A DNA stretch of 64,000 nucleotides, taken from the NCBI RefSeq assembly GCF_004366075.1, contig NZ_SODU01000001.1, forward strand, positions 2,811,134 through 2,875,133. The letters are read 5' to 3'. Source of the DNA: Kribbella pratensis (lineage in GTDB: Bacteria > Actinomycetota > Actinomycetes > Propionibacteriales > Kribbellaceae). The notes beneath the pieces are model-generated. The model was given only the letters and a program-made list of their open reading frames with translations, made no database searches and was not told the DNA's origin. Numbering within the stretch: the first letter of the stretch is position 1; each line of letters begins with the position of its first letter. The translations under genes and the position numbers were made by a program. Below are positions 1 through 64,000 of the stretch, piece after piece.

Positions 1-65
1 GTTGGACACAACACGTACGGCGGAGCGAGCTCGGGACGAGGACGACCCCCTCTGACTGCACCCAT

Positions 66-214
66 ACGAGTTCGGTGCTCGCGGCAACGGAATGCCGAGT
101 GGCTGAGCTCGTCGCCGCGGGTCACTCCAATCGAGAGGTCGCGGCAGAGCTCTTCAGGTCCGCCAAGACGTCCGCTCGAGCGCGGAACTCGCGAACCAGC
201 TGAAGAGTCCTTGA
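66..214 (+). pseudogene. Decayed C-terminal HTH of a LuxR-family regulator
   Basis: One frame from about 72 reads a typical LuxR recognition region (ATECRVAELVAAGHSNREVA, then AELFRSAKT) and then runs to a stop at 201-203. The expected C-terminal end of the same domain (RSSAELANQLKSP, stop at 212-214) appears in another frame starting near 173. About a dozen codons between AKT and RSS, where LuxR proteins normally have the VEANLSRVYRKLGV-like segment, are missing. What is seen is therefore an internal deletion plus frame change in the DNA-binding domain. The 5' part of the gene, if any survives, lies outside the window. Confidence 0.6.
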
Positions 215-229
215 TGCCAGCGGCCTGGC

Positions 230-250
230 TTGACCTTGACGTTGCGTCAA
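230..250 (+). promoter_or_regulatory. MerR-type operator/promoter of the efflux operon
   Basis: TTGACC (230-235) is followed directly by the perfect dyad TTGACG-TTG-CGTCAA (236-250). An almost identical arrangement occurs at 3084-3104, just after the local MerR gene. MerR-family activators bind dyads placed between a -35 hexamer and a -10 box separated by a long 19-20 bp spacer. With TTGACC as -35, the start of transcription would fall near 267, leaving a short leader with the Shine-Dalgarno at 280-290. The -10 box is not convincing by eye. Confidence 0.6.
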
Positions 251-295
251 CCCTCCACCCTGTTGGGTGCAGCTACTTCAAGGAGGAGGCAAGTG

Positions 296-751
296 GTGAC
301 GACATTGATCGAGAAGCTCGTCGGCGATCTTGGCGACAAGCGGCGGTGGCGGCGGTACAAGGGGCGGGTGAAGGCGCTTCCCGGCAACTACCGGACGGCG
401 GCCGAGGGGCTGGAGCGGTATCTGACGTACTTCGGGGCGATCACGAAGGGAGATCTCCCGGTGGACGTCGTGATGCCGATGCTCGAGGATCTGGCCGGGC
501 TGGTCGAGCGGGCCGCGGCGGACGGTACGCCGGTCCGGGCGGTAGTCGGGGAGGCTCCGGTGGAGTTCGCCGAGGCGTTCTTCCGGAACTACTCGGACGG
601 TCGGTGGATCAGTCGCGAGCGGGACGAGTCGATCAGTGCGATCGAGCGCGGGTTCTACAAAGAAGTCGAGCGCGAGATCACCAGGGAGCGGGAGCGGCTG
701 GTCAAGGCCATCGGCCGCGCCGAAGCAGACGGCAGGGGGATACGGTCATGA
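296..751 (+). CDS. DUF1048 family protein
   Basis: This is a small soluble helical protein of 151 residues. The N-terminal stretch IEKLVGDLGDKRRWRRYKGR followed by VKALPGNYRTA matches the DUF1048 family, whose members are often encoded beside ABC efflux genes and PadR or MerR regulators; their biochemical role is not established. I chose the GTG at 296 because AAGGAGGAGG sits 6-7 bases upstream. An upstream in-frame ATG at 230 would lie inside the operator. The stop overlaps the start of the ATPase gene (ATGA), so the two are translationally coupled. It is the first gene of the operon. Confidence 0.8.
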   Translation: MTTLIEKLVGDLGDKRRWRRYKGRVKALPGNYRTAAEGLERYLTYFGAITKGDLPVDVVMPMLEDLAGLVERAAADGTPVRAVVGEAPVEFAEAFFRNYSDGRWISRERDESISAIERGFYKEVEREITRERERLVKAIGRAEADGRGIRS

Positions 752-1518
752 CCGCACGACCGAACACCGGTCCGGCGATTCGCGTGCAGGGTCTGGAGAA
801 GTCGTACGGCGAGCTCAAGGTACTGCGCGGCGTGGACTTCGATGTGGCGCCGGGCAGCATCTTCGCGCTGCTCGGATCCAACGGAGCGGGGAAGACCACG
901 GTTGTGAGGATCCTGGCCACGCTTCTGAAAGCGGACGCGGGCACTGCGAGCGTCAACGGCTTCGACGTCGCCACTCAGCCGTCGGACGTGCGAGAGTTGA
1001 TCAGCCTCACCGGGCAGTTCGCCGCCGTCGACGAGATCCTCAGCGGCCGTGAGAACCTCGTGCTGATCGCCAAGCTCCGTCACCTCAAGGATCCGGGCGC
1101 GATCGCGGACGATCTACTGCGGCGTTTCTCGCTGACGGACGCCGGCGCGCGGCGAGTGTCGACGTACTCGGGTGGTATGCGCCGCCGTCTGGACATTGCG
1201 ATGAGCCTGATCGGGAACCCGCCGGTCATTTTCCTGGACGAGCCGACGACCGGGCTCGATCCGGAGGCGCGACTGGAGGTGTGGGAGACCGTGAAGGGCC
1301 TGGCCGGGCGCGGCACGAGCGTACTGCTCACGACGCAGACGCTGGACGAGGCCGAGCAGCTCGCCGACCGGATCGCGATCCTGCACCAGGGCCGGATCAT
1401 CGTGAACGGCACGCTCGCGGAGCTCAAGCAGTTGTTGCCGCCCGCCGAGGTCGAGTACGTCGAGAAGCAGCCGACCCTCGAAGACGTGTTCCTCGCCGTC
1501 GTCGGATCAAAGAAGTAG
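748..1518 (+). CDS. ABC transporter ATP-binding protein (DrrA-like)
   Basis: This is the nucleotide-binding subunit of an exporter, 256 residues long. Visible motifs are Walker A GSNGAGKTT at residues 43-51, the signature YSGGMRRRLD, Walker B VIFLDEP, and LLTTQTLDEAEQLADR leading into the switch region. The layout is that of the DrrA/daunorubicin-resistance type, but it is shorter than the usual ~310-330 residues because the C-terminal extension is reduced, although the ending LEDVFLAVVG is retained. It overlaps the DUF1048 gene by four bases and is followed after 9 bases by its permease. It probably powers export of a hydrophobic drug-like compound; the substrate cannot be read from sequence. 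Confidence 0.92.
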   Translation: MTARPNTGPAIRVQGLEKSYGELKVLRGVDFDVAPGSIFALLGSNGAGKTTVVRILATLLKADAGTASVNGFDVATQPSDVRELISLTGQFAAVDEILSGRENLVLIAKLRHLKDPGAIADDLLRRFSLTDAGARRVSTYSGGMRRRLDIAMSLIGNPPVIFLDEPTTGLDPEARLEVWETVKGLAGRGTSVLLTTQTLDEAEQLADRIAILHQGRIIVNGTLAELKQLLPPAEVEYVEKQPTLEDVFLAVVGSKK

Positions 1519-1527
1519 GGAGTACCC

Positions 1528-2289
1528 ATGGCTACGCAGTTCTTCGGCGACACCGCCGTACTGACAGGACGGACGTTGCGCCACGTGACGCGCAGCGTGG
1601 ACACCATCATCACGACGGCGATCATGCCGATCGCGCTGATGCTGATGTTCGTCTATGTGTTCGGCGGCGCGATCGACACCGGCTCGACCAAGTACATCAA
1701 CTACATGCTGCCCGGCATCTTGCTGATCACGATTGCGTCGGGTATCTCGTACACCGCGTTCCGGCTGTTCATGGATATGACGAGCGGGATCTTCGAGCGG
1801 TTCCAGTCCATGCCGATCGCGAGGTCGGGCGTCTTGTGGGCGCATGTGCTGACCTCGATGGTCGCCAATGTGATCTCGTTGGTGATTGTCGTGGGCGTCG
1901 CCTTCCTGATGGGATTCCGCTCGGGTGCCGGGGTTCCGGCCTGGCTCGGCGTCGCAGGCATCCTCTTGCTGTTCACTCTGGCGCTGACCTGGATCGCTGT
2001 GATCCCGGGCCTGTCCGCAGGGTCGGTCGAGGGCGCGAGCGTGTTCTCCTATCCGCTCATCTTCCTGCCGTTCCTCAGCTCGGCGTTCGTGCCCACCGCA
2101 ACGATGCCTGGCCCGGTGCGCTGGTTCGCCGAGAACCAACCGGTCACGTCGATCGTGAACACCATCCGGAACCTGTTCACCGAGCAGCCGGTAGGCAACG
2201 ACATCTGGATCGCCCTCGCCTGGTGCGCCGGCATTCTCGTGGTCGCGTACGGCTTCGCCCTGGTCACCTATCGCCGGAAGATCGCCTGA
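1528..2289 (+). CDS. ABC-2 type permease (DrrB-like)
   Basis: This is the membrane subunit of the exporter, 253 residues with about six hydrophobic segments. The central motif-bearing loop around the GIFERFQSMPIARSGVLWAH segment is characteristic of ABC-2 permeases of the DrrB family. It starts at ATG 1528 after AGGGAG. It completes an ATPase-permease pair in the same operon and is followed 15 bases later by the MerR regulator, so the transporter and its likely regulator are co-transcribed. Residues that would indicate a particular substrate are not recognisable. Confidence 0.9.
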   Translation: MATQFFGDTAVLTGRTLRHVTRSVDTIITTAIMPIALMLMFVYVFGGAIDTGSTKYINYMLPGILLITIASGISYTAFRLFMDMTSGIFERFQSMPIARSGVLWAHVLTSMVANVISLVIVVGVAFLMGFRSGAGVPAWLGVAGILLLFTLALTWIAVIPGLSAGSVEGASVFSYPLIFLPFLSSAFVPTATMPGPVRWFAENQPVTSIVNTIRNLFTEQPVGNDIWIALAWCAGILVVAYGFALVTYRRKIA

Positions 2290-2304
2290 GGCAGGCTGGG
2301 ACCC

Positions 2305-3075
2305 ATGCTCACTATCAGTCAGCTAGCGGGGTACGCCGGGGTCACGGTGCGGGCCGTGCGCCACTATCACCAGATCGGGCTGCTGGTGGAGCCTGAGCGC
2401 GACCATTCGGGATACCGGACGTACGACGCCGGCGCGGTCGTGCGACTGATCCGGATCCATACGCTGGCCGATGCCGGCGTACCGCTGGCCCGGGTGCAGG
2501 AGCTGCTCGACGCCGGCCCGGAGGAGTTCGCCGAGGGCGTCCAGGAGATCGACAAGACGCTGCGGGCTGAGATTCGGCGGTTGCAGAACAATCGCAAGCG
2601 GATCGCACGGCTCGCTGCTGGGGAGCAGCTGGCACTCCCGGCCAGTGTGGTGGGTTATCTCGACCGGCTGCGCGGTCTGGGCATCGATGAGCGGTACATC
2701 GCGCTGGAGCGGGACGCCTGGATCATGATCGCCGCCCAGGTGCCGCACCTGATCGATACCGTCATCGCCAAGAAGCACGAGGATCTCGACGACCCCGACA
2801 TGGTGCAGCTCTACCGACTGCTGAGCACCGTGGTCGACTGGCCGCCCGACGATCCACGAGTTGTCGAACTCGCCGACATCATGGACCGCCTCATGACTCG
2901 CGCCTTCGAGGCCGATGAGATGGGTGACGACTTCTTCGACGACCAGTTCGTCGACCTGCTCGACGCGACCGCGGCCAATTCCTCACCGGTCGCCGAGCGG
3001 CTGCGAGCGATCCTGGAGGAGCGAGGTTGGAGGGGCTGGACCCGGGTCGAGCGCGTCCCTGCCCGCCGCACGTGA
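2305..3075 (+). CDS. MerR-family transcriptional regulator
   Basis: The protein has 256 residues. The N-terminal winged HTH (TISQLAGYAGVTVRAVRHYH at residues 3-22, then a GYRTYD wing) is typical of MerR. A coiled helix near residues 70-110 follows, and then a longer all-helical C-terminal effector region (about 120-250) without the cysteines of metal-sensing MerR proteins. That suggests an organic ligand. It is the last gene of the ABC operon. Matching operators lie upstream of the first operon gene and immediately downstream of this gene, so it most likely controls both its own operon and the small gene at 3122. Confidence 0.9.
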   Translation: MLTISQLAGYAGVTVRAVRHYHQIGLLVEPERDHSGYRTYDAGAVVRLIRIHTLADAGVPLARVQELLDAGPEEFAEGVQEIDKTLRAEIRRLQNNRKRIARLAAGEQLALPASVVGYLDRLRGLGIDERYIALERDAWIMIAAQVPHLIDTVIAKKHEDLDDPDMVQLYRLLSTVVDWPPDDPRVVELADIMDRLMTRAFEADEMGDDFFDDQFVDLLDATAANSSPVAERLRAILEERGWRGWTRVERVPARRT

Positions 3076-3083
3076 GGACAGCT

Positions 3084-3104
3084 TTGACCTTTACGCAGCG
3101 TCAA
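3084..3104 (+). promoter_or_regulatory. Second MerR-type operator/promoter
   Basis: TTGACC (3084-3089) is followed by TTTACG-CAG-CGTCAA (3090-3104). The order and spacing are the same as at 230-250, with one mismatch in the left dyad arm. If TTGACC is the -35 and the usual 19-bp MerR spacer applies, transcription would begin around 3121-3122, exactly at the ATG of the next small gene. That would give a leaderless mRNA. The -10 sequence is weak. Confidence 0.55.
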
Positions 3105-3121
3105 TGCTGGACCATGAGGTC

Positions 3122-3373
3122 ATGACGAACTGGGATGTCTTGCGGGCCTTGGCCGACGAGGGAAACGAGAAGGCGCAGAACAAGCTTGCGGACCTGGCCG
3201 AGGAGCGCGGCGATGTCGAAGCGCTGAACGAGTTGCTGGACGAGGGTTGCGAACGGGCCGGCGAGTATCTGACGCGCCGGGCGGTGGCCGCGGGCGATCT
3301 GCTCGAGCTGCAGCGGATCCGGGACGCCGGGTACGACGAAGCGGGGGAAGCGCTCGACCGCCTCCTCGACTAG
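3122..3373 (+). CDS. Small helical-repeat protein (83 aa), unknown function
   Basis: This is a soluble, acidic, alanine- and leucine-rich protein made of short helix pairs (ADEGNEKAQNKLADLAEERG, then DVEALNELLDEG, then AGDLLELQRIRDAGYDEAGE). The periodicity resembles TPR/Sel1-like repeats, but no family can be named. No Shine-Dalgarno precedes ATG 3122 at a normal distance. An in-frame ATG at 3104 is the alternative, but it overlaps the operator. The MerR operator directly upstream suggests co-regulation with the efflux operon. Confidence 0.65.
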   Translation: MTNWDVLRALADEGNEKAQNKLADLAEERGDVEALNELLDEGCERAGEYLTRRAVAAGDLLELQRIRDAGYDEAGEALDRLLD

Positions 3374-3402
3374 CTCCTGGCCGCGTCTTCACGGACAGCC
3401 GG

Positions 3403-4077
3403 TCAGGTTTGGAAGCGATAGCCCATGCCGGGTTCGGTGAGGAGATGCCTGGGCCGGGAAGGATCGGGCTCGAGTTTGCGCCGGAGCTGCGCGATGTAGA
3501 CGCGCAGGTAGTTGGTCTCGGTCTCGTACGACGGTCCCCACACCTCGTGGAGCAGGTGCCGCTGACTGACGAGCTTGCCGGGGTTGCGGACAAGGATCTC
3601 CAGAAGATGCCATTCGGTCGGGGTGAGGCGGACCTCGCCTTCACCGGTGGTCAGTCGTTTCGCGGCGAGGTCGATGGTGAAGGCGTCCGTGCGGATGATC
3701 GGTGCGGTGTCGGCCGGGGCGGCGCGGCGGAGCGCGGAGCGGATGCGAGCGAGCAGTTCGTCCATGCCGAACGGTTTGGTGACGTAGTCGTCGGCACCGG
3801 CGTCGAGCGCGGTGACCTTCTCCGCCTGTGCGCCACGAGCGGACAGCACCAGGATCGGGGCCGAGGACCAGCCGCGCAGAGAGTGCACGACCTCGATCCC
3901 GTCCATGTCCGGCAGGCCGAGGTCCAGGATGACCAGGTCGGGAGGGAACCGGGCTGCGACGGTCAGCGCGGTCGCCGCGTCGGGAGCGGTGTCGACGTCG
4001 TACTGCCGGGCGCGCAGGTTGATCCTGAGGGCCCTCAGCAACTGCGTGTCGTCGTCGACGACCAGAAGCCGAGTCAT
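3403..4077 (-). CDS. kdpE: KdpE-like OmpR-family response regulator
   Basis: The protein has 224 residues. The receiver domain carries the acidic pair VDDD at 7-10, the phospho-acceptor D52 in LVILDLGLPD, and the conserved lysine in YVTKPF. The C-terminal winged-helix domain ends with the usual LRVYIAQLRRKLEPD and GMGYRF hairpin elements. The KdpE subgroup is suggested by LTPTEWHLLEILVRNPGKLV and by its partner kinase. The start ATG overlaps the kinase stop by four bases. It probably controls the potassium transporter gene at the head of this operon; the kdpFABC ATPase genes are not in the window. Confidence 0.85.
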   Translation of the reverse strand: MTRLLVVDDDTQLLRALRINLRARQYDVDTAPDAATALTVAARFPPDLVILDLGLPDMDGIEVVHSLRGWSSAPILVLSARGAQAEKVTALDAGADDYVTKPFGMDELLARIRSALRRAAPADTAPIIRTDAFTIDLAAKRLTTGEGEVRLTPTEWHLLEILVRNPGKLVSQRHLLHEVWGPSYETETNYLRVYIAQLRRKLEPDPSRPRHLLTEPGMGYRFQT

Positions 4078-5492
4078 GGTGCCGCCGGCAATGACAAGGT
4101 CATGGTGAGTCCTCCGCCGGGTGTTTCCGAGGGTGTGATGCGGCCTCCCATCGCCTCGGTGAAGCCGCGGGCAAGGGCAAGTCCGAGACCGACACCGCCT
4201 GCGGACCGGTCGTCGAGCCGCTGGAACGGCGCGAACATCCGGTCCCGGGCCTCGGCGGCCACGCCGGGGCCGGAGTCGGCGATACGCAGGACAACCCAGC
4301 CTGGCGTCTCGGCCGACCCGTGAACCTGGATGGCGGCGCCTGGCGGTGAGTAGCGGCGTGCGTTGTCGAACAGGTTGGCGATGACGCGCTCGAGCAGTCC
4401 GGCATCGATCAGTGCGAGCGGCAGATCGTCGGGTACGTCGATCTGTACGGCGCCGCCGTGGACGTGGATCAGCGCGCGTGCGACCACCTCGTCGAGAGCT
4501 GTCGGGACGAGGTCGACGGAGAGCGCACCGGCCTGCAGGCGGCTCATCGCGAGCAGGTTCGAGATCAGATCGTCGAGCCGGTCGGCGGAGTCCTCGATCG
4601 TCTCGTACAGCTCGGCCTGCTCCGCCTCGGACCAGGTGATGTCCTTTTGCCGCAGCGTCGAGACGGCTGCCTTGATTCCTGCCAGCGGCGTGCGAAGGTC
4701 GTGCCCGACCGCGGCGAGCAGCGCCGTACGGAGGCGGTCGACCTCGGCCAGTCCGCGCGCCTCGCCGGCGAGCTGCTGCGTGTCCCAGGCCCGTGCCGCC
4801 GCGATCGCGAACCTGTTCAGCAGTCCGCGGTCCTCGGCGAACAGTTCGGGGCCTTCGGCAACGAGACGCAGGCCCGGGCCGGCGGCCGCGGTGATGGTGG
4901 GATGACCTTGCAGGGGCGGGCCGACGATGGCGCCGATCTGGTCGTGTTCGCCGCGGCGTACCAGCAACGCCACCGACGTCATGGCGAAGGTCTCGCGGAC
5001 CTGTTCCAGGACGCCTTCCAGCGATCGTTCCGTCACCGGACGGGCGGCGAGGTCGGAGAGCATCTGTGCTTCCATCCCGCTACGGACGGCGGCCACCCGC
5101 CGGCGTGCGGCGAGATCGACCGTGATGCTGACGGTGAGTGCGACGAGCACGAACACGACCAGGGCGACCACGCTGTCGCGTTGTTCCACGAAAAGGGTGT
5201 GGAACGGCGGGGTGAAGAAATAGTTGGCCAGCAGGACCGACAGGACCGCGGCGACGACAGCGGGCAGGATGCCACCGATGACGGCGACGAGGACGACCGC
5301 GAGCAGGTACAGCAGGAGCACGCTTTCGAGGGCCAGTTGCGAGCGCAGGCCGACGAGGACGACCGTGACGATGGGCAGCCCGAGGGCAGCCACGGCGAGG
5401 CCGGCCGATCGCCGTACCGGGGAAAGGCCGGTGGCCGGGCGCGGCAAGGCCCTGCGGCCGGCCGCGGAATGGGGACTCTCCCTGTGCGCCAC
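4074..5492 (-). CDS. KdpD-like sensor histidine kinase lacking the N-terminal KdpD/USP domains
   Basis: The protein has 472 residues. After a short basic leader come four close transmembrane helices of the DUF4118 type (about 30-125), a GAF-like region, and HisKA with the phospho-accepting histidine in AVGHDLRTPLAG. HATPase elements follow: NLFDNARRYSP (N box), DSGPGV (G1) and GVGLGLALARG (G2). Full-length KdpD (~850-900 residues) begins with a KdpD domain and a universal-stress domain, and both are absent here. I chose GTG 5492 because it lies five bases after the stop of the upstream transporter gene. A much longer open frame runs antisense-like through that gene and is not real. Confidence 0.85.
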   Translation of the reverse strand: MAHRESPHSAAGRRALPRPATGLSPVRRSAGLAVAALGLPIVTVVLVGLRSQLALESVLLLYLLAVVLVAVIGGILPAVVAAVLSVLLANYFFTPPFHTLFVEQRDSVVALVVFVLVALTVSITVDLAARRRVAAVRSGMEAQMLSDLAARPVTERSLEGVLEQVRETFAMTSVALLVRRGEHDQIGAIVGPPLQGHPTITAAAGPGLRLVAEGPELFAEDRGLLNRFAIAAARAWDTQQLAGEARGLAEVDRLRTALLAAVGHDLRTPLAGIKAAVSTLRQKDITWSEAEQAELYETIEDSADRLDDLISNLLAMSRLQAGALSVDLVPTALDEVVARALIHVHGGAVQIDVPDDLPLALIDAGLLERVIANLFDNARRYSPPGAAIQVHGSAETPGWVVLRIADSGPGVAAEARDRMFAPFQRLDDRSAGGVGLGLALARGFTEAMGGRITPSETPGGGLTMTLSLPAAP

Positions 5493-5497
5493 ATTGG

Positions 5498-7522
5498 CTA
5501 GCGTGACACAGCGGGCTTCGGCGTGTCCTCGGCCAGGTCGTTCTTGGTGGGGCTCACCCGGCCGCTTGGTCCCGAAGGTCCTTGAACGGCCTCCGACGAG
5601 CCCATCTGCCACGGAACGTTGGTGACCATCACACCGGGCTGGAACAGCAGGCGTGCTTTTAGCCTGAGCGCGCTCTGGTTGTGCAGTAGTTGCTCCCACC
5701 AATGGCCGACGACGTACTCGGGGATGAACACGCACACCACGTCGCGCGGGCTCTTCGTGCCGATGTCCTTGACATAGGCAAGCACCGGCCCGGTGATGTC
5801 GCGGTACGGAGAGTTGAGGATCTTGAGCGGGACCGGGATGCGCCGCTCGTCCCACTCCCGGACCAGGGCCTCGGTCTCGTCCGGGTTCTGGTCCACTGTC
5901 ACTGCCGTCAGGGTGGTCGGGCGGGTCGCGCGCGCGAACGCCAGGGCGCGCAGTGTGGGCTCGTGCAGCCTCGACACCAGGACGACGCCGTGGATCCGCG
6001 CCGGCAGCGTGACGCCGCCGGGCCGCGGCCGGGTCTCGACGGCGATCCGGCCGTAGTGGCGGTGGATCCCGCGCATCAGGAGGTACAGCGACGGCATCGC
6101 GATCACCACGATGTACGCGCCGTGGCTGAACTTGGTGATGAGTACGACGATCAGCACCAGGCCGGTGAAGACCGCGCCGACACCGTTGATGAGCCGGGCG
6201 CGGTGCATCGATCGCCGGGCCGCCCCGCTCGGTGCGAGCGCGCCGTCGGACGGCCTCAATCGGGTCGTCCAGTGCCGGACCATGCCCCATTGGCTGAGCG
6301 TGAACGACACGAACACGCCGATGATGTACAGCTGGATCAATCGCGTCGTACTGGCGTCGAAGGCCCAGATCAGCAGGCCCGCGAGGGCGGCGAGGATAAC
6401 GATGCCGTTGCTGAACACCAATCGGTCGCCGCGCCGGTGCAACTGCCGCGGCAGATAGCCGTCGCCGCCCAGGATCGAGGCGAGGATCGGGAACCCGTTG
6501 AACGCGGTGTTCGCCGCAAGCACGAGGATCGCCGCGGTGAACACCTGGACGACGTAGAAGAGGATCGAGTCGCCGCCGAATACCGCGGCGCCCAGTTGGG
6601 CGATGACGGTGCGTTGCGCGTAGCCGTCGGGTGCGCCGATCAGGCGGGCGGTGTCGTCGACGACGTGTACGTGACTGGCGAGTGCGAGTGCGGTCAGTCC
6701 GGCGAACATGGTCACAGTCAGCCCGCCCATGATCGCCAGGGTGTTGGCGGCGTTGTCGCTCTTGGGCTTCTTGAAGTGGGGTACGCCGTTGCTCACCGCC
6801 TCCACGCCGGTCAACGCCGTACAGCCGGACGCGAACGCCCGCAGAACCAGGGCGACCAGCAGTAGCCCGGTCGCCTGGTGATCCGGCCGGATCCCGTACG
6901 ACGCCGATTCCGCGGCCGGAGCATCGCCACCGACCATCCGGGCCAGGCCGACCGCGATCATGATGAAGACGCTGACCACGAAGCCGTACGTCGGGATCGC
7001 GAACACCGTCCCCGACTCGCGGACCCCGCGCAGGTTCACCAACGCCAGTACGGCGACCAACCCGACCGACACGCTCACAGCGTGCGGCACCAGCGCCGGG
7101 AACGCCGACACGATGTTCGCGACCCCGGCCGCCACCGACACCGCGACAGTGAGCACATAGTCCACCAGGAGCGCGCTGGCCGCGATCAACGACGCGTCCC
7201 GGCCTAGGTTCGCGCCGGCCACCGCATAGGCGCCGCCGCCGTTCGGGTAGGCGTGGCAGGTCTGCCGGTACGACGCGACCACCACGAGGAGCAGCACGAT
7301 GACGGCGCCTGCTACCCACCAGGTCAGGTGGAACAGCGCCAGCCCGCCGAGGCTGAGCATCAGCAGGATCTCTTCGGTCGCGTAGGCGTTCGACGACAGC
7401 GGGTCGCTGCAGAAGACCGGCAGAGCGAGCCTCTTCGGCAGCAGCTGATCGCTCATCAGCTCACTGCGAATCGGGCGACCTACCAGAAGACGCTTGGGCA
7501 CCTGAAGAATCCGGCTACTCAC
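5498..7522 (-). CDS. APC-superfamily transporter, KimA/Kup-like potassium importer candidate
   Basis: The protein has 674 residues. The N-terminus (LPKRLALPVFCSDPLSSNAY) and about twelve transmembrane helices up to residue ~450 match the APC subgroup that contains Bacillus KimA. The C-terminal ~200 residues are soluble and look like a universal-stress (USP) fold (HGVVLVSRLHEPTLRALAFA, LTAVTVDQNP). It is the first gene of an operon with a KdpD-like kinase and KdpE-like regulator, which supports a potassium role over an amino-acid role. GTG 7522 is preferred because upstream codons are not protein-like. The potassium role is inferred from family and context. Confidence 0.8.
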   Translation of the reverse strand: MSSRILQVPKRLLVGRPIRSELMSDQLLPKRLALPVFCSDPLSSNAYATEEILLMLSLGGLALFHLTWWVAGAVIVLLLVVVASYRQTCHAYPNGGGAYAVAGANLGRDASLIAASALLVDYVLTVAVSVAAGVANIVSAFPALVPHAVSVSVGLVAVLALVNLRGVRESGTVFAIPTYGFVVSVFIMIAVGLARMVGGDAPAAESASYGIRPDHQATGLLLVALVLRAFASGCTALTGVEAVSNGVPHFKKPKSDNAANTLAIMGGLTVTMFAGLTALALASHVHVVDDTARLIGAPDGYAQRTVIAQLGAAVFGGDSILFYVVQVFTAAILVLAANTAFNGFPILASILGGDGYLPRQLHRRGDRLVFSNGIVILAALAGLLIWAFDASTTRLIQLYIIGVFVSFTLSQWGMVRHWTTRLRPSDGALAPSGAARRSMHRARLINGVGAVFTGLVLIVVLITKFSHGAYIVVIAMPSLYLLMRGIHRHYGRIAVETRPRPGGVTLPARIHGVVLVSRLHEPTLRALAFARATRPTTLTAVTVDQNPDETEALVREWDERRIPVPLKILNSPYRDITGPVLAYVKDIGTKSPRDVVCVFIPEYVVGHWWEQLLHNQSALRLKARLLFQPGVMVTNVPWQMGSSEAVQGPSGPSGRVSPTKNDLAEDTPKPAVSR

Positions 7523-7872
7523 AACCCCAAGCCAAGCCGACCCCGATGCGACGCAGTTCCCGTCTTGACGCCCTTCTAACAGCGGACCCGTCGACCTTGA
7601 CGCAGCCTTGACGCACGTCGTCAAATAGCCGAAGCGACCGCTGCCAAACCGAAGGCGCCTTCGCTGCCGGGGCCAAGGGCCAACCGGTGACATCCCGCCG
7701 GCATCGGCAAACGTCGATAGTTGTCACTGCCACCTGAAGCGGGCCGTTTCGCGTGATGCCTGCGCGCTACAGTGCGTGAAGAGATGCTTAACGTGTGCTT
7801 CTCGGTAGCAAGAATCCGGCCGTGGGACCACACGGATTTCGTGCGCATCGCTGCTCGCTAGGCGTCGGACTC
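7523..7872. other. Intergenic regulatory region upstream of the potassium operon
   Basis: No gene is supported in these 350 bases. The region holds the phased direct repeats at 7564-7614 and, on the minus strand downstream of them, a TTAGAA element near 7577-7582 that could serve as a -10 box for the transporter operon. The rest is featureless by eye. Confidence 0.5.
7564..7614 (-). promoter_or_regulatory. Phased direct repeats, candidate response-regulator site
   Basis: On the plus strand CCTTGACGC occurs at 7595-7603 and again at 7606-7614, exactly 11 bases apart. A third CTTGACGC lies at 7564-7571, 32 bases (about three helical turns) from the second repeat's core. OmpR/PhoB-type regulators bind tandem half-sites with an 11-base period on one DNA face. 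The site lies 40-95 bases upstream of the transporter start and could be the KdpE-like regulator's target. A further TTTGACG is readable on the minus strand near 7617-7623. Confidence 0.45.
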
Positions 7873-8061
7873 CTAGCCCTTGGACCGGTTCGCGCGGTTT
7901 GTCAGGAGCCGGTAAAGCCGCCACCCGGAGACAAGCGCAACGGAACCCCATCCGGCACTGGCCCAGATATCGCGGTCAATGATCCCGAGCACAGCAATAA
8001 CGGATCCTGCCACGAATAGGACAGCTGCAGTTGCGATTATGATCGTACGTGGCACGCTCAT
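7873..8061 (-). CDS. Small two-helix membrane protein (62 aa)
   Basis: The protein starts MSVPRTIIIATA and contains two hydrophobic helices (about 5-27 and 33-50) separated by GIIDRDIWAS, then a basic cytoplasmic tail (RLLTNRANRSKG). ATG 8061 is preceded by AAGAGGA at a slightly long spacing. Upstream in-frame ATG codons exist but have no ribosome site. It lies between two large APC transporters on the same strand. It could be a small accessory membrane protein, but the family is not recognised. Confidence 0.5.
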   Translation of the reverse strand: MSVPRTIIIATAAVLFVAGSVIAVLGIIDRDIWASAGWGSVALVSGWRLYRLLTNRANRSKG

Positions 8062-8363
8062 CCGAACGACAATCCTCTTTCCATGCGAATACGTTGACAT
8101 CAGCAGCGTGTTGACCCAGCGGGTCACCGAAACGTACTCACAGCGCTAGCGATGATGGCCAAGCATCGATTATGCCTGTCAGCAAAAAGCACCACCGGCT
8201 GAGATGTGCTGCCCCCTGTGAGATCCAAGTGGAGTCCTCCGGCTGACGACTCATCGTGCATGACCCGCCACCGCAGGACTAACAGGCCTCACTCCGTGGG
8301 CGAACAGGAGGTCTACTTTGCGTGCCGGGAACAGCTTCAGGAGTTCTCGGCCTTGACGGTCAG
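8062..8363. other. Intergenic region with no supported gene
   Basis: Short open frames here are not protein-like and no hairpin or repeat stands out. The sequence is less GC-biased than its neighbours near 8130-8200. Confidence 0.4.
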
Positions 8364-10322
8364 TCAGCCGACGTGGACCCAGGGGCGGTTCGAGCGTTTG
8401 GGTTCGGCGCGGCGGAGGACCTCGCGGGTGACCGGCGGTACGTCGCCCTCGCCGGAGATCAGGTAGCGGAACAGGAAGTAGAACGGGTTGCCCTCGGCCC
8501 AGGCGAAGTAGATGTGCGGCATCACGTGCCAGTCGTCGCGGATCTTCAGCAGCAGCGCGGCGATCGCGTTCGCGACGCTGGGGCTGTCGACGCGCAGGAT
8601 CTTGTAGCCGAACCGTTCCTCGCCGCGCACGTCCAGTTCGGTCTCGAACTGTGAGGCGTCGGTGAGCGTGACCTCGAGGAACAGGATCGGCAGGCCCTCG
8701 GGCAGGTTGCGCACCTCGCGCTGCTCGGCCTCCTTCTCCTGGTACTCCGTCTCGTCCCGGGCGTCCGGCTCGTTCGCGATGATCCGCAGTTCACCGTGCT
8801 TGGCGGCCGAGGCGATCAGCCGGCACGCCTCCTCGTCGAACCGGACCTCGGTGGCGCGCAGCTCCAGCGACCGGGTGGCACGGGAGATCAGCGAGGTCAG
8901 AATGATCGCGACGATGAAGAACGAGGCGATCTGCACGCCGTCCGGCCGCTCGATGATGTTCGCGACGGTCGTGTAGAGCAGCACCATGCTGATCGCGCCG
9001 AACCCGACGGTCTTGGCCTTCTCCCCCTTCCGCCGGGCTGACAGCGTGACCGCGATCGACGCGGACATGATCAGCACCAGTACGCCGGTCGCGTACGCAC
9101 CGCCCTGCGCGTCGACGTCGGCCTTGAACAGGATCGTGATCACGAACGCGATCACCCCGAACACGATCACCAGCGGCCGGGTTGCCCGGGCCCAGTCCGG
9201 GACCATGCCGTAGCGCGGCAGGTAGCGCGGGACGATGTTCAGCAGGCCGGCCATCGCCGACGCCCCGGCGAACCACAGGATCAGGATGGTGCTGATGTCG
9301 TACACCGTCCCGAAGATGTTGCCGAGGTGCTCGTGAGCAAGGTAGGCGAGCGCTCTCCCGCTGGCTTCGCCACCGTCCTTGAACTCGTCCTCGGGGATCA
9401 GCACGATCGTCGTGAAGCTGCTGGTGATCAGGAAACCGCTCATGATCAACGCGGCCGTGGTGAGCAGCTTGCGGGTGTTCCGGATCCGGGCCTCCGGGTG
9501 GGCCGGATCGTCGTCGGCCGCGCCGTCGACCTGTGGCATCACCGCGACGCCGGTCTCGAAGCCTGACAGGCCGAGGGCGAGCTTCGGGAACACGACCAGC
9601 GAGATGCCGATCATCACCCAGATGTTCGAGTGCTCGGTGGTCAGCATGCCGCGCCAGTTCGTGACCAGCTCCGGCGCGGTGATCACGTTCCAGAGCGCGT
9701 TCCCGACGACGACCAGGTTCAGTCCGAGGTACACGACGACCAGGGCGACCGCGATGCCGATCGCCTCGCCGAAGCCGCGCAGGAACACGCCCGCCAGCAG
9801 TGCTAGCAGGACGAGGGTGATGACGACTTCCTTGCCTTCGAACCAGTGCGGCACGTACGGGTTCTCGATCACGTGCGCGGTGGCGTCGGCCGCGGACAGC
9901 GTCATCGTGATGATGAAGTCGGTGGCCATGAAGCCGAGCAGGACCAGGATCGTGAACTTGCCCTTCCAGCGGCCGAGCAGCCGGTCGAGCATCGCGATAG
10001 AGCCCTCCCCGTGCGGGCTCTCGGCCGCCACCCGGCGGTACACCGGCAGGGCGCCCAGCAGCGTCAGGAGGACGAGGATCAAGGTCGCTACGGGTGACAG
10101 CAGCCCGACCGCGGCCGCGGCGATCGCAGGCTGGTAACCGAGCGTCGAGAAGTAGTCGACACCGGTCAGGCACATCACCTTCCACCAGCGGTGGGTCGGG
10201 TGCGGCGCCGGCCGATGCGGGCCAGGGTGCCCGGCCGGACGGTCGTGCAGCAACCAACCGACCACCCGCCCATGGGTAGGCGGCGGCACGCCGACCGTGT
10301 CGCTCTCACGCGTTTCTGTCAC
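8364..10322 (-). CDS. Large APC-family transporter with C-terminal cytoplasmic domain
   Basis: The protein has about 652 residues. After a proline/histidine-rich N-terminus (to ~45) the sequence [20 protein letters not shown] begins a 12-helix APC core. The last ~150 residues (from [14 protein letters not shown]) form a soluble domain ending PWVHVG. It differs clearly from the transporter at 5498, so this is a second subgroup rather than a duplication. Amino acids or inorganic cations are possible substrates. The start is uncertain: GTG 10322 (VTETRES) is used, GTG 10340 is in frame, and neither has a good ribosome site. It appears to be a single-gene unit. Confidence 0.8.
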
Positions 10323-10415
10323 CGCCCGGAGCCTAGCCACGCGGCAGGGCGCGATCCGGAGTTTCTAACACGTCTCTAACGAGCGAGTGCCACAGGTCGC
10401 CGATATCCTTCAAAC

Positions 10416-10428
10416 TGAACTTAGTTCA
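10416..10428 (+). promoter_or_regulatory. Candidate TetR operator
   Basis: The perfect dyad TGAACT-T-AGTTCA lies 16 bases upstream of the GTG start of the membrane protein gene and just ahead of its ribosome site. The size and symmetry fit a TetR-family site. The TetR gene downstream in convergent orientation is the obvious candidate to bind it and repress the membrane protein. Confidence 0.5.
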
Positions 10429-10444
10429 ATGAGCGGAGGGTGAC

Positions 10445-10987
10445 GTGGTGATTGGGATTGCGGTGATCGTGCTGGTGTTGCTCGGACTCACGTTCTGCGT
10501 GATCCCCGTGGTTGCGCATCGCTTCGGCGAAGCGGCCGAGCGCGCCGCGGAGACGGAGGCGATCGCTCAAGGTGCGCGTGGCGGAGTGCTGGCCGAGCAT
10601 CGCGTCCGATTCAAGGAGTCGGCCGCGGAGATGGCGATTCCGTTCGGTATCGCAGCGGTGCTCTTCGCGCTCGCGGCCTGTGATGCCGCCGGTGTCGGTG
10701 CCGCCAGGGTGCTGACCTGGATCGTCGCCGCAGTACTTCTGGTGATTGGCGGGTTCGTGACCTCGGGCCAACTGCGCGCCGCGCAATGGACCGCCGCCGC
10801 GTTTCGTCGGTCGAGCGATCCGGTGGTGCGCGGGCTGGACACAGAGGCCATCGTCTCCGCGGCTGCGCGTGAGTTTCCGGCGTGGCTGCGGCCGCTGCAG
10901 GTTGTCCGGTTTCTGCTGACGACCGTGGGTCTACTGGTGGTCATCGTGGCGCTGATCACGCCGTCGGCGGCCGCGCATTTTCGTTGA
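10445..10987 (+). CDS. Four-helix membrane protein, unknown function
   Basis: The protein has 180 residues: an N-terminal transmembrane helix (3-25), a polar linker rich in A/E/R, two central helices (about 62-110) and a C-terminal helix (~150-172). No catalytic motif is seen. The GTG start has GCGGAGGG five bases upstream. Its 3' end overlaps the convergent TetR gene by 32 bases, and a TetR-like operator covers its promoter. It is probably the main target of that regulator, perhaps in envelope or drug response. Confidence 0.7.
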   Translation: MVIGIAVIVLVLLGLTFCVIPVVAHRFGEAAERAAETEAIAQGARGGVLAEHRVRFKESAAEMAIPFGIAAVLFALAACDAAGVGAARVLTWIVAAVLLVIGGFVTSGQLRAAQWTAAAFRRSSDPVVRGLDTEAIVSAAAREFPAWLRPLQVVRFLLTTVGLLVVIVALITPSAAAHFR

Positions 10988-11645
10988 GCAGTTCGACTTC
11001 CAGGCCACTGAGAACGGCGTTCAGACCGGTCATGAACGGGTCCTGCTCAGCCGTTATCGCCGCGGTTGGAAGTTGGCGCGTGCGCAGGCGTGGGAACTCT
11101 TGTGCGACCGCGGCGATCTGGTCGATCGTCGATCGGAGTTCGTCAGCCTGGTCCGCGCCGGACCGTCTGAGGCGGGCGTTCCAGGCGCGCTCGGCGGCAT
11201 CGCCGTGAGCGGCGCCGATGACGAACATCAGCACGGTCGCCGCCGCTTGATCCGCCTGCACAGCGCTGAACCCGGCCGACTCGTAGATTCCGAGACTGTG
11301 ATCGTCGACGCGCGCCTTCCCGGGTCCGTAGATCACGTGTGTGCTCATGGCCGTGACCAGCCAGAAGTGCCGGGCCAGCATGTCGCGGATGCCACCCGCC
11401 AGCCCGACTGTGGCAGCCCGCCAGCCCAGGCGATCGGCGTCGGGCAGGTCGACCTCGTTCCAGACGTAGTCGCCGGCCAGAACCACCAGGTCGTCCTTGT
11501 TCCGGACATGCCAGTACAACGCCGACGGCGCCACCCCGAGTTCCACCCCGAGCCGACGAAGGTTCAAGCCGCCGAGCCCGTCGGCGTCCAGCACCCCAAC
11601 CGCACAACGAACGATCTGCTCCAAAGACAGCTTCTCGTGCGGCAC
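10956..11645 (-). CDS. TetR-family regulator with TetR_C domain
   Basis: The protein has 229 residues. The N-terminal HTH is LSLEQIVRCAVGVLDADGL, then LRRLGVELGVAPSALYWHVR (to about residue 49), as in the tetracycline-repressor branch (LYWHV followed by KDDL). The remainder is an all-helical ligand and dimerisation domain. GTG 11645 (VPHEKLSL) matches usual family starts; an upstream ATG at 11768 would add about 40 unlikely residues. It converges on and overlaps the membrane-protein gene. The dyad at 10416 is its likely operator. Confidence 0.85.
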   Translation of the reverse strand: MPHEKLSLEQIVRCAVGVLDADGLGGLNLRRLGVELGVAPSALYWHVRNKDDLVVLAGDYVWNEVDLPDADRLGWRAATVGLAGGIRDMLARHFWLVTAMSTHVIYGPGKARVDDHSLGIYESAGFSAVQADQAAATVLMFVIGAAHGDAAERAWNARLRRSGADQADELRSTIDQIAAVAQEFPRLRTRQLPTAAITAEQDPFMTGLNAVLSGLEVELLNENARPPTA

Positions 11646-11872
11646 AACCCTGAGCCTACGACGTTCCCTGCGCCTCCACCCACGGCACACAGTCGACGCT
11701 AAGCCAATCGTGACTTTGGAGCGGGCGTCCGACGGTGAGGATTCCATAAACGGCGATGGGTGAGACATCAGATATCTCAGTCCAGGCAGTTGGAGTCACC
11801 CGGAACGACAAAGTCAGTGGCACATCGAGAGATGCCGCCGCCAAAACCCCGGGACGGCTAGATCTTTAAGGT

Positions 11873-12262
11873 TCAAGCCGCCATAACTTGGAAGCCCGTT
11901 GATCGATCCACGATACCGGAAAGCTCAGATCTTGAAGGGCACGGAGAATGTTGTCGATTTTGGCCGCTTTTGAAGTAATACTCGCGACCGTCGGGGCGTC
12001 TGAATCCCACTCCACGGAAACTAATCCTCGACCGGATGGGAAAGGCTTCGCTGAGGTCGGTTGGCTTTGCGCGTAGGGTTTCTGCGCGTGTCAATCTCGG
12101 GAGTAGGCCGCGGAGCCTCAGCTCGACCCAGTTCTCTTCAAGGAGGAGTTCGGCGAGGAACTCCGAGGCGTGAACCCGCCATCCGCCAGTGGTCGGTAGG
12201 CTAGCCCCTCCGATCCACCGCAGGCGCAGAGGCCGACTGCCGACTGTTTCGTCGTTGCCCAT
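11873..12262 (-). CDS. Hypothetical protein with possible PH-like fold (129 aa)
   Basis: The sequence alternates short beta-type segments (WRVHASEFLAELLLEENWVE, LRLRGLLPRL, RISFRGVGFRRPDGREYYFK). This is reminiscent of small actinobacterial PH-like proteins that end in a 'F..P.G..YYF' strand. ATG 12262 has AAGGA five bases upstream. The open frame extends further upstream but without a better start. The codon use is less biased than that of the neighbours. The fold is a guess and the function is unknown. A single stand-alone gene is likely. Confidence 0.5.
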   Translation of the reverse strand: MGNDETVGSRPLRLRWIGGASLPTTGGWRVHASEFLAELLLEENWVELRLRGLLPRLTRAETLRAKPTDLSEAFPIRSRISFRGVGFRRPDGREYYFKSGQNRQHSPCPSRSELSGIVDRSTGFQVMAA

Positions 12263-12643
12263 GCCATTCCTTACCGTGATGGGAATAGACCAGTGTAGGT
12301 GCGACCGGCCCTCGGCGGTGAACGGCAAGACGCTCACGCCCAGCGCCCACCCTGCGGTGGCGACGCCGACAGGTTGCCCGCCCGTGCCCTTGCCGTATTG
12401 CACCTGTGCGCCGACCGTCGACAACCCGTCCCCCACGCTGCCTCCGCCACACCAAAATGGACCACCCAGATCAGACACTCCTCGAGCGTTCCTGACGCTT
12501 GGGTGGATCAGTAACCCTGCACCGACCGGTCGGCCCGCGCACCCTCCCTGTCGCGAGCGCTGATGCACGACGCGAGCGCATCCCGCGCGACGTCGATCAG
12601 CACGTCCATCGGCTCGGCGGGCCGCGAAGGTCGGTCATCCTCA
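12263..12643. other. Intergenic region with no supported gene
   Basis: No reading frame with convincing composition, start and ribosome site was found on either strand. The region borders the frameshifted duplicate at 12644, so it may be one junction of a rearrangement. Confidence 0.4.
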
Positions 12644-12999
12644 ATCGAGTTTGTTGAGTCGCTGGTTCTCGGTGTCACGGCGCTTCTTGATGGCGGCGGC
12701 GGCGTTGCGGGCGGCCTGGTTGAAGGCAGACTGCAGGCGCGATGTCTGTTTGCGGGCTTGGCGGAGAACCTCGCGGGTCTGTTCGAGCTGGTCGTTGAGC
12801 CGCACGAGGTCGGCTTCGAGGTCGCAATGCGATGCTGGTGCGCGTCCAACACCAGTACGGCCTGCTCGCGCTCAGCCTCAGCCGCCACGTAGTCCTCCTC
12901 GGCTTGATCGACCCGTTTACGCTGCGCGTTCCGGCGATCTTGAAGAGTTCTGTCCACGGTCGTGCGACGCTCCCCGGTCCGTCCGGGACGCGGCGCGGT
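12644..12999 (-). repeat. Direct repeat, left copy (3' part of the coiled-coil gene)
   Basis: These ~355 bases align by eye with 18066-18422 in the same orientation, with scattered substitutions. There is one in-frame 3-base insertion in a GGC run near 12700 and one single-base deletion near 12823 (GGTCGCAATGCG against GGTCGGCAGTGCG). Similarity ends just after the segment coding for PGRT(G/A)ERRTTVD. The two copies bracket about 5 kb. Confidence 0.85.
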
Positions 13000-13011
13000 G
13001 TTGGTTGCCAC
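12644..13011 (-). pseudogene. Truncated, frameshifted copy of the coiled-coil protein gene at 18066
   Basis: It reads MATNTAPRPGRTGERRTTVD and on through LQDRRNAQRKRVDQAEEDYV to DAHQHRIA, matching residues ~205-260 of the intact protein. A one-base deletion near 12823 then shifts the frame. The shifted remainder still resembles the intact C-terminus up to NKLD and a stop near 12646. The N-terminal two thirds of the parent are missing. This is a partial duplicate that is very unlikely to give a functional protein. Confidence 0.75.
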
Positions 13012-13105
13012 TCGCCCCGGGCAGGGTACGCAGAGGTTCCTGATGGGGTACCAGAATGCCGGGGCGCGGCATCGGCCGTGCCATGAGGGCGGGGCGGTGG
13101 ACGCG

Positions 13106-14593
13106 ATGATGAATCAGCACGACGGGCCCCACGTCGAGGCGACATCAACGCGGCCAGACTACGATCCGGACGTTGCTCGGGCGCCGGTCGAACAGCAACA
13201 GGTCGAGCAGCATCATGAAGTGCCGCCGTACCAGCACGATGGTGGGGCGCCGGTTCCAGGGGACGGGGCGCCGGCGACTGCCCGGGTCGAGCCGATGGTG
13301 GTGCCGCGCTGGGTGCAGGCGATCCTGATCGCTGCCGCTTTGTTCGCCGTGACGGTCCTGGCGAGGGCAGCAGCCCCGGTGCTGATGGTCTTCTTGATCG
13401 CAGCCGTGGTGGCGCTGATCGTCAACCCGATGGTCACGTTGCTGGAACGGGTCAGAGTCCCGCGCGGGTTGGCGATCGGCGTGGTGTTCGTGGTGTTCTT
13501 CGGCGCTCTGAGCGGCGCCGTGGCGCTGCTGGTGCGGCCGGTCGCCGCACAGGTGTCGGAGTTCCAGGCCGATCTGCCCCGACTCATCGCCTCGGCGAAC
13601 GCATCGCTTGCCAACCTGCAGCAGTGGCTCGACCACAGGCACATCGGCATCCAGCTCAAACGGCCCGGAGAAACCGCGCTCGACACTTTGCAGGCCTCGA
13701 TCCTGCGCGGCTCCGGCGACGTGATCGCGTTCACCCGCGACCTCGTCACGCTGATCGCCGAGGCCGGCTTCATGCTGATCCTGATCCTGGTGATCGCGAT
13801 CTACATGCTCCTGTACGGCCGGCAGATCGGCGACCTGGTACGACGGTGGATGCCTCCCGGCGACGGCAGCGTCGAGGACGACTACCCGACCCGGGTACAG
13901 CGTGCGGTCTCCGGCTACGTCCGCGGACAGTTCACCTTCAGCTTCACCATGGGCCTGTCCGCAGGGGTCGCGCTGTGGCTGTTCGGGGCGTTCGGGATCT
14001 TCCCCGCCGGGAAGACCTACGCGGTGTTCTTCGGCGTGTTCTACGGCCTGATGGAACTGATCCCCTACCTCGGCCCGGTGCTTGGCGCGGCACCCGCGCT
14101 GCTGGTGGCACTGTTCCAGGGCCAGCCGTGGACCGCGCTGTGGCTGCTGATCCTGTTCGTCGTGCTGCAGCAACTCGAAGGCCACATCGTCGCCCCACAG
14201 GTGTTCGGGCACAGCCTGCGGATCAACCCGCTGGTCGTGCTGTTCGCTCTCCTGCTCGGCGGCCACTTGCAAGGCATTATTGGCGCCCTGGTCGCATTGC
14301 CTCTGGCGGCGGTCGCCCGCGAAACCGCGCTCTATCTCCGCCGCCACCTAATGATGGAACCCTGGGGCACCCCTACCGCCGCAGTGCTCCGCGCAAACCC
14401 GCCCGGCAGCTCAGCCGTAACGGCCGCGACACCGCCCACCGCCAAGGCGTCGCCCCTCAGCCTCGCGTGGGCAGCTCGTGCCAGCCGGCAACTGCGGCGC
14501 CGGTTACCCGGCCGAGCAGGCAAATCGGCCGAACAGGAATCTCCAGATGCTGATGCTGGCTCACCACCGATCCCACCTTCCCCGCCGCAGTAG
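13106..14593 (+). CDS. AI-2E family transporter (PerM-like)
   Basis: The protein has 495 residues. A polar N-terminus (to ~70) is followed by VVPRWVQAILIAAALFAVTV and about eight transmembrane helices arranged as in AI-2E/PerM permeases, with the family hallmark region ELIPYLGPVLGAAPALLVAL and QQLEGHIVAPQVFGHSLRIN. The C-terminal ~80 residues are proline/serine-rich and disordered. Members export diverse small molecules or act in sodium/stress tolerance; the substrate is unknown. ATG 13106 has GGTGGA upstream. ATG 13043 with AGAGG is an in-frame alternative. The YihY gene follows after 13 bases, forming a two-gene operon. Confidence 0.88.
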   Translation: MMNQHDGPHVEATSTRPDYDPDVARAPVEQQQVEQHHEVPPYQHDGGAPVPGDGAPATARVEPMVVPRWVQAILIAAALFAVTVLARAAAPVLMVFLIAAVVALIVNPMVTLLERVRVPRGLAIGVVFVVFFGALSGAVALLVRPVAAQVSEFQADLPRLIASANASLANLQQWLDHRHIGIQLKRPGETALDTLQASILRGSGDVIAFTRDLVTLIAEAGFMLILILVIAIYMLLYGRQIGDLVRRWMPPGDGSVEDDYPTRVQRAVSGYVRGQFTFSFTMGLSAGVALWLFGAFGIFPAGKTYAVFFGVFYGLMELIPYLGPVLGAAPALLVALFQGQPWTALWLLILFVVLQQLEGHIVAPQVFGHSLRINPLVVLFALLLGGHLQGIIGALVALPLAAVARETALYLRRHLMMEPWGTPTAAVLRANPPGSSAVTAATPPTAKASPLSLAWAARASRQLRRRLPGRAGKSAEQESPDADAGSPPIPPSPPQ

Positions 14594-14606
14594 GAACCCT
14601 GGCACG

Positions 14607-15800
14607 ATGCACCCGGTGACTTCGGTACGGCGGTTCGCCGCGCACCAGCGTGGCCGTACAGCGCGCGGCGCGCACCGCATCCTCCAGACACTGCGGCTGT
14701 TCTGGTCTCGCCGGACCCTGTGGAGCCAGCCGCCGGTGGCGTGGACACGCCGGGCCGCGTCTGCTACATACGATCTCACCCGGCGGGCCGCGGTGAGCGC
14801 CTGGCGGCACCGCGTCCTGGGCTTGGCGGCGGAGACCGGGTTCTGGACGCTGCTGTCGATGCCGCCGCTGCTGCTGTGCCTGCTCGGCCTGGTGGGCTAC
14901 CTGGCTACGCCGTTCAGCCCCGCCCTGGTGCCAGCCGTCGAACAGCAACTGCTCGACGTCGCCGATCGCATCGTCACCCGAGACGCCGTCACGACCCTGA
15001 TCCAGCCAGTCGTGCACAACGTGCTGACCATCGGCCGTGCGGACGTCGCCTCGCTCGGCTTCGTGATTGCGCTGTTCTCCGGGTCGACCGCGATGAGCAG
15101 CTACGTCAACGCTCTCGCCCTCGCCTACGGCCAACGCAGCCACCGCGGCGCCGTGCACAGCCGGCTACTTGCAATCGGCCTCTACCTGGCCGCACTGATC
15201 GTCGGGGCGCTGCTGCTGCCGCTGCTGGTGGCTGGGCCACAACTCCTGCTGAAGATCACCCCCACCGGCACCCACGACCTCATGCAGGCCGCCCTCACTG
15301 TGGCCTACTGGCCCGTCATCGCCGCCCTGTCCGTCCTGCTCCTCACCACCATGTACCACCTCGCCATACCGACCCGCACGCGCTGGCGAGCACACCTGCC
15401 CGGCGCGATGGTCGCGATGTCGCTGTGGCTGATCGGCAGCATCGCACTGCGCGCCTACGTCACCTTCGCATTCCGCACCGTCAGCGTCTACGGACCGGTC
15501 GCCACCCCGATCGCCGCATTGCTGTTCTTCTACCTGTCAGCGCTCGCCGTACTCGTCGGCGCCGAGATCAACGCACAACGCCGGCCACCCGCGGCGCCGA
15601 CCACCGCGACACAGCCGCAATCAGGCACCAGCCCCCGACCACCGGGGCCGTCGATCCGACGACGGTCATCGAGATCTCCAAACGAGCGACCCAGCGAGGG
15701 CCGCCCTTCTCCAAGAGGTCACACCACGTATGACAACCAACCCGTGGTCCGGCGATCCGAGGCCGGGCCGCCCGCGGCCAGCGAGGGGGACGAGCGCTAA
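14607..15800 (+). CDS. YihY/BrkB family membrane protein
   Basis: The protein has 397 residues. After a basic cytoplasmic N-terminus, six hydrophobic segments carry the YihY pattern: FWTLLSMPPLLLCLLGLVGY, VASLGFVIALFSGSTAMSSY, YGQRSHRGAVHSRLLAIGLY and LLFFYLSALAVLVGAEINAQ. A long charged, proline-rich tail follows. The start at ATG 14607 has AGGAA upstream and lies 13 bases after the AI-2E gene. YihY proteins were once called RNase BN but are inner-membrane proteins of uncertain role. Co-transcription with the permease suggests an envelope function. Confidence 0.88.
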   Translation: MHPVTSVRRFAAHQRGRTARGAHRILQTLRLFWSRRTLWSQPPVAWTRRAASATYDLTRRAAVSAWRHRVLGLAAETGFWTLLSMPPLLLCLLGLVGYLATPFSPALVPAVEQQLLDVADRIVTRDAVTTLIQPVVHNVLTIGRADVASLGFVIALFSGSTAMSSYVNALALAYGQRSHRGAVHSRLLAIGLYLAALIVGALLLPLLVAGPQLLLKITPTGTHDLMQAALTVAYWPVIAALSVLLLTTMYHLAIPTRTRWRAHLPGAMVAMSLWLIGSIALRAYVTFAFRTVSVYGPVATPIAALLFFYLSALAVLVGAEINAQRRPPAAPTTATQPQSGTSPRPPGPSIRRRSSRSPNERPSEGRPSPRGHTTYDNQPVVRRSEAGPPAASEGDER

Positions 15801-16194
15801 GCGCGGGCGGCTCCGAAATCAAGGGTGCTGTCTGCTTAACGCCCTTGATTGGCATCGTTGTCTTAAGCAACCCGTTCCCGACAGATCGAAGCACCAAACC
15901 TCACCGAAAGGCTGCGCATTACGCCGGACGAGGATCACGCGGTAGCGGCATCCTCGTCTACGACGACCGCAAGCATCGGGGAATGAGGTACCCCACCAGT
16001 GCAGGTACTGCGCTCCACGCTCGGATCCAGCCAGATTGCGGCACCGCTCGACGGATCCGCGGCGGTCCAGGCGGCAGGGCACCGCAGCGGCACGCGGAAC
16101 CCCGCTCTCCTGACCTGGAACTCAGCGCCGCGATTTGATGCCGGGCGTGCAGGGCACCTGGTCACCAGCCACCCGGCCCGAGGAGGTAACTGTC
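15801..16194. other. Intergenic region with no supported gene
   Basis: Several overlapping short frames exist, but none has protein-like composition. A good ribosome site (GAGGAGG, 16179-16185) belongs to the CBS-like remnant that follows. The mixed composition suggests decayed DNA. Confidence 0.4.
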
Positions 16195-16359
16195 ATGGCG
16201 ACCACTGGGCGGGACCTGATGACACCGAGCGCCACCTCCGGCGCCGCCGGAACCTCCCGACCGGCGGCCGTGCAACTCGCTGCCGCCAGGTCTGTCAGCG
16301 GGAGGAATCCTGAACGAGCGCGTCGATCGGGTGACTACTCGATAAAGCCGGCATCGTGA
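16195..16359 (+). pseudogene. Remnant of a CBS-domain protein (54 codons)
   Basis: ATG 16195 with GAGGAGG nine bases upstream opens MATTGRDLMTPSATSGAAGT. This is the typical first strand and helix of bacterial CBS-pair proteins (ARDLMTP...). After about 30 residues the resemblance fades into a low-complexity tail (SVSGRNPERARR) and a stop at 16357. The second half of the first CBS motif and the whole second motif are missing. Intact ribosome site and N-terminus with a lost body point to a truncated gene. A genuine small peptide cannot be excluded. Confidence 0.45.
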
Positions 16360-16736
16360 TCTGCGGCCGCGATCTGGTCATGGAACCGTCGGTGGACCCA
16401 ATGACGCTGGCCCAGCAGGGTCACCTGGCTCCAGCGGCCGGATGCCGGGCCGAGCCGTGTGTGGCGAGGCATGGCACCCAGCAGATGTTGCGGGCTCGCC
16501 CCTCCGGAGAGTCTGCTGCTCTCCAGCACATAGATGGCCTCGGGCGTGATCGCGACACAGCGGTACTTGATCCAGAACATCGTGAGCCCGGTGAGATAGG
16601 TGATCACAAAGAAGAGGAAACTAGGTGCAGCCTGACAGATGAGGGCCTGGCGAATCTCGCTGCCCTCGGGAAGGAACGGCGCGGAACGTTCCACCAGGTC
16701 TTTCCGTGGTTCGACCCGGCTCGATCGACCAGTCAT
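16335..16736 (-). CDS. Small membrane protein with PH-like C-terminal part (133 aa)
   Basis: The order is a polar N-terminus with FLPEGSEIRQALICQ, one or two hydrophobic segments (APSFLFFVITYLTGLTMFWI), then strands YRCVAITPEAIYVLESS and a basic C-terminal part. This is the pattern of small actinobacterial membrane proteins with a bacterial PH-like domain. ATG 16736 has GAAGGG about nine bases upstream; a longer in-frame start at 16787 is less likely. It overlaps the CBS remnant by 25 bases on the other strand. The function is unknown. Confidence 0.6.
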   Translation of the reverse strand: MTGRSSRVEPRKDLVERSAPFLPEGSEIRQALICQAAPSFLFFVITYLTGLTMFWIKYRCVAITPEAIYVLESSRLSGGASPQHLLGAMPRHTRLGPASGRWSQVTLLGQRHWVHRRFHDQIAAADHDAGFIE

Positions 16737-17005
16737 CGGCACGTTCCCTTCCCGGGTCCGGCACCACGGTCCAACGCCATGATCCAACGCAAAGGGGTCG
16801 CTGATGCGGGACCGCGGGCACGCCCTCAGACAGAGGCAACTGGCTACTCGACGAGTTCGTCATCTGGTCCACCCCTTGCAAGCGCGGCCCGGCCGTATCA
16901 GGTCTGAAGTTGGCGACCGATCCGTGCTTCGGGCATCGGCTGCGGGGTACCGCAGGAGTGCGGCAACACGGCCGGAATCGCCTTGCGTGAGGAAGGAAGA
17001 GGATC

Positions 17006-17371
17006 ATGAGCATGTTCGATCCGTGGAACTACCGGAAGGACTCCGGCTACAGCGAGGGCACCGACATCACCGGCTACAAGATCGCGGCGGTCGACGGGGA
17101 CATCGGCAAGGTTGACGAAGCGACGTACGACGTCGGCGCGGCCTCGATCGTGGTCGACACCGGGCCCTGGATCCTCGGGCGCAAGGTTCTGCTGCCCGCG
17201 GGCGTCGTACAGCGCGTCGACACCGAGGACGAGAAGGTCTACGTCGACCGGACGAAGGATCAGATCAAGGACTCCCCGGAGTACGACCCCAGCACCGGCG
17301 ACCACGACGATCGGGAATACCGCGAACGCCTAGGCAACTACTACGGCGAGTACTACGACCGCGGATTGTGA
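17006..17371 (+). CDS. PRC-barrel domain protein
   Basis: The protein has 121 residues. A PRC-barrel core runs from about 20 to 85 (TDITGYKIAAVDGDIGKVDE, then VVDTGPWILGRKVLLPAGVV, QRVDTEDEKVYVDRTKDQIK). An acidic/tyrosine-rich tail ends NYYGEYYDRGL. Such proteins are small, soluble and widespread in actinobacterial stress loci, where they act as adaptor-like modules. ATG 17006 has AGGAAGAGGA directly upstream. The following small gene begins 75 bases later in the same direction. Confidence 0.88.
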   Translation: MSMFDPWNYRKDSGYSEGTDITGYKIAAVDGDIGKVDEATYDVGAASIVVDTGPWILGRKVLLPAGVVQRVDTEDEKVYVDRTKDQIKDSPEYDPSTGDHDDREYRERLGNYYGEYYDRGL

Positions 17372-17446
17372 CCCCGATCCACAGGCGCAAGGAGCTGCTC
17401 GAGGCGTTTCGCGGATGGGTACCGAATGGCTCGGAGAGGTACCGCC

Positions 17447-17701
17447 ATGAGCGAATCTCACACTGCACAGCCGGCTCCTCTGAAGCCGGGCCCCTGCACC
17501 GTCGGCAGACTGCCGCTACCCAGCCACGTCCTGGTCTGGGCGGACGATTGCTGGCGACGAGCATGGCTGATCGGCAGATCTCACGAAGACGTCGGCTGGA
17601 TGGGACTTGTCCAGTACGACGACCATCGCGGCAACGAGGTCACCCGACAGATGCCTGCCGAACTGATCGCAGCGGCCGACTGCCGGCCCCGCGACGACTG
17701 A
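17447..17701 (+). CDS. Hypothetical protein (84 aa)
   Basis: The protein starts MSESHTAQPAP. Its core is compact and tryptophan-rich (VLVWADDCWRRAWLIGRSHE, GWMGLVQYDD), suggesting a small beta-rich domain. The composition and the ribosome site GGAGAGG before ATG 17447 support a real gene. It follows the PRC-barrel gene in the same direction. No family is recognised. Confidence 0.6.
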   Translation: MSESHTAQPAPLKPGPCTVGRLPLPSHVLVWADDCWRRAWLIGRSHEDVGWMGLVQYDDHRGNEVTRQMPAELIAAADCRPRDD

Positions 17702-18065
17702 CATCCTGCTGCCGCGAGAAGTCACACATTCAGGCCATCCCGGCTAGTAGGCGTCGGCCTTGCATATGTCCGATCGGCGTCACCAATTGACGGACCAGCG
17801 CCTAGAAGAGGGCCTTCGATGATCATGTCGCCTAGGAGGCGACATGGCAGGCGTTCATGCCCACCTTCTATCGATGCGTTGGAGGCCTAACTGCGGATGG
17901 TCTGAGCGACGCCAGATCCCCTTTGCCTGCCGGCGCCTGGCGACACCCGCCTACGTCAGCAACACAAGGCACATCCTCACACCTCACCTCAAGACGCCGC
18001 GCGCTGAAGAACTCAGACAACCAGCCGGGGCGGCGCTGTGTGCCGCGACGGCAAGGTGCTACTGG
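17702..18065. other. Intergenic region next to the right repeat copy
   Basis: No gene is supported. The notable element is the palindrome at 17824-17846. The region ends at the stop of the coiled-coil gene, which is also the edge of the 350-base direct repeat. Confidence 0.45.
17824..17846. repeat. Perfect 10-3-10 palindrome
   Basis: CATGTCGCCT, then AGG, then AGGCGACATG form a perfect inverted repeat. No T-run follows on either side, so it is not a classical terminator. A protein-binding dyad or a mobile-element end are alternatives. Confidence 0.6.
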
Positions 18066-18422
18066 TCAACCGTCGAGCTTGTTGAGTCGTTGGTTCTCGG
18101 TGTCACGGCGCTTCTTGATGGCGGCGGCGTTGCGGGCGGCCTGGTTGAAGGCAGACTGCAGGCGCGATGTCTGTTTGCGGACTTGGCGCAATGTCTCGCG
18201 AGTCTGTTCGAGCTGATCGTTGAGTCGCACGAGGTCGGCTTCGAGGTCGGCAGTGCGATGCTGGTGCGCGTCCAACACCCGTTCGGCCTGCTCGCGCTCA
18301 GCCTCAGCCGCCGCGTAGTCCTCCTCGGCTTGATCGACCCGTTTACGCTGCGCGTTCCGGCGATCTTGAAGAGTTCTGTCCACGGTCGTGCGACGCTCCG
18401 CGGTCCGGCCAGGACGCGACGT
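18066..18422 (-). repeat. Direct repeat, right copy (inside the intact gene)
   Basis: This segment codes for the C-terminal third of the coiled-coil protein and matches 12644-12999 in the same orientation. It is probably the parent copy because its reading frame is intact. Confidence 0.85.
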
Positions 18423-18986
18423 GATCCTCCTTGATTCCGCTCTGTCAGGTGGGTTCGAGCGTCTGACGACCCGGGGCCGAACGGCGGCGAGCTGGGCCGG
18501 GTCGCCGCTCTCGTCGACGATGCCGAACCCGACGTGGCGCAGCCCGCTGGTCAACTGTCCGGTCCGCAGCAGTTGCGCAGCGCCGGAGTCGACCAGCGCG
18601 GCATCGAGGGTCTCGATCAAACGCTCAGCGGTCTGCGCGGACACACGTCGCCCGCCGGCCGCTCGTTCTCGGGCCGTGCGTACGAGTCCGCTCACGAGCT
18701 CATGCCGCAGACGGGTGAGTTCGCGTCGCCGTGCAGCGTCGGCCGAGAGGTACGTCTGGCGAAGCTCCTCCCCCAGTTCGGTCAGTGCGTGGATGCCATC
18801 TGGGTCGGTGCGGACAAGTTGGTTGACCAGCCATGCTGTGATCGTAGGTTTCCGCAGCGCCATGATTGCCGAAGCGGTCCTCTCGGCACCGGCCGCGCGC
18901 GCGGACATTGCGAACTGATTGCGGGCCGCGGTGAACTGCTCGGGCTCCAACCCGTAGAGCTCCACCGCAGCCTCGACCGTGTCCAC
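18066..18986 (-). CDS. Actinobacterial coiled-coil protein, unknown function
   Basis: The protein has 306 residues. The N-terminal domain (about 1-150) starts ELYGLEPEQFTAARNQFAMS and contains ASAIMALRKPTITAWLVNQL, a pattern seen in a common uncharacterised actinobacterial family. From about residue 190 the sequence becomes a long charged coiled coil (RTLQDRRNAQRKRVDQAEED and onwards) up to KLDG at the stop. GTG 18986 is chosen because the preceding codons of the longer frame (MPVPHPCGHGGW) are not typical; ATG 19022 is the alternative. The last third is duplicated at 12644-12999. Confidence 0.75.
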   Translation of the reverse strand: MDTVEAAVELYGLEPEQFTAARNQFAMSARAAGAERTASAIMALRKPTITAWLVNQLVRTDPDGIHALTELGEELRQTYLSADAARRRELTRLRHELVSGLVRTARERAAGGRRVSAQTAERLIETLDAALVDSGAAQLLRTGQLTSGLRHVGFGIVDESGDPAQLAAVRPRVVRRSNPPDRAESRRITSRPGRTAERRTTVDRTLQDRRNAQRKRVDQAEEDYAAAEAEREQAERVLDAHQHRTADLEADLVRLNDQLEQTRETLRQVRKQTSRLQSAFNQAARNAAAIKKRRDTENQRLNKLDG

Positions 18987-19339
18987 CCATCCACCATGCC
19001 CACATGGATGCGGCACGGGCAACGTCGCCCGCGTCGCCGAGCCACAACGCCACTCGCAGTGCGCCCGCGCTCACGGACATGGACTCGGATCGAATACTGG
19101 TTGTATCGGGCAACGAGCCCGGTGTGTTCACCGCCGCGCCTGGGCCGAAGCAAGAAGAGCACCCAACGAACGCTCTTGAACGGCCACGGAACCACGCAGA
19201 CCTCGCTGGTCGATGGGTCGCTAACCCGCCTGGGCGGGAGCCGAGGCGCGCCCCGAGCAACAGGTCTCAGCACCCACGCCAAGCAGAACGTGCACGCGCT
19301 CGACGGCGGCCCCGTACCGTCCCCGAGCACAGCGAACCG
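18987..19339. other. Intergenic region with no supported gene
   Basis: Short frames overlap on both strands but none looks translated. No clear promoter or terminator was seen. Confidence 0.4.
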
Positions 19340-19846
19340 TCATAGGCCGCGGTCGAGCTCTCGGCTCTCCGTGTCGAAAGAGGTCGGCTCGCTGCGTGCC
19401 TTGCCGGGCGGCATCTGCAGCCTAGGCAAGTGCCGCTCCACGACCCCAATCATGCGTCCCGCAGCAGCAACAACCCGACCACCTACCGTCTCGACAAGCC
19501 GCACGGCGGGACTTCGGCCGAGCACTGCCGAGGCACTAGGCATCCGGTGCGCCGGGGGGACACCGAATCTTGCGAGCGTCATGTAGGCGACGGCCTCCGC
19601 CTCCAGCCTGATCAGACCGTGGCAGCCTGAGTCACGAGACAGCTTGTGCATGCGAAGGTGAGCGAGTTCATGAGCGAGGCTCATCGCGGCGATGGAGCCG
19701 TCGAGTTCGTCGCTCACGATGACTCGCCGCCGTCGTCGATCAGTCATCGCGCCATCGATTGCATCCGGCAACGGCCCTCGCTCGACGCGATACCTCGCAT
19801 CGAGCGCAACTCCCGCCAACACGGCAAGGACATCCCTCGGTTGCAC
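19340..19846 (-). CDS. Zinc metallopeptidase domain of ArdC-like type, probably N-terminally truncated
   Basis: The protein has 168 residues from GTG 19846. The key motif is LAHELAHLRMH (HExxH zinc site), followed by EAEAVAYMTLARFGVP, where the glutamate would be the third ligand. The preceding strand RRVIVSDELDGSIAAMSLAH is as in the C-terminal peptidase domain of ArdC/antirestriction-like proteins on actinobacterial mobile elements. Those proteins normally carry an N-terminal ssDNA-binding domain that is missing here. The open frame upstream to 19936 is not protein-like. No clear ribosome site is seen. It may be a relic of an element whose integrase lies at 21941. Confidence 0.55.
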   Translation of the reverse strand: MQPRDVLAVLAGVALDARYRVERGPLPDAIDGAMTDRRRRRVIVSDELDGSIAAMSLAHELAHLRMHKLSRDSGCHGLIRLEAEAVAYMTLARFGVPPAHRMPSASAVLGRSPAVRLVETVGGRVVAAAGRMIGVVERHLPRLQMPPGKARSEPTSFDTESRELDRGL

Positions 19847-19981
19847 ATTCGCAGCCGTCCGTTTGCGCCGACTGAGGCAGGGAAATCGTTGGCCGCAAGA
19901 ATGTTGTCGATCGCGATCGTCACAATCTGGCTGCACGCCACGACGACCCCCGTAAAGACTGCCAGCGGCCGATTCCTGTGC

Positions 19982-20812
19982 CTAGAGGTGCTCGACGGGT
20001 GATTCGACGTCGTCGTAGACGCGAACCGCGGCGAGCAGTCCGTCCGGTCCGCGTTCGTAGACCCCGACTCCCGCCTGGGGCGGTACGTCGTGGCTGCCCC
20101 AGCGGACGCAGTTGTACTCCAAGGCGCAGCGCATGCCGTCATCGGTTATGGTGCAGGGCTGGAGGCCGATGCCGCCGCCCGCGCTGAAGGTCTTGGTGAA
20201 GAACGAGCGGAGCTCAGTGGTTCCGCGGTGCGTGTAGTTGGGGCCGATGGGCTCGCGGAAGTACCCCTCCGGGGCGAAGGTGTTCACGATCGCTTCGACG
20301 TCACCGGCGGCCAGTGCGACCTGGTAGCGGCCGGCAACACCATCGGCCTGGGCGGGCCCGGGCTTGAGCACGGGAGATCTGACATGGCGACGTCCGTCGA
20401 CCGGCCATTGGCTGCAGTAGGTGCGGAACACCACCGCGCGATCGTTGGGGCATTCGGCAACAACCGCCATCGGCCACGCCACTTCCCGCCCGTCATGGGC
20501 CAAATGCGCCAGTAGTTCTACAACAGCCCGTCCGCCGACACACGTGGAGGCCACGGTCTCGATACGGGCATGGCGCTCGGCCAGCCAGGATTGATTCTGT
20601 TTGACGAACCGCCGCAGGTGCCTGTGGCCGCGAACCTCGCCTGCGCGAGGATCATGGATCACCACCTCGCCGGGCCATACAGTCTCCAGAGCGTCGGTAT
20701 CGCCTTTGTTCAGTGCGGTGAAGTACTGCGAGACCGGATCAGCCTGACCTGCGGCGCGGGTCTCCCGGCGCGCCAGCTCTGCTGCGCTACTGAATTCCGG
20801 AAACCATGGCAT
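19982..20812 (-). CDS. Protein with two SnoaL/NTF2-like domains
   Basis: The protein has 276 residues in two similar halves, each an NTF2-like cone fold. The first half contains DPVSQYFTALNKGDTDALET, VVIHDPRAGEVRGHRHLRRF. The second contains VAGRYQVALAAGDVEAIVNT, FAPEGYFREPIGPNYTHRGT and RSFFTKTFSAGGG. SnoaL-like domains bind small hydrophobic ligands, as isomerases, cyclases or limonene-epoxide-type hydrolases. ATG 20812 (MPWFPEF) is preferred over upstream starts for composition. The order of the two halves suggests duplication and fusion. The ligand is unknown. Confidence 0.75.
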   Translation of the reverse strand: MPWFPEFSSAAELARRETRAAGQADPVSQYFTALNKGDTDALETVWPGEVVIHDPRAGEVRGHRHLRRFVKQNQSWLAERHARIETVASTCVGGRAVVELLAHLAHDGREVAWPMAVVAECPNDRAVVFRTYCSQWPVDGRRHVRSPVLKPGPAQADGVAGRYQVALAAGDVEAIVNTFAPEGYFREPIGPNYTHRGTTELRSFFTKTFSAGGGIGLQPCTITDDGMRCALEYNCVRWGSHDVPPQAGVGVYERGPDGLLAAVRVYDDVESPVEHL

Positions 20813-21940
20813 CTCAGCCCCCACGCTCCGCTGCCGACCACCGTCTCTGTCAACGGCAACTGGCCCCGGCAACCTCCGACCTCCTCAGCCTGCCGTATGG
20901 ATAATGTACTGGCAACAGCCATCACAATCGGCCACTGCTGAGGCGAACGCTCCTTCACCAGCCCCTGGCGTAGCGCCGACCAGGGATATCGAGCCGACCC
21001 AGCTCAGCCACCGCATAGAGTCAACTCAGTCCACGTTCAGCAGCTCAGCGTGGGAACAAACAGGCATCGATTCAGTGCCCGGACTCAAGACCGACTGAAC
21101 CGGAGTGGTCTACACACGCTTGGCGAAGGTGTACGTCGCGGGCTACAGCACGGCGAAGAGTGCCAGCAGGTTGTTACGGCGGCGGCCTTCGCGGTGATCG
21201 CGTGCACCGGGCGGGCCTCCGTCCGGTTGGAGACGCAGCGTCTGGGCCCGGCCTGGTGGGCGGCCTGCGCCGCCGCTGGCGTCAACCCCGACCACTACCG
21301 GTTCTGGGTGCACGAGGGCCCGGAGGCGACCGCCGGCTCAACGGTCGCAGAGACGGAAGGGGGCGTCGAACCCCGTCGCAGCAGTTCGCCCTTCCTAAAG
21401 ACTCCGCCCCCCGGCGCCGCTGACGCCGGGGCAGAACCGCCAGGCCGTTCTTGCGCGGCTGTGTTCCACGAGGCCGAGCGTGGGCCGGTATGGTTTGGTG
21501 GCCGATCCCGGACTCCGCCGAGGAGGGCATCGTCGGCTGGACGGAGGCGGGGGTATCCGTCGCGAACAGTGCGGCCGCGGCGCTGCTGGGCCCTGGGCGC
21601 CGACCAACTGGCCGGGCAGGGGTTCCTCAAGGGGCACAGTTGCCTGGTCCCGACTGCGACCAGTCCCGCAGGCGGCGGATCCGGTCGCCTCGGCGTTGGC
21701 CGATGTCGAGGTGTACGCGCTCACTGACGCGATCTGCCGGCCGCCCAGGGTGTCGAGTTCACGGCCTTCTGGCCGGGCGGCAGCGAGTGCGAGTTGTATC
21801 TGAAGACTGTCGGCGCTTGGTGGAATCGTGTTGTACGTCCGGGGCACGACCAAGTTGGCCCGGAGCCTGGCCGATCCCGAAAGTCCCAGTCGCTGACGCG
21901 TTGAGCTTGGTCAATCGTGCGTCGGCTGGGAGGTCTTCTG
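20813..21940. other. Degenerate 1.1-kb stretch upstream of the integrase
   Basis: There is no intact gene. Protein-like fragments occur in different plus-strand frames: LGPAWWAACAAAGVNPDHYR then FWVHEG near 21246-21318, LGADQLAGQGFLKGHSCL near 21595-21650, and GVEFTAFWPGGSECELYLKT then VGAWWNRVV in a frame that ends at 21904. This frame-hopping suggests a frameshifted gene of a mobile element. The integrase ribosome site GGGAGG is at 21928-21933. The first 250 bases hold nothing visible. Confidence 0.35.
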
Positions 21941-23272
21941 GTGGCGTTTGTGAAGGATTTGTGGACTACGGCGGTTGAGCAGGCTGATGGGTCGGTCAAG
22001 CGGGAGCGGAACGCGAAGCGGTGGGGGCGGGGAAAGCGGTGGCTGGCGGTTTGGATCGGGCCTGACGGGAGGGAGAAGTCGCGGACGTTCGACACCAAGG
22101 TCAGGGCTAGTCGGTTTGCGTCCGAGATGGAGACGGACGTCGCCCGCGGTGAGTACGTCGACCCGCAGGCCGGTACGGTGCGGTTCGAGGTTGTCGCGAA
22201 GAGTTGGCTGGGGTCGCGGGTTGTCGATCCGACGACGGAGATCCGCCATGAGACAGCGTGGCGGCTGCATGTGCTTCCGGTGTTCGGCAAGCGACAGGTC
22301 AAGAGCATCAAGCCGTCGGAGGTGGCGAACTGGCTTGCCGACCTCGAGCGGCGAAAGGGACCGGCGACGGCGCGGACGGCGTTCGTTGTGCTGCACGGGA
22401 CCCTTGAGCTGGCGGTGGACGACGACACGATCAAACGAAATCCGGCCAAGGCCGGGGTGGTCACGGTACCGGTCCCGAAGAACCGGAGGATCGTCACCTG
22501 GAGCGATGCGACTGTCGAGCGCATTGTTGAGTGCCACCCGGTGCAGTATCGGGCGATTCCGACTATCGGCGCGGCGGCCGGCTTGCGTCAGGGAGAGCTC
22601 TTCGGGCTCGCCAAGGACGACATCGACTTCGACGCGATGGTCATCCATGTGCGACGGCAGGTGAAGAAGATCGGGAAGTACTTCGTGTTCGCGCTTCCGA
22701 AGAACGACTTGGAGCGCACCGTGCCGATGTCGGAGGGAGCCGCGCTGACTCTCATGCGGCACATGGAGTCCTTCGAACCGCGGCCATACAGCCTGCCGTG
22801 GGAGCGGCCGAACGGCGAGCCGCATGAGGTCAAGATCCTCTTCCGATGGCGCAACGATCGGCACATTCCCGCACGTAGCTACGACAAGGCCATGTGGCAT
22901 CCGGCTCTGGCAGCAGCCGGTGTGATCCCACAGCCGACCAGGAACGCGCGAGGAGCTCTCCAGTACGTCACCAACCGCGACACCGGGATGCACGCCCTGC
23001 GCCATTACTATGCAAGCGTCGCGCTGGCCGACGGAGTCAACATCAAGGAACTCGCCGAGTACCTCGGTCACGGCGACCCCGGCTTCACGCTGCGCCTCTA
23101 TACCCACATGCTGCCGTCGTCGCATGACCGAGCCCGCAAGGCGATCGACTCGCGACTCGGGCGGATCTTCTCGGTGGCGGCTCACGGAACAGCGACGGAA
23201 CAGGCCGCTAGAGCACACCTGGTAGAACTCGCCGAGCAACAGCTCGACGCAGGTCCCGAATTGGGGCTCTGA
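21941..23272 (+). CDS. Tyrosine site-specific recombinase (integrase)
   Basis: The protein has 443 residues. An N-terminal arm-type domain (KRWLAVWIGPDGREKSRTFD) and a SAM-like core-binding domain (about 75-170) precede the catalytic domain. Visible catalytic residues are the arginine in AAGLRQGELFGL, the HxxR box in GMHALRHYYASVAL, the histidine of YLGHGDP, and the nucleophilic tyrosine in LRLYTHMLPSS. GTG 21941 follows GGGAGG by seven bases; an in-frame GTG at 21917 precedes that site. This type serves phages and actinobacterial integrative elements. No tRNA or attachment repeat was found beside it. Confidence 0.9.
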   Translation: MAFVKDLWTTAVEQADGSVKRERNAKRWGRGKRWLAVWIGPDGREKSRTFDTKVRASRFASEMETDVARGEYVDPQAGTVRFEVVAKSWLGSRVVDPTTEIRHETAWRLHVLPVFGKRQVKSIKPSEVANWLADLERRKGPATARTAFVVLHGTLELAVDDDTIKRNPAKAGVVTVPVPKNRRIVTWSDATVERIVECHPVQYRAIPTIGAAAGLRQGELFGLAKDDIDFDAMVIHVRRQVKKIGKYFVFALPKNDLERTVPMSEGAALTLMRHMESFEPRPYSLPWERPNGEPHEVKILFRWRNDRHIPARSYDKAMWHPALAAAGVIPQPTRNARGALQYVTNRDTGMHALRHYYASVALADGVNIKELAEYLGHGDPGFTLRLYTHMLPSSHDRARKAIDSRLGRIFSVAAHGTATEQAARAHLVELAEQQLDAGPELGL

Positions 23273-23345
23273 CCTGCGGAAACGGCGCCTGCGGTCACGG
23301 CATCGAGTGGGCCGACCGGCCCCGTGGTAGCGCCGGGCAGCGTAC

Positions 23346-23492
23346 ATGTTCCAGTTCTACGCCGAGAACCACGACGACTTCAGCGGCGACCGCGACCTGG
23401 CGAAGGTCCGCGAGCTGAACCCGGACCTGCAGTCCTTCACGACCTGGCTCGAGAACCACCGCGACGAGCTCAAAGCCACGCAATCTGACTGA
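23346..23492 (+). pseudogene. 3' fragment of an NmrA-like NAD(P)-binding protein gene
   Basis: The 48 codons MFQFYAENHDDFSGDRDLAK then VRELNPDLQSFTTWLENHRD resemble the C-terminal end of NmrA/HSCARG-type reductases, which close with a 'FYAEH..D...DRD...V..LNP.LQ' segment. A stop (23328-23330) precedes it in the same frame and the Rossmann fold is missing. The body of the gene is gone, and the fragment begins 73 bases after the integrase stop. This suggests the host gene was broken by integration or later deletion. A free-standing small protein is the alternative. Confidence 0.5.
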
Positions 23493-23507
23493 AACTCAGG
23501 CGCACCC

Positions 23508-23534
23508 GCCGCGGCCCGGGGCCCGGGCCGCGGC
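23508..23534. terminator. Perfect GC-only hairpin after the NmrA fragment
   Basis: GCCGCGGCCCGGG, one central G, and CCCGGGCCGCGGC form a perfect 13-1-13 inverted repeat beginning 16 bases after the stop of the NmrA fragment. It can fold to a 12-bp stem with a three-base loop. There is no T-tract, as is common for actinobacterial terminators. It probably ends transcription of the former host gene. Confidence 0.6.
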
Positions 23535-23622
23535 CCGTCGTGCGGGCGACCCCGGCTGTACCGATGCCCGAGTTGGCGGACTGCACCGTGCCCACGGGCT
23601 GCTCGGCGCCGCGGCGTACCGG

Positions 23623-23868
23623 GTGGCGGAGCTGATCGCCGAATCATCGGCCCCGGCAGTCGCTCTGGCACAGCTTCAGCAGCTGGTCGCGGACCGGACG
23701 GCTGATGCGCCCGGCGAAGATCCCGTGATCCGCGAGCTGGTGATGCAGCTGATGCCGGGCCGGGCCGGCAACCTGGCCGCGTTGCCTTCGCACCTCGGGA
23801 TCTCGGAGCTGACCCAGCGCCACCCGCGGAAGCATGCCTACCTGAGGACCCACGGGTCCTCGGGATAG
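23623..23868 (+). CDS. Possible small ORF upstream of the ATP-grasp gene (81 aa)
   Basis: From GTG 23623 the frame reads a mostly helical sequence (ELIAESSAPAVALAQLQQLV, GNLAALPSHLGISELTQRHP, RKHAYLRTHG). Third-position GC is high, but there is no good ribosome site for the GTG and the frame continues upstream without a clear start. It ends 76 bases before the ligase start, in the same direction. It could be the 3' end of a lost gene or a small partner of the ATP-grasp cluster. No family is recognised. Confidence 0.35.
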   Translation: MAELIAESSAPAVALAQLQQLVADRTADAPGEDPVIRELVMQLMPGRAGNLAALPSHLGISELTQRHPRKHAYLRTHGSSG

Positions 23869-23944
23869 GGAGGATTTCCGATGCCCGCGCCCACCTCAGA
23901 CCAGCAGATTCGGTGGTCAGCAAGTCGTGAGAGAGGAAGCCACG

Positions 23945-25231
23945 GTGTCCGACCACGTCGTCTCCACCAGCCAACGGTCCTCGGCGGTCACCGCCGCACG
24001 GCCTCGCGTCCTGGTCATCGGCGGCAAGCTCGACCATGTGCGCAAGGCCCGCGAGCTTGGCCTGGACGTGGTGCACGTCCAGTTCCCCGACGAGTACGAC
24101 CGCGGTCACTGGCCGTACGTCGACCAGGCGCTGCTGCTCGACTACGGCGACGTCGACCGGCTGCTGCCGCTGGTCCGCGCCCTGCACGAGGCGTACCCGT
24201 TCCAGGCGGCGGTGTCGCTGTACGAGCTCGGGCTGTTGCCGGCGGCACGAGTCAACGAGGCGCTCGGCCTCGGCGGCGAGTCCGTCGCCACTGTGGAATT
24301 GCTGCTGGACAAGTGGCGGATGCGCCAGCAGTTGGCCGCCAGTGGCGTGAGCCCGGTAGCCGCTGCGGTCGGCCGCTCCGCGCGGGACATCCAGGAGTTC
24401 GTCGAGGCGCACGGACTGCCGGTCATCGTGAAGCCGATCCGCGAATCGGGCAGCCTGGGAGTCTTCCGCATCCGCGACCAGGACGAGGTGGACTCCGTCA
24501 CCGAGCGGTTCCGGGCCCTCGACGACGGACATTGGACCGCGAAGGACCTGTCCTTCGCCGACTCGTTCAGCGAGTTCCTCATCGAGGAGTACCTGGACGG
24601 CGCGGAGATCAGCGTGGAGACCCTGAGCTTCGACGGCCGGCATGTTGTCGTCGCGCTGACCGACAAGGAGACCGGTCCGGGGTTCGTCGAGCTCGGACAC
24701 TCGCAGCCCAGCGACTGCTCGCCCGAGACCTTGGACGAGGTCAGGCAGTTGGTGACGGACTTCCTCGACGCAGTGGGGCTGCGCAACGGTGCAGCGCACA
24801 CCGAGGTCAAGCTGACCTCGCGTGGCCCGCGGATCGTCGAGTCGCACAACCGCATCGGCGGCGACAGGATCAACGACCTGACCGAGATCGCCTACGGCGT
24901 CGACATGGAGCGGTACGCGCTCGGCGCCGGGTTCGACGTCGTGGAGCCGCTGACCGCGGCACCCCGACCTCGCGGCGGAGCAGCCATCCGATTCCTCACT
25001 CCGGAGCCGGGACGGATCGTGGAGGTGACCGGACTCGACGCCGTCCGAGCCGACCCGGCGTACGTCGACCTTCAGCTGAAGGTGGGACCTGGCGACGACG
25101 TACCGCCCCTGACCTGGAACGAGGACAAGGTCGGTCACATCCTCGCCCGCGGCGCCACTCGCACCGAAGCGGTCGCCCACGCCAGGCGGCTGGCCGCGGC
25201 GGTCGACATACGCACAGAGCCGCTTGCATGA
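23945..25231 (+). CDS. ATP-grasp carboxylate-amine ligase
   Basis: The protein has 428 residues. The N-terminal pre-ATP-grasp domain begins ARPRVLVIGGKLDHVRKARE. The ATP-grasp part contains GLPVIVKPIRESGSLGVFRI (lysine and glycine loop), FLIEEYLDGAEISVETLSFD, and the metal-binding end HTEVKLTSRGPRIVESHNRI GG (E and N ligands). The overall plan resembles L-amino-acid ligases of the BacD type, which join two amino acids with ATP. GTG 23945 has GAGGAAG upstream. It overlaps the MFS gene by four bases, so product formation and export are probably coupled. The actual substrates are unknown. Confidence 0.85.
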   Translation: MSDHVVSTSQRSSAVTAARPRVLVIGGKLDHVRKARELGLDVVHVQFPDEYDRGHWPYVDQALLLDYGDVDRLLPLVRALHEAYPFQAAVSLYELGLLPAARVNEALGLGGESVATVELLLDKWRMRQQLAASGVSPVAAAVGRSARDIQEFVEAHGLPVIVKPIRESGSLGVFRIRDQDEVDSVTERFRALDDGHWTAKDLSFADSFSEFLIEEYLDGAEISVETLSFDGRHVVVALTDKETGPGFVELGHSQPSDCSPETLDEVRQLVTDFLDAVGLRNGAAHTEVKLTSRGPRIVESHNRIGGDRINDLTEIAYGVDMERYALGAGFDVVEPLTAAPRPRGGAAIRFLTPEPGRIVEVTGLDAVRADPAYVDLQLKVGPGDDVPPLTWNEDKVGHILARGATRTEAVAHARRLAAAVDIRTEPLA

Positions 25232-26439
25232 ATACGGATCAGCGGGGCGTCGACGAGTCCCGGTTCCGTGACGCGCTCCGAGGCCTGCCGGCGCGGGTCT
25301 GGATCATCAGTCTCGGCATCCTGGTCAACCGGGTCGGCAACTTCCTGCCCGTGTTCATCGTGCTCTACCTGACCGAGCGCGGCTATTCCGCCGGTGCCGC
25401 GGGTCTCGTGCTGGGCGTGGCCGGTCTGGGCAACGTTCTCGGCAGCGCGTTCGGTGGTTACCTCGCCGACCGGATCGGCCGGCGCTGGACCATCGTGCTG
25501 TCCGCCGTGACCACCGCCGGGCTGACCGCGGTCGTGCCGTTCCTCGGACCGTTCCCGATCATCACCGCAGTGGTCGGGCTCATCGGCGTGACGTCGCAGG
25601 TCTACCGGCCGGCCGCGGCCGCGGCGCTGCTCGACTCCGTGAGGACGAGCCAGCAACGACTAGCCGCGTTCGCCGTGTTCCGGTTCGCGATGAACGTCGG
25701 CGCTGCCCTGGGCGGCGTCATCGGCGGTGTGCTGGCCAGCACCTCATATGTGGAGCTCTTCGTCGGCAATGCCGTCGCGTGTCTGCTCTTCGGGGTCGTC
25801 GTGGCAGTGTTGCTGCGGGACGCACCTCGGCAGCAGACCGATCCGGACGACGCGGACTCGCCGGCAGACACGGCGGTTGGATACCGGCGGGCGCTCGCCG
25901 ACCGCCGGCTGGTGCGATTCCTGCTGATGACCGTGGTCGGGGAGTTCGTCTACATCCAGTCGACCGTCGGCCTGCCCCTGCACGTCACCGAAGTGGGCCT
26001 GAGCGCGCGCGACTTCGGTCTGCTCATCGGGTTGAACGGTCTGGTGGTGCTGGCGCTGGAGTTGCCCATCACCGGCGCGGTCTCCCGGTACCGACCGGAG
26101 TACGTCCTTGCCATCGGCAACCTGCTCATCGGTGCCGGCCTCGCGCTGACCGGCTTGATGACGGGGATGGTGCTGCTTTCGGTCACGGTGCTGATCTGGA
26201 CCCTCGGCGAGATGATGTCCAGCTCGGTCGCCGCGGCGTACCTGGGAAGCCTGGCGCCGCCACGGCTCGTCGGCCGCTATCAGGGCCTGTACGGCGTCGC
26301 GTACACGGCCGGCACGGGCGCCGGCCCCCTCATCGGCGGAGCGCTCTACGCGATCGGTCCCTGGACACTGTGGGCCGTGGTCGCCGCAGCCGGCCTCCTG
26401 GCCGCGCAACTCTGCCTCCCCCGCCGCGGCGCTGCTTGA
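25228..26439 (+). CDS. MFS exporter coupled to the ATP-grasp ligase
   Basis: The protein has 403 residues with twelve predicted transmembrane helices and a longer central loop (about 195-220). MFS signature A is visible as GGYLADRIGRRW between helices 2 and 3, and RPAAAAALLDSV follows helix 4. It begins inside the ligase stop (ATGA). A ligase-exporter pair of this kind is known for the dipeptide antibiotic bacilysin (BacD/BacE), so the protein may export the ligase product and give self-protection. This role is inferred from context. Confidence 0.85.
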   Translation: MNTDQRGVDESRFRDALRGLPARVWIISLGILVNRVGNFLPVFIVLYLTERGYSAGAAGLVLGVAGLGNVLGSAFGGYLADRIGRRWTIVLSAVTTAGLTAVVPFLGPFPIITAVVGLIGVTSQVYRPAAAAALLDSVRTSQQRLAAFAVFRFAMNVGAALGGVIGGVLASTSYVELFVGNAVACLLFGVVVAVLLRDAPRQQTDPDDADSPADTAVGYRRALADRRLVRFLLMTVVGEFVYIQSTVGLPLHVTEVGLSARDFGLLIGLNGLVVLALELPITGAVSRYRPEYVLAIGNLLIGAGLALTGLMTGMVLLSVTVLIWTLGEMMSSSVAAAYLGSLAPPRLVGRYQGLYGVAYTAGTGAGPLIGGALYAIGPWTLWAVVAAAGLLAAQLCLPRRGAA

Positions 26440-26452
26440 CCGACCAGGTCCA

Positions 26453-27337
26453 TCACGACTCCAAAATGCGGTCGAGGGTTCGGCGGCCCATTTTGCTCAT
26501 CGTCGGGTTGGTCTCGACGTAGTACCAGACGACGCCCATCGCCTGTTCGAACGCCCAGGCCTTGCCGCGCTCCCACTCCAGATCGTCAGAGCCCAGCGCC
26601 CGTCGGAGCACTTCCCGCGGGCCTGGCTCTAGCAGGTGCCAGGCACTGACCAGATCCAGCGCGGGGTCGGCCGGGCCGAAGCCGCCGGTGTCGAGTACGC
26701 CGCTGAGCCGGTCTCCCGCGACCAGTACGTTGCCGGGAATCAAGTCACCATGGCTCATCACGTCCGGAGCCGTGCGTGGCAACTCCCGAAAATGGCTCCA
26801 CACCTGGCGCAGCCGAGGTACGTCGAGCAGCCCCTTGCTCTCCTCGAAGCACTTCGCCATCCAGTCGTCGTGGTGAGCGAGAACGCCGCCACGACCTTCG
26901 CCGCTGAACAGCCGCCCCCGCGTCTCCACGTCCCGCAGGGCCGCGATGAAGGCCGCAAGGTCCTCGGCAAAAGCGTCCGACGTACTCGGGTCGGCATCGA
27001 AGGCGATCGTTCCCGGCAGCCAGGTCTGGACCGCCCACGGCATGGGGTAATCCGCTCCAGGTTGTCCGAAGGCGACGGGTTCCGGAACGGGGAAGCGAGA
27101 CACCTGCGCCAGCTCCGCGCTCGCCTCGGCTTCCTGTTCCAGAACCGCCAACGCCTCGGCAGCATCGACCAGACGCAATGGGAAACGCGCAGAGAGGTCG
27201 TTCCCGATGCGAAAGATGGCGTTGACCGTCCCGGTCGAGGGCACGGGTCGAATCGCCTCGCCCTTCCACTGAGGGAACTGTTGCTGGATCAAGGACGCAA
27301 CGGTTTCGGTCGTCACGTCCACCTGGTCGTCGTGCAC
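26453..27337 (-). CDS. Aminoglycoside/macrolide phosphotransferase-like kinase
   Basis: The protein has 294 residues with an APH fold. The N-lobe contains STGTVNAIFRIGNDLSARFP, the catalytic loop is MSHGDLIPGNVLV (Asp base and Asn), and the metal site is VLDTGGFGPADPALDLV, where the Asp is conserved. Members phosphorylate aminoglycosides, macrolides or small hydroxyl compounds; the sequence does not identify the substrate. It converges on the MFS exporter with a 13-base gap, so it is not part of that operon. It is transcribed divergently from the next MFS gene. Confidence 0.85.
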   Translation of the reverse strand: MHDDQVDVTTETVASLIQQQFPQWKGEAIRPVPSTGTVNAIFRIGNDLSARFPLRLVDAAEALAVLEQEAEASAELAQVSRFPVPEPVAFGQPGADYPMPWAVQTWLPGTIAFDADPSTSDAFAEDLAAFIAALRDVETRGRLFSGEGRGGVLAHHDDWMAKCFEESKGLLDVPRLRQVWSHFRELPRTAPDVMSHGDLIPGNVLVAGDRLSGVLDTGGFGPADPALDLVSAWHLLEPGPREVLRRALGSDDLEWERGKAWAFEQAMGVVWYYVETNPTMSKMGRRTLDRILES

Positions 27338-27414
27338 AGGCCCATACCTACACGACAGTCACCACAAACAGCACTCATTTTGACTCGGCAGGTAGTGGGT
27401 ACTGGCGCGGGACG

Positions 27415-28641
27415 ATGAGCGAAGCTGCGGCCCGCCCTGGGGCATCGGTACGAAACGGGCACGTTCTGCGGACCGTCGTGCCTGGTGTCGCGATGATCGC
27501 GGTCACTTTCGGGTTCGCACGCTACGGATACGGGCTCCTGTTGCCACAGATGCAGGCCGACCTGGGCATCACACCGCGCGCCGCGGGGCTGACCGCTTCG
27601 GCCGGGTACGCGTCGTACCTGATCGCGAATCTTTCCGTGATCTGGATGACCGTCAGGCTGGGACCGCGATGGCCGATCGGACTCGCGGCGGCACTCGCGG
27701 CCATCGGGATGACGATCGTCGCGGCAGCCGGCACCTCGTTGGCCGCACAGGTCGGCGTGGTCGTCGCCGGCACCGCGGCCGGTCTGGCATTCCCGCCGTA
27801 CGCCGACATCGTGGATCAGCACGTGCCTGCGGCTCGGCGTGCCCTTGTGTGGTCGACGATCAGTTCAGGAACCGGTTGGGGAGTCGCGATCGGAGGACCG
27901 GTCGCGATCGGCTTGGGAGAGGACTGGCGGCTCGCCTGGCTGGTGTTCGTCGTCCTGGCGGTCGGCGCGGGAGTCCTCGCGACGGTGTGCGCACCATCGC
28001 GAGGTCGAGACTCGCGCCGGCCCCAGGTGCCACAGCTGAGTTGGACCTGGTTCGTCTGCCCGAAGTCCCGCCCCTTGCTGCTCTCCTCCGTCCTCATCGG
28101 GGCGGGCAGCGCTGTGTGGTGGACCTTCAGTGTCGAGGCCCTGCACACAGCCGGGCTTGCAGCCGGAGAAGCCAAGAGTGCCTACGCGGTGTGCGGTGCC
28201 GCCAGCCTCCTCGCCTCGCTCAGCGGATCGGTCGTCGACCGCATCGGCCTGCGGAACAGCTACCTCGGCGCATGCGCACTACTCACCGCAGCACTGGTCC
28301 TGATCGCGGTCGGAGCCCGCCAGTTCATCATCGCCCTGCTGGCCGCGGCGTTGTTCGGTGCTTTCTACAGTGCGGTGGTCGCGACCCAGGGCATCTGGAG
28401 TGCCCACGTCTTCGCCTCACGCCCCTCAGCCGGGCTCGCCGCAGTCAACACCGCACTCACCATCGGCACCATCGCCGGTCCAGCCGCGGCGGGACTCCTG
28501 ATCAACCGATCCGGCTACCCCGCCACGCTGCTCGCGGCGGCCTCAGTGGTCGCGATCTCCGTCGTCTTCTGCCCGCCATCGGCACGCCGCCGCGAGATCC
28601 TGGCAGCGCACCGATGCCGAGCCACACCGATCCGCGACTGA
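27415..28641 (+). CDS. MFS transporter, YbfB/YjiJ-like
   Basis: The protein has 408 residues and twelve transmembrane segments. Helix 1 contains VTFGFARYGYGLLLPQMQAD, the hallmark of the YbfB/YjiJ group. A conserved second-half repeat begins PLLLSSVLIGAGSAVWWTFS. The substrate of this group is not well known. ATG 27415 lies 77 bases from the divergent phosphotransferase start. The gene stands alone, and a 24-base gap separates it from the convergent membrane protein gene. Confidence 0.85.
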   Translation: MSEAAARPGASVRNGHVLRTVVPGVAMIAVTFGFARYGYGLLLPQMQADLGITPRAAGLTASAGYASYLIANLSVIWMTVRLGPRWPIGLAAALAAIGMTIVAAAGTSLAAQVGVVVAGTAAGLAFPPYADIVDQHVPAARRALVWSTISSGTGWGVAIGGPVAIGLGEDWRLAWLVFVVLAVGAGVLATVCAPSRGRDSRRPQVPQLSWTWFVCPKSRPLLLSSVLIGAGSAVWWTFSVEALHTAGLAAGEAKSAYAVCGAASLLASLSGSVVDRIGLRNSYLGACALLTAALVLIAVGARQFIIALLAAALFGAFYSAVVATQGIWSAHVFASRPSAGLAAVNTALTIGTIAGPAAAGLLINRSGYPATLLAAASVVAISVVFCPPSARRREILAAHRCRATPIRD

Positions 28642-28665
28642 CAACCAGCAGGTGCCCTACGATCG

Positions 28666-29556
28666 TCAGGTGCTGATCTTGAACTTCGGCGAGGTCGCCA
28701 GTTCGGCCAACTGGCGGGCAGTGAACACCGGTTGGGTCAGCGGCGATCGCTCCGTGCGGTCGCTCTTCTTGGCCTGTGCGAAATACACGACGGTGCCGTC
28801 GTCGTACCGGTAAGCTGCCCACTGGTCATAGCTGCCGCGTCCCTTGGCGGTCAGTACGCCGACCTTCTTGCCGCCGACGTCCACGAGGTCGCAGGTGCCG
28901 GTCCCGCCCCAGAAGCCCTTCGCCAACGTGCATGGGTCGGTCGCCGGTTTGCCGTTGGGCGTGGTCGACAGCACCAGCAACTTGCCGACCCGGTTGTCTT
29001 TCTGCACCGGGATAGAGGCCGAGTACTCCCAGTAGTCCGGCTCCCCGTCACTGGACGCGTACTGGCTCTGCGGCCATCTCATCGGACCGCCGCCCGGGTA
29101 CTTCAGGTCCGGCGAAGTGAACCCCGGTGGTAGTGACGAGGTCAGGTCGTTCATGAGTTTCACGGCCCGGTCGGCGCGAGGACCCGCGCTCGCCGTGCGG
29201 TCCGCCTGGCCCTCCGGCCACGGGTCGCCAGTCTTCCGGGTCTTCGGCGCAGTCGTCGGCGCCACTGTGGAGACTGGCTGCGACGCGGATGCCGACGGCG
29301 GGAATGCCGACGGTGTACCCGGCCCGCCCGCCACCATTTGGCCCACCGACCGGTGACCGGTGTAGTTCGTGAACAGTGCGGGACCGGCCGTGACGCCAAC
29401 CACCAGCGGTACGACGGCGAGCCCGGCCCATGTCGCCCTGCGCCGCTTGCGCGCCCGGCGGGCCTGCTCGAGAGCGTGCGCAGGATCCATCGACGGCGGT
29501 GGGCTGCTCCGCACGATCACGTCGTGCAGTGCCTCGTTGAGATCCTCTTCGTTCAT
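28666..29556 (-). CDS. Membrane-anchored partner of the SigE-type sigma factor
   Basis: The protein has 296 residues. A cytoplasmic N-terminus of ~40 residues (MNEEDLNEALHDVIVRSSPP) is followed by one transmembrane helix (TWAGLAVVPLVVGVTAGPAL), a low-complexity A/P/S/T linker, and an extracytoplasmic domain of ~170 residues (about 125-296) with two cysteines near PCTLAKGFWGGTGTC. It starts inside the stop of the sigma-factor gene. The position and single-helix topology are those of an anti-sigma factor, but no zinc HCC motif is visible. It may act as an unrelated inhibitor or sensor. Confidence 0.7.
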   Translation of the reverse strand: MNEEDLNEALHDVIVRSSPPPSMDPAHALEQARRARKRRRATWAGLAVVPLVVGVTAGPALFTNYTGHRSVGQMVAGGPGTPSAFPPSASASQPVSTVAPTTAPKTRKTGDPWPEGQADRTASAGPRADRAVKLMNDLTSSLPPGFTSPDLKYPGGGPMRWPQSQYASSDGEPDYWEYSASIPVQKDNRVGKLLVLSTTPNGKPATDPCTLAKGFWGGTGTCDLVDVGGKKVGVLTAKGRGSYDQWAAYRYDDGTVVYFAQAKKSDRTERSPLTQPVFTARQLAELATSPKFKIST

Positions 29557-30047
29557 CGAACCCTCTCCTCTTCCAGCAGTCCACGCAGTGTCGCCAGCCC
29601 GCGCGCGGCCTGGCTTTTGACAGTTCCGGCCGAGCAGTCGAGCAGCTCAGCCGTCTGCTCGACGGACTGGTCCTCCCAGTAGCGCAGGACCAGTACGGCA
29701 CGTTGCCTCGGCGGCACCTTCACGAGTGCCTCCAGCAACACGAGCCGTTCGTCGGCGAAGTCGGCCGACGGCGCCGCCCGATCGGTCGCCTCGGACGCGA
29801 CCGACTCGTGCCGGAACCACCCCCGGCGCCGCTCGGACAGGAAGGTACGGATGAGTGTCTGCCGGGTGTAGCTGTCCATCGCCTCGTGCCGCTGGATCCG
29901 CCGCCACACCAGGTAGATCTTCGTGAACGTCTGCTGCACCAGGTCTTCCGCACGATGCCAGTCGCCACAGAGCAGGTACGCCGTGCCGCGCATGGCATCG
30001 GAACGTGCCGCGAAATACGCCTCGAACGCCGCGTCCCGATCACTCAT
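29553..30047 (-). CDS. SigE-family ECF sigma factor
   Basis: The protein has 164 residues. Region 2 contains AAFEAYFAARSDAMRGTAYL, then CGDWHRAEDLVQQTFTKIYL with the core DLVQ motif. Region 4 contains VPPRQRAVLVLRYWEDQSVE followed by DCSAGTVKSQAARGLATLR. ATG 30047 has GGGAG five bases upstream; an in-frame ATG twelve bases upstream is less likely. It overlaps its downstream membrane partner by four bases. A putative autoregulatory promoter is described at 30073-30104. The group is typical of actinobacteria and usually answers envelope or environmental stress. Confidence 0.9.
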   Translation of the reverse strand: MSDRDAAFEAYFAARSDAMRGTAYLLCGDWHRAEDLVQQTFTKIYLVWRRIQRHEAMDSYTRQTLIRTFLSERRRGWFRHESVASEATDRAAPSADFADERLVLLEALVKVPPRQRAVLVLRYWEDQSVEQTAELLDCSAGTVKSQAARGLATLRGLLEEERVR

Positions 30048-30072
30048 CCGATCTCCCATCCTCGATACCGGG

Positions 30073-30104
30073 TTAGACACGCCTCCGGGGCGGAAGTTGG
30101 TTGC
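30073..30104 (-). promoter_or_regulatory. Candidate ECF promoter of the sigma gene
   Basis: On the minus strand GCAACC (30099-30104) is separated by 17 bases from CGTGTC (30076-30081), which continues into TAA. This matches the general ECF layout of an AAC-containing -35 and a CGT-type -10. The predicted transcript would begin about 15-20 bases upstream of ATG 30047, consistent with autoregulation. Confidence 0.45.
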
Positions 30105-30145
30105 ATCCGCAGGTGGAACCTCGCACACGCGCTAGGGTCACAACC

Positions 30146-30934
30146 ATGTTCGGTGTGCGAGGCAGGACGGCTCATCTGGCGTGGTACCGGACCGATGAGG
30201 CGCCGGCCGAGGTCTTGTTCCTGCACGGGTTCTCGGACTCTGCGCAGTGCTGGGAGCCGGTGATCCGCGCGATGCCCGGGATCCGCGCGCTCGCGATCGA
30301 TGCGCGCGGGCACGGTGAGTCCGGGCTCCCGGACGAACCTGTTCGCTACGAGGCACACCGCGACGATGCCGCCCTCGTGCTGTCGAGCCAGCCCCAGGAC
30401 GGCGGGATCGTCGTGGTCGGCCACTCGATGGGCGCGATGGCAGCCGCGCACCTTGCCGCGTCCCGGCCGGACCTGGTCCGTGCGGTCGTGCTGGAAGACC
30501 CGCCGACCGGAACCCCTGGCGACCGGTCCGACCAACCGTGGTCCGAGCCGAACTGGCTCGCGGAGGTCCGGGCACTCGACCTGCCGTCACGGATCGCGAA
30601 GGGCCGATCCAACGACCCCGACTGGCCCGACGACGAACTCGAGCCCTGGGCCGTGTCCAAGGCGCAGGTCAACCCGCACCTGTTCGATCTGACGTTCCGC
30701 GACGCCGGCCCGTTGACCGACCTGCTCGCCGAGATCACTTGCCCGGTCCTGCTGATCCACGGCGACACCGAACGCGGCTCACTGATCTCCACCGAGTACG
30801 CGGACCGCTGCGCCCAAGTAGCAGCCGGCGAGTTCCGCGCGGCACATATCGCCGGCGCCGGCCACTCGGTACGCCGCGACAAGCGTCCGCAGTACCTCGC
30901 AGAACTCACCGCGTTCCTCGACCGATACCGCTAG
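30146..30934 (+). CDS. Alpha/beta hydrolase
   Basis: The protein has 262 residues. Visible elements are LFLHGFSDSAQCWEPVI (oxyanion HG), the nucleophile elbow VVGHSMGAM (Ser), the acid site LLIHGDTERG, and the catalytic histidine in GAGHSVRRD. The cap region between ~130 and 190 is moderate in size. It is probably an esterase or epoxide-type hydrolase; the substrate is unknown. It is transcribed divergently from the sigma-factor gene and overlaps the convergent dehydrogenase gene by four bases. Confidence 0.85.
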   Translation: MFGVRGRTAHLAWYRTDEAPAEVLFLHGFSDSAQCWEPVIRAMPGIRALAIDARGHGESGLPDEPVRYEAHRDDAALVLSSQPQDGGIVVVGHSMGAMAAAHLAASRPDLVRAVVLEDPPTGTPGDRSDQPWSEPNWLAEVRALDLPSRIAKGRSNDPDWPDDELEPWAVSKAQVNPHLFDLTFRDAGPLTDLLAEITCPVLLIHGDTERGSLISTEYADRCAQVAAGEFRAAHIAGAGHSVRRDKRPQYLAELTAFLDRYR

Positions 30935-31701
30935 TGGAGGGTGTAGCCGCCGTCGATCACCACTACTGAGCCGGTCATGAAGCTGGAGGCCGGCGAGGCC
31001 AGGAAGACGACGGTGGGCGCGATTTCTTCGGGTACGGCGTACCGCCGCATCGGGGCGTCGTCGATCCAGCGGGCCTTGAACTCTGGCTCGTCGACCGGCG
31101 CCATCTCGGTCTTCACGTAGCCCGGGGCGACGGCGTTCACGCGGATGTTCAACGGCGCCCACTCCGCGGCCAGGGACTTGGTCAGCTGATGGACCGCGGC
31201 CTTGGAGGCGTTGTACGCCGGTTGCCACTGCGGACGGTTCACGATCTGCGCGGAGATCGACCCGATGTTGACGATGGTGCCGCCGCCGACCGTCGTGAAA
31301 TGCCGGGCCGCCTCCTGGCTGAGCTTCCACAAGCCGTCGACGTTCGTGGCGAAGACCGCGTCCCATTCGTCGTCGGGTACGTCGAGCGCCGGCCGGTGAA
31401 CGCACGCCCCGGCGTTGTTGACCAGGATGTCGAACCGCCCGGTCGCGTCCAGTGCCGCCTGGATCGCCGCCCGGCCGGAGGCCCGGTCGTTCACGTCGAG
31501 GCCGACACCGACCACCGTCCGTCCGGTGTCGCCCGCCAGCGCTTCGGCCGCCTGCTGCGAGGCCGCGGCGTCGCGCGCTCCGATCACCACATCCGCACCG
31601 GCCTCGGCCAACCCGGTCGCGAACGCACGACCGAGCCCGCGATACCCACCCGTCACGAGAGCCGTCCGCCCGACCAGCGAGAACTTGTCGAGAACCCCCA
31701 T
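30931..31701 (-). CDS. SDR-family oxidoreductase
   Basis: This is a classical short-chain dehydrogenase of 256 residues. It has the cofactor motif TGGYRGLGRAFA, the NNAG box, the catalytic serine in NIGSISAQI and YNASKAAVHQ (YxxxK). The C-terminal PG motif is APGYVKTEM and the end is VIDGGYTLH. It uses NAD(P)H to reduce or oxidise an alcohol/ketone; the substrate is unknown. An ATG at 31701 or GTG at 31704 can serve as start. It is convergent with the hydrolase, with a four-base overlap. Confidence 0.88.
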   Translation of the reverse strand: MGVLDKFSLVGRTALVTGGYRGLGRAFATGLAEAGADVVIGARDAAASQQAAEALAGDTGRTVVGVGLDVNDRASGRAAIQAALDATGRFDILVNNAGACVHRPALDVPDDEWDAVFATNVDGLWKLSQEAARHFTTVGGGTIVNIGSISAQIVNRPQWQPAYNASKAAVHQLTKSLAAEWAPLNIRVNAVAPGYVKTEMAPVDEPEFKARWIDDAPMRRYAVPEEIAPTVVFLASPASSFMTGSVVVIDGGYTLH

Positions 31702-31874
31702 CACACAACAACCGCTTCGATAGTCATCCCGACATTGTCACCGGTCCCCGCGGCTGACCATGGCACCCCAGCCCGAGCCCGCTTCCGGTAGTGCGTCTGT
31801 GGTCTTAGGCTGTTGCGGGTCGGGGAGACTGCGATGGGCCTGAGGTCGGGCGCACCGCTGGAGGGCGGCGGACT

Positions 31875-34664
31875 GTGGAACGTGGAGACGGCGTCCGCGG
31901 CCAGGAGGCGGAGCGAACTCGACCTGCAAGACTGCTCGGTCGGCGGGCCGAGCGGGCCGTCCTCGACCGCCTGCTCGCCGAGGTCCGCAACGGCACCAGC
32001 CGGGTACTCGTCGTCCGGGGCGAGGCCGGGGTCGGGAAGACCGCGTTGCTGACCTACGCGACCGACTCCGCAGCGGACCTCAGCACGCTGCGGGCGGCCG
32101 GCGTCCAGTCGGAGATGGAGCTGGCGTTCGCGGCACTCCATCAGCTGTGCGCGCCGCTGCTCGATCGCCTGCATCGGATCCCGGAGCCGCAGCGCCGGGC
32201 GCTCGCGACGGTGTTCGGGCTGGCGCCAGGTCCCGCTCCGGACCGCTTCATGGTCGGACTCGCAGTGCTGAGCCTGATCTCCGATCTGGCCGGAGAACAG
32301 CCGGTCCTGGTCGTCGTCGACGATGCGCAATGGCTCGACACGGCGACGGCGCAGACGCTCGGGTTCGTCGCCCGCAGGATCGGCGCCGAATCGGTCGGGT
32401 TGTTGTTCGGCGCCCGCGAGATCGGAGTGGACCTGCACGGTCTCCCTGAGGTCCAGGTCGAGGGGTTGCCGGCTGACGAGGCACACGCGCTGCTGGGATC
32501 AGCTGTCGAGTTCCTGCTCGACGAACCGGTCCGCAAGCGGATCGTGGCCGAGACCGGCGGTAACCCGCTGGCCTTGCTCGAACTGCCCCGCGGCCTGACG
32601 GCCACGCAGCTCGCGGCAGGGTTCGGCCTGCTCGGCGGACAGGGTCTGCCCGGACGCATCGAGCAGAGCTTCCTGCGGCAGGCCGATGCCCTGCCCGCAC
32701 CGACCCGGCAGCTGCTTCTGGTCGCGGCGGCCGAGCCGATCGGCGATCCGGTGCTCGTCCGGCGGGCCGCAGACCACCTAGGCATCGATGCGGCCTTCGC
32801 CGAGATCGACGGACTCCTCAGCCTGGGCGAGCGGGTGACGTTCCGCCACCCGCTGGTCCGGTCAGCGCTGTACGGATCGGCCTCCGAGACAGACCGCCGC
32901 GCAGTGCACCTGGCGCTGGCCGGCGCGACGGACTCGGCAGCAGACCCGGACCGGCGCGCCTGGCATCTGGCCGCAGCCGCGATCGGACCTGACGAGGACG
33001 TCGCTCTGGAGTTGGAGCGGTCCGCCGACCGCGCTCAGGCCAGAGGCGGATTCGCTGCCGCGGCTGCGTTCCTGCAGCGCGCGGTAGCCCTCACCCGTGA
33101 TCCGGTCCGGCGGACCGAGCGCGCGCTGGCCGGCGCGCACGCCAGTCTGCAGGCCGGCGCATTCGAAACCGCGTGGGCGTTGCTGGCGACGGCCGAGGCA
33201 GGGAAGCTCGACGACCTGGGGCGGGCCCGGATCGATCTGCTCCGCGCCGAGGCGGCGTACGCGCAACAGCGTGGCCGGGACGCGCCTGGCCTGCTCCTGC
33301 GTGCCGCCAAGACCCTCGAAACACTCGACGTACAGCTCGCTCGCGACACCTACCTCGATGCCTGGAGCGCCGCCCTGTTCGCAGGTCAGCTGGCCGCGGG
33401 CACCGGTCTGCGCGAGGTGTCGCTGGCAGCCGAGGCAGCGCCGCGGTCCGGCAGCTCCACGCGAAGTTCTGATCTGCTGCTGGACGGTTTCGCGTTGCTG
33501 TTCGCCGAGGGCCGGTCTCGTGCGGTGCCGCTGCTCAAGCAGGCTGCCACCGCGTTCGGTGAGCAGAAGGCCTCGACCGAGGAGGTGCTGCGCTGGGGAT
33601 GGATGGCCACCGCGGCGGCCGCGACCGCGTGGGACTTCGAAGCATGCCGGTCCACCGCCACCCGGCAGGTGGAAGTGGCACGTGGCGCCGGTGCGCTCGC
33701 GGTCCTGGCTGTCGGTGTCAACGTGCTCGGCCAGGTCGTCGCCCTGGCCGGCGACTTCGCCGAAGCCACCTCGCTCCGGGCCGAGGCCGACGCGGTCCGA
33801 GAGGCCACCGGCACGCACGTGCTGCCGTACGGCGGACTGGTGCTGGCAGCACTGCGCGGACGCCCGGACGAGGCGTTCCCGTTGATCGACGAGACCATCG
33901 CGAGCGCGACCGCCGAAGGGCAGGGTACGGCGGCGCAGTACGCGCGCTGGGCGAGGTCCGTCGTACTCAATGGTCTCGGCCGCCACGACGAGGCGTTGCC
34001 GTGGGCGATCTCGGCGAGCGAGGACACGCCGGAGCTGTTCGTGTCGTCGTGGGCGCTCAGTGAGCAGATCGAGGCGGCCGCACGAAGCGGACGTCAACGC
34101 GAGGCAGCTGCCGCACTCGAGCAGCTGCAGGCGAAGACGCTGGACACCGACGAGCGCTGGGGCCGCGGTATCGAGGCTCGCGCGCGGGGTTTGCTGGACG
34201 ACGGCGCGACCGCCGAGGGTGCGTACCTCGAGGCGATCGAGCAACTGACCGGCACCCGGCTGCGCCCGGACCTGGGACGTGCCCATCTGCTGTACGGCGA
34301 ATGGCTGCGGCGTCGTACTCGCAGGGGGGAGGCACGGGCGGAACTGCGCAACGCGTACGACCTGTTCACGTCGATCGGCATGGCTGCGTTCGCCGAGCGG
34401 GCGCGTCGCGAGTTGCAGGCGACCGGAGAGACGGTACGCCGACGAGCGAGCGGACCGGCCGCGGGTAGCCGGCTCACTCCGCAGGAACTCCAGATCGCCT
34501 CGCTGGTCCGCGACGGACTGTCGAACCCCGAAGTGGGCGCCCGGCTGTTCCTGAGTCCCCGCACGGTCGAGTGGCACCTCCGCAAGATCTTCGACAAGCT
34601 CTCGATCAGCTCGCGCAGACAGCTGCGCGAGGCGCTGCCCGAGACCGGCCACGAGGCGACCTAG
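31875..34664 (+). CDS. Large ATP-binding LuxR-family regulator (LAL)
   Basis: The protein has 929 residues. An N-terminal AAA-type ATPase carries Walker A RGEAGVGKTALL near residue 50 and Walker B VLVVVDDAQWLDTATA. A long helical/TPR-like middle (about 330-840) follows. The C-terminal LuxR HTH (LTPQELQIASLVRDGLSNPE, then LSPRTVEWHLRKIFDKL) is complete. LAL proteins regulate secondary metabolism and carbohydrate genes in actinobacteria. The GTG start 31875 follows a weak GGACTGTGG region. It overlaps the convergent SDR gene by four bases, and the neighbouring SDR/MFS unit could be a target. Confidence 0.9.
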   Translation: MERGDGVRGQEAERTRPARLLGRRAERAVLDRLLAEVRNGTSRVLVVRGEAGVGKTALLTYATDSAADLSTLRAAGVQSEMELAFAALHQLCAPLLDRLHRIPEPQRRALATVFGLAPGPAPDRFMVGLAVLSLISDLAGEQPVLVVVDDAQWLDTATAQTLGFVARRIGAESVGLLFGAREIGVDLHGLPEVQVEGLPADEAHALLGSAVEFLLDEPVRKRIVAETGGNPLALLELPRGLTATQLAAGFGLLGGQGLPGRIEQSFLRQADALPAPTRQLLLVAAAEPIGDPVLVRRAADHLGIDAAFAEIDGLLSLGERVTFRHPLVRSALYGSASETDRRAVHLALAGATDSAADPDRRAWHLAAAAIGPDEDVALELERSADRAQARGGFAAAAAFLQRAVALTRDPVRRTERALAGAHASLQAGAFETAWALLATAEAGKLDDLGRARIDLLRAEAAYAQQRGRDAPGLLLRAAKTLETLDVQLARDTYLDAWSAALFAGQLAAGTGLREVSLAAEAAPRSGSSTRSSDLLLDGFALLFAEGRSRAVPLLKQAATAFGEQKASTEEVLRWGWMATAAAATAWDFEACRSTATRQVEVARGAGALAVLAVGVNVLGQVVALAGDFAEATSLRAEADAVREATGTHVLPYGGLVLAALRGRPDEAFPLIDETIASATAEGQGTAAQYARWARSVVLNGLGRHDEALPWAISASEDTPELFVSSWALSEQIEAAARSGRQREAAAALEQLQAKTLDTDERWGRGIEARARGLLDDGATAEGAYLEAIEQLTGTRLRPDLGRAHLLYGEWLRRRTRRGEARAELRNAYDLFTSIGMAAFAERARRELQATGETVRRRASGPAAGSRLTPQELQIASLVRDGLSNPEVGARLFLSPRTVEWHLRKIFDKLSISSRRQLREALPETGHEAT

Positions 34665-35389
34665 TTCCGGAGCAGTTGCTGACCGCCGTCGACGTCGTAC
34701 GTCGCACCGGTGAGTGCTGTGTTCGTCATCAGGTGGATGATCAGCGCGGCCACGTCGTCCGGACCGACCACCCGCCGGATCGGAAGCGTGTCGCGCAGCT
34801 CCGCCCGCCGCTGTTCGAGCTGATCTCCGAGCAGCCGCGCCGACAACGGTGTGTCGACGAACCCAGCCGCGACGGCGTTCACGCGGACCGGGGCAAGTTC
34901 CAGTGCGGCGTTGGCGGCGATCGCCTGCAGTCCGACGGTTCCGATCGCGGCGAGACTCAGGCCGACGCCTGGCCGGCGGGCGCCGGTGCCGCTGATGAGC
35001 GTGAGGGAACCGCCGGGACGAACGCGCCCGATGCAGAGCCGGGCGATCCGCAGAGCTCCGAGCAGATCCTCGTCGAGGAGGCGCAGCGCCCGTTCGAAGT
35101 CCAGCTCGGCGATCGGTGCGTAGAACGGTCCGCCGCCGCTCACCAGGACATGGTCGAGCTCTGCGGGCAGGTCGGCGAAGACCTGCTCGAGACGCTCCGG
35201 ATCGCCCAGGTCCAGGGTCGGCGCACTCTCGGCGCCGACCTCGGCGGCGGCCTTGGCGAGTCGTTCGGGATCGCGGCCGGTGACAACAATCCGGGCGCCG
35301 GCCGCGTGGGCCTGGTGGGCGGCGGCCAGTCCGATCCCCGAACTTCCGCCGATCACGACCACAAGCTGCCCGTCGAGTCTGTCGCTCAT
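34661..35389 (-). CDS. SDR-fold protein without the catalytic YxxxK
   Basis: The protein has 242 residues. The Rossmann start VVVIGGSSGIGLAAAHQAHA and the C-terminal ATYDVDGGQQLL are typical SDR features. In the active-site helix, however, where SDRs have Y-x3-K, this protein reads GVGLSLAAIGTVGLQAIAAN with neither Tyr nor Lys, and the NNAG box is replaced by VSGGGP. It may bind NAD(P) as a sensor or divergent enzyme rather than perform the usual hydride transfer. It lies 21 bases downstream of the MFS gene on the same strand. Confidence 0.8.
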   Translation of the reverse strand: MSDRLDGQLVVVIGGSSGIGLAAAHQAHAAGARIVVTGRDPERLAKAAAEVGAESAPTLDLGDPERLEQVFADLPAELDHVLVSGGGPFYAPIAELDFERALRLLDEDLLGALRIARLCIGRVRPGGSLTLISGTGARRPGVGLSLAAIGTVGLQAIAANAALELAPVRVNAVAAGFVDTPLSARLLGDQLEQRRAELRDTLPIRRVVGPDDVAALIIHLMTNTALTGATYDVDGGQQLLRN

Positions 35390-35410
35390 CGTGTTCTCCA
35401 GTTCATCAGG

Positions 35411-36883
35411 TCAGTTGGACACCGGTACCGCACAGCCGTGCACGCGCGGCGTCGCCGGCAGTTGGGTGGCGGGCGGGCGGCCGCGTGCGACGTACAGGAA
35501 GGTGATCAGCGCGGCAACGACGCTCAGGCCGGCCATCACGAGCATCGCCGTCTGGTACCGGTGCGCGAGGGGCTGGACGAGGTCGTCCGAGCCGCCGACG
35601 CCGAGCAGGGCCGGGACGAGCGCGATCAGCACGACGCCGCCGACACGGGAGGCGGCGTCGTTGATCGCGGATGCCTCGCCCAGGTCGGTGTCGTCGACAG
35701 CAGCCAGTACGCCGGCCGTGAGCGGTGCGACGGTCAGACCGATACCGAGACCCCACAGCAAAGCGCCCGGCAGGATCGCGTGCAGGTAACTCTCGCCGGG
35801 GCTCGCCGCCGACAACCACGCGAATCCACCGGCCACGATCAGGATGCCGACAGCCATCGGCCCACGAACGCCCACGCGAGCCACGAGGCCACCGACGAAC
35901 GGCGAGACGAGCAGGAAGACGGCTGACTCCGGGATCAACGCCGCACCTGCCTCGGTGGCGCTGTACCCCAGCTGTAGCTGGCACTGCAGGACGACCAGGT
36001 AGCTCGCCGCCGACAGGGCTCCGTAAAAGAGGAGAGTCGCGGCATTGATCGCGACGAACTGCTTGATCCGGAAGAGCGCCGTACGCACCATGGGCGCCGG
36101 CCGCCGTTGCTCCACCGGAATGAGTACGACCAGGCAGACCACGCCGACGCCGGCCGGCACCAGCACCTTGGCGCTCCCCCATCCGGCGGCTGGACCTGCT
36201 GTCAGCGCGTAAATCACACCGCCCAGGCCGAGGATGGTCAGCAGAGCTCCCGTCACGTCGACCGAGAGCTCCCGGCGTGGGCGGCTGACTTCCGGTACGC
36301 CGTGAAGTACCCACAACGCTGCTGCGATCAGCGGAACGTTCAGCAGGAACACGTAGCGCCAGGAGCCATGGTCGATCAACCACCCGCCGCCGTACGGACC
36401 GAGCGTCGTACCGAGAGTCGACAGCCCTGCCCAGATGCCGATCCCCTTGGCGCGGTCCGCCGGGCGCAAGGTGCCGTTGAGCAAGGCCAGGCTGCTGGGC
36501 ACGACCATTGCTCCACCGGCTCCTTGCACGACCCGCGCGGCGATCAGCGCCGCGGTGTTCGGCGCTGCCGCGCAGCACAGCGACCCGATCAGCATCACGA
36601 CCAGACCGGTGATCAGGATCCGGCGCCAGCCGAAGTGGTCGGCCAACGCACCGGCGAGCAGAAGCAGGGCGGCGACGGTCACCAAGTAGCCCGTCAGAAC
36701 CCATTGCAGCCCACTCACCCCGGTCCCGAGGTCGCGACCGATCGCCGGAATCGCGACGTTGACCATGTACGCGTCGATGAAGCCGACCATCGAGGCGAGC
36801 ACCGTCGCCGCGATCAGCAGCGCCCCGGCCCGCCCACGCACCGCGACCCCCGAGTACGCCGCCCGCTCGTCGCTGGCTGTCAT
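35411..36883 (-). CDS. MFS drug exporter, DHA2 (EmrB/QacA) family
   Basis: The protein has 490 residues and fourteen predicted transmembrane helices. Helix 1 contains GFIDAYMVNVAIPAIGRDLG (motif D1 with the acidic residue in the membrane). Motif A is LADHFGWRR and motif C is WAGLSTLGTTLGPYGGGWL. It is a proton-driven multidrug exporter by family. The start ATG 36883 is one base from the stop of the small MIase-like gene, so translation is probably coupled. The SDR gene follows, forming a three-gene operon. Confidence 0.9.
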   Translation of the reverse strand: MTASDERAAYSGVAVRGRAGALLIAATVLASMVGFIDAYMVNVAIPAIGRDLGTGVSGLQWVLTGYLVTVAALLLLAGALADHFGWRRILITGLVVMLIGSLCCAAAPNTAALIAARVVQGAGGAMVVPSSLALLNGTLRPADRAKGIGIWAGLSTLGTTLGPYGGGWLIDHGSWRYVFLLNVPLIAAALWVLHGVPEVSRPRRELSVDVTGALLTILGLGGVIYALTAGPAAGWGSAKVLVPAGVGVVCLVVLIPVEQRRPAPMVRTALFRIKQFVAINAATLLFYGALSAASYLVVLQCQLQLGYSATEAGAALIPESAVFLLVSPFVGGLVARVGVRGPMAVGILIVAGGFAWLSAASPGESYLHAILPGALLWGLGIGLTVAPLTAGVLAAVDDTDLGEASAINDAASRVGGVVLIALVPALLGVGGSDDLVQPLAHRYQTAMLVMAGLSVVAALITFLYVARGRPPATQLPATPRVHGCAVPVSN

Positions 36884-36884
36884 C

Positions 36885-37052
36885 TCACACCCTCCCGTCA
36901 GCCGCGGCCGGATCGTTCGGGTGCGGCGACAGCGGGGTCACCTCGTCGGTCCGCCAGATGCGCAACGGCATCGAGGCCAGGACCGTCTCCAGGTCCGCGG
37001 CGTCGGTGGTTCCGTCCGGCACCCGGGTGGTCATCGTGACGAGGAATTCCAT
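36885..37052 (-). CDS. Shortened muconolactone-isomerase-like (YciI/MIase) protein, 55 aa
   Basis: The start MEFLVTMTTRVPDG and the end TVLASMPLRIWRTDEVTPLS then PHPNDP are typical of muconolactone Delta-isomerase-like proteins (about 90 residues). The central ~35-40 residues (the helix and REAERSREL-like region) are missing, and the join is in frame. The ribosome site GGAGGCGGAG directly before ATG 37052 is very strong. It is the first gene of the MFS/SDR operon. It is either a decayed gene kept for translational coupling or a reduced stable fold. Confidence 0.6.
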   Translation of the reverse strand: MEFLVTMTTRVPDGTTDAADLETVLASMPLRIWRTDEVTPLSPHPNDPAAADGRV

Positions 37053-37211
37053 CTCCGCCTCCGGCTCGTGGATGTTCTCGCGTCCACGATGTGGCTTCGG
37101 CGGCGGGGATCACCCCCGTGACTGTCACTGGTTGCCGGGGACCAGGGACACTCACTGGCCCGACGGGCGCGTGGTCCGGGTGAATCTGAACCCGAGCGAA
37201 AGGAGTCCGCG

Positions 37212-38567
37212 ATGGACAGGAAGCACGAGTACGACGTGATCGTGCTCGGGGCCGGCGCCCCGGGAGAACACTGCGCCGCAACGTTGGCCAAGGGTGGGGC
37301 GCGCGTCGCCGTCGTCGAGCGGGAACTGCTCGGCGGCGAGTGCTCGTACTGGGCCTGCATCCCGTCGAAGACCCTGCTGCGCCCGGGCGAGGCGCTGGCC
37401 GAGGCCCTCGACGCGCCCGGTGCCCGGGAGGCCGTCACCGGTTCCCTCGACGTCGCCGCGGCCCTGGCGTGGCGGGACTTCATGGTGTCCGGCTACGACG
37501 ACTCCGGGCAGGTCTCGTGGGCCAAGGGCGCCGGAATCGAGGTACTGCGCGGACACGGCCGGCTCGCGGGACCGCACACGGTCGCGGTGGACGACCGGAC
37601 CTTTACCGCCGACGCGATCGTGGTCGCGACCGGCGCCGACCCGATGATCCCGCCGGTCCCCGGGCTGGCGGATCTTCCCGGCGTGTGGACGAATCGCGAC
37701 GTCACCGGGATGGTCGAGGTACCGGACCGGCTGCTCGTCCTCGGCGGCGGCGCCACCGGCGTCGAGATGAGTCAGGCGCTGGCCCGGATGGGCACGGCCG
37801 TGACGCTCCTCGAGCGCGGCGAACACCTGCTGACCCGCGAGCCGCGAGCGGTCGGCGAGGCGATCGCCACCGCACTCGCCGCCGACAACGTGGACGTCCG
37901 GGTCGGCATCGGCGCGGAACGAGCCGCGCTCGCGGGATCGACGTACGTCGTCGACCTCAGCGACGGGACCCAGGTGACAGGTGACCGGATCCTGGTCGCG
38001 ACCGGTCGCCGGCCGCGCGTCGACGGCATCGGACTGGACACCGTCGGCATCGATCCCGACCCACGCGGCATCCCGGTCGACGACACACTCCAGGCAGCTC
38101 CGGGCATCTGGGCGATCGGCGACGTCACCGGGCTCTGGCAGCTGACCCACGTCGGCGAGTACCAAGGCCGTGTTGCCGCGAGCAACATCCTTGGAACCCC
38201 ACGTACGGCGAGCTACGAAGCGGTGCCGCGCGTCGTGTACAGCTACCCGCAGGCCGCGTCCGTCGGCGCCGCGGACGGCGCGTTCGTGGCGACCGTCCAG
38301 CTGTCCGGGGTGCCGCGAACCTCGACGTACCTGCGCTCGTACGATACGCAGCCGGGCTTCCTCACCCTCGTCTCCGACGGCACCGTGATCACCGGCGCGT
38401 ACGCCGTCGGCCCGGAAGCCGGCGAATGGCTGCAACAAGCGACCCTCGCCGTTCGCGCGAAGGTCCCGCTCCCCGTGCTCCTCGACGTCATCCAGCCGTT
38501 CCCGACGTTCTCCGAAGCCTTCCTGCACGCGCTGCGCGACCTCGAAACCCAGATCGCCGCCCGCTGA
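37212..38567 (+). CDS. FAD-dependent pyridine nucleotide-disulfide oxidoreductase
   Basis: The protein has 451 residues. FAD binding is at YDVIVLGAGAPGEHCA. The redox-active disulfide is in GGECSYWACIPSKTLL (CxxxxC), NAD(P) binding at LLVLGGGATGVEMSQA, and a second FAD motif at GIWAIGDVTG. The C-terminal dimer domain ends VIQPFPTFSEAFLHAL, where group I enzymes (lipoamide dehydrogenase, mercuric reductase) carry a catalytic His-Pro pair. The His is replaced, so the substrate site differs. It is transcribed divergently from the MIase-like/MFS operon. Confidence 0.88.
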   Translation: MDRKHEYDVIVLGAGAPGEHCAATLAKGGARVAVVERELLGGECSYWACIPSKTLLRPGEALAEALDAPGAREAVTGSLDVAAALAWRDFMVSGYDDSGQVSWAKGAGIEVLRGHGRLAGPHTVAVDDRTFTADAIVVATGADPMIPPVPGLADLPGVWTNRDVTGMVEVPDRLLVLGGGATGVEMSQALARMGTAVTLLERGEHLLTREPRAVGEAIATALAADNVDVRVGIGAERAALAGSTYVVDLSDGTQVTGDRILVATGRRPRVDGIGLDTVGIDPDPRGIPVDDTLQAAPGIWAIGDVTGLWQLTHVGEYQGRVAASNILGTPRTASYEAVPRVVYSYPQAASVGAADGAFVATVQLSGVPRTSTYLRSYDTQPGFLTLVSDGTVITGAYAVGPEAGEWLQQATLAVRAKVPLPVLLDVIQPFPTFSEAFLHALRDLETQIAAR

Positions 38568-38582
38568 CTACCCGGTAGTCAG
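38564..38582. terminator. Palindrome spanning both convergent stop codons
   Basis: CTGACTACC, C, GGTAGTCAG form a 9-1-9 inverted repeat. The stop codon of the oxidoreductase (38565-38567) and the stop codon of the convergent membrane protein (38579-38581) both lie inside it. It can fold as an 8-bp hairpin in either transcript and may serve as a compact bidirectional terminator. Confidence 0.4.
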
Positions 38583-39277
38583 GGACCGAGGAGTCCGACG
38601 GCGAAGGAGACGACCAGGACCGAGAGCATCAGGGCCGAGACCGATTCGACCGCCATCAGCAGCTTGGCCCGAACGGTCAGCGGCATGGTGTCGGTGGGGC
38701 TGAAGGCCGACGAGTTGGTGACGGACACGAACAGGTAGTCGATGAATCCCGGGGTCCAGCCGGACCTGGCCGAGGACCGCCGCGCCACTTCACTGATCGC
38801 GTCGTGGTCCTCGTCCTGGGGAAACCGGAAGTCGGCAGCAGGCAATCCCGGCCGGTCGACCCGAAAGCGCGAGACCGGACCGCCCCGATCAAGCTCCCAG
38901 TACGCGAGCGCGAACACGAGAACGTTCGTCAGCCACACCTGGCCGGCGGCTGCCAGCAACTGACCACCCGCTGTCGCCTCCCCTGCAACCAGCGACCGGA
39001 TCAGCAGCACGAGGGCAGTCGTGTTGGACAGCGCGATCAGCAGCACGAGGCCGATCGACAGCCGTCGCAGCAAGCGGTTCTCCTTGCTCATCCGGCGCGG
39101 GTTGGCCAGGACCAGGGGAACGAACAGCAGCAGTTCCAGCGCCGGGATCACGAACCGTGGCCCGATCTGCAGAGCGCTGGGCAGTACGGCGTACAGCCCG
39201 ATCGCCGCCATCACCGCGACAGCAGCCGGCAATCGGGGCTCGGCCGGACGGGTCTGCCGCGTCCGTTCATCATTCAT
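38579..39277 (-). CDS. DUF1345-like integral membrane protein
   Basis: The protein has 232 residues and about five or six transmembrane segments. A loop with NVLVFALAYWELDRGGPVSR and the C-terminal segment FIDYLFVSVTNSSAFSPTDT then MPLTVRAKLLM define a common actinobacterial membrane protein family. The conserved FSPTD-MPL motif resembles channel-pore-like loops. The function is unknown. ATG 39277 is used; a longer in-frame start at 39310 is possible. It is convergent with the flavin reductase. Confidence 0.75.
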   Translation of the reverse strand: MNDERTRQTRPAEPRLPAAVAVMAAIGLYAVLPSALQIGPRFVIPALELLLFVPLVLANPRRMSKENRLLRRLSIGLVLLIALSNTTALVLLIRSLVAGEATAGGQLLAAAGQVWLTNVLVFALAYWELDRGGPVSRFRVDRPGLPAADFRFPQDEDHDAISEVARRSSARSGWTPGFIDYLFVSVTNSSAFSPTDTMPLTVRAKLLMAVESVSALMLSVLVVSFAVGLLGP

Positions 39278-39352
39278 GCGAGCCACCCTGGCACAAGAGT
39301 CGCGGGGCACCGCGCAGGCGGCGTCGGTCGGTAGCCGGCGGTCCGTTCTTTG

Positions 39353-40312
39353 TCAGGCCAGGTACGGGCGGCCGGCGCCGTCCCACTTGAGGACACCGGT
39401 GTAGGCCTGGCGCTTGCTCGAGTCCTTCACGCCGTTGTGGTTCGCGTCGACGTACGCATGGAAGGCGATCCGGGTGGTCGCGCCGACGTTGATGACGGTG
39501 GCGCCGCCCGGTCCGCAGAGGCGGGTCGACTTGGTGGTCATCAGGGTCTTGACTCGGGTGAAGCGACCGCCCCAGAAGGTGCTCGCGGACCAGACGTCGG
39601 TGTTGTAGGAGCAGTTGATGTAGTCGCCGCGGGAGGCGAACAGCCACACCTTGCCGCCGTGCGCGATCACCGACGGGCCCTCGATCTTCGTCGAGCTGAC
39701 GATCTTGGCGATGCTCTTGCCGACCACGCGCGTCCCCGTCTGCGTGTCCATCTGGACCGCGCGGATCTGGAAGCCGGACGCGTTGCGGTAGTCGCTCTTG
39801 TAGATCAGGTACCGCTTGCCGTCCTTGGCCCGGTACGCCGCCGGGTCGATCGCCTCGTAGCCGCGCGAAACCCACGGCGAGCAGACGACCGGCTTGGCAC
39901 CCGGGGTGTAGTTCCCTGCCGGACGACGGGAGGTCGCGACGCCGATGCAGTGCACGTGCCGCGACGCGGACTCGCCGGTGAAGTACATGACGTACAACGC
40001 GCCGCGGCTGTCCGAACTCTGGAAGACCTCCGGCGCCCACAGCAGCGGCTTGCCGTGGTCGACCCAGGCCGGGATCGTCGCCATCGACTTGTGGATCGCC
40101 GACCAGCCACTGCTCGTCGTCCAGCGCGTGCCGTATCCAGCGCCGGTCCGGAACAGGTAGTACTTCGAGCCAAGGTGCGCGAACCCGGGATCGGCGAAGT
40201 CCTCACTTCCAACCCGCCGCACACTACTCGGCCCAGCCGCCTGCGCAGCCCCCGGCTGCACAACAATCAGCCCCACGAGGGCCATCACAACAGCCAGCAC
40301 AATACGACGCAC
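39353..40312 (-). CDS. Secreted glycoside hydrolase, GH43-like
   Basis: The protein has 319 residues. A signal peptide (RRIVLAVVMALVGLIVVQPG, cleaved near AQAA-GPSS) precedes a five-bladed propeller. Candidate catalytic residues are the Asp in EDFADPGFAH, the Asp in YEAIDPAAY and the general acid Glu in TKIEGPSVI. LLWAPEVFQ is the usual GH43 WAP(E/D)V strand. Near the end DANHNGVKD looks like a calcium-loop remnant. GTG 40312 has GGAGG upstream. It probably releases oligosaccharides outside the cell for the adjacent importer; whether it acts on arabinan or fructan is open. Confidence 0.78.
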   Translation of the reverse strand: MRRIVLAVVMALVGLIVVQPGAAQAAGPSSVRRVGSEDFADPGFAHLGSKYYLFRTGAGYGTRWTTSSGWSAIHKSMATIPAWVDHGKPLLWAPEVFQSSDSRGALYVMYFTGESASRHVHCIGVATSRRPAGNYTPGAKPVVCSPWVSRGYEAIDPAAYRAKDGKRYLIYKSDYRNASGFQIRAVQMDTQTGTRVVGKSIAKIVSSTKIEGPSVIAHGGKVWLFASRGDYINCSYNTDVWSASTFWGGRFTRVKTLMTTKSTRLCGPGGATVINVGATTRIAFHAYVDANHNGVKDSSKRQAYTGVLKWDGAGRPYLA

Positions 40313-40353
40313 GAGAACCTCCACAAACCCTGGGCGGACGAGGCCCCCGCAAT

Positions 40354-41766
40354 CTAACCCGCCGGCCGGGCCACCTGGAGTTCTACGAGGTCTACGGCGC
40401 CGTCGGTGACGAAGAGGCCGAGGTGGCCTGGGCCCAGTTCGTAGCGGCGGAAGGTCAGGGCTACTCGGTTGTCTACGATGGCCTGACCGGTGGTGCCGTC
40501 CAGGAGGATCTGCACCGCGTGCCGACCGGGTGGGAGCGGACAGGCCCGTTCGAGTTCCACGACGTACGGGACGTCGCCGTCGACCTGCCATTGGGCGGGA
40601 CCCGTTCGCCCGCGGGGCCAGCGGTCGAGGACGATGCGGTTGCGCTGCGGCTCGAGTCGTACGACGGTGGCCTCCTCCCCGTCGGCGCTGGCGTGCAACA
40701 GCAACCCGAAAGCCTGCGTGCCGGCCTCGACGTCAACGGTCAGCGTGATCAGACACCGCTCCGGCGCGACCTCCCCGACCCACGCTGCGTACCGATCAAG
40801 AGCAGGCTCGACGTCGAGTTTCACCTGCTGTACGTCGGAATACGTCGCCACGACCTCCGCAGGAAGTCCGAACGCCAACGTCCCGTCGTCCTCCTGATGC
40901 GCCTCGAGTACGGCGAGATCACCGGCCCACTCCCACCGGCCGGCATCGGAATCGCCTTGTTTTGTGGGGATCCAGCCGATGAAGAACCGGCGCCCCTCGT
41001 GCTCGACCGACTTGGCCGCGTAGAACGCCCGCCCGTCGACAGTGTCACGCCCCGGCGCGAGCCACGGACCATCCGGCCCGCGCGCGATCCGATAACGGGT
41101 CTGGAACGCGTCGGTGAACTCGGAGTACACCAGGTACCACCAGTCGCCCCACTGGAACACGTCCGGGCACTCCTGCGTGACGAACCGGTGCGGCTCCCAC
41201 AACGGCTCCGCGATCGTCCACTGCTCCAGGTCGGTCGACGTCAATCGCGCGACAACTCCACACCGGCGATCCGGCGCATCGGCGTACCGTGCCGCCAGGA
41301 TCATCTGCCACGGCTGATCGGCTGCGGTCCGGTACACGAACGGATCCCGCCAGTCCTGCGGCACAAGGCCTGCAGGCGCACCGAAAGAAAGCTCGGGCAG
41401 CTTGGTCCATCGCGTCGGATCCCCGTCGCTGATCGCGTGACAGACGACTTGGTACGAGCCGTTCGCGTCCCCGCGCCGCGGATTGTGCCCGGTGTAGAAG
41501 AGATGCAGCTGAGAGCCATCGGCAACCACACTGCCCGTGTAGCAGTCGAAATCGACCGCGTCCCGATCCCCGGCCGGCAGTACGACGCCGTGGTCCGTGT
41601 ACTGCACGAAGTCCGTGGTGGACACCAACGCCCACGGCATCCCACTCGCACCGGCGGTCGGGTCCTCCGGACGCTCGTCCAGCAGGTAGAACAGCCAGAT
41701 CCGGCCGGCGTGACTGAACGGGATCACATCACCGACGAAGCCCGACGACGGGCGCCAGTGGCTCAT
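40354..41766 (-). CDS. GH32-like glycoside hydrolase (intracellular)
   Basis: The protein has 470 residues without a signal peptide. The five-blade N-terminal domain carries SGFVGDVIPFSHAGRIWLFY (Asp at the nucleophile position), WRDPFVYR (the RDP motif) and TQECPDVFQW (EC motif with the acid/base Glu). A C-terminal beta-sandwich (about 320-470) follows. The canonical NDPN motif is replaced by GDV. It starts within the LacI stop (four-base overlap), so it is co-transcribed with the regulator. It probably hydrolyses imported fructosyl-type oligosaccharides. Confidence 0.8.
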   Translation of the reverse strand: MSHWRPSSGFVGDVIPFSHAGRIWLFYLLDERPEDPTAGASGMPWALVSTTDFVQYTDHGVVLPAGDRDAVDFDCYTGSVVADGSQLHLFYTGHNPRRGDANGSYQVVCHAISDGDPTRWTKLPELSFGAPAGLVPQDWRDPFVYRTAADQPWQMILAARYADAPDRRCGVVARLTSTDLEQWTIAEPLWEPHRFVTQECPDVFQWGDWWYLVYSEFTDAFQTRYRIARGPDGPWLAPGRDTVDGRAFYAAKSVEHEGRRFFIGWIPTKQGDSDAGRWEWAGDLAVLEAHQEDDGTLAFGLPAEVVATYSDVQQVKLDVEPALDRYAAWVGEVAPERCLITLTVDVEAGTQAFGLLLHASADGEEATVVRLEPQRNRIVLDRWPRGRTGPAQWQVDGDVPYVVELERACPLPPGRHAVQILLDGTTGQAIVDNRVALTFRRYELGPGHLGLFVTDGAVDLVELQVARPAG

Positions 41767-42821
41767 TTCGCAGTAACCCGTGGTCGCCGGCGCGGCGGAT
41801 CACCGACCGACTCACGCTCGATCAGTGGGCAGTCGACGATCACCCGCTCGGGTGCATCGTCCGGGCCGGCCACCACGAGCTCGCCTGCCCGTCGGCCCAG
41901 CATCAGGTGCGGCAGCTCGGCGGTCGTGAGGCCCGGACGGACCTGGTCCGCGACATCGGGCTGATTGTCGAAGCCGACGATGCTGACGTCCCGCGGGCAC
42001 TCCAGCCCGAGCGCATGCAGGGCAAGCAGCGCGCCGATCGCCATTCGATCGTTCCCGCAGACCAAGGCTGTCGGCGCATGCTCGGTGATCACCTCGGTCG
42101 CGAGGTCGTACCCGTTCCCGATCTGGTAGGTGCCGTACCGATGGACGAGGTCGGCCGGACGCAGACCGGCCGCCCGCGCGGCGTCGTCGAATCCGCGCCG
42201 GCGTTCCTTGCAGGCATAGTCGTTCCGCATGCCGCCGAGGAACGCGACCTCGCGATGCCCGCGCTCGAAGACGGACGCCGCCGCGGCGCGCCCACCGGCG
42301 TACTCGTCGGCCAGCAGGATCGTGTCGGCGTGCCCCTCCTCGGGCCAGCAGTTGACGAAGATCGTCCGGATCCCGTCGAGGCGCGGGCTGCGGTGCAGCG
42401 GCTTGGGCGAGAGCGAGGCGTACACGATCGCGGCGACTCCTTGCCCGACCAGGCTCGCCACCGCGTCGTCGCCCTGCCCCGGGTCGTCTGTCGTGTCGAC
42501 GACCATGCACACGTAGCCCGCCGGCTGGACGACCTGTTGCAGGCCGAGCACGATCAGACCGGCGTACGGCTGGGACACGATCCCACTGGTCACGACGCCG
42601 ACAGTGAACGACTTGTTCGACCGCAGCAGCTGGGCCGCCCGGTTGGGGACGAAGTCGAGCTCGGCCGCGGCCTGGAGCACGCGCCGCCTGGTCTCCTCGG
42701 CCACCGCGACGTCGCGGCGGTCGTTGAGCACGAACGAGACGGTCGGCTGGGACACCCCCGCGCGTCGGGCGACGTCGGTCATCGTGACGCGTTTCGGCCG
42801 GCCGTCCGACTGCTTCGCCAT
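41763..42821 (-). CDS. LacI-family repressor of the sugar locus
   Basis: The protein has 352 residues. The N-terminal HTH (VTMTDVARRAGVSQPTVSFV) and hinge helix (VPNRAAQLLRS) are followed by a periplasmic-binding-protein-like core (TVGVVTSGIVSQPYAGLIVL and onwards). ATG 42821 is preceded by AAGGAGGGG; the in-frame upstream start at 42863 is rejected because it would precede this ribosome site. Two CAATACGTATTG palindromes lie 60-120 bases upstream, between it and the importer operon, so it should repress both directions until the inducing sugar binds. Confidence 0.92.
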   Translation of the reverse strand: MAKQSDGRPKRVTMTDVARRAGVSQPTVSFVLNDRRDVAVAEETRRRVLQAAAELDFVPNRAAQLLRSNKSFTVGVVTSGIVSQPYAGLIVLGLQQVVQPAGYVCMVVDTTDDPGQGDDAVASLVGQGVAAIVYASLSPKPLHRSPRLDGIRTIFVNCWPEEGHADTILLADEYAGGRAAAASVFERGHREVAFLGGMRNDYACKERRRGFDDAARAAGLRPADLVHRYGTYQIGNGYDLATEVITEHAPTALVCGNDRMAIGALLALHALGLECPRDVSIVGFDNQPDVADQVRPGLTTAELPHLMLGRRAGELVVAGPDDAPERVIVDCPLIERESVGDPPRRRPRVTAK

Positions 42822-42882
42822 TGGCCCCTCCTTAACGATGCGCGGCCTGTCAACCGCAGCCATTAACTATCACGAATCGGCC

Positions 42883-42894
42883 CAATACGTATTG
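42883..42894. promoter_or_regulatory. LacI operator O1
   Basis: CAATACGTATTG is a perfect 12-bp palindrome with the central CG typical of LacI/GalR operators. It overlaps a possible -35 element (TTGCGC, 42892-42897) of the rightward importer promoter, whose -10 may be TACCGT at 42916-42921. Its distance to the lacI start suggests it also covers the leftward promoter. Confidence 0.75.
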
Positions 42895-42928
42895 CGCCCC
42901 ACCGTACACCGCTGCTACCGTCCCGGGT

Positions 42929-42940
42929 CAATACGTATTG
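42929..42940. promoter_or_regulatory. LacI operator O2
   Basis: This is an identical copy of CAATACGTATTG, with its centre 46 bases from that of O1. It lies just downstream of the presumed -10 element, so a bound repressor would block transcription initiation of the importer operon. Two identical sites in one short divergent promoter suggest cooperative binding. Confidence 0.75.
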
Positions 42941-42982
42941 GGCGGCGCGCCGGGCCGCCCGAGCGGTCAAGGAGGAACCCTC

Positions 42983-44386
42983 ATGACAGGTATGAATCCG
43001 CCCGGAGGCTCGCTCGCCCGCCGTACGCTGCTGAAGGCCGGAGCCGGTGGGCTCGGGCTCGCCGCACTGGCCGACCTGGCCGCCTGCAGCAAGGACGGCG
43101 GCGGCTCGTCGAAGTCGCTGAAGATGCTGTACTTCGGCGAGCAGGCACAGGCGACCCAGCTGCAGAACCGGTTGCAGCCGCAGATCTCCAAGCTGGACGC
43201 GAGCATCAAGTTCGAGATCTCCGCCATCAACGGCACCGACTGGAACGACTTCCTGGCCAAGGTGCTGACCCAGATCGCGGCCGGGACCCCGCCGGACATC
43301 ATCAGCGTCGCCACCGAGGGCCTGCAGCTGATGGCGTCGAAGGAGCTCGCGGTCCCGCTCGACGACTACGTCACCAAGGACCTGGATGCGCTGAAGGAGT
43401 ACTTCGCCGACATCCACCCGGCCCTGGTCGAGTCGATGATGTACCAGGGCCACCTGTGGGAGCTCCCGGACAGCTTCAACGCCGGGAACATGTTCTACAG
43501 CACGGGCCTCTTCCAGCGCGCCGGCGTCGTACCACCGAGTGCGGACTGGACCCTCGACGACTTCGAGACCGCGGCCACCAAGATCGCCAAGTTCAAGGGC
43601 ATCAACGCCTTCGGCTGGGTGGTCCGGCTGTGGGGTAGTTGGACGTCCTTCATGTACGCGAACAACGCCAACCTGCTCGAGGAGGGCAAGTACGACGGCG
43701 GCGACTGGCTGTGGAACAAGGCATACGCCGGTGACGCTGCCGCCGCGGGCCGCAAGGGCGGCTGGAAGTGGGGCGCACCGACGGCGAACTCGGACGCCAC
43801 CGTCGAGGCGCTGAACTACATGATCGAGCTGACCAAGAAGGGTCTGTCACCGTCGCCCGATGTCGGCGGTGGCGGCACCCTGCAGGGCCTGTTCGCGTCG
43901 AACCGGATCGGGATGTCGATCGGCGGCGGGTTCTGGGCCGGCGGCCTGACCAACGCCGGGATGAAGAACGGCAGCTTCGACGTCACGATGTTCCCGAAGT
44001 GGAAGAGCCAGCGGCACCTGTTCGGCGCCGGCGGGTACGCGATCTTCAAGTCGTCGAAGAAGAAGGACCTGGCCTGGGAGGTCCTGAAGCTGCTGGTGAA
44101 GCCGGAGACCTTCGACCTGGTCTTCCCGGGCAACGTGACCACGCCCGGCCGCAAGTCCCTGGTGACGGCCGCGCGGTACGCCAAGACCGGCCCGAAGCAC
44201 TGGTCGGTCTTCTACGACACGCTGACCAAGCACCCGGACACCGCCCCGATCCCCGCCCCGCCGTACTACAACGCGCTCGCGACCGCGCTGAACCAGCGCA
44301 CCACGCAGGCGATCTCGTCCGGTAACGCGAAGGCGGCTCTGGACGGGCTGCAGTCCGACCTCGAGAAAGCAGCAGGAGCGAGCTGA
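42983..44386 (+). CDS. Sugar ABC transporter substrate-binding lipoprotein
   Basis: The protein has 467 residues. The N-terminus GGSLARRTLLKAGAGGLG has a twin-arginine pair and a lipobox LAAC, so it is probably exported by Tat and lipid-anchored. The mature part is an extracellular solute-binding protein family 1 fold (KMLYFGEQAQATQLQNRLQP; later NMFYSTGLFQRAGVVPPS and FGWVVRLWGSWTSF). AAGGAGG lies nine bases before ATG 42983. It captures an oligosaccharide, probably a fructosyl oligomer given the GH32 genes. It overlaps the first permease gene (TGATG). Confidence 0.9.
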   Translation: MTGMNPPGGSLARRTLLKAGAGGLGLAALADLAACSKDGGGSSKSLKMLYFGEQAQATQLQNRLQPQISKLDASIKFEISAINGTDWNDFLAKVLTQIAAGTPPDIISVATEGLQLMASKELAVPLDDYVTKDLDALKEYFADIHPALVESMMYQGHLWELPDSFNAGNMFYSTGLFQRAGVVPPSADWTLDDFETAATKIAKFKGINAFGWVVRLWGSWTSFMYANNANLLEEGKYDGGDWLWNKAYAGDAAAAGRKGGWKWGAPTANSDATVEALNYMIELTKKGLSPSPDVGGGGTLQGLFASNRIGMSIGGGFWAGGLTNAGMKNGSFDVTMFPKWKSQRHLFGAGGYAIFKSSKKKDLAWEVLKLLVKPETFDLVFPGNVTTPGRKSLVTAARYAKTGPKHWSVFYDTLTKHPDTAPIPAPPYYNALATALNQRTTQAISSGNAKAALDGLQSDLEKAAGAS

Positions 44387-45318
44387 TGGCTGCCGTCACC
44401 GCGGAGGTGCGCGAAGCCGTCGTGAAGCGGCGCGGTCACCCGTCCTCGCACGGACAGGCGCGGTTCGGGTTCGCGATGATCGGGCTGTCGGTGCTGTTCG
44501 TCGCAGTCTTCACCGCGATCCCGATCGTCGCCTCGCTGGGTCTGTCGTTCTTCTCCTGGGACGTCATCTCGACACCGGAGTACGTCGGCCTCGAGAACTA
44601 CCAGCGGCTGTTCACCGACGGGCCGGTGCTCAAGTCGTTCGGCGTGACGCTGGGGATGGCGCTCGCGATCGTCGTACTGCAGTTGACCATCGGGCTCGGG
44701 CTCGCCGTCCTGGTCAACCAGCGCAAGCTGGTCTGGGTACGGACGTTGTTCCGTACGGCGTTCTACCTGCCGCTGCTCGCATCCACGGCGGCCGTGTCGA
44801 TCTTCATGGGCTACCTGTTCGACTACAAGTTCGGGGTCGTGAACTACTACCTCAACCTGCCCGGGATCTCGAACGTGCCGTGGCTGACCAGCGGGTTCGG
44901 GGCGGCCGCGACGATCGTGCTGATCGCTGTGTGGCAGCAGATCGGGTTCACGTTCGTCCTGTTCGTCGCGTCGCTGATGTCGGTCCCCACCGACGTACTG
45001 GAGGCCGCGCAGATCGACGGCGCCGGGGGGTTCCGGACGCTGTTCCGGATCAAGATCCCGTTGATCAGCCCGACGATCCTGTTCGCCGCGGTCGTTGCCC
45101 TGATCAACGCGATGCAGCTGTTCGACCAGCCGTACATCATGACCAAGGGCGGCCCGGGGTCGGCGACCACGACGGTGACGATCCAGATGTACCAGAAGGG
45201 CTTCCAGAACCTGCAGTTCGGGTACGGCTCGGCGATCGCGATCGTGCTGCTGGCGGCGATCCTGGTCATCACCGGGCTGCAGTTCCTCGCGGCACGAAAG
45301 CTGGTGTTCTACCAATGA
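44386..45318 (+). CDS. Sugar ABC transporter permease 1 (MalF-like)
   Basis: The protein has 310 residues with six transmembrane helices. The EAA loop that contacts the ATPase is LEAAQIDGAGGFRTLFRIKI PL. An N-terminal cytoplasmic stretch of ~25 residues precedes helix 1. The start codon overlaps the stop of the binding-protein gene and the gene ends inside the start of the second permease. It belongs to the CUT1 family of carbohydrate importers. Confidence 0.92.
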   Translation: MAAVTAEVREAVVKRRGHPSSHGQARFGFAMIGLSVLFVAVFTAIPIVASLGLSFFSWDVISTPEYVGLENYQRLFTDGPVLKSFGVTLGMALAIVVLQLTIGLGLAVLVNQRKLVWVRTLFRTAFYLPLLASTAAVSIFMGYLFDYKFGVVNYYLNLPGISNVPWLTSGFGAAATIVLIAVWQQIGFTFVLFVASLMSVPTDVLEAAQIDGAGGFRTLFRIKIPLISPTILFAAVVALINAMQLFDQPYIMTKGGPGSATTTVTIQMYQKGFQNLQFGYGSAIAIVLLAAILVITGLQFLAARKLVFYQ

Positions 45319-46154
45319 CAGAATCCACCGGAACGCTGGCCCGGATCGGCCGGATCACCGGCGTCGCGGTGCTGGTGATCGCCGCGATGATTGCCCTCGG
45401 CCCGTTGTTGTGGACCGTCACCACGTCGCTGCGGACGCCGGCCGAGGCGTTCAGCAATCCACCGCAGTGGATCCCGCTGCATCCGGATTTCTCGAACTAC
45501 GGCGCGGTCTTCGACCGGATCCCGATCGGCCGGTTCTTCTTCAACAGTGTGATCGTCACCGGGCTGATCGTGGTCGGGCAGACCGTCACCTGCACGCTGT
45601 CCGGGTACGCGTTCGCGATGGTCAGCTTCCCGGGGCGCTCGGTGATCTTCGGGATCTTCCTGGCCACCATGATGGTGCCGCTGCAGACGATCATCATCCC
45701 GGTGTTCGTGATCATCCGGTACCTCGGACTCTCCGACAGCCCGTTGTCGCTGGTGGTCTCCGCACTCGGCAGCGCGTTCGGAACCTTCCTGATGCGGCAG
45801 TACTTCATGCAGATGCCTCGCGAACTGGGCGAGGCGGCAAGGATCGACGGCGCCGGTCACTTCCAGACGTTCCTGATGATCTACGCCAAGATGGCCGGTC
45901 CGGCGATCGCCACGCTCGCGATCCTGAACTTCTCCGGCTTCTGGGCGGAGTTCTACCGGCCGCTGATCTTCCTGCAGTCGCAGGACAACTTCACGCTGCC
46001 GCTCGGGCTGGTCGGTCTGCAGGGGAACCTCGGCACCGGCTCGATCTCGGTCGTGCTGGCCGGCGTCGTACTGGCGATCCTGCCGAGCGTGCTGCTGTTC
46101 ATCTTCGCCCAGAGATACTTCATCGCAGGCATCACGGCAGGAGCATCACGGTGA
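45315..46154 (+). CDS. Sugar ABC transporter permease 2 (MalG-like)
   Basis: The protein has 279 residues and six transmembrane helices. The EAA loop is LGEAARIDGAGHFQTFLMIY, and the C-terminus IFAQRYFIAGITAGASR is typical of MalG/LacG proteins. It pairs with the upstream permease. No MsmK/UgpC-like ATPase is found in the locus, so the importer probably borrows a shared ATPase, as is common in actinobacteria. The start overlaps the previous gene (ATGA) and its stop overlaps the GH32 start (GTGA). Confidence 0.92.
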   Translation: MTESTGTLARIGRITGVAVLVIAAMIALGPLLWTVTTSLRTPAEAFSNPPQWIPLHPDFSNYGAVFDRIPIGRFFFNSVIVTGLIVVGQTVTCTLSGYAFAMVSFPGRSVIFGIFLATMMVPLQTIIIPVFVIIRYLGLSDSPLSLVVSALGSAFGTFLMRQYFMQMPRELGEAARIDGAGHFQTFLMIYAKMAGPAIATLAILNFSGFWAEFYRPLIFLQSQDNFTLPLGLVGLQGNLGTGSISVVLAGVVLAILPSVLLFIFAQRYFIAGITAGASR

Positions 46155-47494
46155 CCCAGACCCAGTCCGCAGCTCGATCACCTCACCAGGACCCTGGAGC
46201 GGTCGCGCACCTCCGCCCCGCGTTCCACATCCGGCCGCCGCGCGGATACCTCAACGACCCGAACGGGCCGATCGAGGTGGGCGACGACGTACACCTGTAC
46301 TTCCAGTCGCGGCCCACGCTCGATCACCACGTACCGGTCGAGTGGGGGCACGCGACCTCGCCCGACTACGTGCGCTGGACGTTGCACCGGCCCGCGATGG
46401 CGCCGCAACCGGGCGGGCCGGACACCGACGGCTGCTGGTCCGGCAACACGGTCCTGGACGACGGACGGGTCCGCGCGTTCTACTCGGGCCACATCGAGGG
46501 ACGCCCGTACCAGTCGGTGCTCACCGCCGTGTCCGACGACAGCGGCGTGTCGTTCGGGCCGCCGCATCAGGTGGTGCCTGACCCGTCGGACGCGATCATG
46601 TTCCGCGATCCCTTTGTCTGGCAGGAGAACGGCAGCTGGTGGATGGTCGTCGGCGCCGGGTACGTCGACCGTGGGGCGAGCATCCCGTCGTACCGCTCGA
46701 CCGACCTCGAGAACTGGACGTACGCCGGTCCGCTCGCCGACCTGCCCCGCGGCGTCGTGGACGGTTACGACACCGGGGCCGCGTGGGAATGCCCGCAGAT
46801 GCTCACGATCGACGGCCGCCGGATCGCGGTGGTCGGGTCGTGGTCGCCGGAAGGTGGGCCCGCTGACGTGCTGTCGTTCGATGTCGACGTACCGGTGGTT
46901 CCGCGGCGCGTCGATCACGGGACCAACTTCTACGCGGCGTCGGCCTTGCGGGACAGCCGATTCGGGCCGCTGCTGTTCGGCTGGCTGACCGAGGGACGGG
47001 ACCGGCCGGGTTGGACCGACGACTGGGCCGGGGTCATCTCGCTGCCCCGGGTCGTCTGGCTCGGCTCGGACTCGTCACTACGCAGCGCGCCCGTACCGAC
47101 GCTCGACACCCTCCGCGTCGGCGATGGCTCACCCGCCAACGGTGCGTCGACAGGCGCACAGTGCGAAATCGTCGTACCGGAAGGCTCCGGGCAGGTCGTC
47201 ATCCATTTCAGCGAGCAGGAACGCCTGGTGATCGAACTCGACGCCGACACCCTCACCATCGACCGCACCCAAGCCAGTCTCAGCCCCCACGCCCACGGCG
47301 GCCGCATGCAGGTCACGGACGCCTTCGACTCCGAATCCGACCGCCCAGCGGCCCGAATCATCCTCGACGGCTCAACCCTCGAGGTCTTCACCAGCGCCGG
47401 CCGCGTCCTCAGCACCCGCGTGTACCCGACCGCGTCGCCCAGGTGGCGAGTCGAAGCTCCGGCCAACGCCCGCTACTGGACACTCGCCCGCTGA
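46151..47494 (+). CDS. GH32 beta-fructosidase
   Basis: The protein has 447 residues. It shows the canonical GH32 motifs: PRGYLNDPNGPIE with nucleophile Asp, MFRDPFVW (RDP), and AAWECPQM with the acid/base Glu. A C-terminal beta-sandwich (about 330-447) includes the conserved RIILDGSTLEVFTS segment. There is no signal peptide, so it acts inside the cell on imported sucrose-type or inulin/levan oligosaccharides. It is the last gene of the importer operon, coupled through a GTGA overlap and followed by a strong hairpin. Confidence 0.93.
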   Translation: MTQTQSAARSPHQDPGAVAHLRPAFHIRPPRGYLNDPNGPIEVGDDVHLYFQSRPTLDHHVPVEWGHATSPDYVRWTLHRPAMAPQPGGPDTDGCWSGNTVLDDGRVRAFYSGHIEGRPYQSVLTAVSDDSGVSFGPPHQVVPDPSDAIMFRDPFVWQENGSWWMVVGAGYVDRGASIPSYRSTDLENWTYAGPLADLPRGVVDGYDTGAAWECPQMLTIDGRRIAVVGSWSPEGGPADVLSFDVDVPVVPRRVDHGTNFYAASALRDSRFGPLLFGWLTEGRDRPGWTDDWAGVISLPRVVWLGSDSSLRSAPVPTLDTLRVGDGSPANGASTGAQCEIVVPEGSGQVVIHFSEQERLVIELDADTLTIDRTQASLSPHAHGGRMQVTDAFDSESDRPAARIILDGSTLEVFTSAGRVLSTRVYPTASPRWRVEAPANARYWTLAR

Positions 47495-47503
47495 CAGAAG
47501 CAG

Positions 47504-47540
47504 AAGTGCTGGCCGAGGCACACGGCCTCGGCCAGCACTT
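47504..47540. terminator. Strong bidirectional terminator
   Basis: A perfect 16-bp stem (AAGTGCTGGCCGAGGC and its complement) with a five-base loop ACACG begins nine bases after the GH32 stop. The secreted-protein gene converges from the other side and ends 13 bases beyond it, so the hairpin can end both transcripts. There is no T-tract. Confidence 0.8.
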
Positions 47541-47552
47541 GAGCGGATGTGA

Positions 47553-48497
47553 CTACTCGCCGACCAGCTGGTCGTAGTGCGTGGTGATCGAGACCGCGTC
47601 GACGCCGTTGAACGTGGCGGGGACCTTGCCGTACGAGAGGAAGGCAGTCTTGGAACCGTTCGCCTTGCTCATGCCGTACAGGTAGCCGGACTTCGTGTCG
47701 CGGTCCACGCCGACGACCAGCGAACCGCCACGGGTACCGCAGCCGTAGACGACCAGCGACTCGTACGCCGACCAGCCGGAGGAGCGGATCAGCTTCATCA
47801 CCGGCTTGGCCCCGGCCGCGACCGGGATGTGGGCGGTCCACAGCGCACCGGCGTTGGTGGTCATCAGCAGTGTGTCGTACGTCGCGTTCTCGCTGAGGAC
47901 GGTCATCGCCTTGAAGCCGCGGAAGCCCGGGATCGGGCCGAGCGCCTTGAAGCCGGCGCCGACCATCGAGTACCGGTACAGGCTGCCGTTGGTGTTCAGG
48001 CCGTACAGGTACGCGTGCCGCGGCAGGCCGACGCTGTAGTTCGACGTGGCGATCGACTTGAAGCTGGTCCAGCCCGAACCGACCTTCTTGAAGGTCGCCA
48101 CCGGCGGCTTGCTGTCCGGAATGTACGTCGTGTGCCGGTACAGGTTCCCGCCCTGCAGCATCAGGCCGTAGAAGTAGAACTGGGTCGCCGCGGCGTTCGC
48201 CGCCAGGTACCAGGTCGCGTTGGCGCGGGTCCCGACGAACTTGATCGGGTCACCGTACGGGTAGACCTTCACGGGGCGGCTGGCCTCGACGTCCACGCCG
48301 TCCACCATCCCGGCCGCGCTGGGCGACGCGATCGAGGTCAGGCAAGCGTCGACGGTCGCCGCCTTGGTCGTCGGCGCGGTCTTGGCAGCCCAGGAGTGCG
48401 TGCCGTCCGGTGTGGCCGCAGTAGCCGGGGCGGATGCGGCCACAGCCGAAATCAGGCCGACACCGGCCAGAGAGAGCGCAAGGCGCTGCAACTTCAT
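47553..48497 (-). CDS. Secreted beta-propeller-like protein
   Basis: The protein has 314 residues. A signal peptide (LALSLAGVGLISAVAASAPA, cleaved near TAAT) is followed by repeated blades with similar ends: TQFYFYGLMLQGGNLYRHTT, HAYLYGLNTNGSLYRYSMVG, TLLMTTNAGALWTAHIPVAA and KSGYLYGMSKANGSKTAFLS. The pattern YLYGL-N-G-LYR resembles tachylectin-type sugar-binding propellers. Binding of extracellular glycans is possible given the surrounding sugar genes, but this is an inference. ATG 48497 lies after AAGGAG-type sequence. Confidence 0.7.
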   Translation of the reverse strand: MKLQRLALSLAGVGLISAVAASAPATAATPDGTHSWAAKTAPTTKAATVDACLTSIASPSAAGMVDGVDVEASRPVKVYPYGDPIKFVGTRANATWYLAANAAATQFYFYGLMLQGGNLYRHTTYIPDSKPPVATFKKVGSGWTSFKSIATSNYSVGLPRHAYLYGLNTNGSLYRYSMVGAGFKALGPIPGFRGFKAMTVLSENATYDTLLMTTNAGALWTAHIPVAAGAKPVMKLIRSSGWSAYESLVVYGCGTRGGSLVVGVDRDTKSGYLYGMSKANGSKTAFLSYGKVPATFNGVDAVSITTHYDQLVGE

Positions 48498-48711
48498 AAG
48501 GAGTCCCCCTCCACAAACGTCTCGAAGAGCTCGAGATCGCGCCGACTATAGCCGAGCCTGCGGGTCTCTGACGAGAAAGTTGCAGCTACCTGCAATCGCC
48601 TGCGCTCAGGACTCCGGGACCAGACACACCCGCTGACCTGGGCCGGATGGCGTAGTGGTTCTCGTGCGGCGGGGGGATGCCTCGGCCCGGGCGTGCCGGG
48701 AGCCTGGTGAC

Positions 48712-50313
48712 ATGAGTGAGCCGATGGTCACTGCGCTGGGGCATGCCGGATTGCGGATCGACGGACCAGGGGTCCGGGTGCTTGCCGACCCCTGGTTGTC
48801 GCCGGGAGGGGCGTTCCTCGGGTCGTGGTTCCAGTTCCCGGACAACGCCCATCTGCTCACGCGCGAGCTCCTGGACGTCGACGTGGTCGTCGTGTCGCAC
48901 GAGCACCTGGACCACCTCGATCTCGACCTGATCGCCGGCCTCCCCGAGGCCGTGCCGGTCGTGGTTCCGCGCTATCCGTCCACGATCATGCAGCGGCGGC
49001 TGCGAGCGGTCGGCCGGACGCGGATCGTCGTCCTCGACGCCTGGGAGCGCCACGCGCTGAACGACCGGGACTGGCTGACGGTGATTCCCGAGCAGTGCCC
49101 GATGAGCCACGACTCCGCCGTACTGTTCAAGATCGGTGACCGCAGTGTGATGCACACCAACGACGCGCGGATCTCACTCAGCCAGACCAGGCGGGCCGTC
49201 ACCGAGGTCGGCGGTCCGCTCGACGTCATGGGTGTGCAGATGTCCGGTGCGAGCTGGCACCCGGTTCGCTACGAGTACGACGAGGTCGAGCGGGAGCGGA
49301 TCGCCACGATCAAGCGGATCGGCAAGTTCAAGGCCGTCACCCGCCTGGTCCGGCAGGTCCAGCCCCGGCTGGTGATGCCGTACGCGGGCCCGCCGTGCTT
49401 CCTCGACGACGACCTCTTCGAACTGAACAGCGGCCTGCACCCCGGCGGGATCTTTCCCGATCAGGGTGAGGCGGTCGCCTGGCTCGCCGACCGGATCCCG
49501 GAGCAGGACGCCGTCTGCCTCCTGCCCGGAGACCGGATACTGCTCGAGGACCTGTCCGTCGTTCGCGATCCGCACTGGAACGGCTTCGCGCTGGACGCCG
49601 GACCGGACGAGCGCCGCCGCTACCTGAAGGAGTACGCCGCGCGCCGTCGGCCGGCCGTCGATGCCGCCTGGGCCGCGAATCCCGAGCCGCAACCGGGACT
49701 GGCGAAGCGGTTCAAGGAACATGTGGAGTCGCTCGGGACGCTGTCGGAGTACTTCCTCGCCCGGATCGGCATGACGCTGCGGTTCCAGGTCATGGGCCCG
49801 AACGGTGGCCTGTGGGACGCCCACATCGGTCCGGACCGGGTCTGGGTGGATCTCGACGGCGGCAACGGACACGCTGACTATCGGCTGACGCTGGACGGGC
49901 GCTGGCTCGACGGTGTGGTGTCCGGCCGGACCCGGTGGGAGGAACTGCTGCTCTCGCTGCGCTTCACCGCACGCCGGCAACCCGATCGCTACAACGACTA
50001 CCTGGTCGGCCTGTTCAAGCACGCGGACCGCGCGGCGTTGCGAGCGGTCGAGCTGTTCGAGACCGCCCGGGATCCGGAGGAGACGATCGAGATCAATTCC
50101 GGTGGCAAGCAACTGTCGGTGAGCCGGTACTGCCCGCACGCGGGCGAGGATCTCGCCGAGACCGGTGTCGTGCTGAACGGCGTACTGCGCTGCCTCGGGC
50201 ACAACTTCGAGTTCGACCTGGCCAGCGGACAGTGCCTCAACGCCCGCTGCGACCCGATCGTGGTCCGGTCCGCCGACGTGGCCTACGAGGACTACGAGGA
50301 CGCAGCCGTCTGA
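48712..50313 (+). CDS. Metallo-beta-lactamase fold hydrolase fused to a C-terminal Rieske domain
   Basis: The protein has 533 residues. The N-terminal MBL domain contains VTALGHAGLRIDGPGVRVLA and the metal motif VVVSHEHLDHLDLDL (HxHxDH), with a second His site in VGVQMSGASWHP. After about residue 350 comes a sterol-carrier-like region (WVDLDGGNGHADYRLTLDGR). At the C-terminus is a Rieske motif, SRYCPHAGEDL (CxH) and LRCLGHNFEFD (CxxH). CMP-NeuAc hydroxylase combines the same two domains in a different order. An oxygenase or lactonase role is possible. It overlaps the convergent sugar transferase gene by 22 bases. Confidence 0.82.
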   Translation: MSEPMVTALGHAGLRIDGPGVRVLADPWLSPGGAFLGSWFQFPDNAHLLTRELLDVDVVVVSHEHLDHLDLDLIAGLPEAVPVVVPRYPSTIMQRRLRAVGRTRIVVLDAWERHALNDRDWLTVIPEQCPMSHDSAVLFKIGDRSVMHTNDARISLSQTRRAVTEVGGPLDVMGVQMSGASWHPVRYEYDEVERERIATIKRIGKFKAVTRLVRQVQPRLVMPYAGPPCFLDDDLFELNSGLHPGGIFPDQGEAVAWLADRIPEQDAVCLLPGDRILLEDLSVVRDPHWNGFALDAGPDERRRYLKEYAARRRPAVDAAWAANPEPQPGLAKRFKEHVESLGTLSEYFLARIGMTLRFQVMGPNGGLWDAHIGPDRVWVDLDGGNGHADYRLTLDGRWLDGVVSGRTRWEELLLSLRFTARRQPDRYNDYLVGLFKHADRAALRAVELFETARDPEETIEINSGGKQLSVSRYCPHAGEDLAETGVVLNGVLRCLGHNFEFDLASGQCLNARCDPIVVRSADVAYEDYEDAAV

Positions 50314-50984
50314 CCCGCCACCGGCCGCTGCAGATCGGCGAGGCCGACCACGAACAGCGCGGTCACGACGAGGTAGTACAGCGTCCGCCGGAGCGTCGGG
50401 CGGTCCAGGTACTCGCGGTCGGCCGCGACACGGAGCGGGACGAGCACCTCGAGATACCAGCGTTCCACGTCGGTCCGGCCGTCCGGAGGTACGGCGGACC
50501 GCTCGCGATACCGCAGCTGCGCCGGTCCCGTGAGCCCCGGGCGAGCGAGCAGCACCGGGCGGCAGTCGGCGGGATACCGGGCGGCCAGTACGGCGCTCTC
50601 CGGCCGCGGACCGACCAGGGTCATCTGTCCACGGACCACGTGCCACAGTTGCGGTAGCTCGTCGATCGCCGTACGCCGGAGGAAGACGCCCACCCTGGTG
50701 ATCCGCGGGTCCGCGGCAGCGGTGACTTCGGGGCCAGAGGCAAACATTCGCATGGTGCGGAACTTGTACAGCGAGAACAGCCGGCCGTTCTCACCGACGC
50801 GGGCCTGGCGGAAGAACACCGGCCGCCCGCTCGTGCAAAGGACCAACGCGGCGACGACGGCGAGCAGCGGCGAAACCAGCACCAGCAGGAGGCCGCCGAC
50901 CACGACGTCCAGCAGTCGCCGCACCGGGCCGACTGTCTCGCGGGAGGCTGCGTGCCGTCCTGGCACTCGGATACTCGATGCCAT
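50292..50984 (-). CDS. Undecaprenyl-phosphate sugar phosphotransferase (initiating enzyme)
   Basis: The protein has 230 residues. One N-terminal membrane segment (LLDVVVGGLLLVLVSPLLAV) precedes the catalytic WbaP/PglC-type domain: VFFRQARVGENGRLFSLYKF RTM, RRTAIDELPQLWHVVRGQM and LVGPRPE. Lengths match short, single-domain sugar transferases. It loads the first sugar phosphate on the lipid carrier to start repeat-unit assembly. Two hydrophobic C-terminal segments are present. It is the last gene of the exopolysaccharide operon as transcribed. Confidence 0.92.
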   Translation of the reverse strand: MASSIRVPGRHAASRETVGPVRRLLDVVVGGLLLVLVSPLLAVVAALVLCTSGRPVFFRQARVGENGRLFSLYKFRTMRMFASGPEVTAAADPRITRVGVFLRRTAIDELPQLWHVVRGQMTLVGPRPESAVLAARYPADCRPVLLARPGLTGPAQLRYRERSAVPPDGRTDVERWYLEVLVPLRVAADREYLDRPTLRRTLYYLVVTALFVVGLADLQRPVAGQTAASS

Positions 50985-50999
50985 TGCTTCTCCTCTCGA

Positions 51000-52076
51000 C
51001 TAACCCGTGCCGGCGGCGACGAAGACCGCCGTGAACGCCTCGGCGGCACGATCGCACTCGCGGCCGAATCCGGCTGAGTCCGTGGGCAGCGACGAAGGCG
51101 TCATGTGGGTGAGCAACTGAACGCCGTCCTGCTTGCGCCGGACCAGCGCTGTCCACAAGGTGTTCCCGCCCAGGTCTGGAGCGAGGAGGCTGACCACCTG
51201 TCCCTGATAACGCTGCCGCCAGGTCCAGACGTCGACCGCCTTCGCGCCCGCGCCGACCGGGACATCGATGTACGTGCTCGCGTCGGACGCTGCCTGATCG
51301 GCCGACCCTTGATAGCCGTTGGCCGCGGCAAGCGCCTTGCGGGCCTGCAGGACGGTCAGCGAACCCCATCCCTGTGCCACCACGCGCTTCCACGCGGCGG
51401 ACTGCGCATCCCGCCGGTCGGTCCCCCACTTGGCATAGATGTCGTCCTCCAGCAGACCGGTGCTGAGATCCAGATGGTCGATCAGCCCCGCGTGCAGGTA
51501 ACTCTCGACGGCGGCAGCTGTTGCTGCCGGATACTTCCTCCGGACTCGTTGCGCACACGACTCCTGGTTGGCACCTCGCCAGGGCAGGCAGCCGAGCTCC
51601 GGCACCACGGCGTCGACGAGAATTTGTTTGCCGGGGGCAACCTCGGCCAGCCGGCTCCGGGCCTGGCCGAGGAAGTCGGTGGCCTGCGCCATCGAGGTCA
51701 GTCCGTCCCCGTAGCCGATCTCGTCGGAAACCTTGAACCCGACGGTTCCCGGCACTTTCGCCAGCTCGCTCAGGCGTGCGACGGCCTGGTCGAAGGCGGC
51801 CGGGCCCTCGAGCCAGCGAGCGACGAGATCGGTCTCCCACCACACCGCCACCCCGCGTCGATGCAGTGCGCCGGCGAGAGCGACGTACCGATCGCCTGCC
51901 AGATCCGGACCGGCGGCGGTTGTGGTCGATCCGGCGGCCGGCCGGCTCGGCGGGGGCGTAGGAGTCACCGAGCTTCCGGTGCCGGCGGACCGCGCCGCCG
52001 GGTCGGGCTCCGTCTTGGCACCGGAACATCCAGCGACAACCATCAGCCCGGCCATCACCAGGGCCACTGTCCTCAT
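51000..52076 (-). CDS. Lipoprotein of the exopolysaccharide cluster
   Basis: The protein has 358 residues. A lipoprotein signal (ALVMAGLMVVAGC) is followed by an S/P/T-rich linker and then a domain of ~300 residues with alternating helix-strand pattern (GVAVWWETDLVARWLEGPAA, TVGFKVSDEIGYGDGL, QILVDAVVPELGCLPW). The pattern fits a TIM barrel of glycoside-hydrolase type. A Glu in VSDEIGYGD could be catalytic. The stop is 16 bases before the transferase gene, and the start overlaps the flippase stop. An extracellular role in polymer trimming or anchoring is possible. Confidence 0.7.
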   Translation of the reverse strand: MRTVALVMAGLMVVAGCSGAKTEPDPAARSAGTGSSVTPTPPPSRPAAGSTTTAAGPDLAGDRYVALAGALHRRGVAVWWETDLVARWLEGPAAFDQAVARLSELAKVPGTVGFKVSDEIGYGDGLTSMAQATDFLGQARSRLAEVAPGKQILVDAVVPELGCLPWRGANQESCAQRVRRKYPAATAAAVESYLHAGLIDHLDLSTGLLEDDIYAKWGTDRRDAQSAAWKRVVAQGWGSLTVLQARKALAAANGYQGSADQAASDASTYIDVPVGAGAKAVDVWTWRQRYQGQVVSLLAPDLGGNTLWTALVRRKQDGVQLLTHMTPSSLPTDSAGFGRECDRAAEAFTAVFVAAGTG

Positions 52077-53398
52077 GGCGTGACCTCACCGATCGCGACC
52101 GAAGCCCGGCCGTGCGCCGGCTGCCGGCTGAGGCGCAGCAGCAGACCGATCAGCAACGCGTCGGTGGACAGGTACGCCGCCGTGGACGCGACCGCGGCAC
52201 CGAGCGCACCGAAACGTGGGATGAGCGAGATGTCGAGGACAACGGTGATCGCCAGCCCGACACCGAGGACGAGTGAGTTCAGCCCGGGTGTGCCCCGGCC
52301 GTAGAGGTACGCACTGGCCACTCCGGACGCGCCGGCCAGGACCATTCCGGCGACGAGGACGCGGGCAGGTGTCACGGCCGGCCCGAACGAGGCGCCGTAC
52401 AGGATCCGCAGTACGGGCGACGCGAGCAGCGCGACCGGGATCGCGGCGGCAGCGATGCCGATCAGCGCCGGCCCGACCATCCGCCTGGCCACCCGAGCCG
52501 CCTCGGCCTGATCGATCTTGGCCAGACGTGGATAGAAGACCCAGGTCAACGCCGTCCCGGGCAGCCGCAGCAGTTCGGCGTACTTCGAGGCAACCGCGTA
52601 GCCACCGAGGACTGCGGGACCGGCCATCGCACCCAGGATCGCGACGTCCAGCCGGAGGTTGAGCAACGTGATGAGCCCACCCACCTGACCCCGCAGTCCG
52701 TACGACGCCACCCGCCGGCCGAGCTGCCTGTCCGGCCTGCCCCACCAGCCGAACGCGCCGCCGGCCAGACCGAGCCGACGCCAACCGAGGCGGCGGCTGA
52801 CCCGGCGCCACGCGTCGACCGCGACGACCAGATCGGCGAGGCCGAGCCCGACGACGACAGCCGCGATCCCGTGGATTCCCGCGGCCAACGGCACCAGGAA
52901 GCAGGGCAGGAACGCGAGCTCCTCCGCGGCGATGACCAGGTCGCCACCCCGCCGGTCCTCCAGTCCCTGGAGCGCGGTCTTGCCGAGGGTCAGGACCAGC
53001 TGGGACGCGACGGTCGCGCCCGCGGCCGCGATCAGCCACGGCGGCTCGTCGGGAAAGAAGACCTTGGCGATCACTGGAGAGGCAGCAACCCACAAGACCG
53101 TACCGAGAATGGCGCCGGCGCCGCCGATCGCCATCAGCGTCGGCCACAGCCGGGGTAGTCCGCGGCGCGGCTCGGCGAGGAAGAACGCCAGCGCACCAGG
53201 CAGTCCCAGCACGCACAGCACGCCGACCAGGCCTGGCAGCATCCGGAGCAGGGCATACTCACCGACCTCGGCCGGGCCGCCGATCCGGGCGACCAGGACG
53301 GTGGCCAGCGTCAGTCCCAGAATCGCGAGCAGCCGGGCCGAACAGTTCGCGAGCACGGTCCGGACAGGCCCACCCGAGCGCAGCGTCGACCGGATCAT
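52073..53398 (-). CDS. Polysaccharide flippase (Wzx/MOP family)
   Basis: The protein has 441 residues and twelve or more transmembrane helices typical of the MOP superfamily (LANCSARLLAILGLTLATVL; GEYALLRMLPGLVGVLCVLG; LLGLPGTALTWVFYPRLAK-type central loop at ~265). It flips lipid-linked repeat units outward. The longer open frame upstream of ATG 53398 is not needed. The start overlaps the stop of the polymerase gene, and the stop overlaps the lipoprotein start. Confidence 0.9.
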   Translation of the reverse strand: MIRSTLRSGGPVRTVLANCSARLLAILGLTLATVLVARIGGPAEVGEYALLRMLPGLVGVLCVLGLPGALAFFLAEPRRGLPRLWPTLMAIGGAGAILGTVLWVAASPVIAKVFFPDEPPWLIAAAGATVASQLVLTLGKTALQGLEDRRGGDLVIAAEELAFLPCFLVPLAAGIHGIAAVVVGLGLADLVVAVDAWRRVSRRLGWRRLGLAGGAFGWWGRPDRQLGRRVASYGLRGQVGGLITLLNLRLDVAILGAMAGPAVLGGYAVASKYAELLRLPGTALTWVFYPRLAKIDQAEAARVARRMVGPALIGIAAAAIPVALLASPVLRILYGASFGPAVTPARVLVAGMVLAGASGVASAYLYGRGTPGLNSLVLGVGLAITVVLDISLIPRFGALGAAVASTAAYLSTDALLIGLLLRLSRQPAHGRASVAIGEVTP

Positions 53399-54696
53399 GA
53401 GGACTCTTCCCGCTGGTCGTGCATCGCCAGCACCAAGGCGGCGACGAGACCCAGCCAGGTCCACAGATGCCGGAAGTGGAGCACTTCGTAGAAACCTCCC
53501 GCGGTCGCCATCACCGGGCCGATGACGACGAGCAGCCAGGGTCTGGGCACGAGTTCGGCGTACGCCTTCGGCAGGTTGCCGACCACGAGCCGCAGACAGC
53601 GGACGAAGACGGCCACACCGAGCAGCAGCAGGCCGATCGCGCCGATCAGGCCGCGCTCGAGCAGTGTCGCAAGATAGTCGTTGTGCGCCTCTTTCACGTA
53701 CGGCGCCTGGGTCGCGGCGAGCGTGGCCTTCGTCCGGGCCGGACCGAAGCCGGCCGCATCACCCTCGAGGAACAGGTTCGTGCCCTCCCGGACGATCGTT
53801 GCCCGTTCACCGCTGGAGTTCGCACTGCGCCCGAACGAGTCCCGCAGCAGCGGCACGCTGCCCGCGGCCCGCTCGCGGATCTGGCCCAGGTCGACCCGAG
53901 GCATCACGAACCCGGCCATCAGCCCGCCGACCAGAGCAGCGATCGCGAGCGTCGCGACTCCGGCGACCGCGCCCTGACGGCGATACCTGGTCACCGCGAA
54001 GGCGAAGACGAGTCCCACCAGCAGCGTGAGCATCGCCCCGTTCGAACCGGTGAAGCCGATCGCCATCAGCACCAGGACGTAGGCGATCCGGCGGACGCCG
54101 GGGGACCGGGGATGCCGGCACGCGGCCATCAGGAACAACGAGACGACGAGATAGTTGCCGGCCAGGTTCGGGTCGCCGAACGTGTACGACGCCCGGACGC
54201 CGTCCTTCGCCGAGACACCGGTCAGTGCGTTGATGCCCACCAGATAAGCGATGGCCATCACGCCGGAGTAGATGGCGGCCGTGCGGCACCAGGCCATGGT
54301 GACCGCGCCGACGATCGCGGGATTGTGCCGGCCGAGCGCCAGTGACGCGCTCCAGGCCAGCAGCAGGACGTCCTGGGCCAGCACGAGGCCGACGCCCAAC
54401 GGCGCAGCTGACACGAACGCTGCGAATGCCCCGCCGAGGATCAGTCCGCCGACTCCCACGAGATAGGGCAGCTTGATCGGAAGGTGTGCGCGAGCGACCC
54501 AGAGGACGGCGAGCACGATGCTGAGCACGATTCCGACATCCGCGGCCGCGGTGTTCGCCGGCCCGGCCGGTACCAGGAACGGCAACAGGCAGGTCGTCAG
54601 TCCCATCACGGCCGCGACTACGTCGCCCCGGGGGCGGGCAGACCAGCCGACGATGCCGCCGGGCTGAGTGGGAGCAGTGGGAGCCGTCGTCGTCAT
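53395..54696 (-). CDS. O-antigen ligase/polymerase family protein (Wzy/WaaL-like)
   Basis: The protein has 433 residues and about eleven hydrophobic segments. The large external loop (about 280-330) contains KEAHNDYLATLLERGLIGAI, the usual H-N-xx-L signature of Wzy_C proteins. It probably polymerises repeat units or ligates the polymer to an anchor. It sits between the phosphotransferase-like kinase and the flippase in the operon, with a four-base overlap at its 3' end. Confidence 0.88.
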   Translation of the reverse strand: MTTTAPTAPTQPGGIVGWSARPRGDVVAAVMGLTTCLLPFLVPAGPANTAAADVGIVLSIVLAVLWVARAHLPIKLPYLVGVGGLILGGAFAAFVSAAPLGVGLVLAQDVLLLAWSASLALGRHNPAIVGAVTMAWCRTAAIYSGVMAIAYLVGINALTGVSAKDGVRASYTFGDPNLAGNYLVVSLFLMAACRHPRSPGVRRIAYVLVLMAIGFTGSNGAMLTLLVGLVFAFAVTRYRRQGAVAGVATLAIAALVGGLMAGFVMPRVDLGQIRERAAGSVPLLRDSFGRSANSSGERATIVREGTNLFLEGDAAGFGPARTKATLAATQAPYVKEAHNDYLATLLERGLIGAIGLLLLGVAVFVRCLRLVVGNLPKAYAELVPRPWLLVVIGPVMATAGGFYEVLHFRHLWTWLGLVAALVLAMHDQREESS

Positions 54697-54700
54697 GGAG

Positions 54701-55750
54701 TCAGCTCCGTCGCAGTTCGTCGGCGAGCGGCCGGTACGGAAGTTCGGCCAGCAGCGCGAGGTGGTGCTCGGCGAACTCGTCGTCGTTCGCGCCCGCCGCG
54801 ATCTCGCCCAGTCCCGCGAGGGCAGCGCCGTACCAGAGTCCGGCCGGCAGCCCGAGGCTGTCGATCCCGGTGCGCAGCGAGAGCCGGACCAGATCCGGCA
54901 ACCAGCCTGCTTCCAGGAGGCCGTACCTGATCCCGCCGCCGAAGCCCCGGCGGCGCAGACCGCGATGCCCGCGCACCGCGCGGCCCTCGCGCGTATGGCG
55001 GTCGAGATACAGGCAGTAGGTCAGCGCGAACCGGACCAGGTCGCGCAACGGCCAGCCCCGGCGTACGCCGCTCTCCCAGTCGACAACCCCGGAGATCCGG
55101 CCCTCGTCGACCAGGAGATTCCCGAACCAGTAGTCGCCGTGAACCATGGTCCGTGCCACCCGCTGACGCCGCAGCTGCCGGTCCGCTGCAGCCAGTCTCA
55201 CCTGGGCTGCCTCGAGGCGGGGATTGCCCGCCCACCGGTCGCGCACAGCGGCCGCGACCTCCGCGGCCCAGGTGATCCGGGAAGGTTCGCCGGCGGTCGC
55301 CGACTGGAACCGCTGGAGCCAGTCTCCGGCCAGGGCGAAGTCCGTCGCCACCGCGCGCCGCCGGGCGGTATGCATCCAGCGGTGGTACGTCACACTCATC
55401 GGCGTTCCCCGCAGAACCGTCGTCACGACGGCGGGCAGTCCGTCGCTGTCGAGAGTGTGGAGGTAGCGGGGAACGGTCCGCTCGAGGTCGCCCAGATCCG
55501 CCTCGAGCAACGCGAGCAGCATCCGGATCTCCCGGTTGATCGCGCCGGCCGCCGCCACGGTGACCGGAATCTTGATCGCCGCCGGGCCGGCCGGGCCGTC
55601 CACGTAGTTGCCCGCGGGCGGCGTCACGATGAACGTTCGCTTCGCGTCCGGGTCGCGCGACGTGGCGATCAGGATGCCGCGACTCCCGGGCGCGAAGAGC
55701 AGGTCGTGGACAGATCCGGCACGTGGCAGGAACTGCGTGGTCTCGCTCAT
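54701..55750 (-). CDS. APH/choline-kinase-like phosphotransferase
   Basis: The protein has 349 residues. A kinase N-lobe (AAIKIPVTVAAAGAINREIR, with Lys and Glu) is followed by the catalytic loop TMVHGDYWFGNLLVDE (Asp base, Asn) and metal site ISGVVDWESG. The fold is the aminoglycoside-phosphotransferase type, but inside an exopolysaccharide operon a sugar or sugar-alcohol phosphorylating role is more likely. ATG 55750 overlaps the stop of the preceding gene; a longer frame upstream is rejected. Confidence 0.82.
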   Translation of the reverse strand: MSETTQFLPRAGSVHDLLFAPGSRGILIATSRDPDAKRTFIVTPPAGNYVDGPAGPAAIKIPVTVAAAGAINREIRMLLALLEADLGDLERTVPRYLHTLDSDGLPAVVTTVLRGTPMSVTYHRWMHTARRRAVATDFALAGDWLQRFQSATAGEPSRITWAAEVAAAVRDRWAGNPRLEAAQVRLAAADRQLRRQRVARTMVHGDYWFGNLLVDEGRISGVVDWESGVRRGWPLRDLVRFALTYCLYLDRHTREGRAVRGHRGLRRRGFGGGIRYGLLEAGWLPDLVRLSLRTGIDSLGLPAGLWYGAALAGLGEIAAGANDDEFAEHHLALLAELPYRPLADELRRS

Positions 55751-56181
55751 GGTCGCCGCCCGACGACGACCCGACCCGGTGCCGCCGCACCGGTCAGACG
55801 CCAAGGCAGCAGCCGGACCAGACCGAGCAGGGCGGACGCGGGCAGGGCGGTGACGGCCACCCCCGGCGGCACCGTCGCCACCGCGGTCCAGAAGTGCCGG
55901 ATCGCCTCCGCCGTGTCGTCGATCACCACCATCGGGCGCTCGATGCTCGGCAGTACGACGAACTCTCGCTCGACCACGACTCCGAGCTCGCGGGCCGTCT
56001 TCCGGAGCCGTCGCCGGCTGAAGAGCCGTTGATCCGCCAGCACGACAGGCAACTCGCCGGACGCGAGCTCCGCCCTCACCGAATCTGTCCGGACGTCGAT
56101 CGTCACCGTGCCCGGCGGGCACAACAGCAGCCACGGCGATCCCGGCCGCGCGACCCGGCCGACAGACTTCGCGCTGGTCAC
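55747..56181 (-). CDS. Unknown protein of the exopolysaccharide operon (144 aa)
   Basis: The sequence has one strand-rich N-terminal part (GSPWLLLCPPGTVTIDVRTD) and a basic helix (LFSRRRLRKTARELGVVVER) followed by EFVVLPSIERPMVVIDD. The end VRLLPWRLTGAAAPGRVVVG is hydrophobic. It overlaps both the glycosyltransferase upstream and the kinase downstream by four bases, which argues that it is real and functionally tied to the kinase. No family is recognised. Confidence 0.7.
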   Translation of the reverse strand: MTSAKSVGRVARPGSPWLLLCPPGTVTIDVRTDSVRAELASGELPVVLADQRLFSRRRLRKTARELGVVVEREFVVLPSIERPMVVIDDTAEAIRHFWTAVATVPPGVAVTALPASALLGLVRLLPWRLTGAAAPGRVVVGRRP

Positions 56182-57338
56182 GAGGTCACCGATCCGAGGA
56201 CGCGGTGCGCGGAGTACACCTGGTCGAGCACGGCGCCCAGGCTTTCCGCATCGAACGTACTGCCCGCCGCCGCCCGGCCGGCGTCGGCCAGCCGATCGGC
56301 CTTCGCCCGGTCGTCGAGGAGATCGTCGATCGCCTCGGCCAGCAGTCCCGGCCGCCCTGGCGGAACCAGAACGCCGGTCTCCCCCGGGACGACCAGGTCC
56401 GGCACGGAGTTGACGGCGGTCGCGACGACCGGAATGCCGCAGCGCATCGCCTCGACAACGGCACAGGGAAGGCCCTCGTAGCGGCTGGCCATCGCGAAGA
56501 CGTCGAACGCCGGCAGGAGCTGTGGGACATCGGATCGTTCGCCCAGGAAGACGAAGCGGTCAGTGAGGCCGGCACGCCGTACCAGTGCGGCCGCTTCCCG
56601 GTCTCCGGGACCGGACCCGACCCAGACAGCTGTCGCAGCGGTGTGCCGGAGGCCGGCGACCGCGGCGATCAGGTGTTCCGGTGCCTTCTGGTAGTCGATC
56701 CGGCCGACCGTGCCGATCAGCGCGATGCGGTCGGCGATCCCCAGCTCGGCCCGGGCGGCCGCCCTCGACTCGGCGGTGCGCGGGACCGTCACCGCCTCCA
56801 CCACGGGAGCGACAGTGCGCAGATTGGACGGCTTGGCCAGTCCACGCCGCAAGGCCTCCGTGGCAACCCCGCTGCCGATCGCCAGCACGCTGTCAGTGAT
56901 ACCGGCCAACCGCCGCTCGATCGCCACGTACGCCGCTCTCCGCAACGGATTCTGGAACTCGTGGAACGGGAACCCGTGGTACGTGTGCACGATGCGCGGA
57001 ACCGAGGCCCGGTGAGCCGCCAGCCGCCCCAGCGCGCCGGCCTTCGCACTGTGCGTGTGCACCACGTCGTACCTGCCCTCGCGGCACAGCTCGGTGAGCC
57101 GGCGCAACGCGCGCCGATCGTCTCGCGGTGACAGCGGTGAGACCAACGACGGTTCGATCACCACCCGCATCCCCGCTGCCTCGGCCCGATCGGTGAGCGG
57201 ACCGCCCTGCCCGGTGATGATGGTGACCCGGTAGCGATCGGGATCAAGGCAGAGCGCACCTCGCAAGGCCACGCCACCCGCACCCGCGATGAACCTCGTG
57301 ACGATCTGGGCGACCTCGATCCGTCCCTCGGGGGCCAT
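56178..57338 (-). CDS. Glycosyltransferase family 4
   Basis: The protein has 386 residues with a GT-B fold. The N-terminal domain contains GAGGVALRGALCLDPDRYRV and HTHSAKAGALGRLAAHRASV. The C-terminal nucleotide-sugar domain contains LIGTVGRIDYQKAPEHLIAA, FVFLGERSDVPQLLPAFDVF and YEGLPCAVVEAMRCGIPVVA (E-x7-E). It adds a sugar to the lipid-linked repeat unit. Its start is one base from the stop of the HprK-like gene. Confidence 0.92.
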   Translation of the reverse strand: MAPEGRIEVAQIVTRFIAGAGGVALRGALCLDPDRYRVTIITGQGGPLTDRAEAAGMRVVIEPSLVSPLSPRDDRRALRRLTELCREGRYDVVHTHSAKAGALGRLAAHRASVPRIVHTYHGFPFHEFQNPLRRAAYVAIERRLAGITDSVLAIGSGVATEALRRGLAKPSNLRTVAPVVEAVTVPRTAESRAAARAELGIADRIALIGTVGRIDYQKAPEHLIAAVAGLRHTAATAVWVGSGPGDREAAALVRRAGLTDRFVFLGERSDVPQLLPAFDVFAMASRYEGLPCAVVEAMRCGIPVVATAVNSVPDLVVPGETGVLVPPGRPGLLAEAIDDLLDDRAKADRLADAGRAAAGSTFDAESLGAVLDQVYSAHRVLGSVTS

Positions 57339-58339
57339 CAGCCGGCCCTCCCGGTACGAACCGCGGCCAGCGGTTGCCTGAGCAGTTCTGTCAGCCCGGC
57401 TCCCGGTTCGCGTGCAAGTCGCACCTCCACGCAGGGCAGCCGATCGGCCAGGCCTGCGGCCACTCGCTCAATCGGTGGATGAACCGGACCACAGCCGGTC
57501 GCCGAGGCAAGAACGGCGGCGAGCGGCCAGAATCGCCGGAGCTCACCGGCGGCGTAGGTGCCCGCAACGATCCGCCGAGCCGCCTCCGTCGCGTCCAGCT
57601 GTCGCAGCTGAGGCTCGGCCTGCGTTCCGCGCCGAAGCACCACAACCAGCTCAGGTGGAAGCGAGCGCACCCGATGCGGCCAGGCCTGCTCGCGCCGGCC
57701 GTGGAACGATCGTCGGCCGTCACCGGTCAGCAGCCGCAACGGTTCGGCCACACCGTACGCCGTTTCTCCGTCGCAGACGGCGAGGTTGTCGCAGCTCGCT
57801 CGTGCCCCGTCGGCCAGCGCACGCGCCACCAATGTCGACTTGCCGACGCCACCCGGCCCGGCCAGGAGAACCGCGACGCCGCCTACCTCGACCATCGACA
57901 CGTGCAGGGGTACGAGGCGGCGCTGCAGTGCGAACCAGAGCGCCGGATAGTGCAGCAGGACCTGGCTGCTCAACGCACGATGCCTCGCCGGGAGCAGTCG
58001 TGCCGCGGCCGACGCCTGGGAGGACGGACGCCAACGACTGGCGACTCGCAGGCCGTCCACGTCGATCGACCACCGCTGATCGAATCCGGAGCCGCCGATG
58101 CTCTCCAGGACCACTTCGCCGCTGTCGCTCGCCCAGACGCCCCTGGTGACGAGCTCGAACCCGTGGACGTTGAACGGTCGCCGGTCGGACTCGATCGCCA
58201 GCACGACATTGGGCTGCTCGGTCGTCAAGATGCCCGTGCGCTCCGGACCACCGGCCGACTCGACCACAGACCGTACGACGGCGTCCGAACCGTGCAGGGC
58301 CACACACTGTCCGGCGGTGTGCACCAGAGCCGTGGTCAC
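57338..58339 (-). CDS. HPr-kinase-like P-loop kinase in the exopolysaccharide operon
   Basis: The protein has 333 residues. The C-terminal half holds a P-loop VAVLLAGPGGVGKSTLVARA, then SCDNLAVCDGETAYGVAEPL. This has the HprK/PckA-type arrangement of Walker A, basic loop and Asp (CDN, CDG). The N-terminal ~150 residues (VLAIESDRRPFNVHGFELVT) are a separate beta-rich domain. HprK-like kinases lacking the HPr partner recur in exopolysaccharide clusters. Protein or sugar phosphorylation that tunes polymer synthesis is possible. GTG 58339 is coupled to the upstream gene (GTGA). Confidence 0.75.
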   Translation of the reverse strand: MTTALVHTAGQCVALHGSDAVVRSVVESAGGPERTGILTTEQPNVVLAIESDRRPFNVHGFELVTRGVWASDSGEVVLESIGGSGFDQRWSIDVDGLRVASRWRPSSQASAAARLLPARHRALSSQVLLHYPALWFALQRRLVPLHVSMVEVGGVAVLLAGPGGVGKSTLVARALADGARASCDNLAVCDGETAYGVAEPLRLLTGDGRRSFHGRREQAWPHRVRSLPPELVVVLRRGTQAEPQLRQLDATEAARRIVAGTYAAGELRRFWPLAAVLASATGCGPVHPPIERVAAGLADRLPCVEVRLAREPGAGLTELLRQPLAAVRTGRAG

Positions 58340-59592
58340 GCCAACCTGCCGAACCGGCGCCGGGCCGGGCCGTGGACGATGCCCAGCACCGGCCACCGGA
58401 CAGCCTTCAGCACGTCGTCGAGATCATCGAGACTTCGCAACAACACGGTCCCGCCCGACACCACGACCACGCCCGCCGTCATCTCGTCCTGTGGCGTCAC
58501 AGCGGAGAGTCCGGTGAAGCGGACGTCGGAGAAGCCCGCCAGGTCCGGAACGTCGACGTCGTACGGCGGTTCGTCCGCTGCGCGGCCGGCCGGGCTGTTC
58601 GCTCCCTTTCTCAGCTTGGGTCGCGGGGACGAGTGTCCCGACAGGGCGAACAGCAGTGTGCTGACAGTCTCGGCATCGCCGTCGTCGGCACCCATCAGGA
58701 CGACGGCGTCCACGCCCTGACGGCGTGCGGCCAGCGCCATCGTGTTGCGCAGCGATCCGATGTGCTCGGTCGACTTGCCGAGAACGGGTGCCTGCAGCAG
58801 GCGAGCGAGCGCCCGGATGCTGTTCACCCGCGGGCGGAACGTCTCGAGGATGGTCGCCGCGGTCAGCCCGAGGACCAGGCCGAGCAACAGGGCGAGCGCC
58901 AGTTGCGGAAGCATCGAGGTGTGGACCTGGCGGATGTCCGGCTTGTTTCCGACCAGCACGACCTGATCCCTCGTCGCCTCGTCGGCCACCAGCGTCGCCC
59001 GCTGGCTGCTCAGTTGGGACACCAGCAGGTTCGCCGACTGGATCTGGACCTGCAGATCCTGTCGTGCGGTCACATCGGCGATGCCCTTCAGCTGGGCGAC
59101 CAGCTGGTTGCGCTGAATCGTCGCGTCTGTGATCTGGTCGGCCAGATCGGCCAGCGTGTCCCTGAACGCCGCCTGGTCGCCCTGATTCATGAACATCACG
59201 ACGCGGGCAGCCAGCTCGGAGGCGATCGGACCCGCAGCCAGCGGATCGTCGTCGGAGACACTCAGCTCGACGATCGGCGACTCTCCGAGCCGCTGCGCCG
59301 TCACGTTGGTCGCGGCGAACTCCTGGACGTCGCGAGGCGCGCCGGCCGCCCCGAGCGCCGCACCGAGCAGACTCGGCGTCGTCGCGAGCGCCAACACCCG
59401 GCTGCTCATCCCCTCGGCCTCGGTCGCCGACTTCGGCGCACCCGAGATCACCTGCAGCCGGAGCGAGGCGATGGTCGGGTCGGGCCGGTCCACGGCCAGC
59501 GCCGCCGCCACCGCGACCGGTAGCAGCATGCATACCAGGATGACCCCCAGGTGGGCCCGCACGATCCGGCGGAACATCTCTTCGATCGTCAT
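58336..59592 (-). CDS. Wzz-like chain-length determinant / polysaccharide co-polymerase
   Basis: The protein has 418 residues. Two transmembrane helices (HLGVILVCMLLPVAVAAALA; MLPQLALALLLGLVLGLTAA) flank an extracytoplasmic region rich in helices and coiled coil (about 40-225). The C-terminal cytoplasmic domain resembles a tyrosine-kinase-like ATPase (AVVLMGADDGDAETVSTLLF) but its Walker A is lost. It sets polymer length together with the polymerase. GAAGGG precedes ATG 59592. The next operon gene follows with a four-base overlap. Confidence 0.85.
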   Translation of the reverse strand: MTIEEMFRRIVRAHLGVILVCMLLPVAVAAALAVDRPDPTIASLRLQVISGAPKSATEAEGMSSRVLALATTPSLLGAALGAAGAPRDVQEFAATNVTAQRLGESPIVELSVSDDDPLAAGPIASELAARVVMFMNQGDQAAFRDTLADLADQITDATIQRNQLVAQLKGIADVTARQDLQVQIQSANLLVSQLSSQRATLVADEATRDQVVLVGNKPDIRQVHTSMLPQLALALLLGLVLGLTAATILETFRPRVNSIRALARLLQAPVLGKSTEHIGSLRNTMALAARRQGVDAVVLMGADDGDAETVSTLLFALSGHSSPRPKLRKGANSPAGRAADEPPYDVDVPDLAGFSDVRFTGLSAVTPQDEMTAGVVVVSGGTVLLRSLDDLDDVLKAVRWPVLGIVHGPARRRFGRLA

Positions 59593-59620
59593 CGTCGCGC
59601 CCTTCGTCCGTTCCTCTGCC

Positions 59621-62600
59621 TCATGGCGTGACCTGAACCGTCTTGGAGGCGGACGCGGACGACCCGATCGTGTCCGCAACCGTCACGCGGACCACATAGG
59701 TCCCGGTCGCGGTGTAGCTGCAGGTCGTGGTCGGACCGGCCTGCGGCGGCTTGACGGCGCCGCTGCCACAGTCGAACGTGTAGGTCACGATCGGCGTCTT
59801 GTCGGGGTCGGTCGACTTGGAGGCGTCGACCTGGACGGCCTGCTTCACCTTGATCGAGGACCTGTTCAGCGTCAGCACCGCGGTCGGCGGCACATCGGCG
59901 AGGATGCTGACCTGGGCCGTCGTCCGGCTGGTCAGCCCACCGGTGTCGGTGACCGTCACCGCCGCGGTGAACGTGCCGGCGCTCTGGTAGTTGCAGGTTG
60001 CCTTGGCTGTCGTGAGCGCACCGGCCGCCTGCCCGTTGCCACAGTCGAACACGTAGCTGACCAGCGGCCTGCCGTCGGCATCGGACGACGTGGACGCGTC
60101 CAGCACGACCTGCTGCGGAACGTAGGCCTGCACGGGCGTAGCGGTCAGCCGTGCTGTTGGTACGCCGTTGGGCTGTACGACGATCGGCGCATTCGTCCAG
60201 GTGTCGCTCAACCCGGCCGTGTCGGTCACGGTGAGCGTCGGGGTGAAGGAACCCGCGCTGGGATACGAACAGGTCCCACTCGCCTGGGCGATCGTCGTAC
60301 CGTTGCCGCAGGCAATCAGGTACGACGCGATCGGCGCACCCAGACCGACACTGGTGGAGCCGTCCACGCGCACGTCCATCGGCGCGAAGCCACCGGCCGG
60401 CGACGCGGTTGCGCGAGCGACCGGACCGACGTATTCGTAGGCTCCCAGGTCCGCGTAGGTGGTGGGGCCGACGCCGGTGTTCGCAACCGCGGGATCGTCG
60501 ACCGGCAGCACGCCGTCGCGGTCGCGGTCGGTCGAACCGGTGGTCGCCGTGTCGGCTGCGTCGATCGCCGGGGACGCACCGGTCAGATGCAGGTCGCGGG
60601 CGGTGAGGCCGGCGAACCGCGGGTCGGCGGCCTTGCCGGACGGCTCCTGGCCGCTGGCGGTCTGGTAGGCGGCCAGTGTGGTGTAGGGCTGCGACGCCCA
60701 CTCGAACAGCGGGCCGCCGTTGCTCTTGTGGACCAGGTCGCGGTCCAGCGTCGTACCCGCGGCGGAACTCTCGTCGACCCGGATCTCACCGATCGTGCGG
60801 GTGCTGCCGACGGCGTTGTCCGTCGTCACGTTGTTCCGGCTGGTCGCGCCGCTGGAGCCGCCTTCGAAGTTGATCCCGGCGGTGGCGTTGCCGACCACGG
60901 TGTTGCCGACCACGATCGACCCAGGCGCGGAGAAGTCGTCGATACCGTGGTCGCCGTTGTCGTATGCGATGTTGCGCCGGATGATCGTCCCGGTGGCGCC
61001 GGTGTACGCCTCGATCCCGGAGTCGTCGTTGCCGTAGACCAGGTTCTGTTCCACGACGGTCTGCCGGCTCGAGAGGCTGACGTCGATGCCGGTCGCGATC
61101 CGGGAGGCGAGCCGCTTGTTCCGGTAACTGGTCACACCGGCCACCGTGACCCGGGCGCCGCCTTGCACGCTGACGCCGTGGAAGTTGTTGTCGTGGGTGG
61201 CCGAGGCCCGGACCTCACTGTCGGTGGAGCCGGCGAACCGGACGCCGATCGACAGGTTGGCCGACGCCTGGATGCCACTCAGCGCGACGTGGTCCGACCC
61301 GTCGACGGTCACGCCCTGCGCGCCTGCCTGCCCGGTGTCGATGGTGCCGAGCGACACTCGCTGGACCCGGTCGAAGTACACGCCGCTCAGGTTGGTCTGC
61401 CGGACCGTCAAGCCCGTGACGTTCACGTCGGTGACCTGGCGGAGCAGCAGACCGAAACTCCGGGCGCCCGCGGCGACGGTGTGGCCGGAGGCGGGGTTGG
61501 CTCCGCCGGTGTCGACGTAGAGCGTGGCCGTCGGAGTGTCGTAGTACCAGCTGTTCGCGCTCGTCGTCGTACTGCTGGTGGCCTTGGGCAACGATTGTCC
61601 GTCGAGGAAGACCTGGCTCGGGACCGGCGTGAACGCGTGCTTCCATGCGGTCGTCGAGGTCGCTGTCCAGCCGGCCGCGTCGGAGACGTCGTCGGAGCCG
61701 ACGATCACCGCCGACGGGGAGGTCGCGCGCAGCGTGATCGGCGCACCAGGCTCGCCACTGGCAGTGAGCAGTACCTGCTCGCGGTACTGACCGGCTCCGA
61801 CCAGCGTAGTGTCCCCGGCCAGCATCTTCTTTGCGGCCGCACTGATTGTGCAGAACGGGGCGGCGACCGTGCCTGGGCCGGTGTCGCTGCAGGACGGGTT
61901 GGTCTGCTCGACCGAGTACGTCTGCACCGTTCGGTTGCTGACGACTTCCTGCCCGCTCGCGATGTCGGTCAGTCCGGCGGCGTCGGTGACTGTCACCGTG
62001 ATGGTGTACGTGCCGGTCGCGGTGTACTTGTGCGTCGCGGTGGCGGCCGGCTGCGGACCGACGACCGTGCCGTCGCCGAAGTCGAAGGTGTACGACGTGA
62101 TGCCGTTCAGATCGGCGTCGCTCGAACCACTCGCGTCGACGGTCACCGGGGGCGACGGCGGCATGTTCACCGCCGCCGGGTCGACCACTGCCGTGGCGTG
62201 TGGCGGGTAGTTGGTGACACCGGCTACCGGCTGGAATTCCAGCGCACCTCGGTCGGTGTACGCCGGGCTGCCGCTGCCCGAGTCAGGCACGATCGGGTCG
62301 TCGGCGAGCGGGTTGCCGGCCTGGTCGGCCGACGCGAACCCGGTGACCCCGGCGTTGGCCGAGTCGACGGCCGCCGAGCCACCGGTCAGCCGGAAGTCGG
62401 CGGATCCCGCGCCGGCGAAGTCCGGATCCACCGATTGCCCGTGGCTCTCCTGGCCGGTCGCGGTCGCGAACGCGGCCAGCGTCTTGTAGATCGTGCCGTT
62501 GACCTTGGTCGACGACGCGGTGGCGTGGTTGTGCGCCGTGTCGTAGTCGCCGGTGAAGCCGGAGTACGACCCGGCGTCGACGTACAGGTCGTACTCGGTC

Positions 62601-63835
62601 GCCGTCGTCCCGTTGTCGACCAGCAGGTTGTTGGCGATGGTCGCTCCGGTCGAGTTGCCCTCGATCGAGAGGCCGTCGCGCCGGTTCCCGTACGACGTGT
62701 TGTTCAGGTACCGCACACCGGTCGAAGCCAGCGTGTCGAGGCCGTGGTCGCCGTTGCCGTAGGAGATGTTGCGGGCCACCAGTGCGCGGTGGCTGGAGCT
62801 GTAGACCTGGATCCCACTGTCCTGGTTCTGGTAGGTGACGTTGCGGGTGATCGTGTTGTCCGGCGAGCTGGTGTTCACGTCGATACCGACCGAGGTGGCG
62901 TTCGGGTTGACAGAGGTGTTCGCGTACGTCGTGTTGCCGGTGATCAGGTTGTTCGTCGAAGTGGACAGACCGATCCCGTGCAGACCGTTGTGGTGACTGG
63001 CGGATGCCGTGACAATGACACCGCTGGACGCGGACAGCCGGATGCCGGTGGACAGCGAGTCGTCGACAGCCGCCGCCCGGATCGTGATCGAGCTGTTCGG
63101 GCAGGTATCGACGAGGATGCCGTTGCTCGCGGACTGCGACGCCGTCACGTGGTCCACGGTGATCGCGGACGACGACAGCAGGCGGACACCGGCGAAGTTC
63201 TGTCCGCCGAACTGAAGGTTGCTGATGACAATGTTTTGACGGCTCGTGGTGGTGACGCCGAACGACTGCGCGCCGGCCTCGATCTGGTGACCGTCGCCCG
63301 GGTTGGTCCCGCCTGCGTCGACGTACAAGACCTTGGCGGTGGCGTCGTAGTACCAGCTGTTCGCTGTGGTCGTGGCGGCAGACGCGGCCGCGGCCAGACG
63401 CCGGCCGTCGAGGAACACCTGGCGCGGAGGCGACGGCGGCGCGTACGGCGAGCTCCAGGCGGTCGTACTCGTCGCGGTCCAGAGGGCCGCACCGCCGAGA
63501 GCTCGGGTCCCGAGGACGACCACACCCGGACCGTCACCCGTCACGGTGATCGGATCCGTCGACGTGCCCGAGGCACCGACGGTGATCTGCTCGCGATACG
63601 TGCCGGGAGAGATGTGCACGGTGTCACCGGGCAGGACGGCCTTCTTGGTGCCCTGGGCAATCGTGCAGAACGGTGCGGCTTGCGTCCCAGCGCCCACATC
63701 ACTGCAGGCGACTGTGTTGTTGACCCAGTAGCCGGTGCCGGCCGCCATCGCGGGACCGCCGGTGGCCACCAGGGCCAGGGACGCGGTCACGGTCATCACC
63801 GTTCCGGCTGCCAGGTTCCGTAGCCGCTGCCTCAT
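59621..63835 (-). CDS. Giant secreted beta-helix/PKD protein
   Basis: The protein has 1404 residues. After a signal peptide (AAGTVMTVTASLALVATGGP, cleaved near AMAA) come two homologous modules. Each begins with 'CSD.G.GT..APFCTI' and contains SWYYD-LYVD-GG repeats and a right-handed parallel beta-helix with many N-x-S/T-type turns (about 30-545 and 655-1120). A PKD domain separates the modules (SYTFDFGDGTVVG), and three more PKD domains form the C-terminus (e.g. VSYVFDCGNGQAAG, ending KTVQVTP). Beta-helices of this type are often polysaccharide lyases or epimerases. ATG 63835 has GGAGAG upstream. It probably works on the secreted polymer. Confidence 0.85.
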   Translation of the reverse strand: MRQRLRNLAAGTVMTVTASLALVATGGPAMAAGTGYWVNNTVACSDVGAGTQAAPFCTIAQGTKKAVLPGDTVHISPGTYREQITVGASGTSTDPITVTGDGPGVVVLGTRALGGAALWTATSTTAWSSPYAPPSPPRQVFLDGRRLAAAASAATTTANSWYYDATAKVLYVDAGGTNPGDGHQIEAGAQSFGVTTTSRQNIVISNLQFGGQNFAGVRLLSSSAITVDHVTASQSASNGILVDTCPNSSITIRAAAVDDSLSTGIRLSASSGVIVTASASHHNGLHGIGLSTSTNNLITGNTTYANTSVNPNATSVGIDVNTSSPDNTITRNVTYQNQDSGIQVYSSSHRALVARNISYGNGDHGLDTLASTGVRYLNNTSYGNRRDGLSIEGNSTGATIANNLLVDNGTTATEYDLYVDAGSYSGFTGDYDTAHNHATASSTKVNGTIYKTLAAFATATGQESHGQSVDPDFAGAGSADFRLTGGSAAVDSANAGVTGFASADQAGNPLADDPIVPDSGSGSPAYTDRGALEFQPVAGVTNYPPHATAVVDPAAVNMPPSPPVTVDASGSSDADLNGITSYTFDFGDGTVVGPQPAATATHKYTATGTYTITVTVTDAAGLTDIASGQEVVSNRTVQTYSVEQTNPSCSDTGPGTVAAPFCTISAAAKKMLAGDTTLVGAGQYREQVLLTASGEPGAPITLRATSPSAVIVGSDDVSDAAGWTATSTTAWKHAFTPVPSQVFLDGQSLPKATSSTTTSANSWYYDTPTATLYVDTGGANPASGHTVAAGARSFGLLLRQVTDVNVTGLTVRQTNLSGVYFDRVQRVSLGTIDTGQAGAQGVTVDGSDHVALSGIQASANLSIGVRFAGSTDSEVRASATHDNNFHGVSVQGGARVTVAGVTSYRNKRLASRIATGIDVSLSSRQTVVEQNLVYGNDDSGIEAYTGATGTIIRRNIAYDNGDHGIDDFSAPGSIVVGNTVVGNATAGINFEGGSSGATSRNNVTTDNAVGSTRTIGEIRVDESSAAGTTLDRDLVHKSNGGPLFEWASQPYTTLAAYQTASGQEPSGKAADPRFAGLTARDLHLTGASPAIDAADTATTGSTDRDRDGVLPVDDPAVANTGVGPTTYADLGAYEYVGPVARATASPAGGFAPMDVRVDGSTSVGLGAPIASYLIACGNGTTIAQASGTCSYPSAGSFTPTLTVTDTAGLSDTWTNAPIVVQPNGVPTARLTATPVQAYVPQQVVLDASTSSDADGRPLVSYVFDCGNGQAAGALTTAKATCNYQSAGTFTAAVTVTDTGGLTSRTTAQVSILADVPPTAVLTLNRSSIKVKQAVQVDASKSTDPDKTPIVTYTFDCGSGAVKPPQAGPTTTCSYTATGTYVVRVTVADTIGSSASASKTVQVTP

Positions 63836-63857
63836 GAACTCTCCCGTGTTCGGACCA

Positions 63858-64000
63858 TCAGTGCAGAACTGCGATGGGTCGCATCCGCGCGACCGGCTTG
63901 ACCAGGCCATTACGGACCAGGACATCCAGTGCCGCGTTCACACCGCGGTCGTCGAAGTGATGGGCGTCGGTGGGCGCGCCGTCGTCGTAGCGGTACCGGC
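63858..64000 (-). CDS. 3' end of a gene leaving the window, SGNH-type ending
   Basis: Only the last ~47 codons are inside the window, reading RYRYDDGAPTDAHHFDDRGV, NAALDVLVRNGLVKPVARM and RPIAVLH before the stop at 63858-63860. The segment TDAHHFDDRGVNAA resembles the terminal Asp-x-x-His element of SGNH/GDSL hydrolases and acyltransferases that decorate polysaccharides. It lies 23 bases upstream of the beta-helix gene on the same strand, so it is probably part of the same operon. Confidence 0.5.
   Translation of the reverse strand, partial: RYRYDDGAPTDAHHFDDRGVNAALDVLVRNGLVKPVARMRPIAVLH

Follow-up and report, generated by a model that had tools for sequence, protein, structure and literature searches.

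A direct repeat around envelope and stress genes in Kribbella pratensis probably reflects a decayed gene copy inside a 46-kb integrase-type island

In the genome of Kribbella pratensis, two direct copies of a sequence of about 350 bases lie on either side of a 5-kb block of envelope and stress genes. Does this repeat bound a unit that moves, or does it have another origin? An earlier reading made from the sequence alone proposed that the block had entered, or had been duplicated, by recombination at a coiled-coil (CC) gene and could be lost as a circle or deletion. We present here an analysis of the window, meaning the whole 64,000-nucleotide stretch of DNA studied (contig NZ_SODU01000001.1, positions 2,811,134 to 2,875,133), and of its relatives in the genus. 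The repeat and block comprise the following features.

12645-12996, minus strand: copy A, a partial, frameshifted duplicate of the coiled-coil portion of CC, with a two-piece match to the CC protein
12962-14593 (likely start near 13106), plus strand: AI-2E family membrane protein (AI2E; PF01594, E 6e-61)
14478-15800, plus strand: YihY/BrkB family membrane protein (PF03631, E 2e-45)
16335-16787: "PH-like" open reading frame (ORF), no Pfam match at E 0.01
17006-17371, plus strand: PRC-barrel protein (PF05239)
17426-17701: 91-aa ORF, no Pfam match at E 0.01
18066-19022, minus strand: CC gene, a helical N-terminal part plus a coiled coil
18073-18421, minus strand: copy B, the 3′ third of CC in its intact form, predicted to fold as a single long helix

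Copies A and B have the same orientation and share 329 identities over 348 aligned bases (94.5%), with 19 mismatches and two internal indels. BLAST aligns the copies over 352 columns at 93.5%, and a BLAST comparison of the two regions has E = 8e-126; the longest exact runs are 86 bp and 61 bp. Once A and B are masked, the best remaining match to A in the window, among the matches listed, covers 22 bases (E 0.005), so a chance origin of the repeat is excluded. The CC protein of the same genome matches copy A in two pieces in different frames, bearing out the earlier claim that the 3′ third of the gene is duplicated, frameshifted, in the same orientation. One end of the homology lies within a few bases of the stop codon of CC and the other near codon 200 of that gene; beyond these limits the flanks do not align to each other. 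A and B are sisters, as the sequence-only reading expected, rather than each having deep orthologues of its own: they are each other's closest relatives (93%), and the next matches of more than 200 bases reach at most 76%. Divergence, proposed earlier as a check, is given by the 94.5% identity and by the derived changes inside the repeat, which number 4 in A and 6-8 in B when counted against eight related copies from five genomes. Since both copies carry derived changes, the duplication is old. Among the CC loci of relatives compared, the DNA immediately beside A or B is common to none. Elsewhere in the flanks, a relative of the 91-aa ORF (in locus L073) and short translated matches were found, and positions 21225-21333 match the G020 locus on the opposite side of CC (109 bases at 73%).

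The CC protein matches no family above the cut-off in Pfam or NCBIfam. AlphaFold2, run on the single sequence, predicts a helix at residues 198-308 of the 309-aa model with pLDDT mostly above 90 there; the model as a whole (mean pLDDT 62.9, pTM 0.28) is confident in the coiled coil only. The form of the gene found here is accessory in the genus, dispersed and often broken. Pieces from differing parts of the gene occur in five genomes (G007, G016, G019, G020 and G033), so broken CC copies are common. Conservation of the CC neighbourhood extends to just two short ORF families, at three loci each. No relative of CC was found in viral contigs. A close plasmid homologue was also sought and rejected, as none of the 10 records found covers more than 54% of the query or reaches 60% identity.

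Pfam confirms the earlier AI-2E, YihY and PRC-barrel assignments but not the PH-like one. The AI2E-YihY pair recurs in G019 and at 726 kb on contig C1 of the K. pratensis genome itself (G000), and PRC matches of at least 68% identity are present in 11 of the 38 genus genomes (own included, one partial). The block genes are mostly apart: none of the four AI2E loci outside the window has CC or PRC within about 10 kb, while among the 13 PRC loci fetched one (L069) has a CC gene and none has AI2E. As for the presence of the block in relatives, another check suggested at the outset, no relative among the 38 genomes was seen to carry the whole block together. A search of genome contigs with AI2E returned one locus, in Kribbella sp. 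VKM Ac-2568. For AI2E, too, a close plasmid homologue was rejected (11 records, none of which reaches 60% identity or covers 80% of the query). An IS-flanked composite transposon was likewise discarded: the block proteins scanned carry no transposase family in Pfam. No inverted repeats pairing the block ends were present among the 25 listed of 73. The block does lie in acquired DNA, as had been supposed, but the view of it as a unit entering or leaving through the repeat is not supported, its genes being mostly apart in relatives. The A/B repeat does not bound the mobile unit, and the 5-kb block is neighbouring cargo inside a 46-kb island, no separate unit. The features that delimit this island are as follows.

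1-23374: right half of the putative integrated island, with 31-bp end repeats, an integrase at the right end and a stretch absent at the NmrA site of G005
21917-23272, plus strand: tyrosine integrase of the island (PF00589, PF22022, PF14659)
23182-23203, plus strand: right arm motif, made up of two ACGGARCAG half repeats and located within the 3′ end of the integrase gene
23344-23374, plus strand: right attachment core (31 bp), the same sequence as in the intact NmrA gene
23344-23489, plus strand: orphan 3′ end of an NmrA-family gene, opening with the 31-bp exact repeat
23862-26430, plus strand: ATP-grasp ligase and MFS-type transporter (the MFS-type assignment is our own reading), accessory, between the right attachment site and the syntenic flank
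26466-30109: flank directly following NmrA in G005 (92% over 3,644 bases)

Judged by its sequence, the 46-kb stretch has the ends of an integrase-type genomic island: repeat cores, an end recombinase gene and, in G005 (1 of 15), an insert-free site. On the left it reaches beyond the window to G000:C1:2788392 (window coordinate -22741), where the left 31-bp core sits in an intact NmrA gene (PF05368), 46 kb leftward. The distance between the NmrA-core repeats gives an island length of 46,085 bp, and 72 bp separate the integrase end from the right core. The island also contains a partial integrase (-8249 to -7557, PF00589) and a second partial gene duplication (411 bp, 99.3%, at -5032 to -4622 and -4359 to -3949). 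Local repeats of at least 200 bp and at least 88% identity within 12 kb are rare, with three loci in the 1.42 Mb fetched (partly overlapping loci), one of them the present one, in L095. Among 32 island proteins scanned (31 of 42 chosen ORFs plus one), Pfam revealed no replication or DNA-translocation (FtsK/TraB-like) genes, nor could any gene for transfer or phage structure be recognised. The integrase matches many phage and plasmid records, all below 60% identity. A tRNA was rejected as integration target; the sole tRNA that ARAGORN gives in the window, tRNA-Thr(agt) at 25100-25191, overlaps the ligase gene and is probably a false call.

An exact copy of the right arm motif lies 229 bp inside the left end. 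Across the genus, exact matches to the motif number 32 and are spread over 19 of the 38 genomes, and the reversed control has 0; the two motifs of the K. pratensis island are identical over 22 bp in a form unique among the 32. The surroundings of 20 of the 32 sites were inspected. Read by hand, 12/32 sites lie in, or at most 100 bp from, an integrase 3′ end or remnant, and 5/32 lie at most 120 bp after an intact NmrA. One of the 12 integrase-linked motifs (in G036) is 81 bp past the aligned part of its integrase. The sites at G010:C1:1708792, in G028 and at G002:C1:3839288 are 5-26 kb from an integrase or NmrA, and at G015:C321 the opening bases of the NmrA core come after the motif, but no NmrA end does. 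A looser motif pattern is absent at 6 of 13 further related integrase loci (G025, G007, G012, G003, G011:C5 and G029).

Pieces of the NmrA 3′ end were found in 7 of the 38 genomes. By eye, six start at the same place within two bases and that of G014 starts about 15 bases later; five (in G000, G010, G011, G015 and G001) adjoin an integrase or remnant. In G010 the same layout extends over 24 kb; its integrase, 74% identical, stands about 70 bp ahead of the NmrA piece, and an extra integrase fragment lies right of the site. The left flank of NmrA is syntenic at all 15 relatives' NmrA loci fetched. At one of these, in G005, NmrA runs directly into the flank that begins at 26466 in the window, the match starting 32 bases past the NmrA match. 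The same flank lies 2.8 and 3.8 kb further on in G022 and G025 and was not found within the fetched stretch of the other 12 loci. What G005 lacks thus exceeds the core-to-core island by about 3 kb, since the part from the right core to the flank is missing too. The ligase-MFS stretch in that part is conserved in five fetched loci that otherwise have little in common with the window; we rejected it as core flank because the ligase (at E 1e-60) is in just 6 of the 38 genomes, own included. Past the core, the intact NmrA 3′ end is 81-87% identical to the closest species, while the orphan piece is 67-68% identical to them and 85-89% to G014 and to the G001 piece.

The explanation we favour, and consider probable, is that the repeat records a decayed cargo-gene copy inside a 46-kb integrase-type island that the integrase inserted at the NmrA 3′ end, with related islands at this position in other Kribbella species. 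The tyrosine integrase would have recombined the island into a short core within that 3′ end, the two arm motifs, one inside each end, would be putative arm-binding sites, and the same integrase could excise the island as a circle. The cargo is mixed (membrane, stress and restriction genes), and the island seems to depend on other means for its transfer. By its sequence, the A/B repeat is a decayed partial copy of a cargo gene, an outcome of ordinary gene decay. Copy A would most likely be the remnant of a second CC gene copy, its 5′ side cut where the AI2E-YihY pair begins; this is the weakest step, and our judgement of it is nearly balanced, tilting slightly against. The main alternative for the origin of copy A, which we hold to be unlikely, is a local copying error, whether through template switching or end joining, that would have placed the 3′ end of CC beside AI2E without any link to gene arrival. 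The 411-bp, 99.3% duplication in the same island speaks for such an error, such repeats being rare, but the end of homology a few bases from the CC stop codon would be an unlikely random breakpoint.

That the 5.4-kb block came in when a circle recombined with the CC gene in a single crossover, and can leave by recombination between the 350-bp repeats, we regard as very improbable. The order of truncated copy, block and full gene is that of a single-crossover product, and the direct orientation, the 94.5% identity and the uninterrupted matches of 86 and 61 bp suffice in principle for homologous recombination by the usual threshold. However, A and B have drifted apart on both sides, so there was no recent exchange; the block genes are mostly apart (AI2E with CC or PRC at 0/4 loci, PRC with CC at 1/13), and the block was not seen in any relative among the 38 genomes. 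Excision between the 350-bp copies is conceivable but has no support here. A rather doubtful further reading sees in the 46-kb stretch several elements stacked at the NmrA site, with the two cores from different integrations. It would accommodate the partial integrase at -8249 to -7557, the extra integrase fragment right of the G010 site, the foreign type of the orphan NmrA piece and the ligase-MFS stretch beyond the right core. The last two also count against a single island: one simple integration predicts a native NmrA end at the right, and the ligase-MFS stretch stands between the right core and the syntenic flank. The direct junction at just 1 of 15 NmrA loci and an internal order unlike that of the related G019 region weigh in the same direction. 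Against a pile, the arm motifs are identical over 22 bp in an exact form present at no other of the 32 sites, and the 31-bp cores are identical, as expected for the two ends of one element.

The island, taken as a single integrase-type element, is a fresh example of an already known class. It shares an end integrase, direct-repeat cores, an intact gene on one side with an orphan 3′ end on the other, and a relative without the insert with tyrosine-recombinase islands and prophages at gene 3′ ends. The usual target of these is a tRNA gene, whereas here it is a protein-coding NmrA-family gene, and transfer or phage structural genes are missing from the proteins scanned. With pSAM2-like actinomycete integrative and conjugative elements (AICEs) it shares an actinobacterial tyrosine integrase adjoining the attachment site. 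In the passages of Ghinet et al. (2011, PMC3218068) considered here, tRNA 3′ ends are the insertion sites of tyrosine-integrase AICEs other than the pSLS sub-family, and the search was for segments combining genes for recombination, translocation and replication; set against that description, translocation and replication genes were not found among the 32 island proteins.

A literature search, in which Kribbella island papers were judged by title and the start of the abstract, found no description of an NmrA-site integrase island family. We suggest, as a speculation that we think somewhat less than probable, a genus-wide family sharing a two-part arm motif, with switched targets (NmrA and acyl-CoA dehydrogenase 3′ ends) and without transfer genes of its own; envelope and stress cassettes from a shared pool (AI2E-YihY, amino-acid permease, PRC, CC) would pass between sites, leaving partial gene copies as scars. 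An island family in a soil actinomycete genus now has exact ends, an integrase, arm motifs and an insert-free site, making excision and integration directly testable, and the island integrase might serve as an integration tool for Kribbella. In the same genus, sister integrases (64-70%) at an acyl-CoA dehydrogenase gene carry the arm motif or its looser form in their 3′ ends and differ in the integrase tail and the neighbouring gene. In G019, AI2E-YihY and a permease stretch like that of the window are found within 20 kb of the sister integrase, and the internal order of the island differs from that of this related region.

The sequence-only reading placed a direct repeat around a 5-kb block, and the repeat is real. 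Copy A lies at 12645-12996 and copy B, the 3′ third of the coiled-coil gene (18066-19022, minus strand), at 18073-18421, both in the same orientation. They are identical at 329 of 348 aligned bases, with 19 mismatches (3, 7, and 9 at codon positions 1, 2, and 3) and two internal indels. As had been noted, copy A is frameshifted, and in its own genome it matches the coiled-coil protein as two pieces in different frames; with both copies masked, its best other match in the window is 22 bases long (E 0.005). The homology ends within a few bases of the coiled-coil stop codon at one edge and near codon 200 at the other, close to the start of the sole long confident helix (AlphaFold2, single sequence), so copy A comprises the coiled-coil part and lacks the front of the gene. 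Relative to eight related copies from five genomes, a script found derived changes in both copies, with totals of 13, 16, and 20 that take in a poorly aligning stretch before the repeat; counted by hand inside the repeat, there are 4 in copy A and 6 to 8 in copy B, the remainder being ambiguous. By this sequence comparison, the duplication is old and its copies show no recent homogenization.

The view of the block (12.65-18.07 kb) as a unit was not borne out. The AI-2E gene (12962-14593) has a coiled-coil or PRC-barrel gene within about 10 kb at none of four loci outside the window. Among 13 loci fetched for the PRC-barrel gene (17006-17371), which include two whose relatives reach only 41 to 45%, the AI-2E gene is found at none and the coiled-coil gene at one (G019 contig C24, 5.4 kb away). 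AI-2E relatives at ≥60% occur in 4 of the 38 genus genomes, own included, with a second copy in the own genome at 726 kb of contig C1; G031 and G027 hold pieces only. The pairing with YihY (14478-15800) is kept in G019 and at that second copy.

The block and the coiled-coil gene are enclosed in a larger structure, with the following features (L095 is a locus to the left of the window):

21917-23272, plus strand, tyrosine integrase
23344-23489, orphan 3′ end of an NmrA-family gene, behind the integrase
L095:788-2914, 709-amino-acid protein with a GmrSD N-terminal domain and a RAMA domain

The orphan piece begins with a 31-base core, an exact second copy of which lies at window coordinate −22741, left of the window, within an intact NmrA gene (PF05368). 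The cores are 46,085 bases apart. Cargo between them includes an amino acid permease (PF13520), its large membrane-protein-like neighbor without a Pfam match, a partial second integrase left of the window, and the GmrSD-RAMA protein, a putative restriction or defense gene. On the features tested, the stretch is, by its sequence, an integrase-type genomic island and would work like other such islands. Actinomycete conjugative elements were sought by translocation and replication genes in PMC3218068; no transfer or replication genes were recognized among 32 island proteins scanned (31 of 42 chosen open reading frames, plus one), so assignment to those elements is unsupported. The island was probably inserted at the NmrA 3′ end by the tyrosine integrase, copy A being a decayed partial copy of a cargo gene within it.

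For the origin of copy A, we tentatively favor a remnant of a second coiled-coil gene, cut where AI-2E-YihY begins, given that one edge of the homology falls at the stop codon. For this gene, an extra broken copy is not unusual, since its copies are scattered, multiple, and fragmentary in the genus. Matches occur in 38 of 38 genomes, each with a distant form (34 to 39% identity), and 17, own included, carry a closer form (at least 45% over most of the length; both read from the table by hand), with an additional incomplete one in G007. Closer copies occupy different places, beside which only two short open reading frame families recur (three loci each). Pieces were found in G007, G016, G019 (weak, E 7.5e-6), G020, and G033, and G009 and G020 have several copies each, some near transposase-like genes (translations read by hand). 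A local copying error is a less likely source, consistent with another partial gene copy (411 bp, 99.3% identical) in the same island, and the single crossover of the sequence-only reading is improbable.

That 411-bp duplication (L095:9101-9511 and 9774-10184; window coordinates −5032 to −4622 and −4359 to −3949) covers a portion of a 449-amino-acid, secreted-protein-like gene. The coiled-coil protein matches no Pfam or NCBIfam model above cutoff. A 109-base stretch (21225-21333) matches DNA near a coiled-coil gene of G020 (73%), on the opposite side of that gene.

NmrA matches occur in 37 of the 38 genomes, and 3′-end-only pieces in 7 (G000, the own genome, and G001, G010, G011, G014, G015, and G019). 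By eye, six of the seven start within two bases of the same point and that of G014 about 15 bases later; an integrase or integrase end adjoins five. In G010, the piece is preceded at about 70 bases by a 74% identical integrase, with an intact NmrA gene 24 kb leftward. All 15 relatives' loci are syntenic on the left side of NmrA. The site is insert-free in one (G005), where NmrA runs straight into DNA matching the window from 26466 onward; this flank lies 2.8 kb on in G022 and 3.8 kb on in G025, G029 matches DNA further right, and none of it was found within the stretches fetched for the rest. An AI-2E fragment about 1.6 kb behind NmrA in G027 (L129:5081-5476) hints at such cargo at this site in another species.

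A single insertion predicts that the orphan end is the native one. The intact gene's end behind the core is instead native in type (81 to 87% identical to the nearest species), which argues against it; the orphan is 63 to 68% identical to that end, 67 to 68% to the nearest species, and 85 to 89% to G014 and the G001 piece. The syntenic flank does not adjoin the right core either: a stretch holding an ATP-grasp ligase and an MFS-type transporter (23862-26430) intervenes, the ligase being accessory (6 of 38 genomes). From this stretch and the foreign-type orphan, we infer that insertions stacked up at a single site and that one end was lost. A tRNA-Thr(agt) called by ARAGORN at 25100-25191 overlaps the ligase gene in antisense and is probably false.

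Inside each island end is a putative arm motif. At the left end, the 22-base TCACGGAACAGCGACGGAACAG is found 229 bases inward of the core; its right copy, 162 bases ahead of the right core, overlaps the 3′ end of the integrase gene. In the DNA fetched, a degenerate form has 11 matches in 21 NmrA-site loci (396 kb) versus 3 in 1.06 Mb of partly overlapping other loci, two of the 3 being the own genome's two sites refetched. Across the 38 whole genomes, TCACGGARCAGNNACGGARCAG matches exactly at 32 sites, spread over 19 of them, and its reversed form at none. At seven places (G005, G010:C1, G013, G016, G019:C10, G028, and G031), one common other gene end (79 to 91% alike over 420 bases) comes after the motif or a looser version of it; in G028, an integrase is 5.4 kb away. 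The G019 gene with this end, judged by hand from its translation, appears to be an intact acyl-CoA dehydrogenase (481 codons). Relative to the window, a G019 region carries, in different order, AI-2E-YihY (80% DNA identity), a 4.3-kb permease stretch (87%), and the integrase (72%). The looser pattern is absent from six further integrase loci (G025, G007, G012, G003, G011:C5, and G029).

A Kribbella-wide integrase-island family with a common arm motif, switched target genes, pooled cargo, and partial-gene scars, lacking its own transfer genes, is possible but doubtful. Confidence in this family and in insertion at NmrA is slightly lowered because just one of the 15 loci shows an insert-free site and because one more integrase locus lacks the motif. 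The repeat alone is of little weight; the island family raises the finding somewhat.

A sister integrase in G019 (L089:2223-5030) is convergent with the acyl-CoA dehydrogenase-like gene, and G019 also has a tandem 879-base direct repeat, 100% identical (L125:2828-4580). An exact 15-base repeat, TGACCTGCGGAAACG, occurs at the integrase stop (23270) and at −22092, which is 649 bases in from the left core; it recurs after six of the seven sister motif sites inspected.
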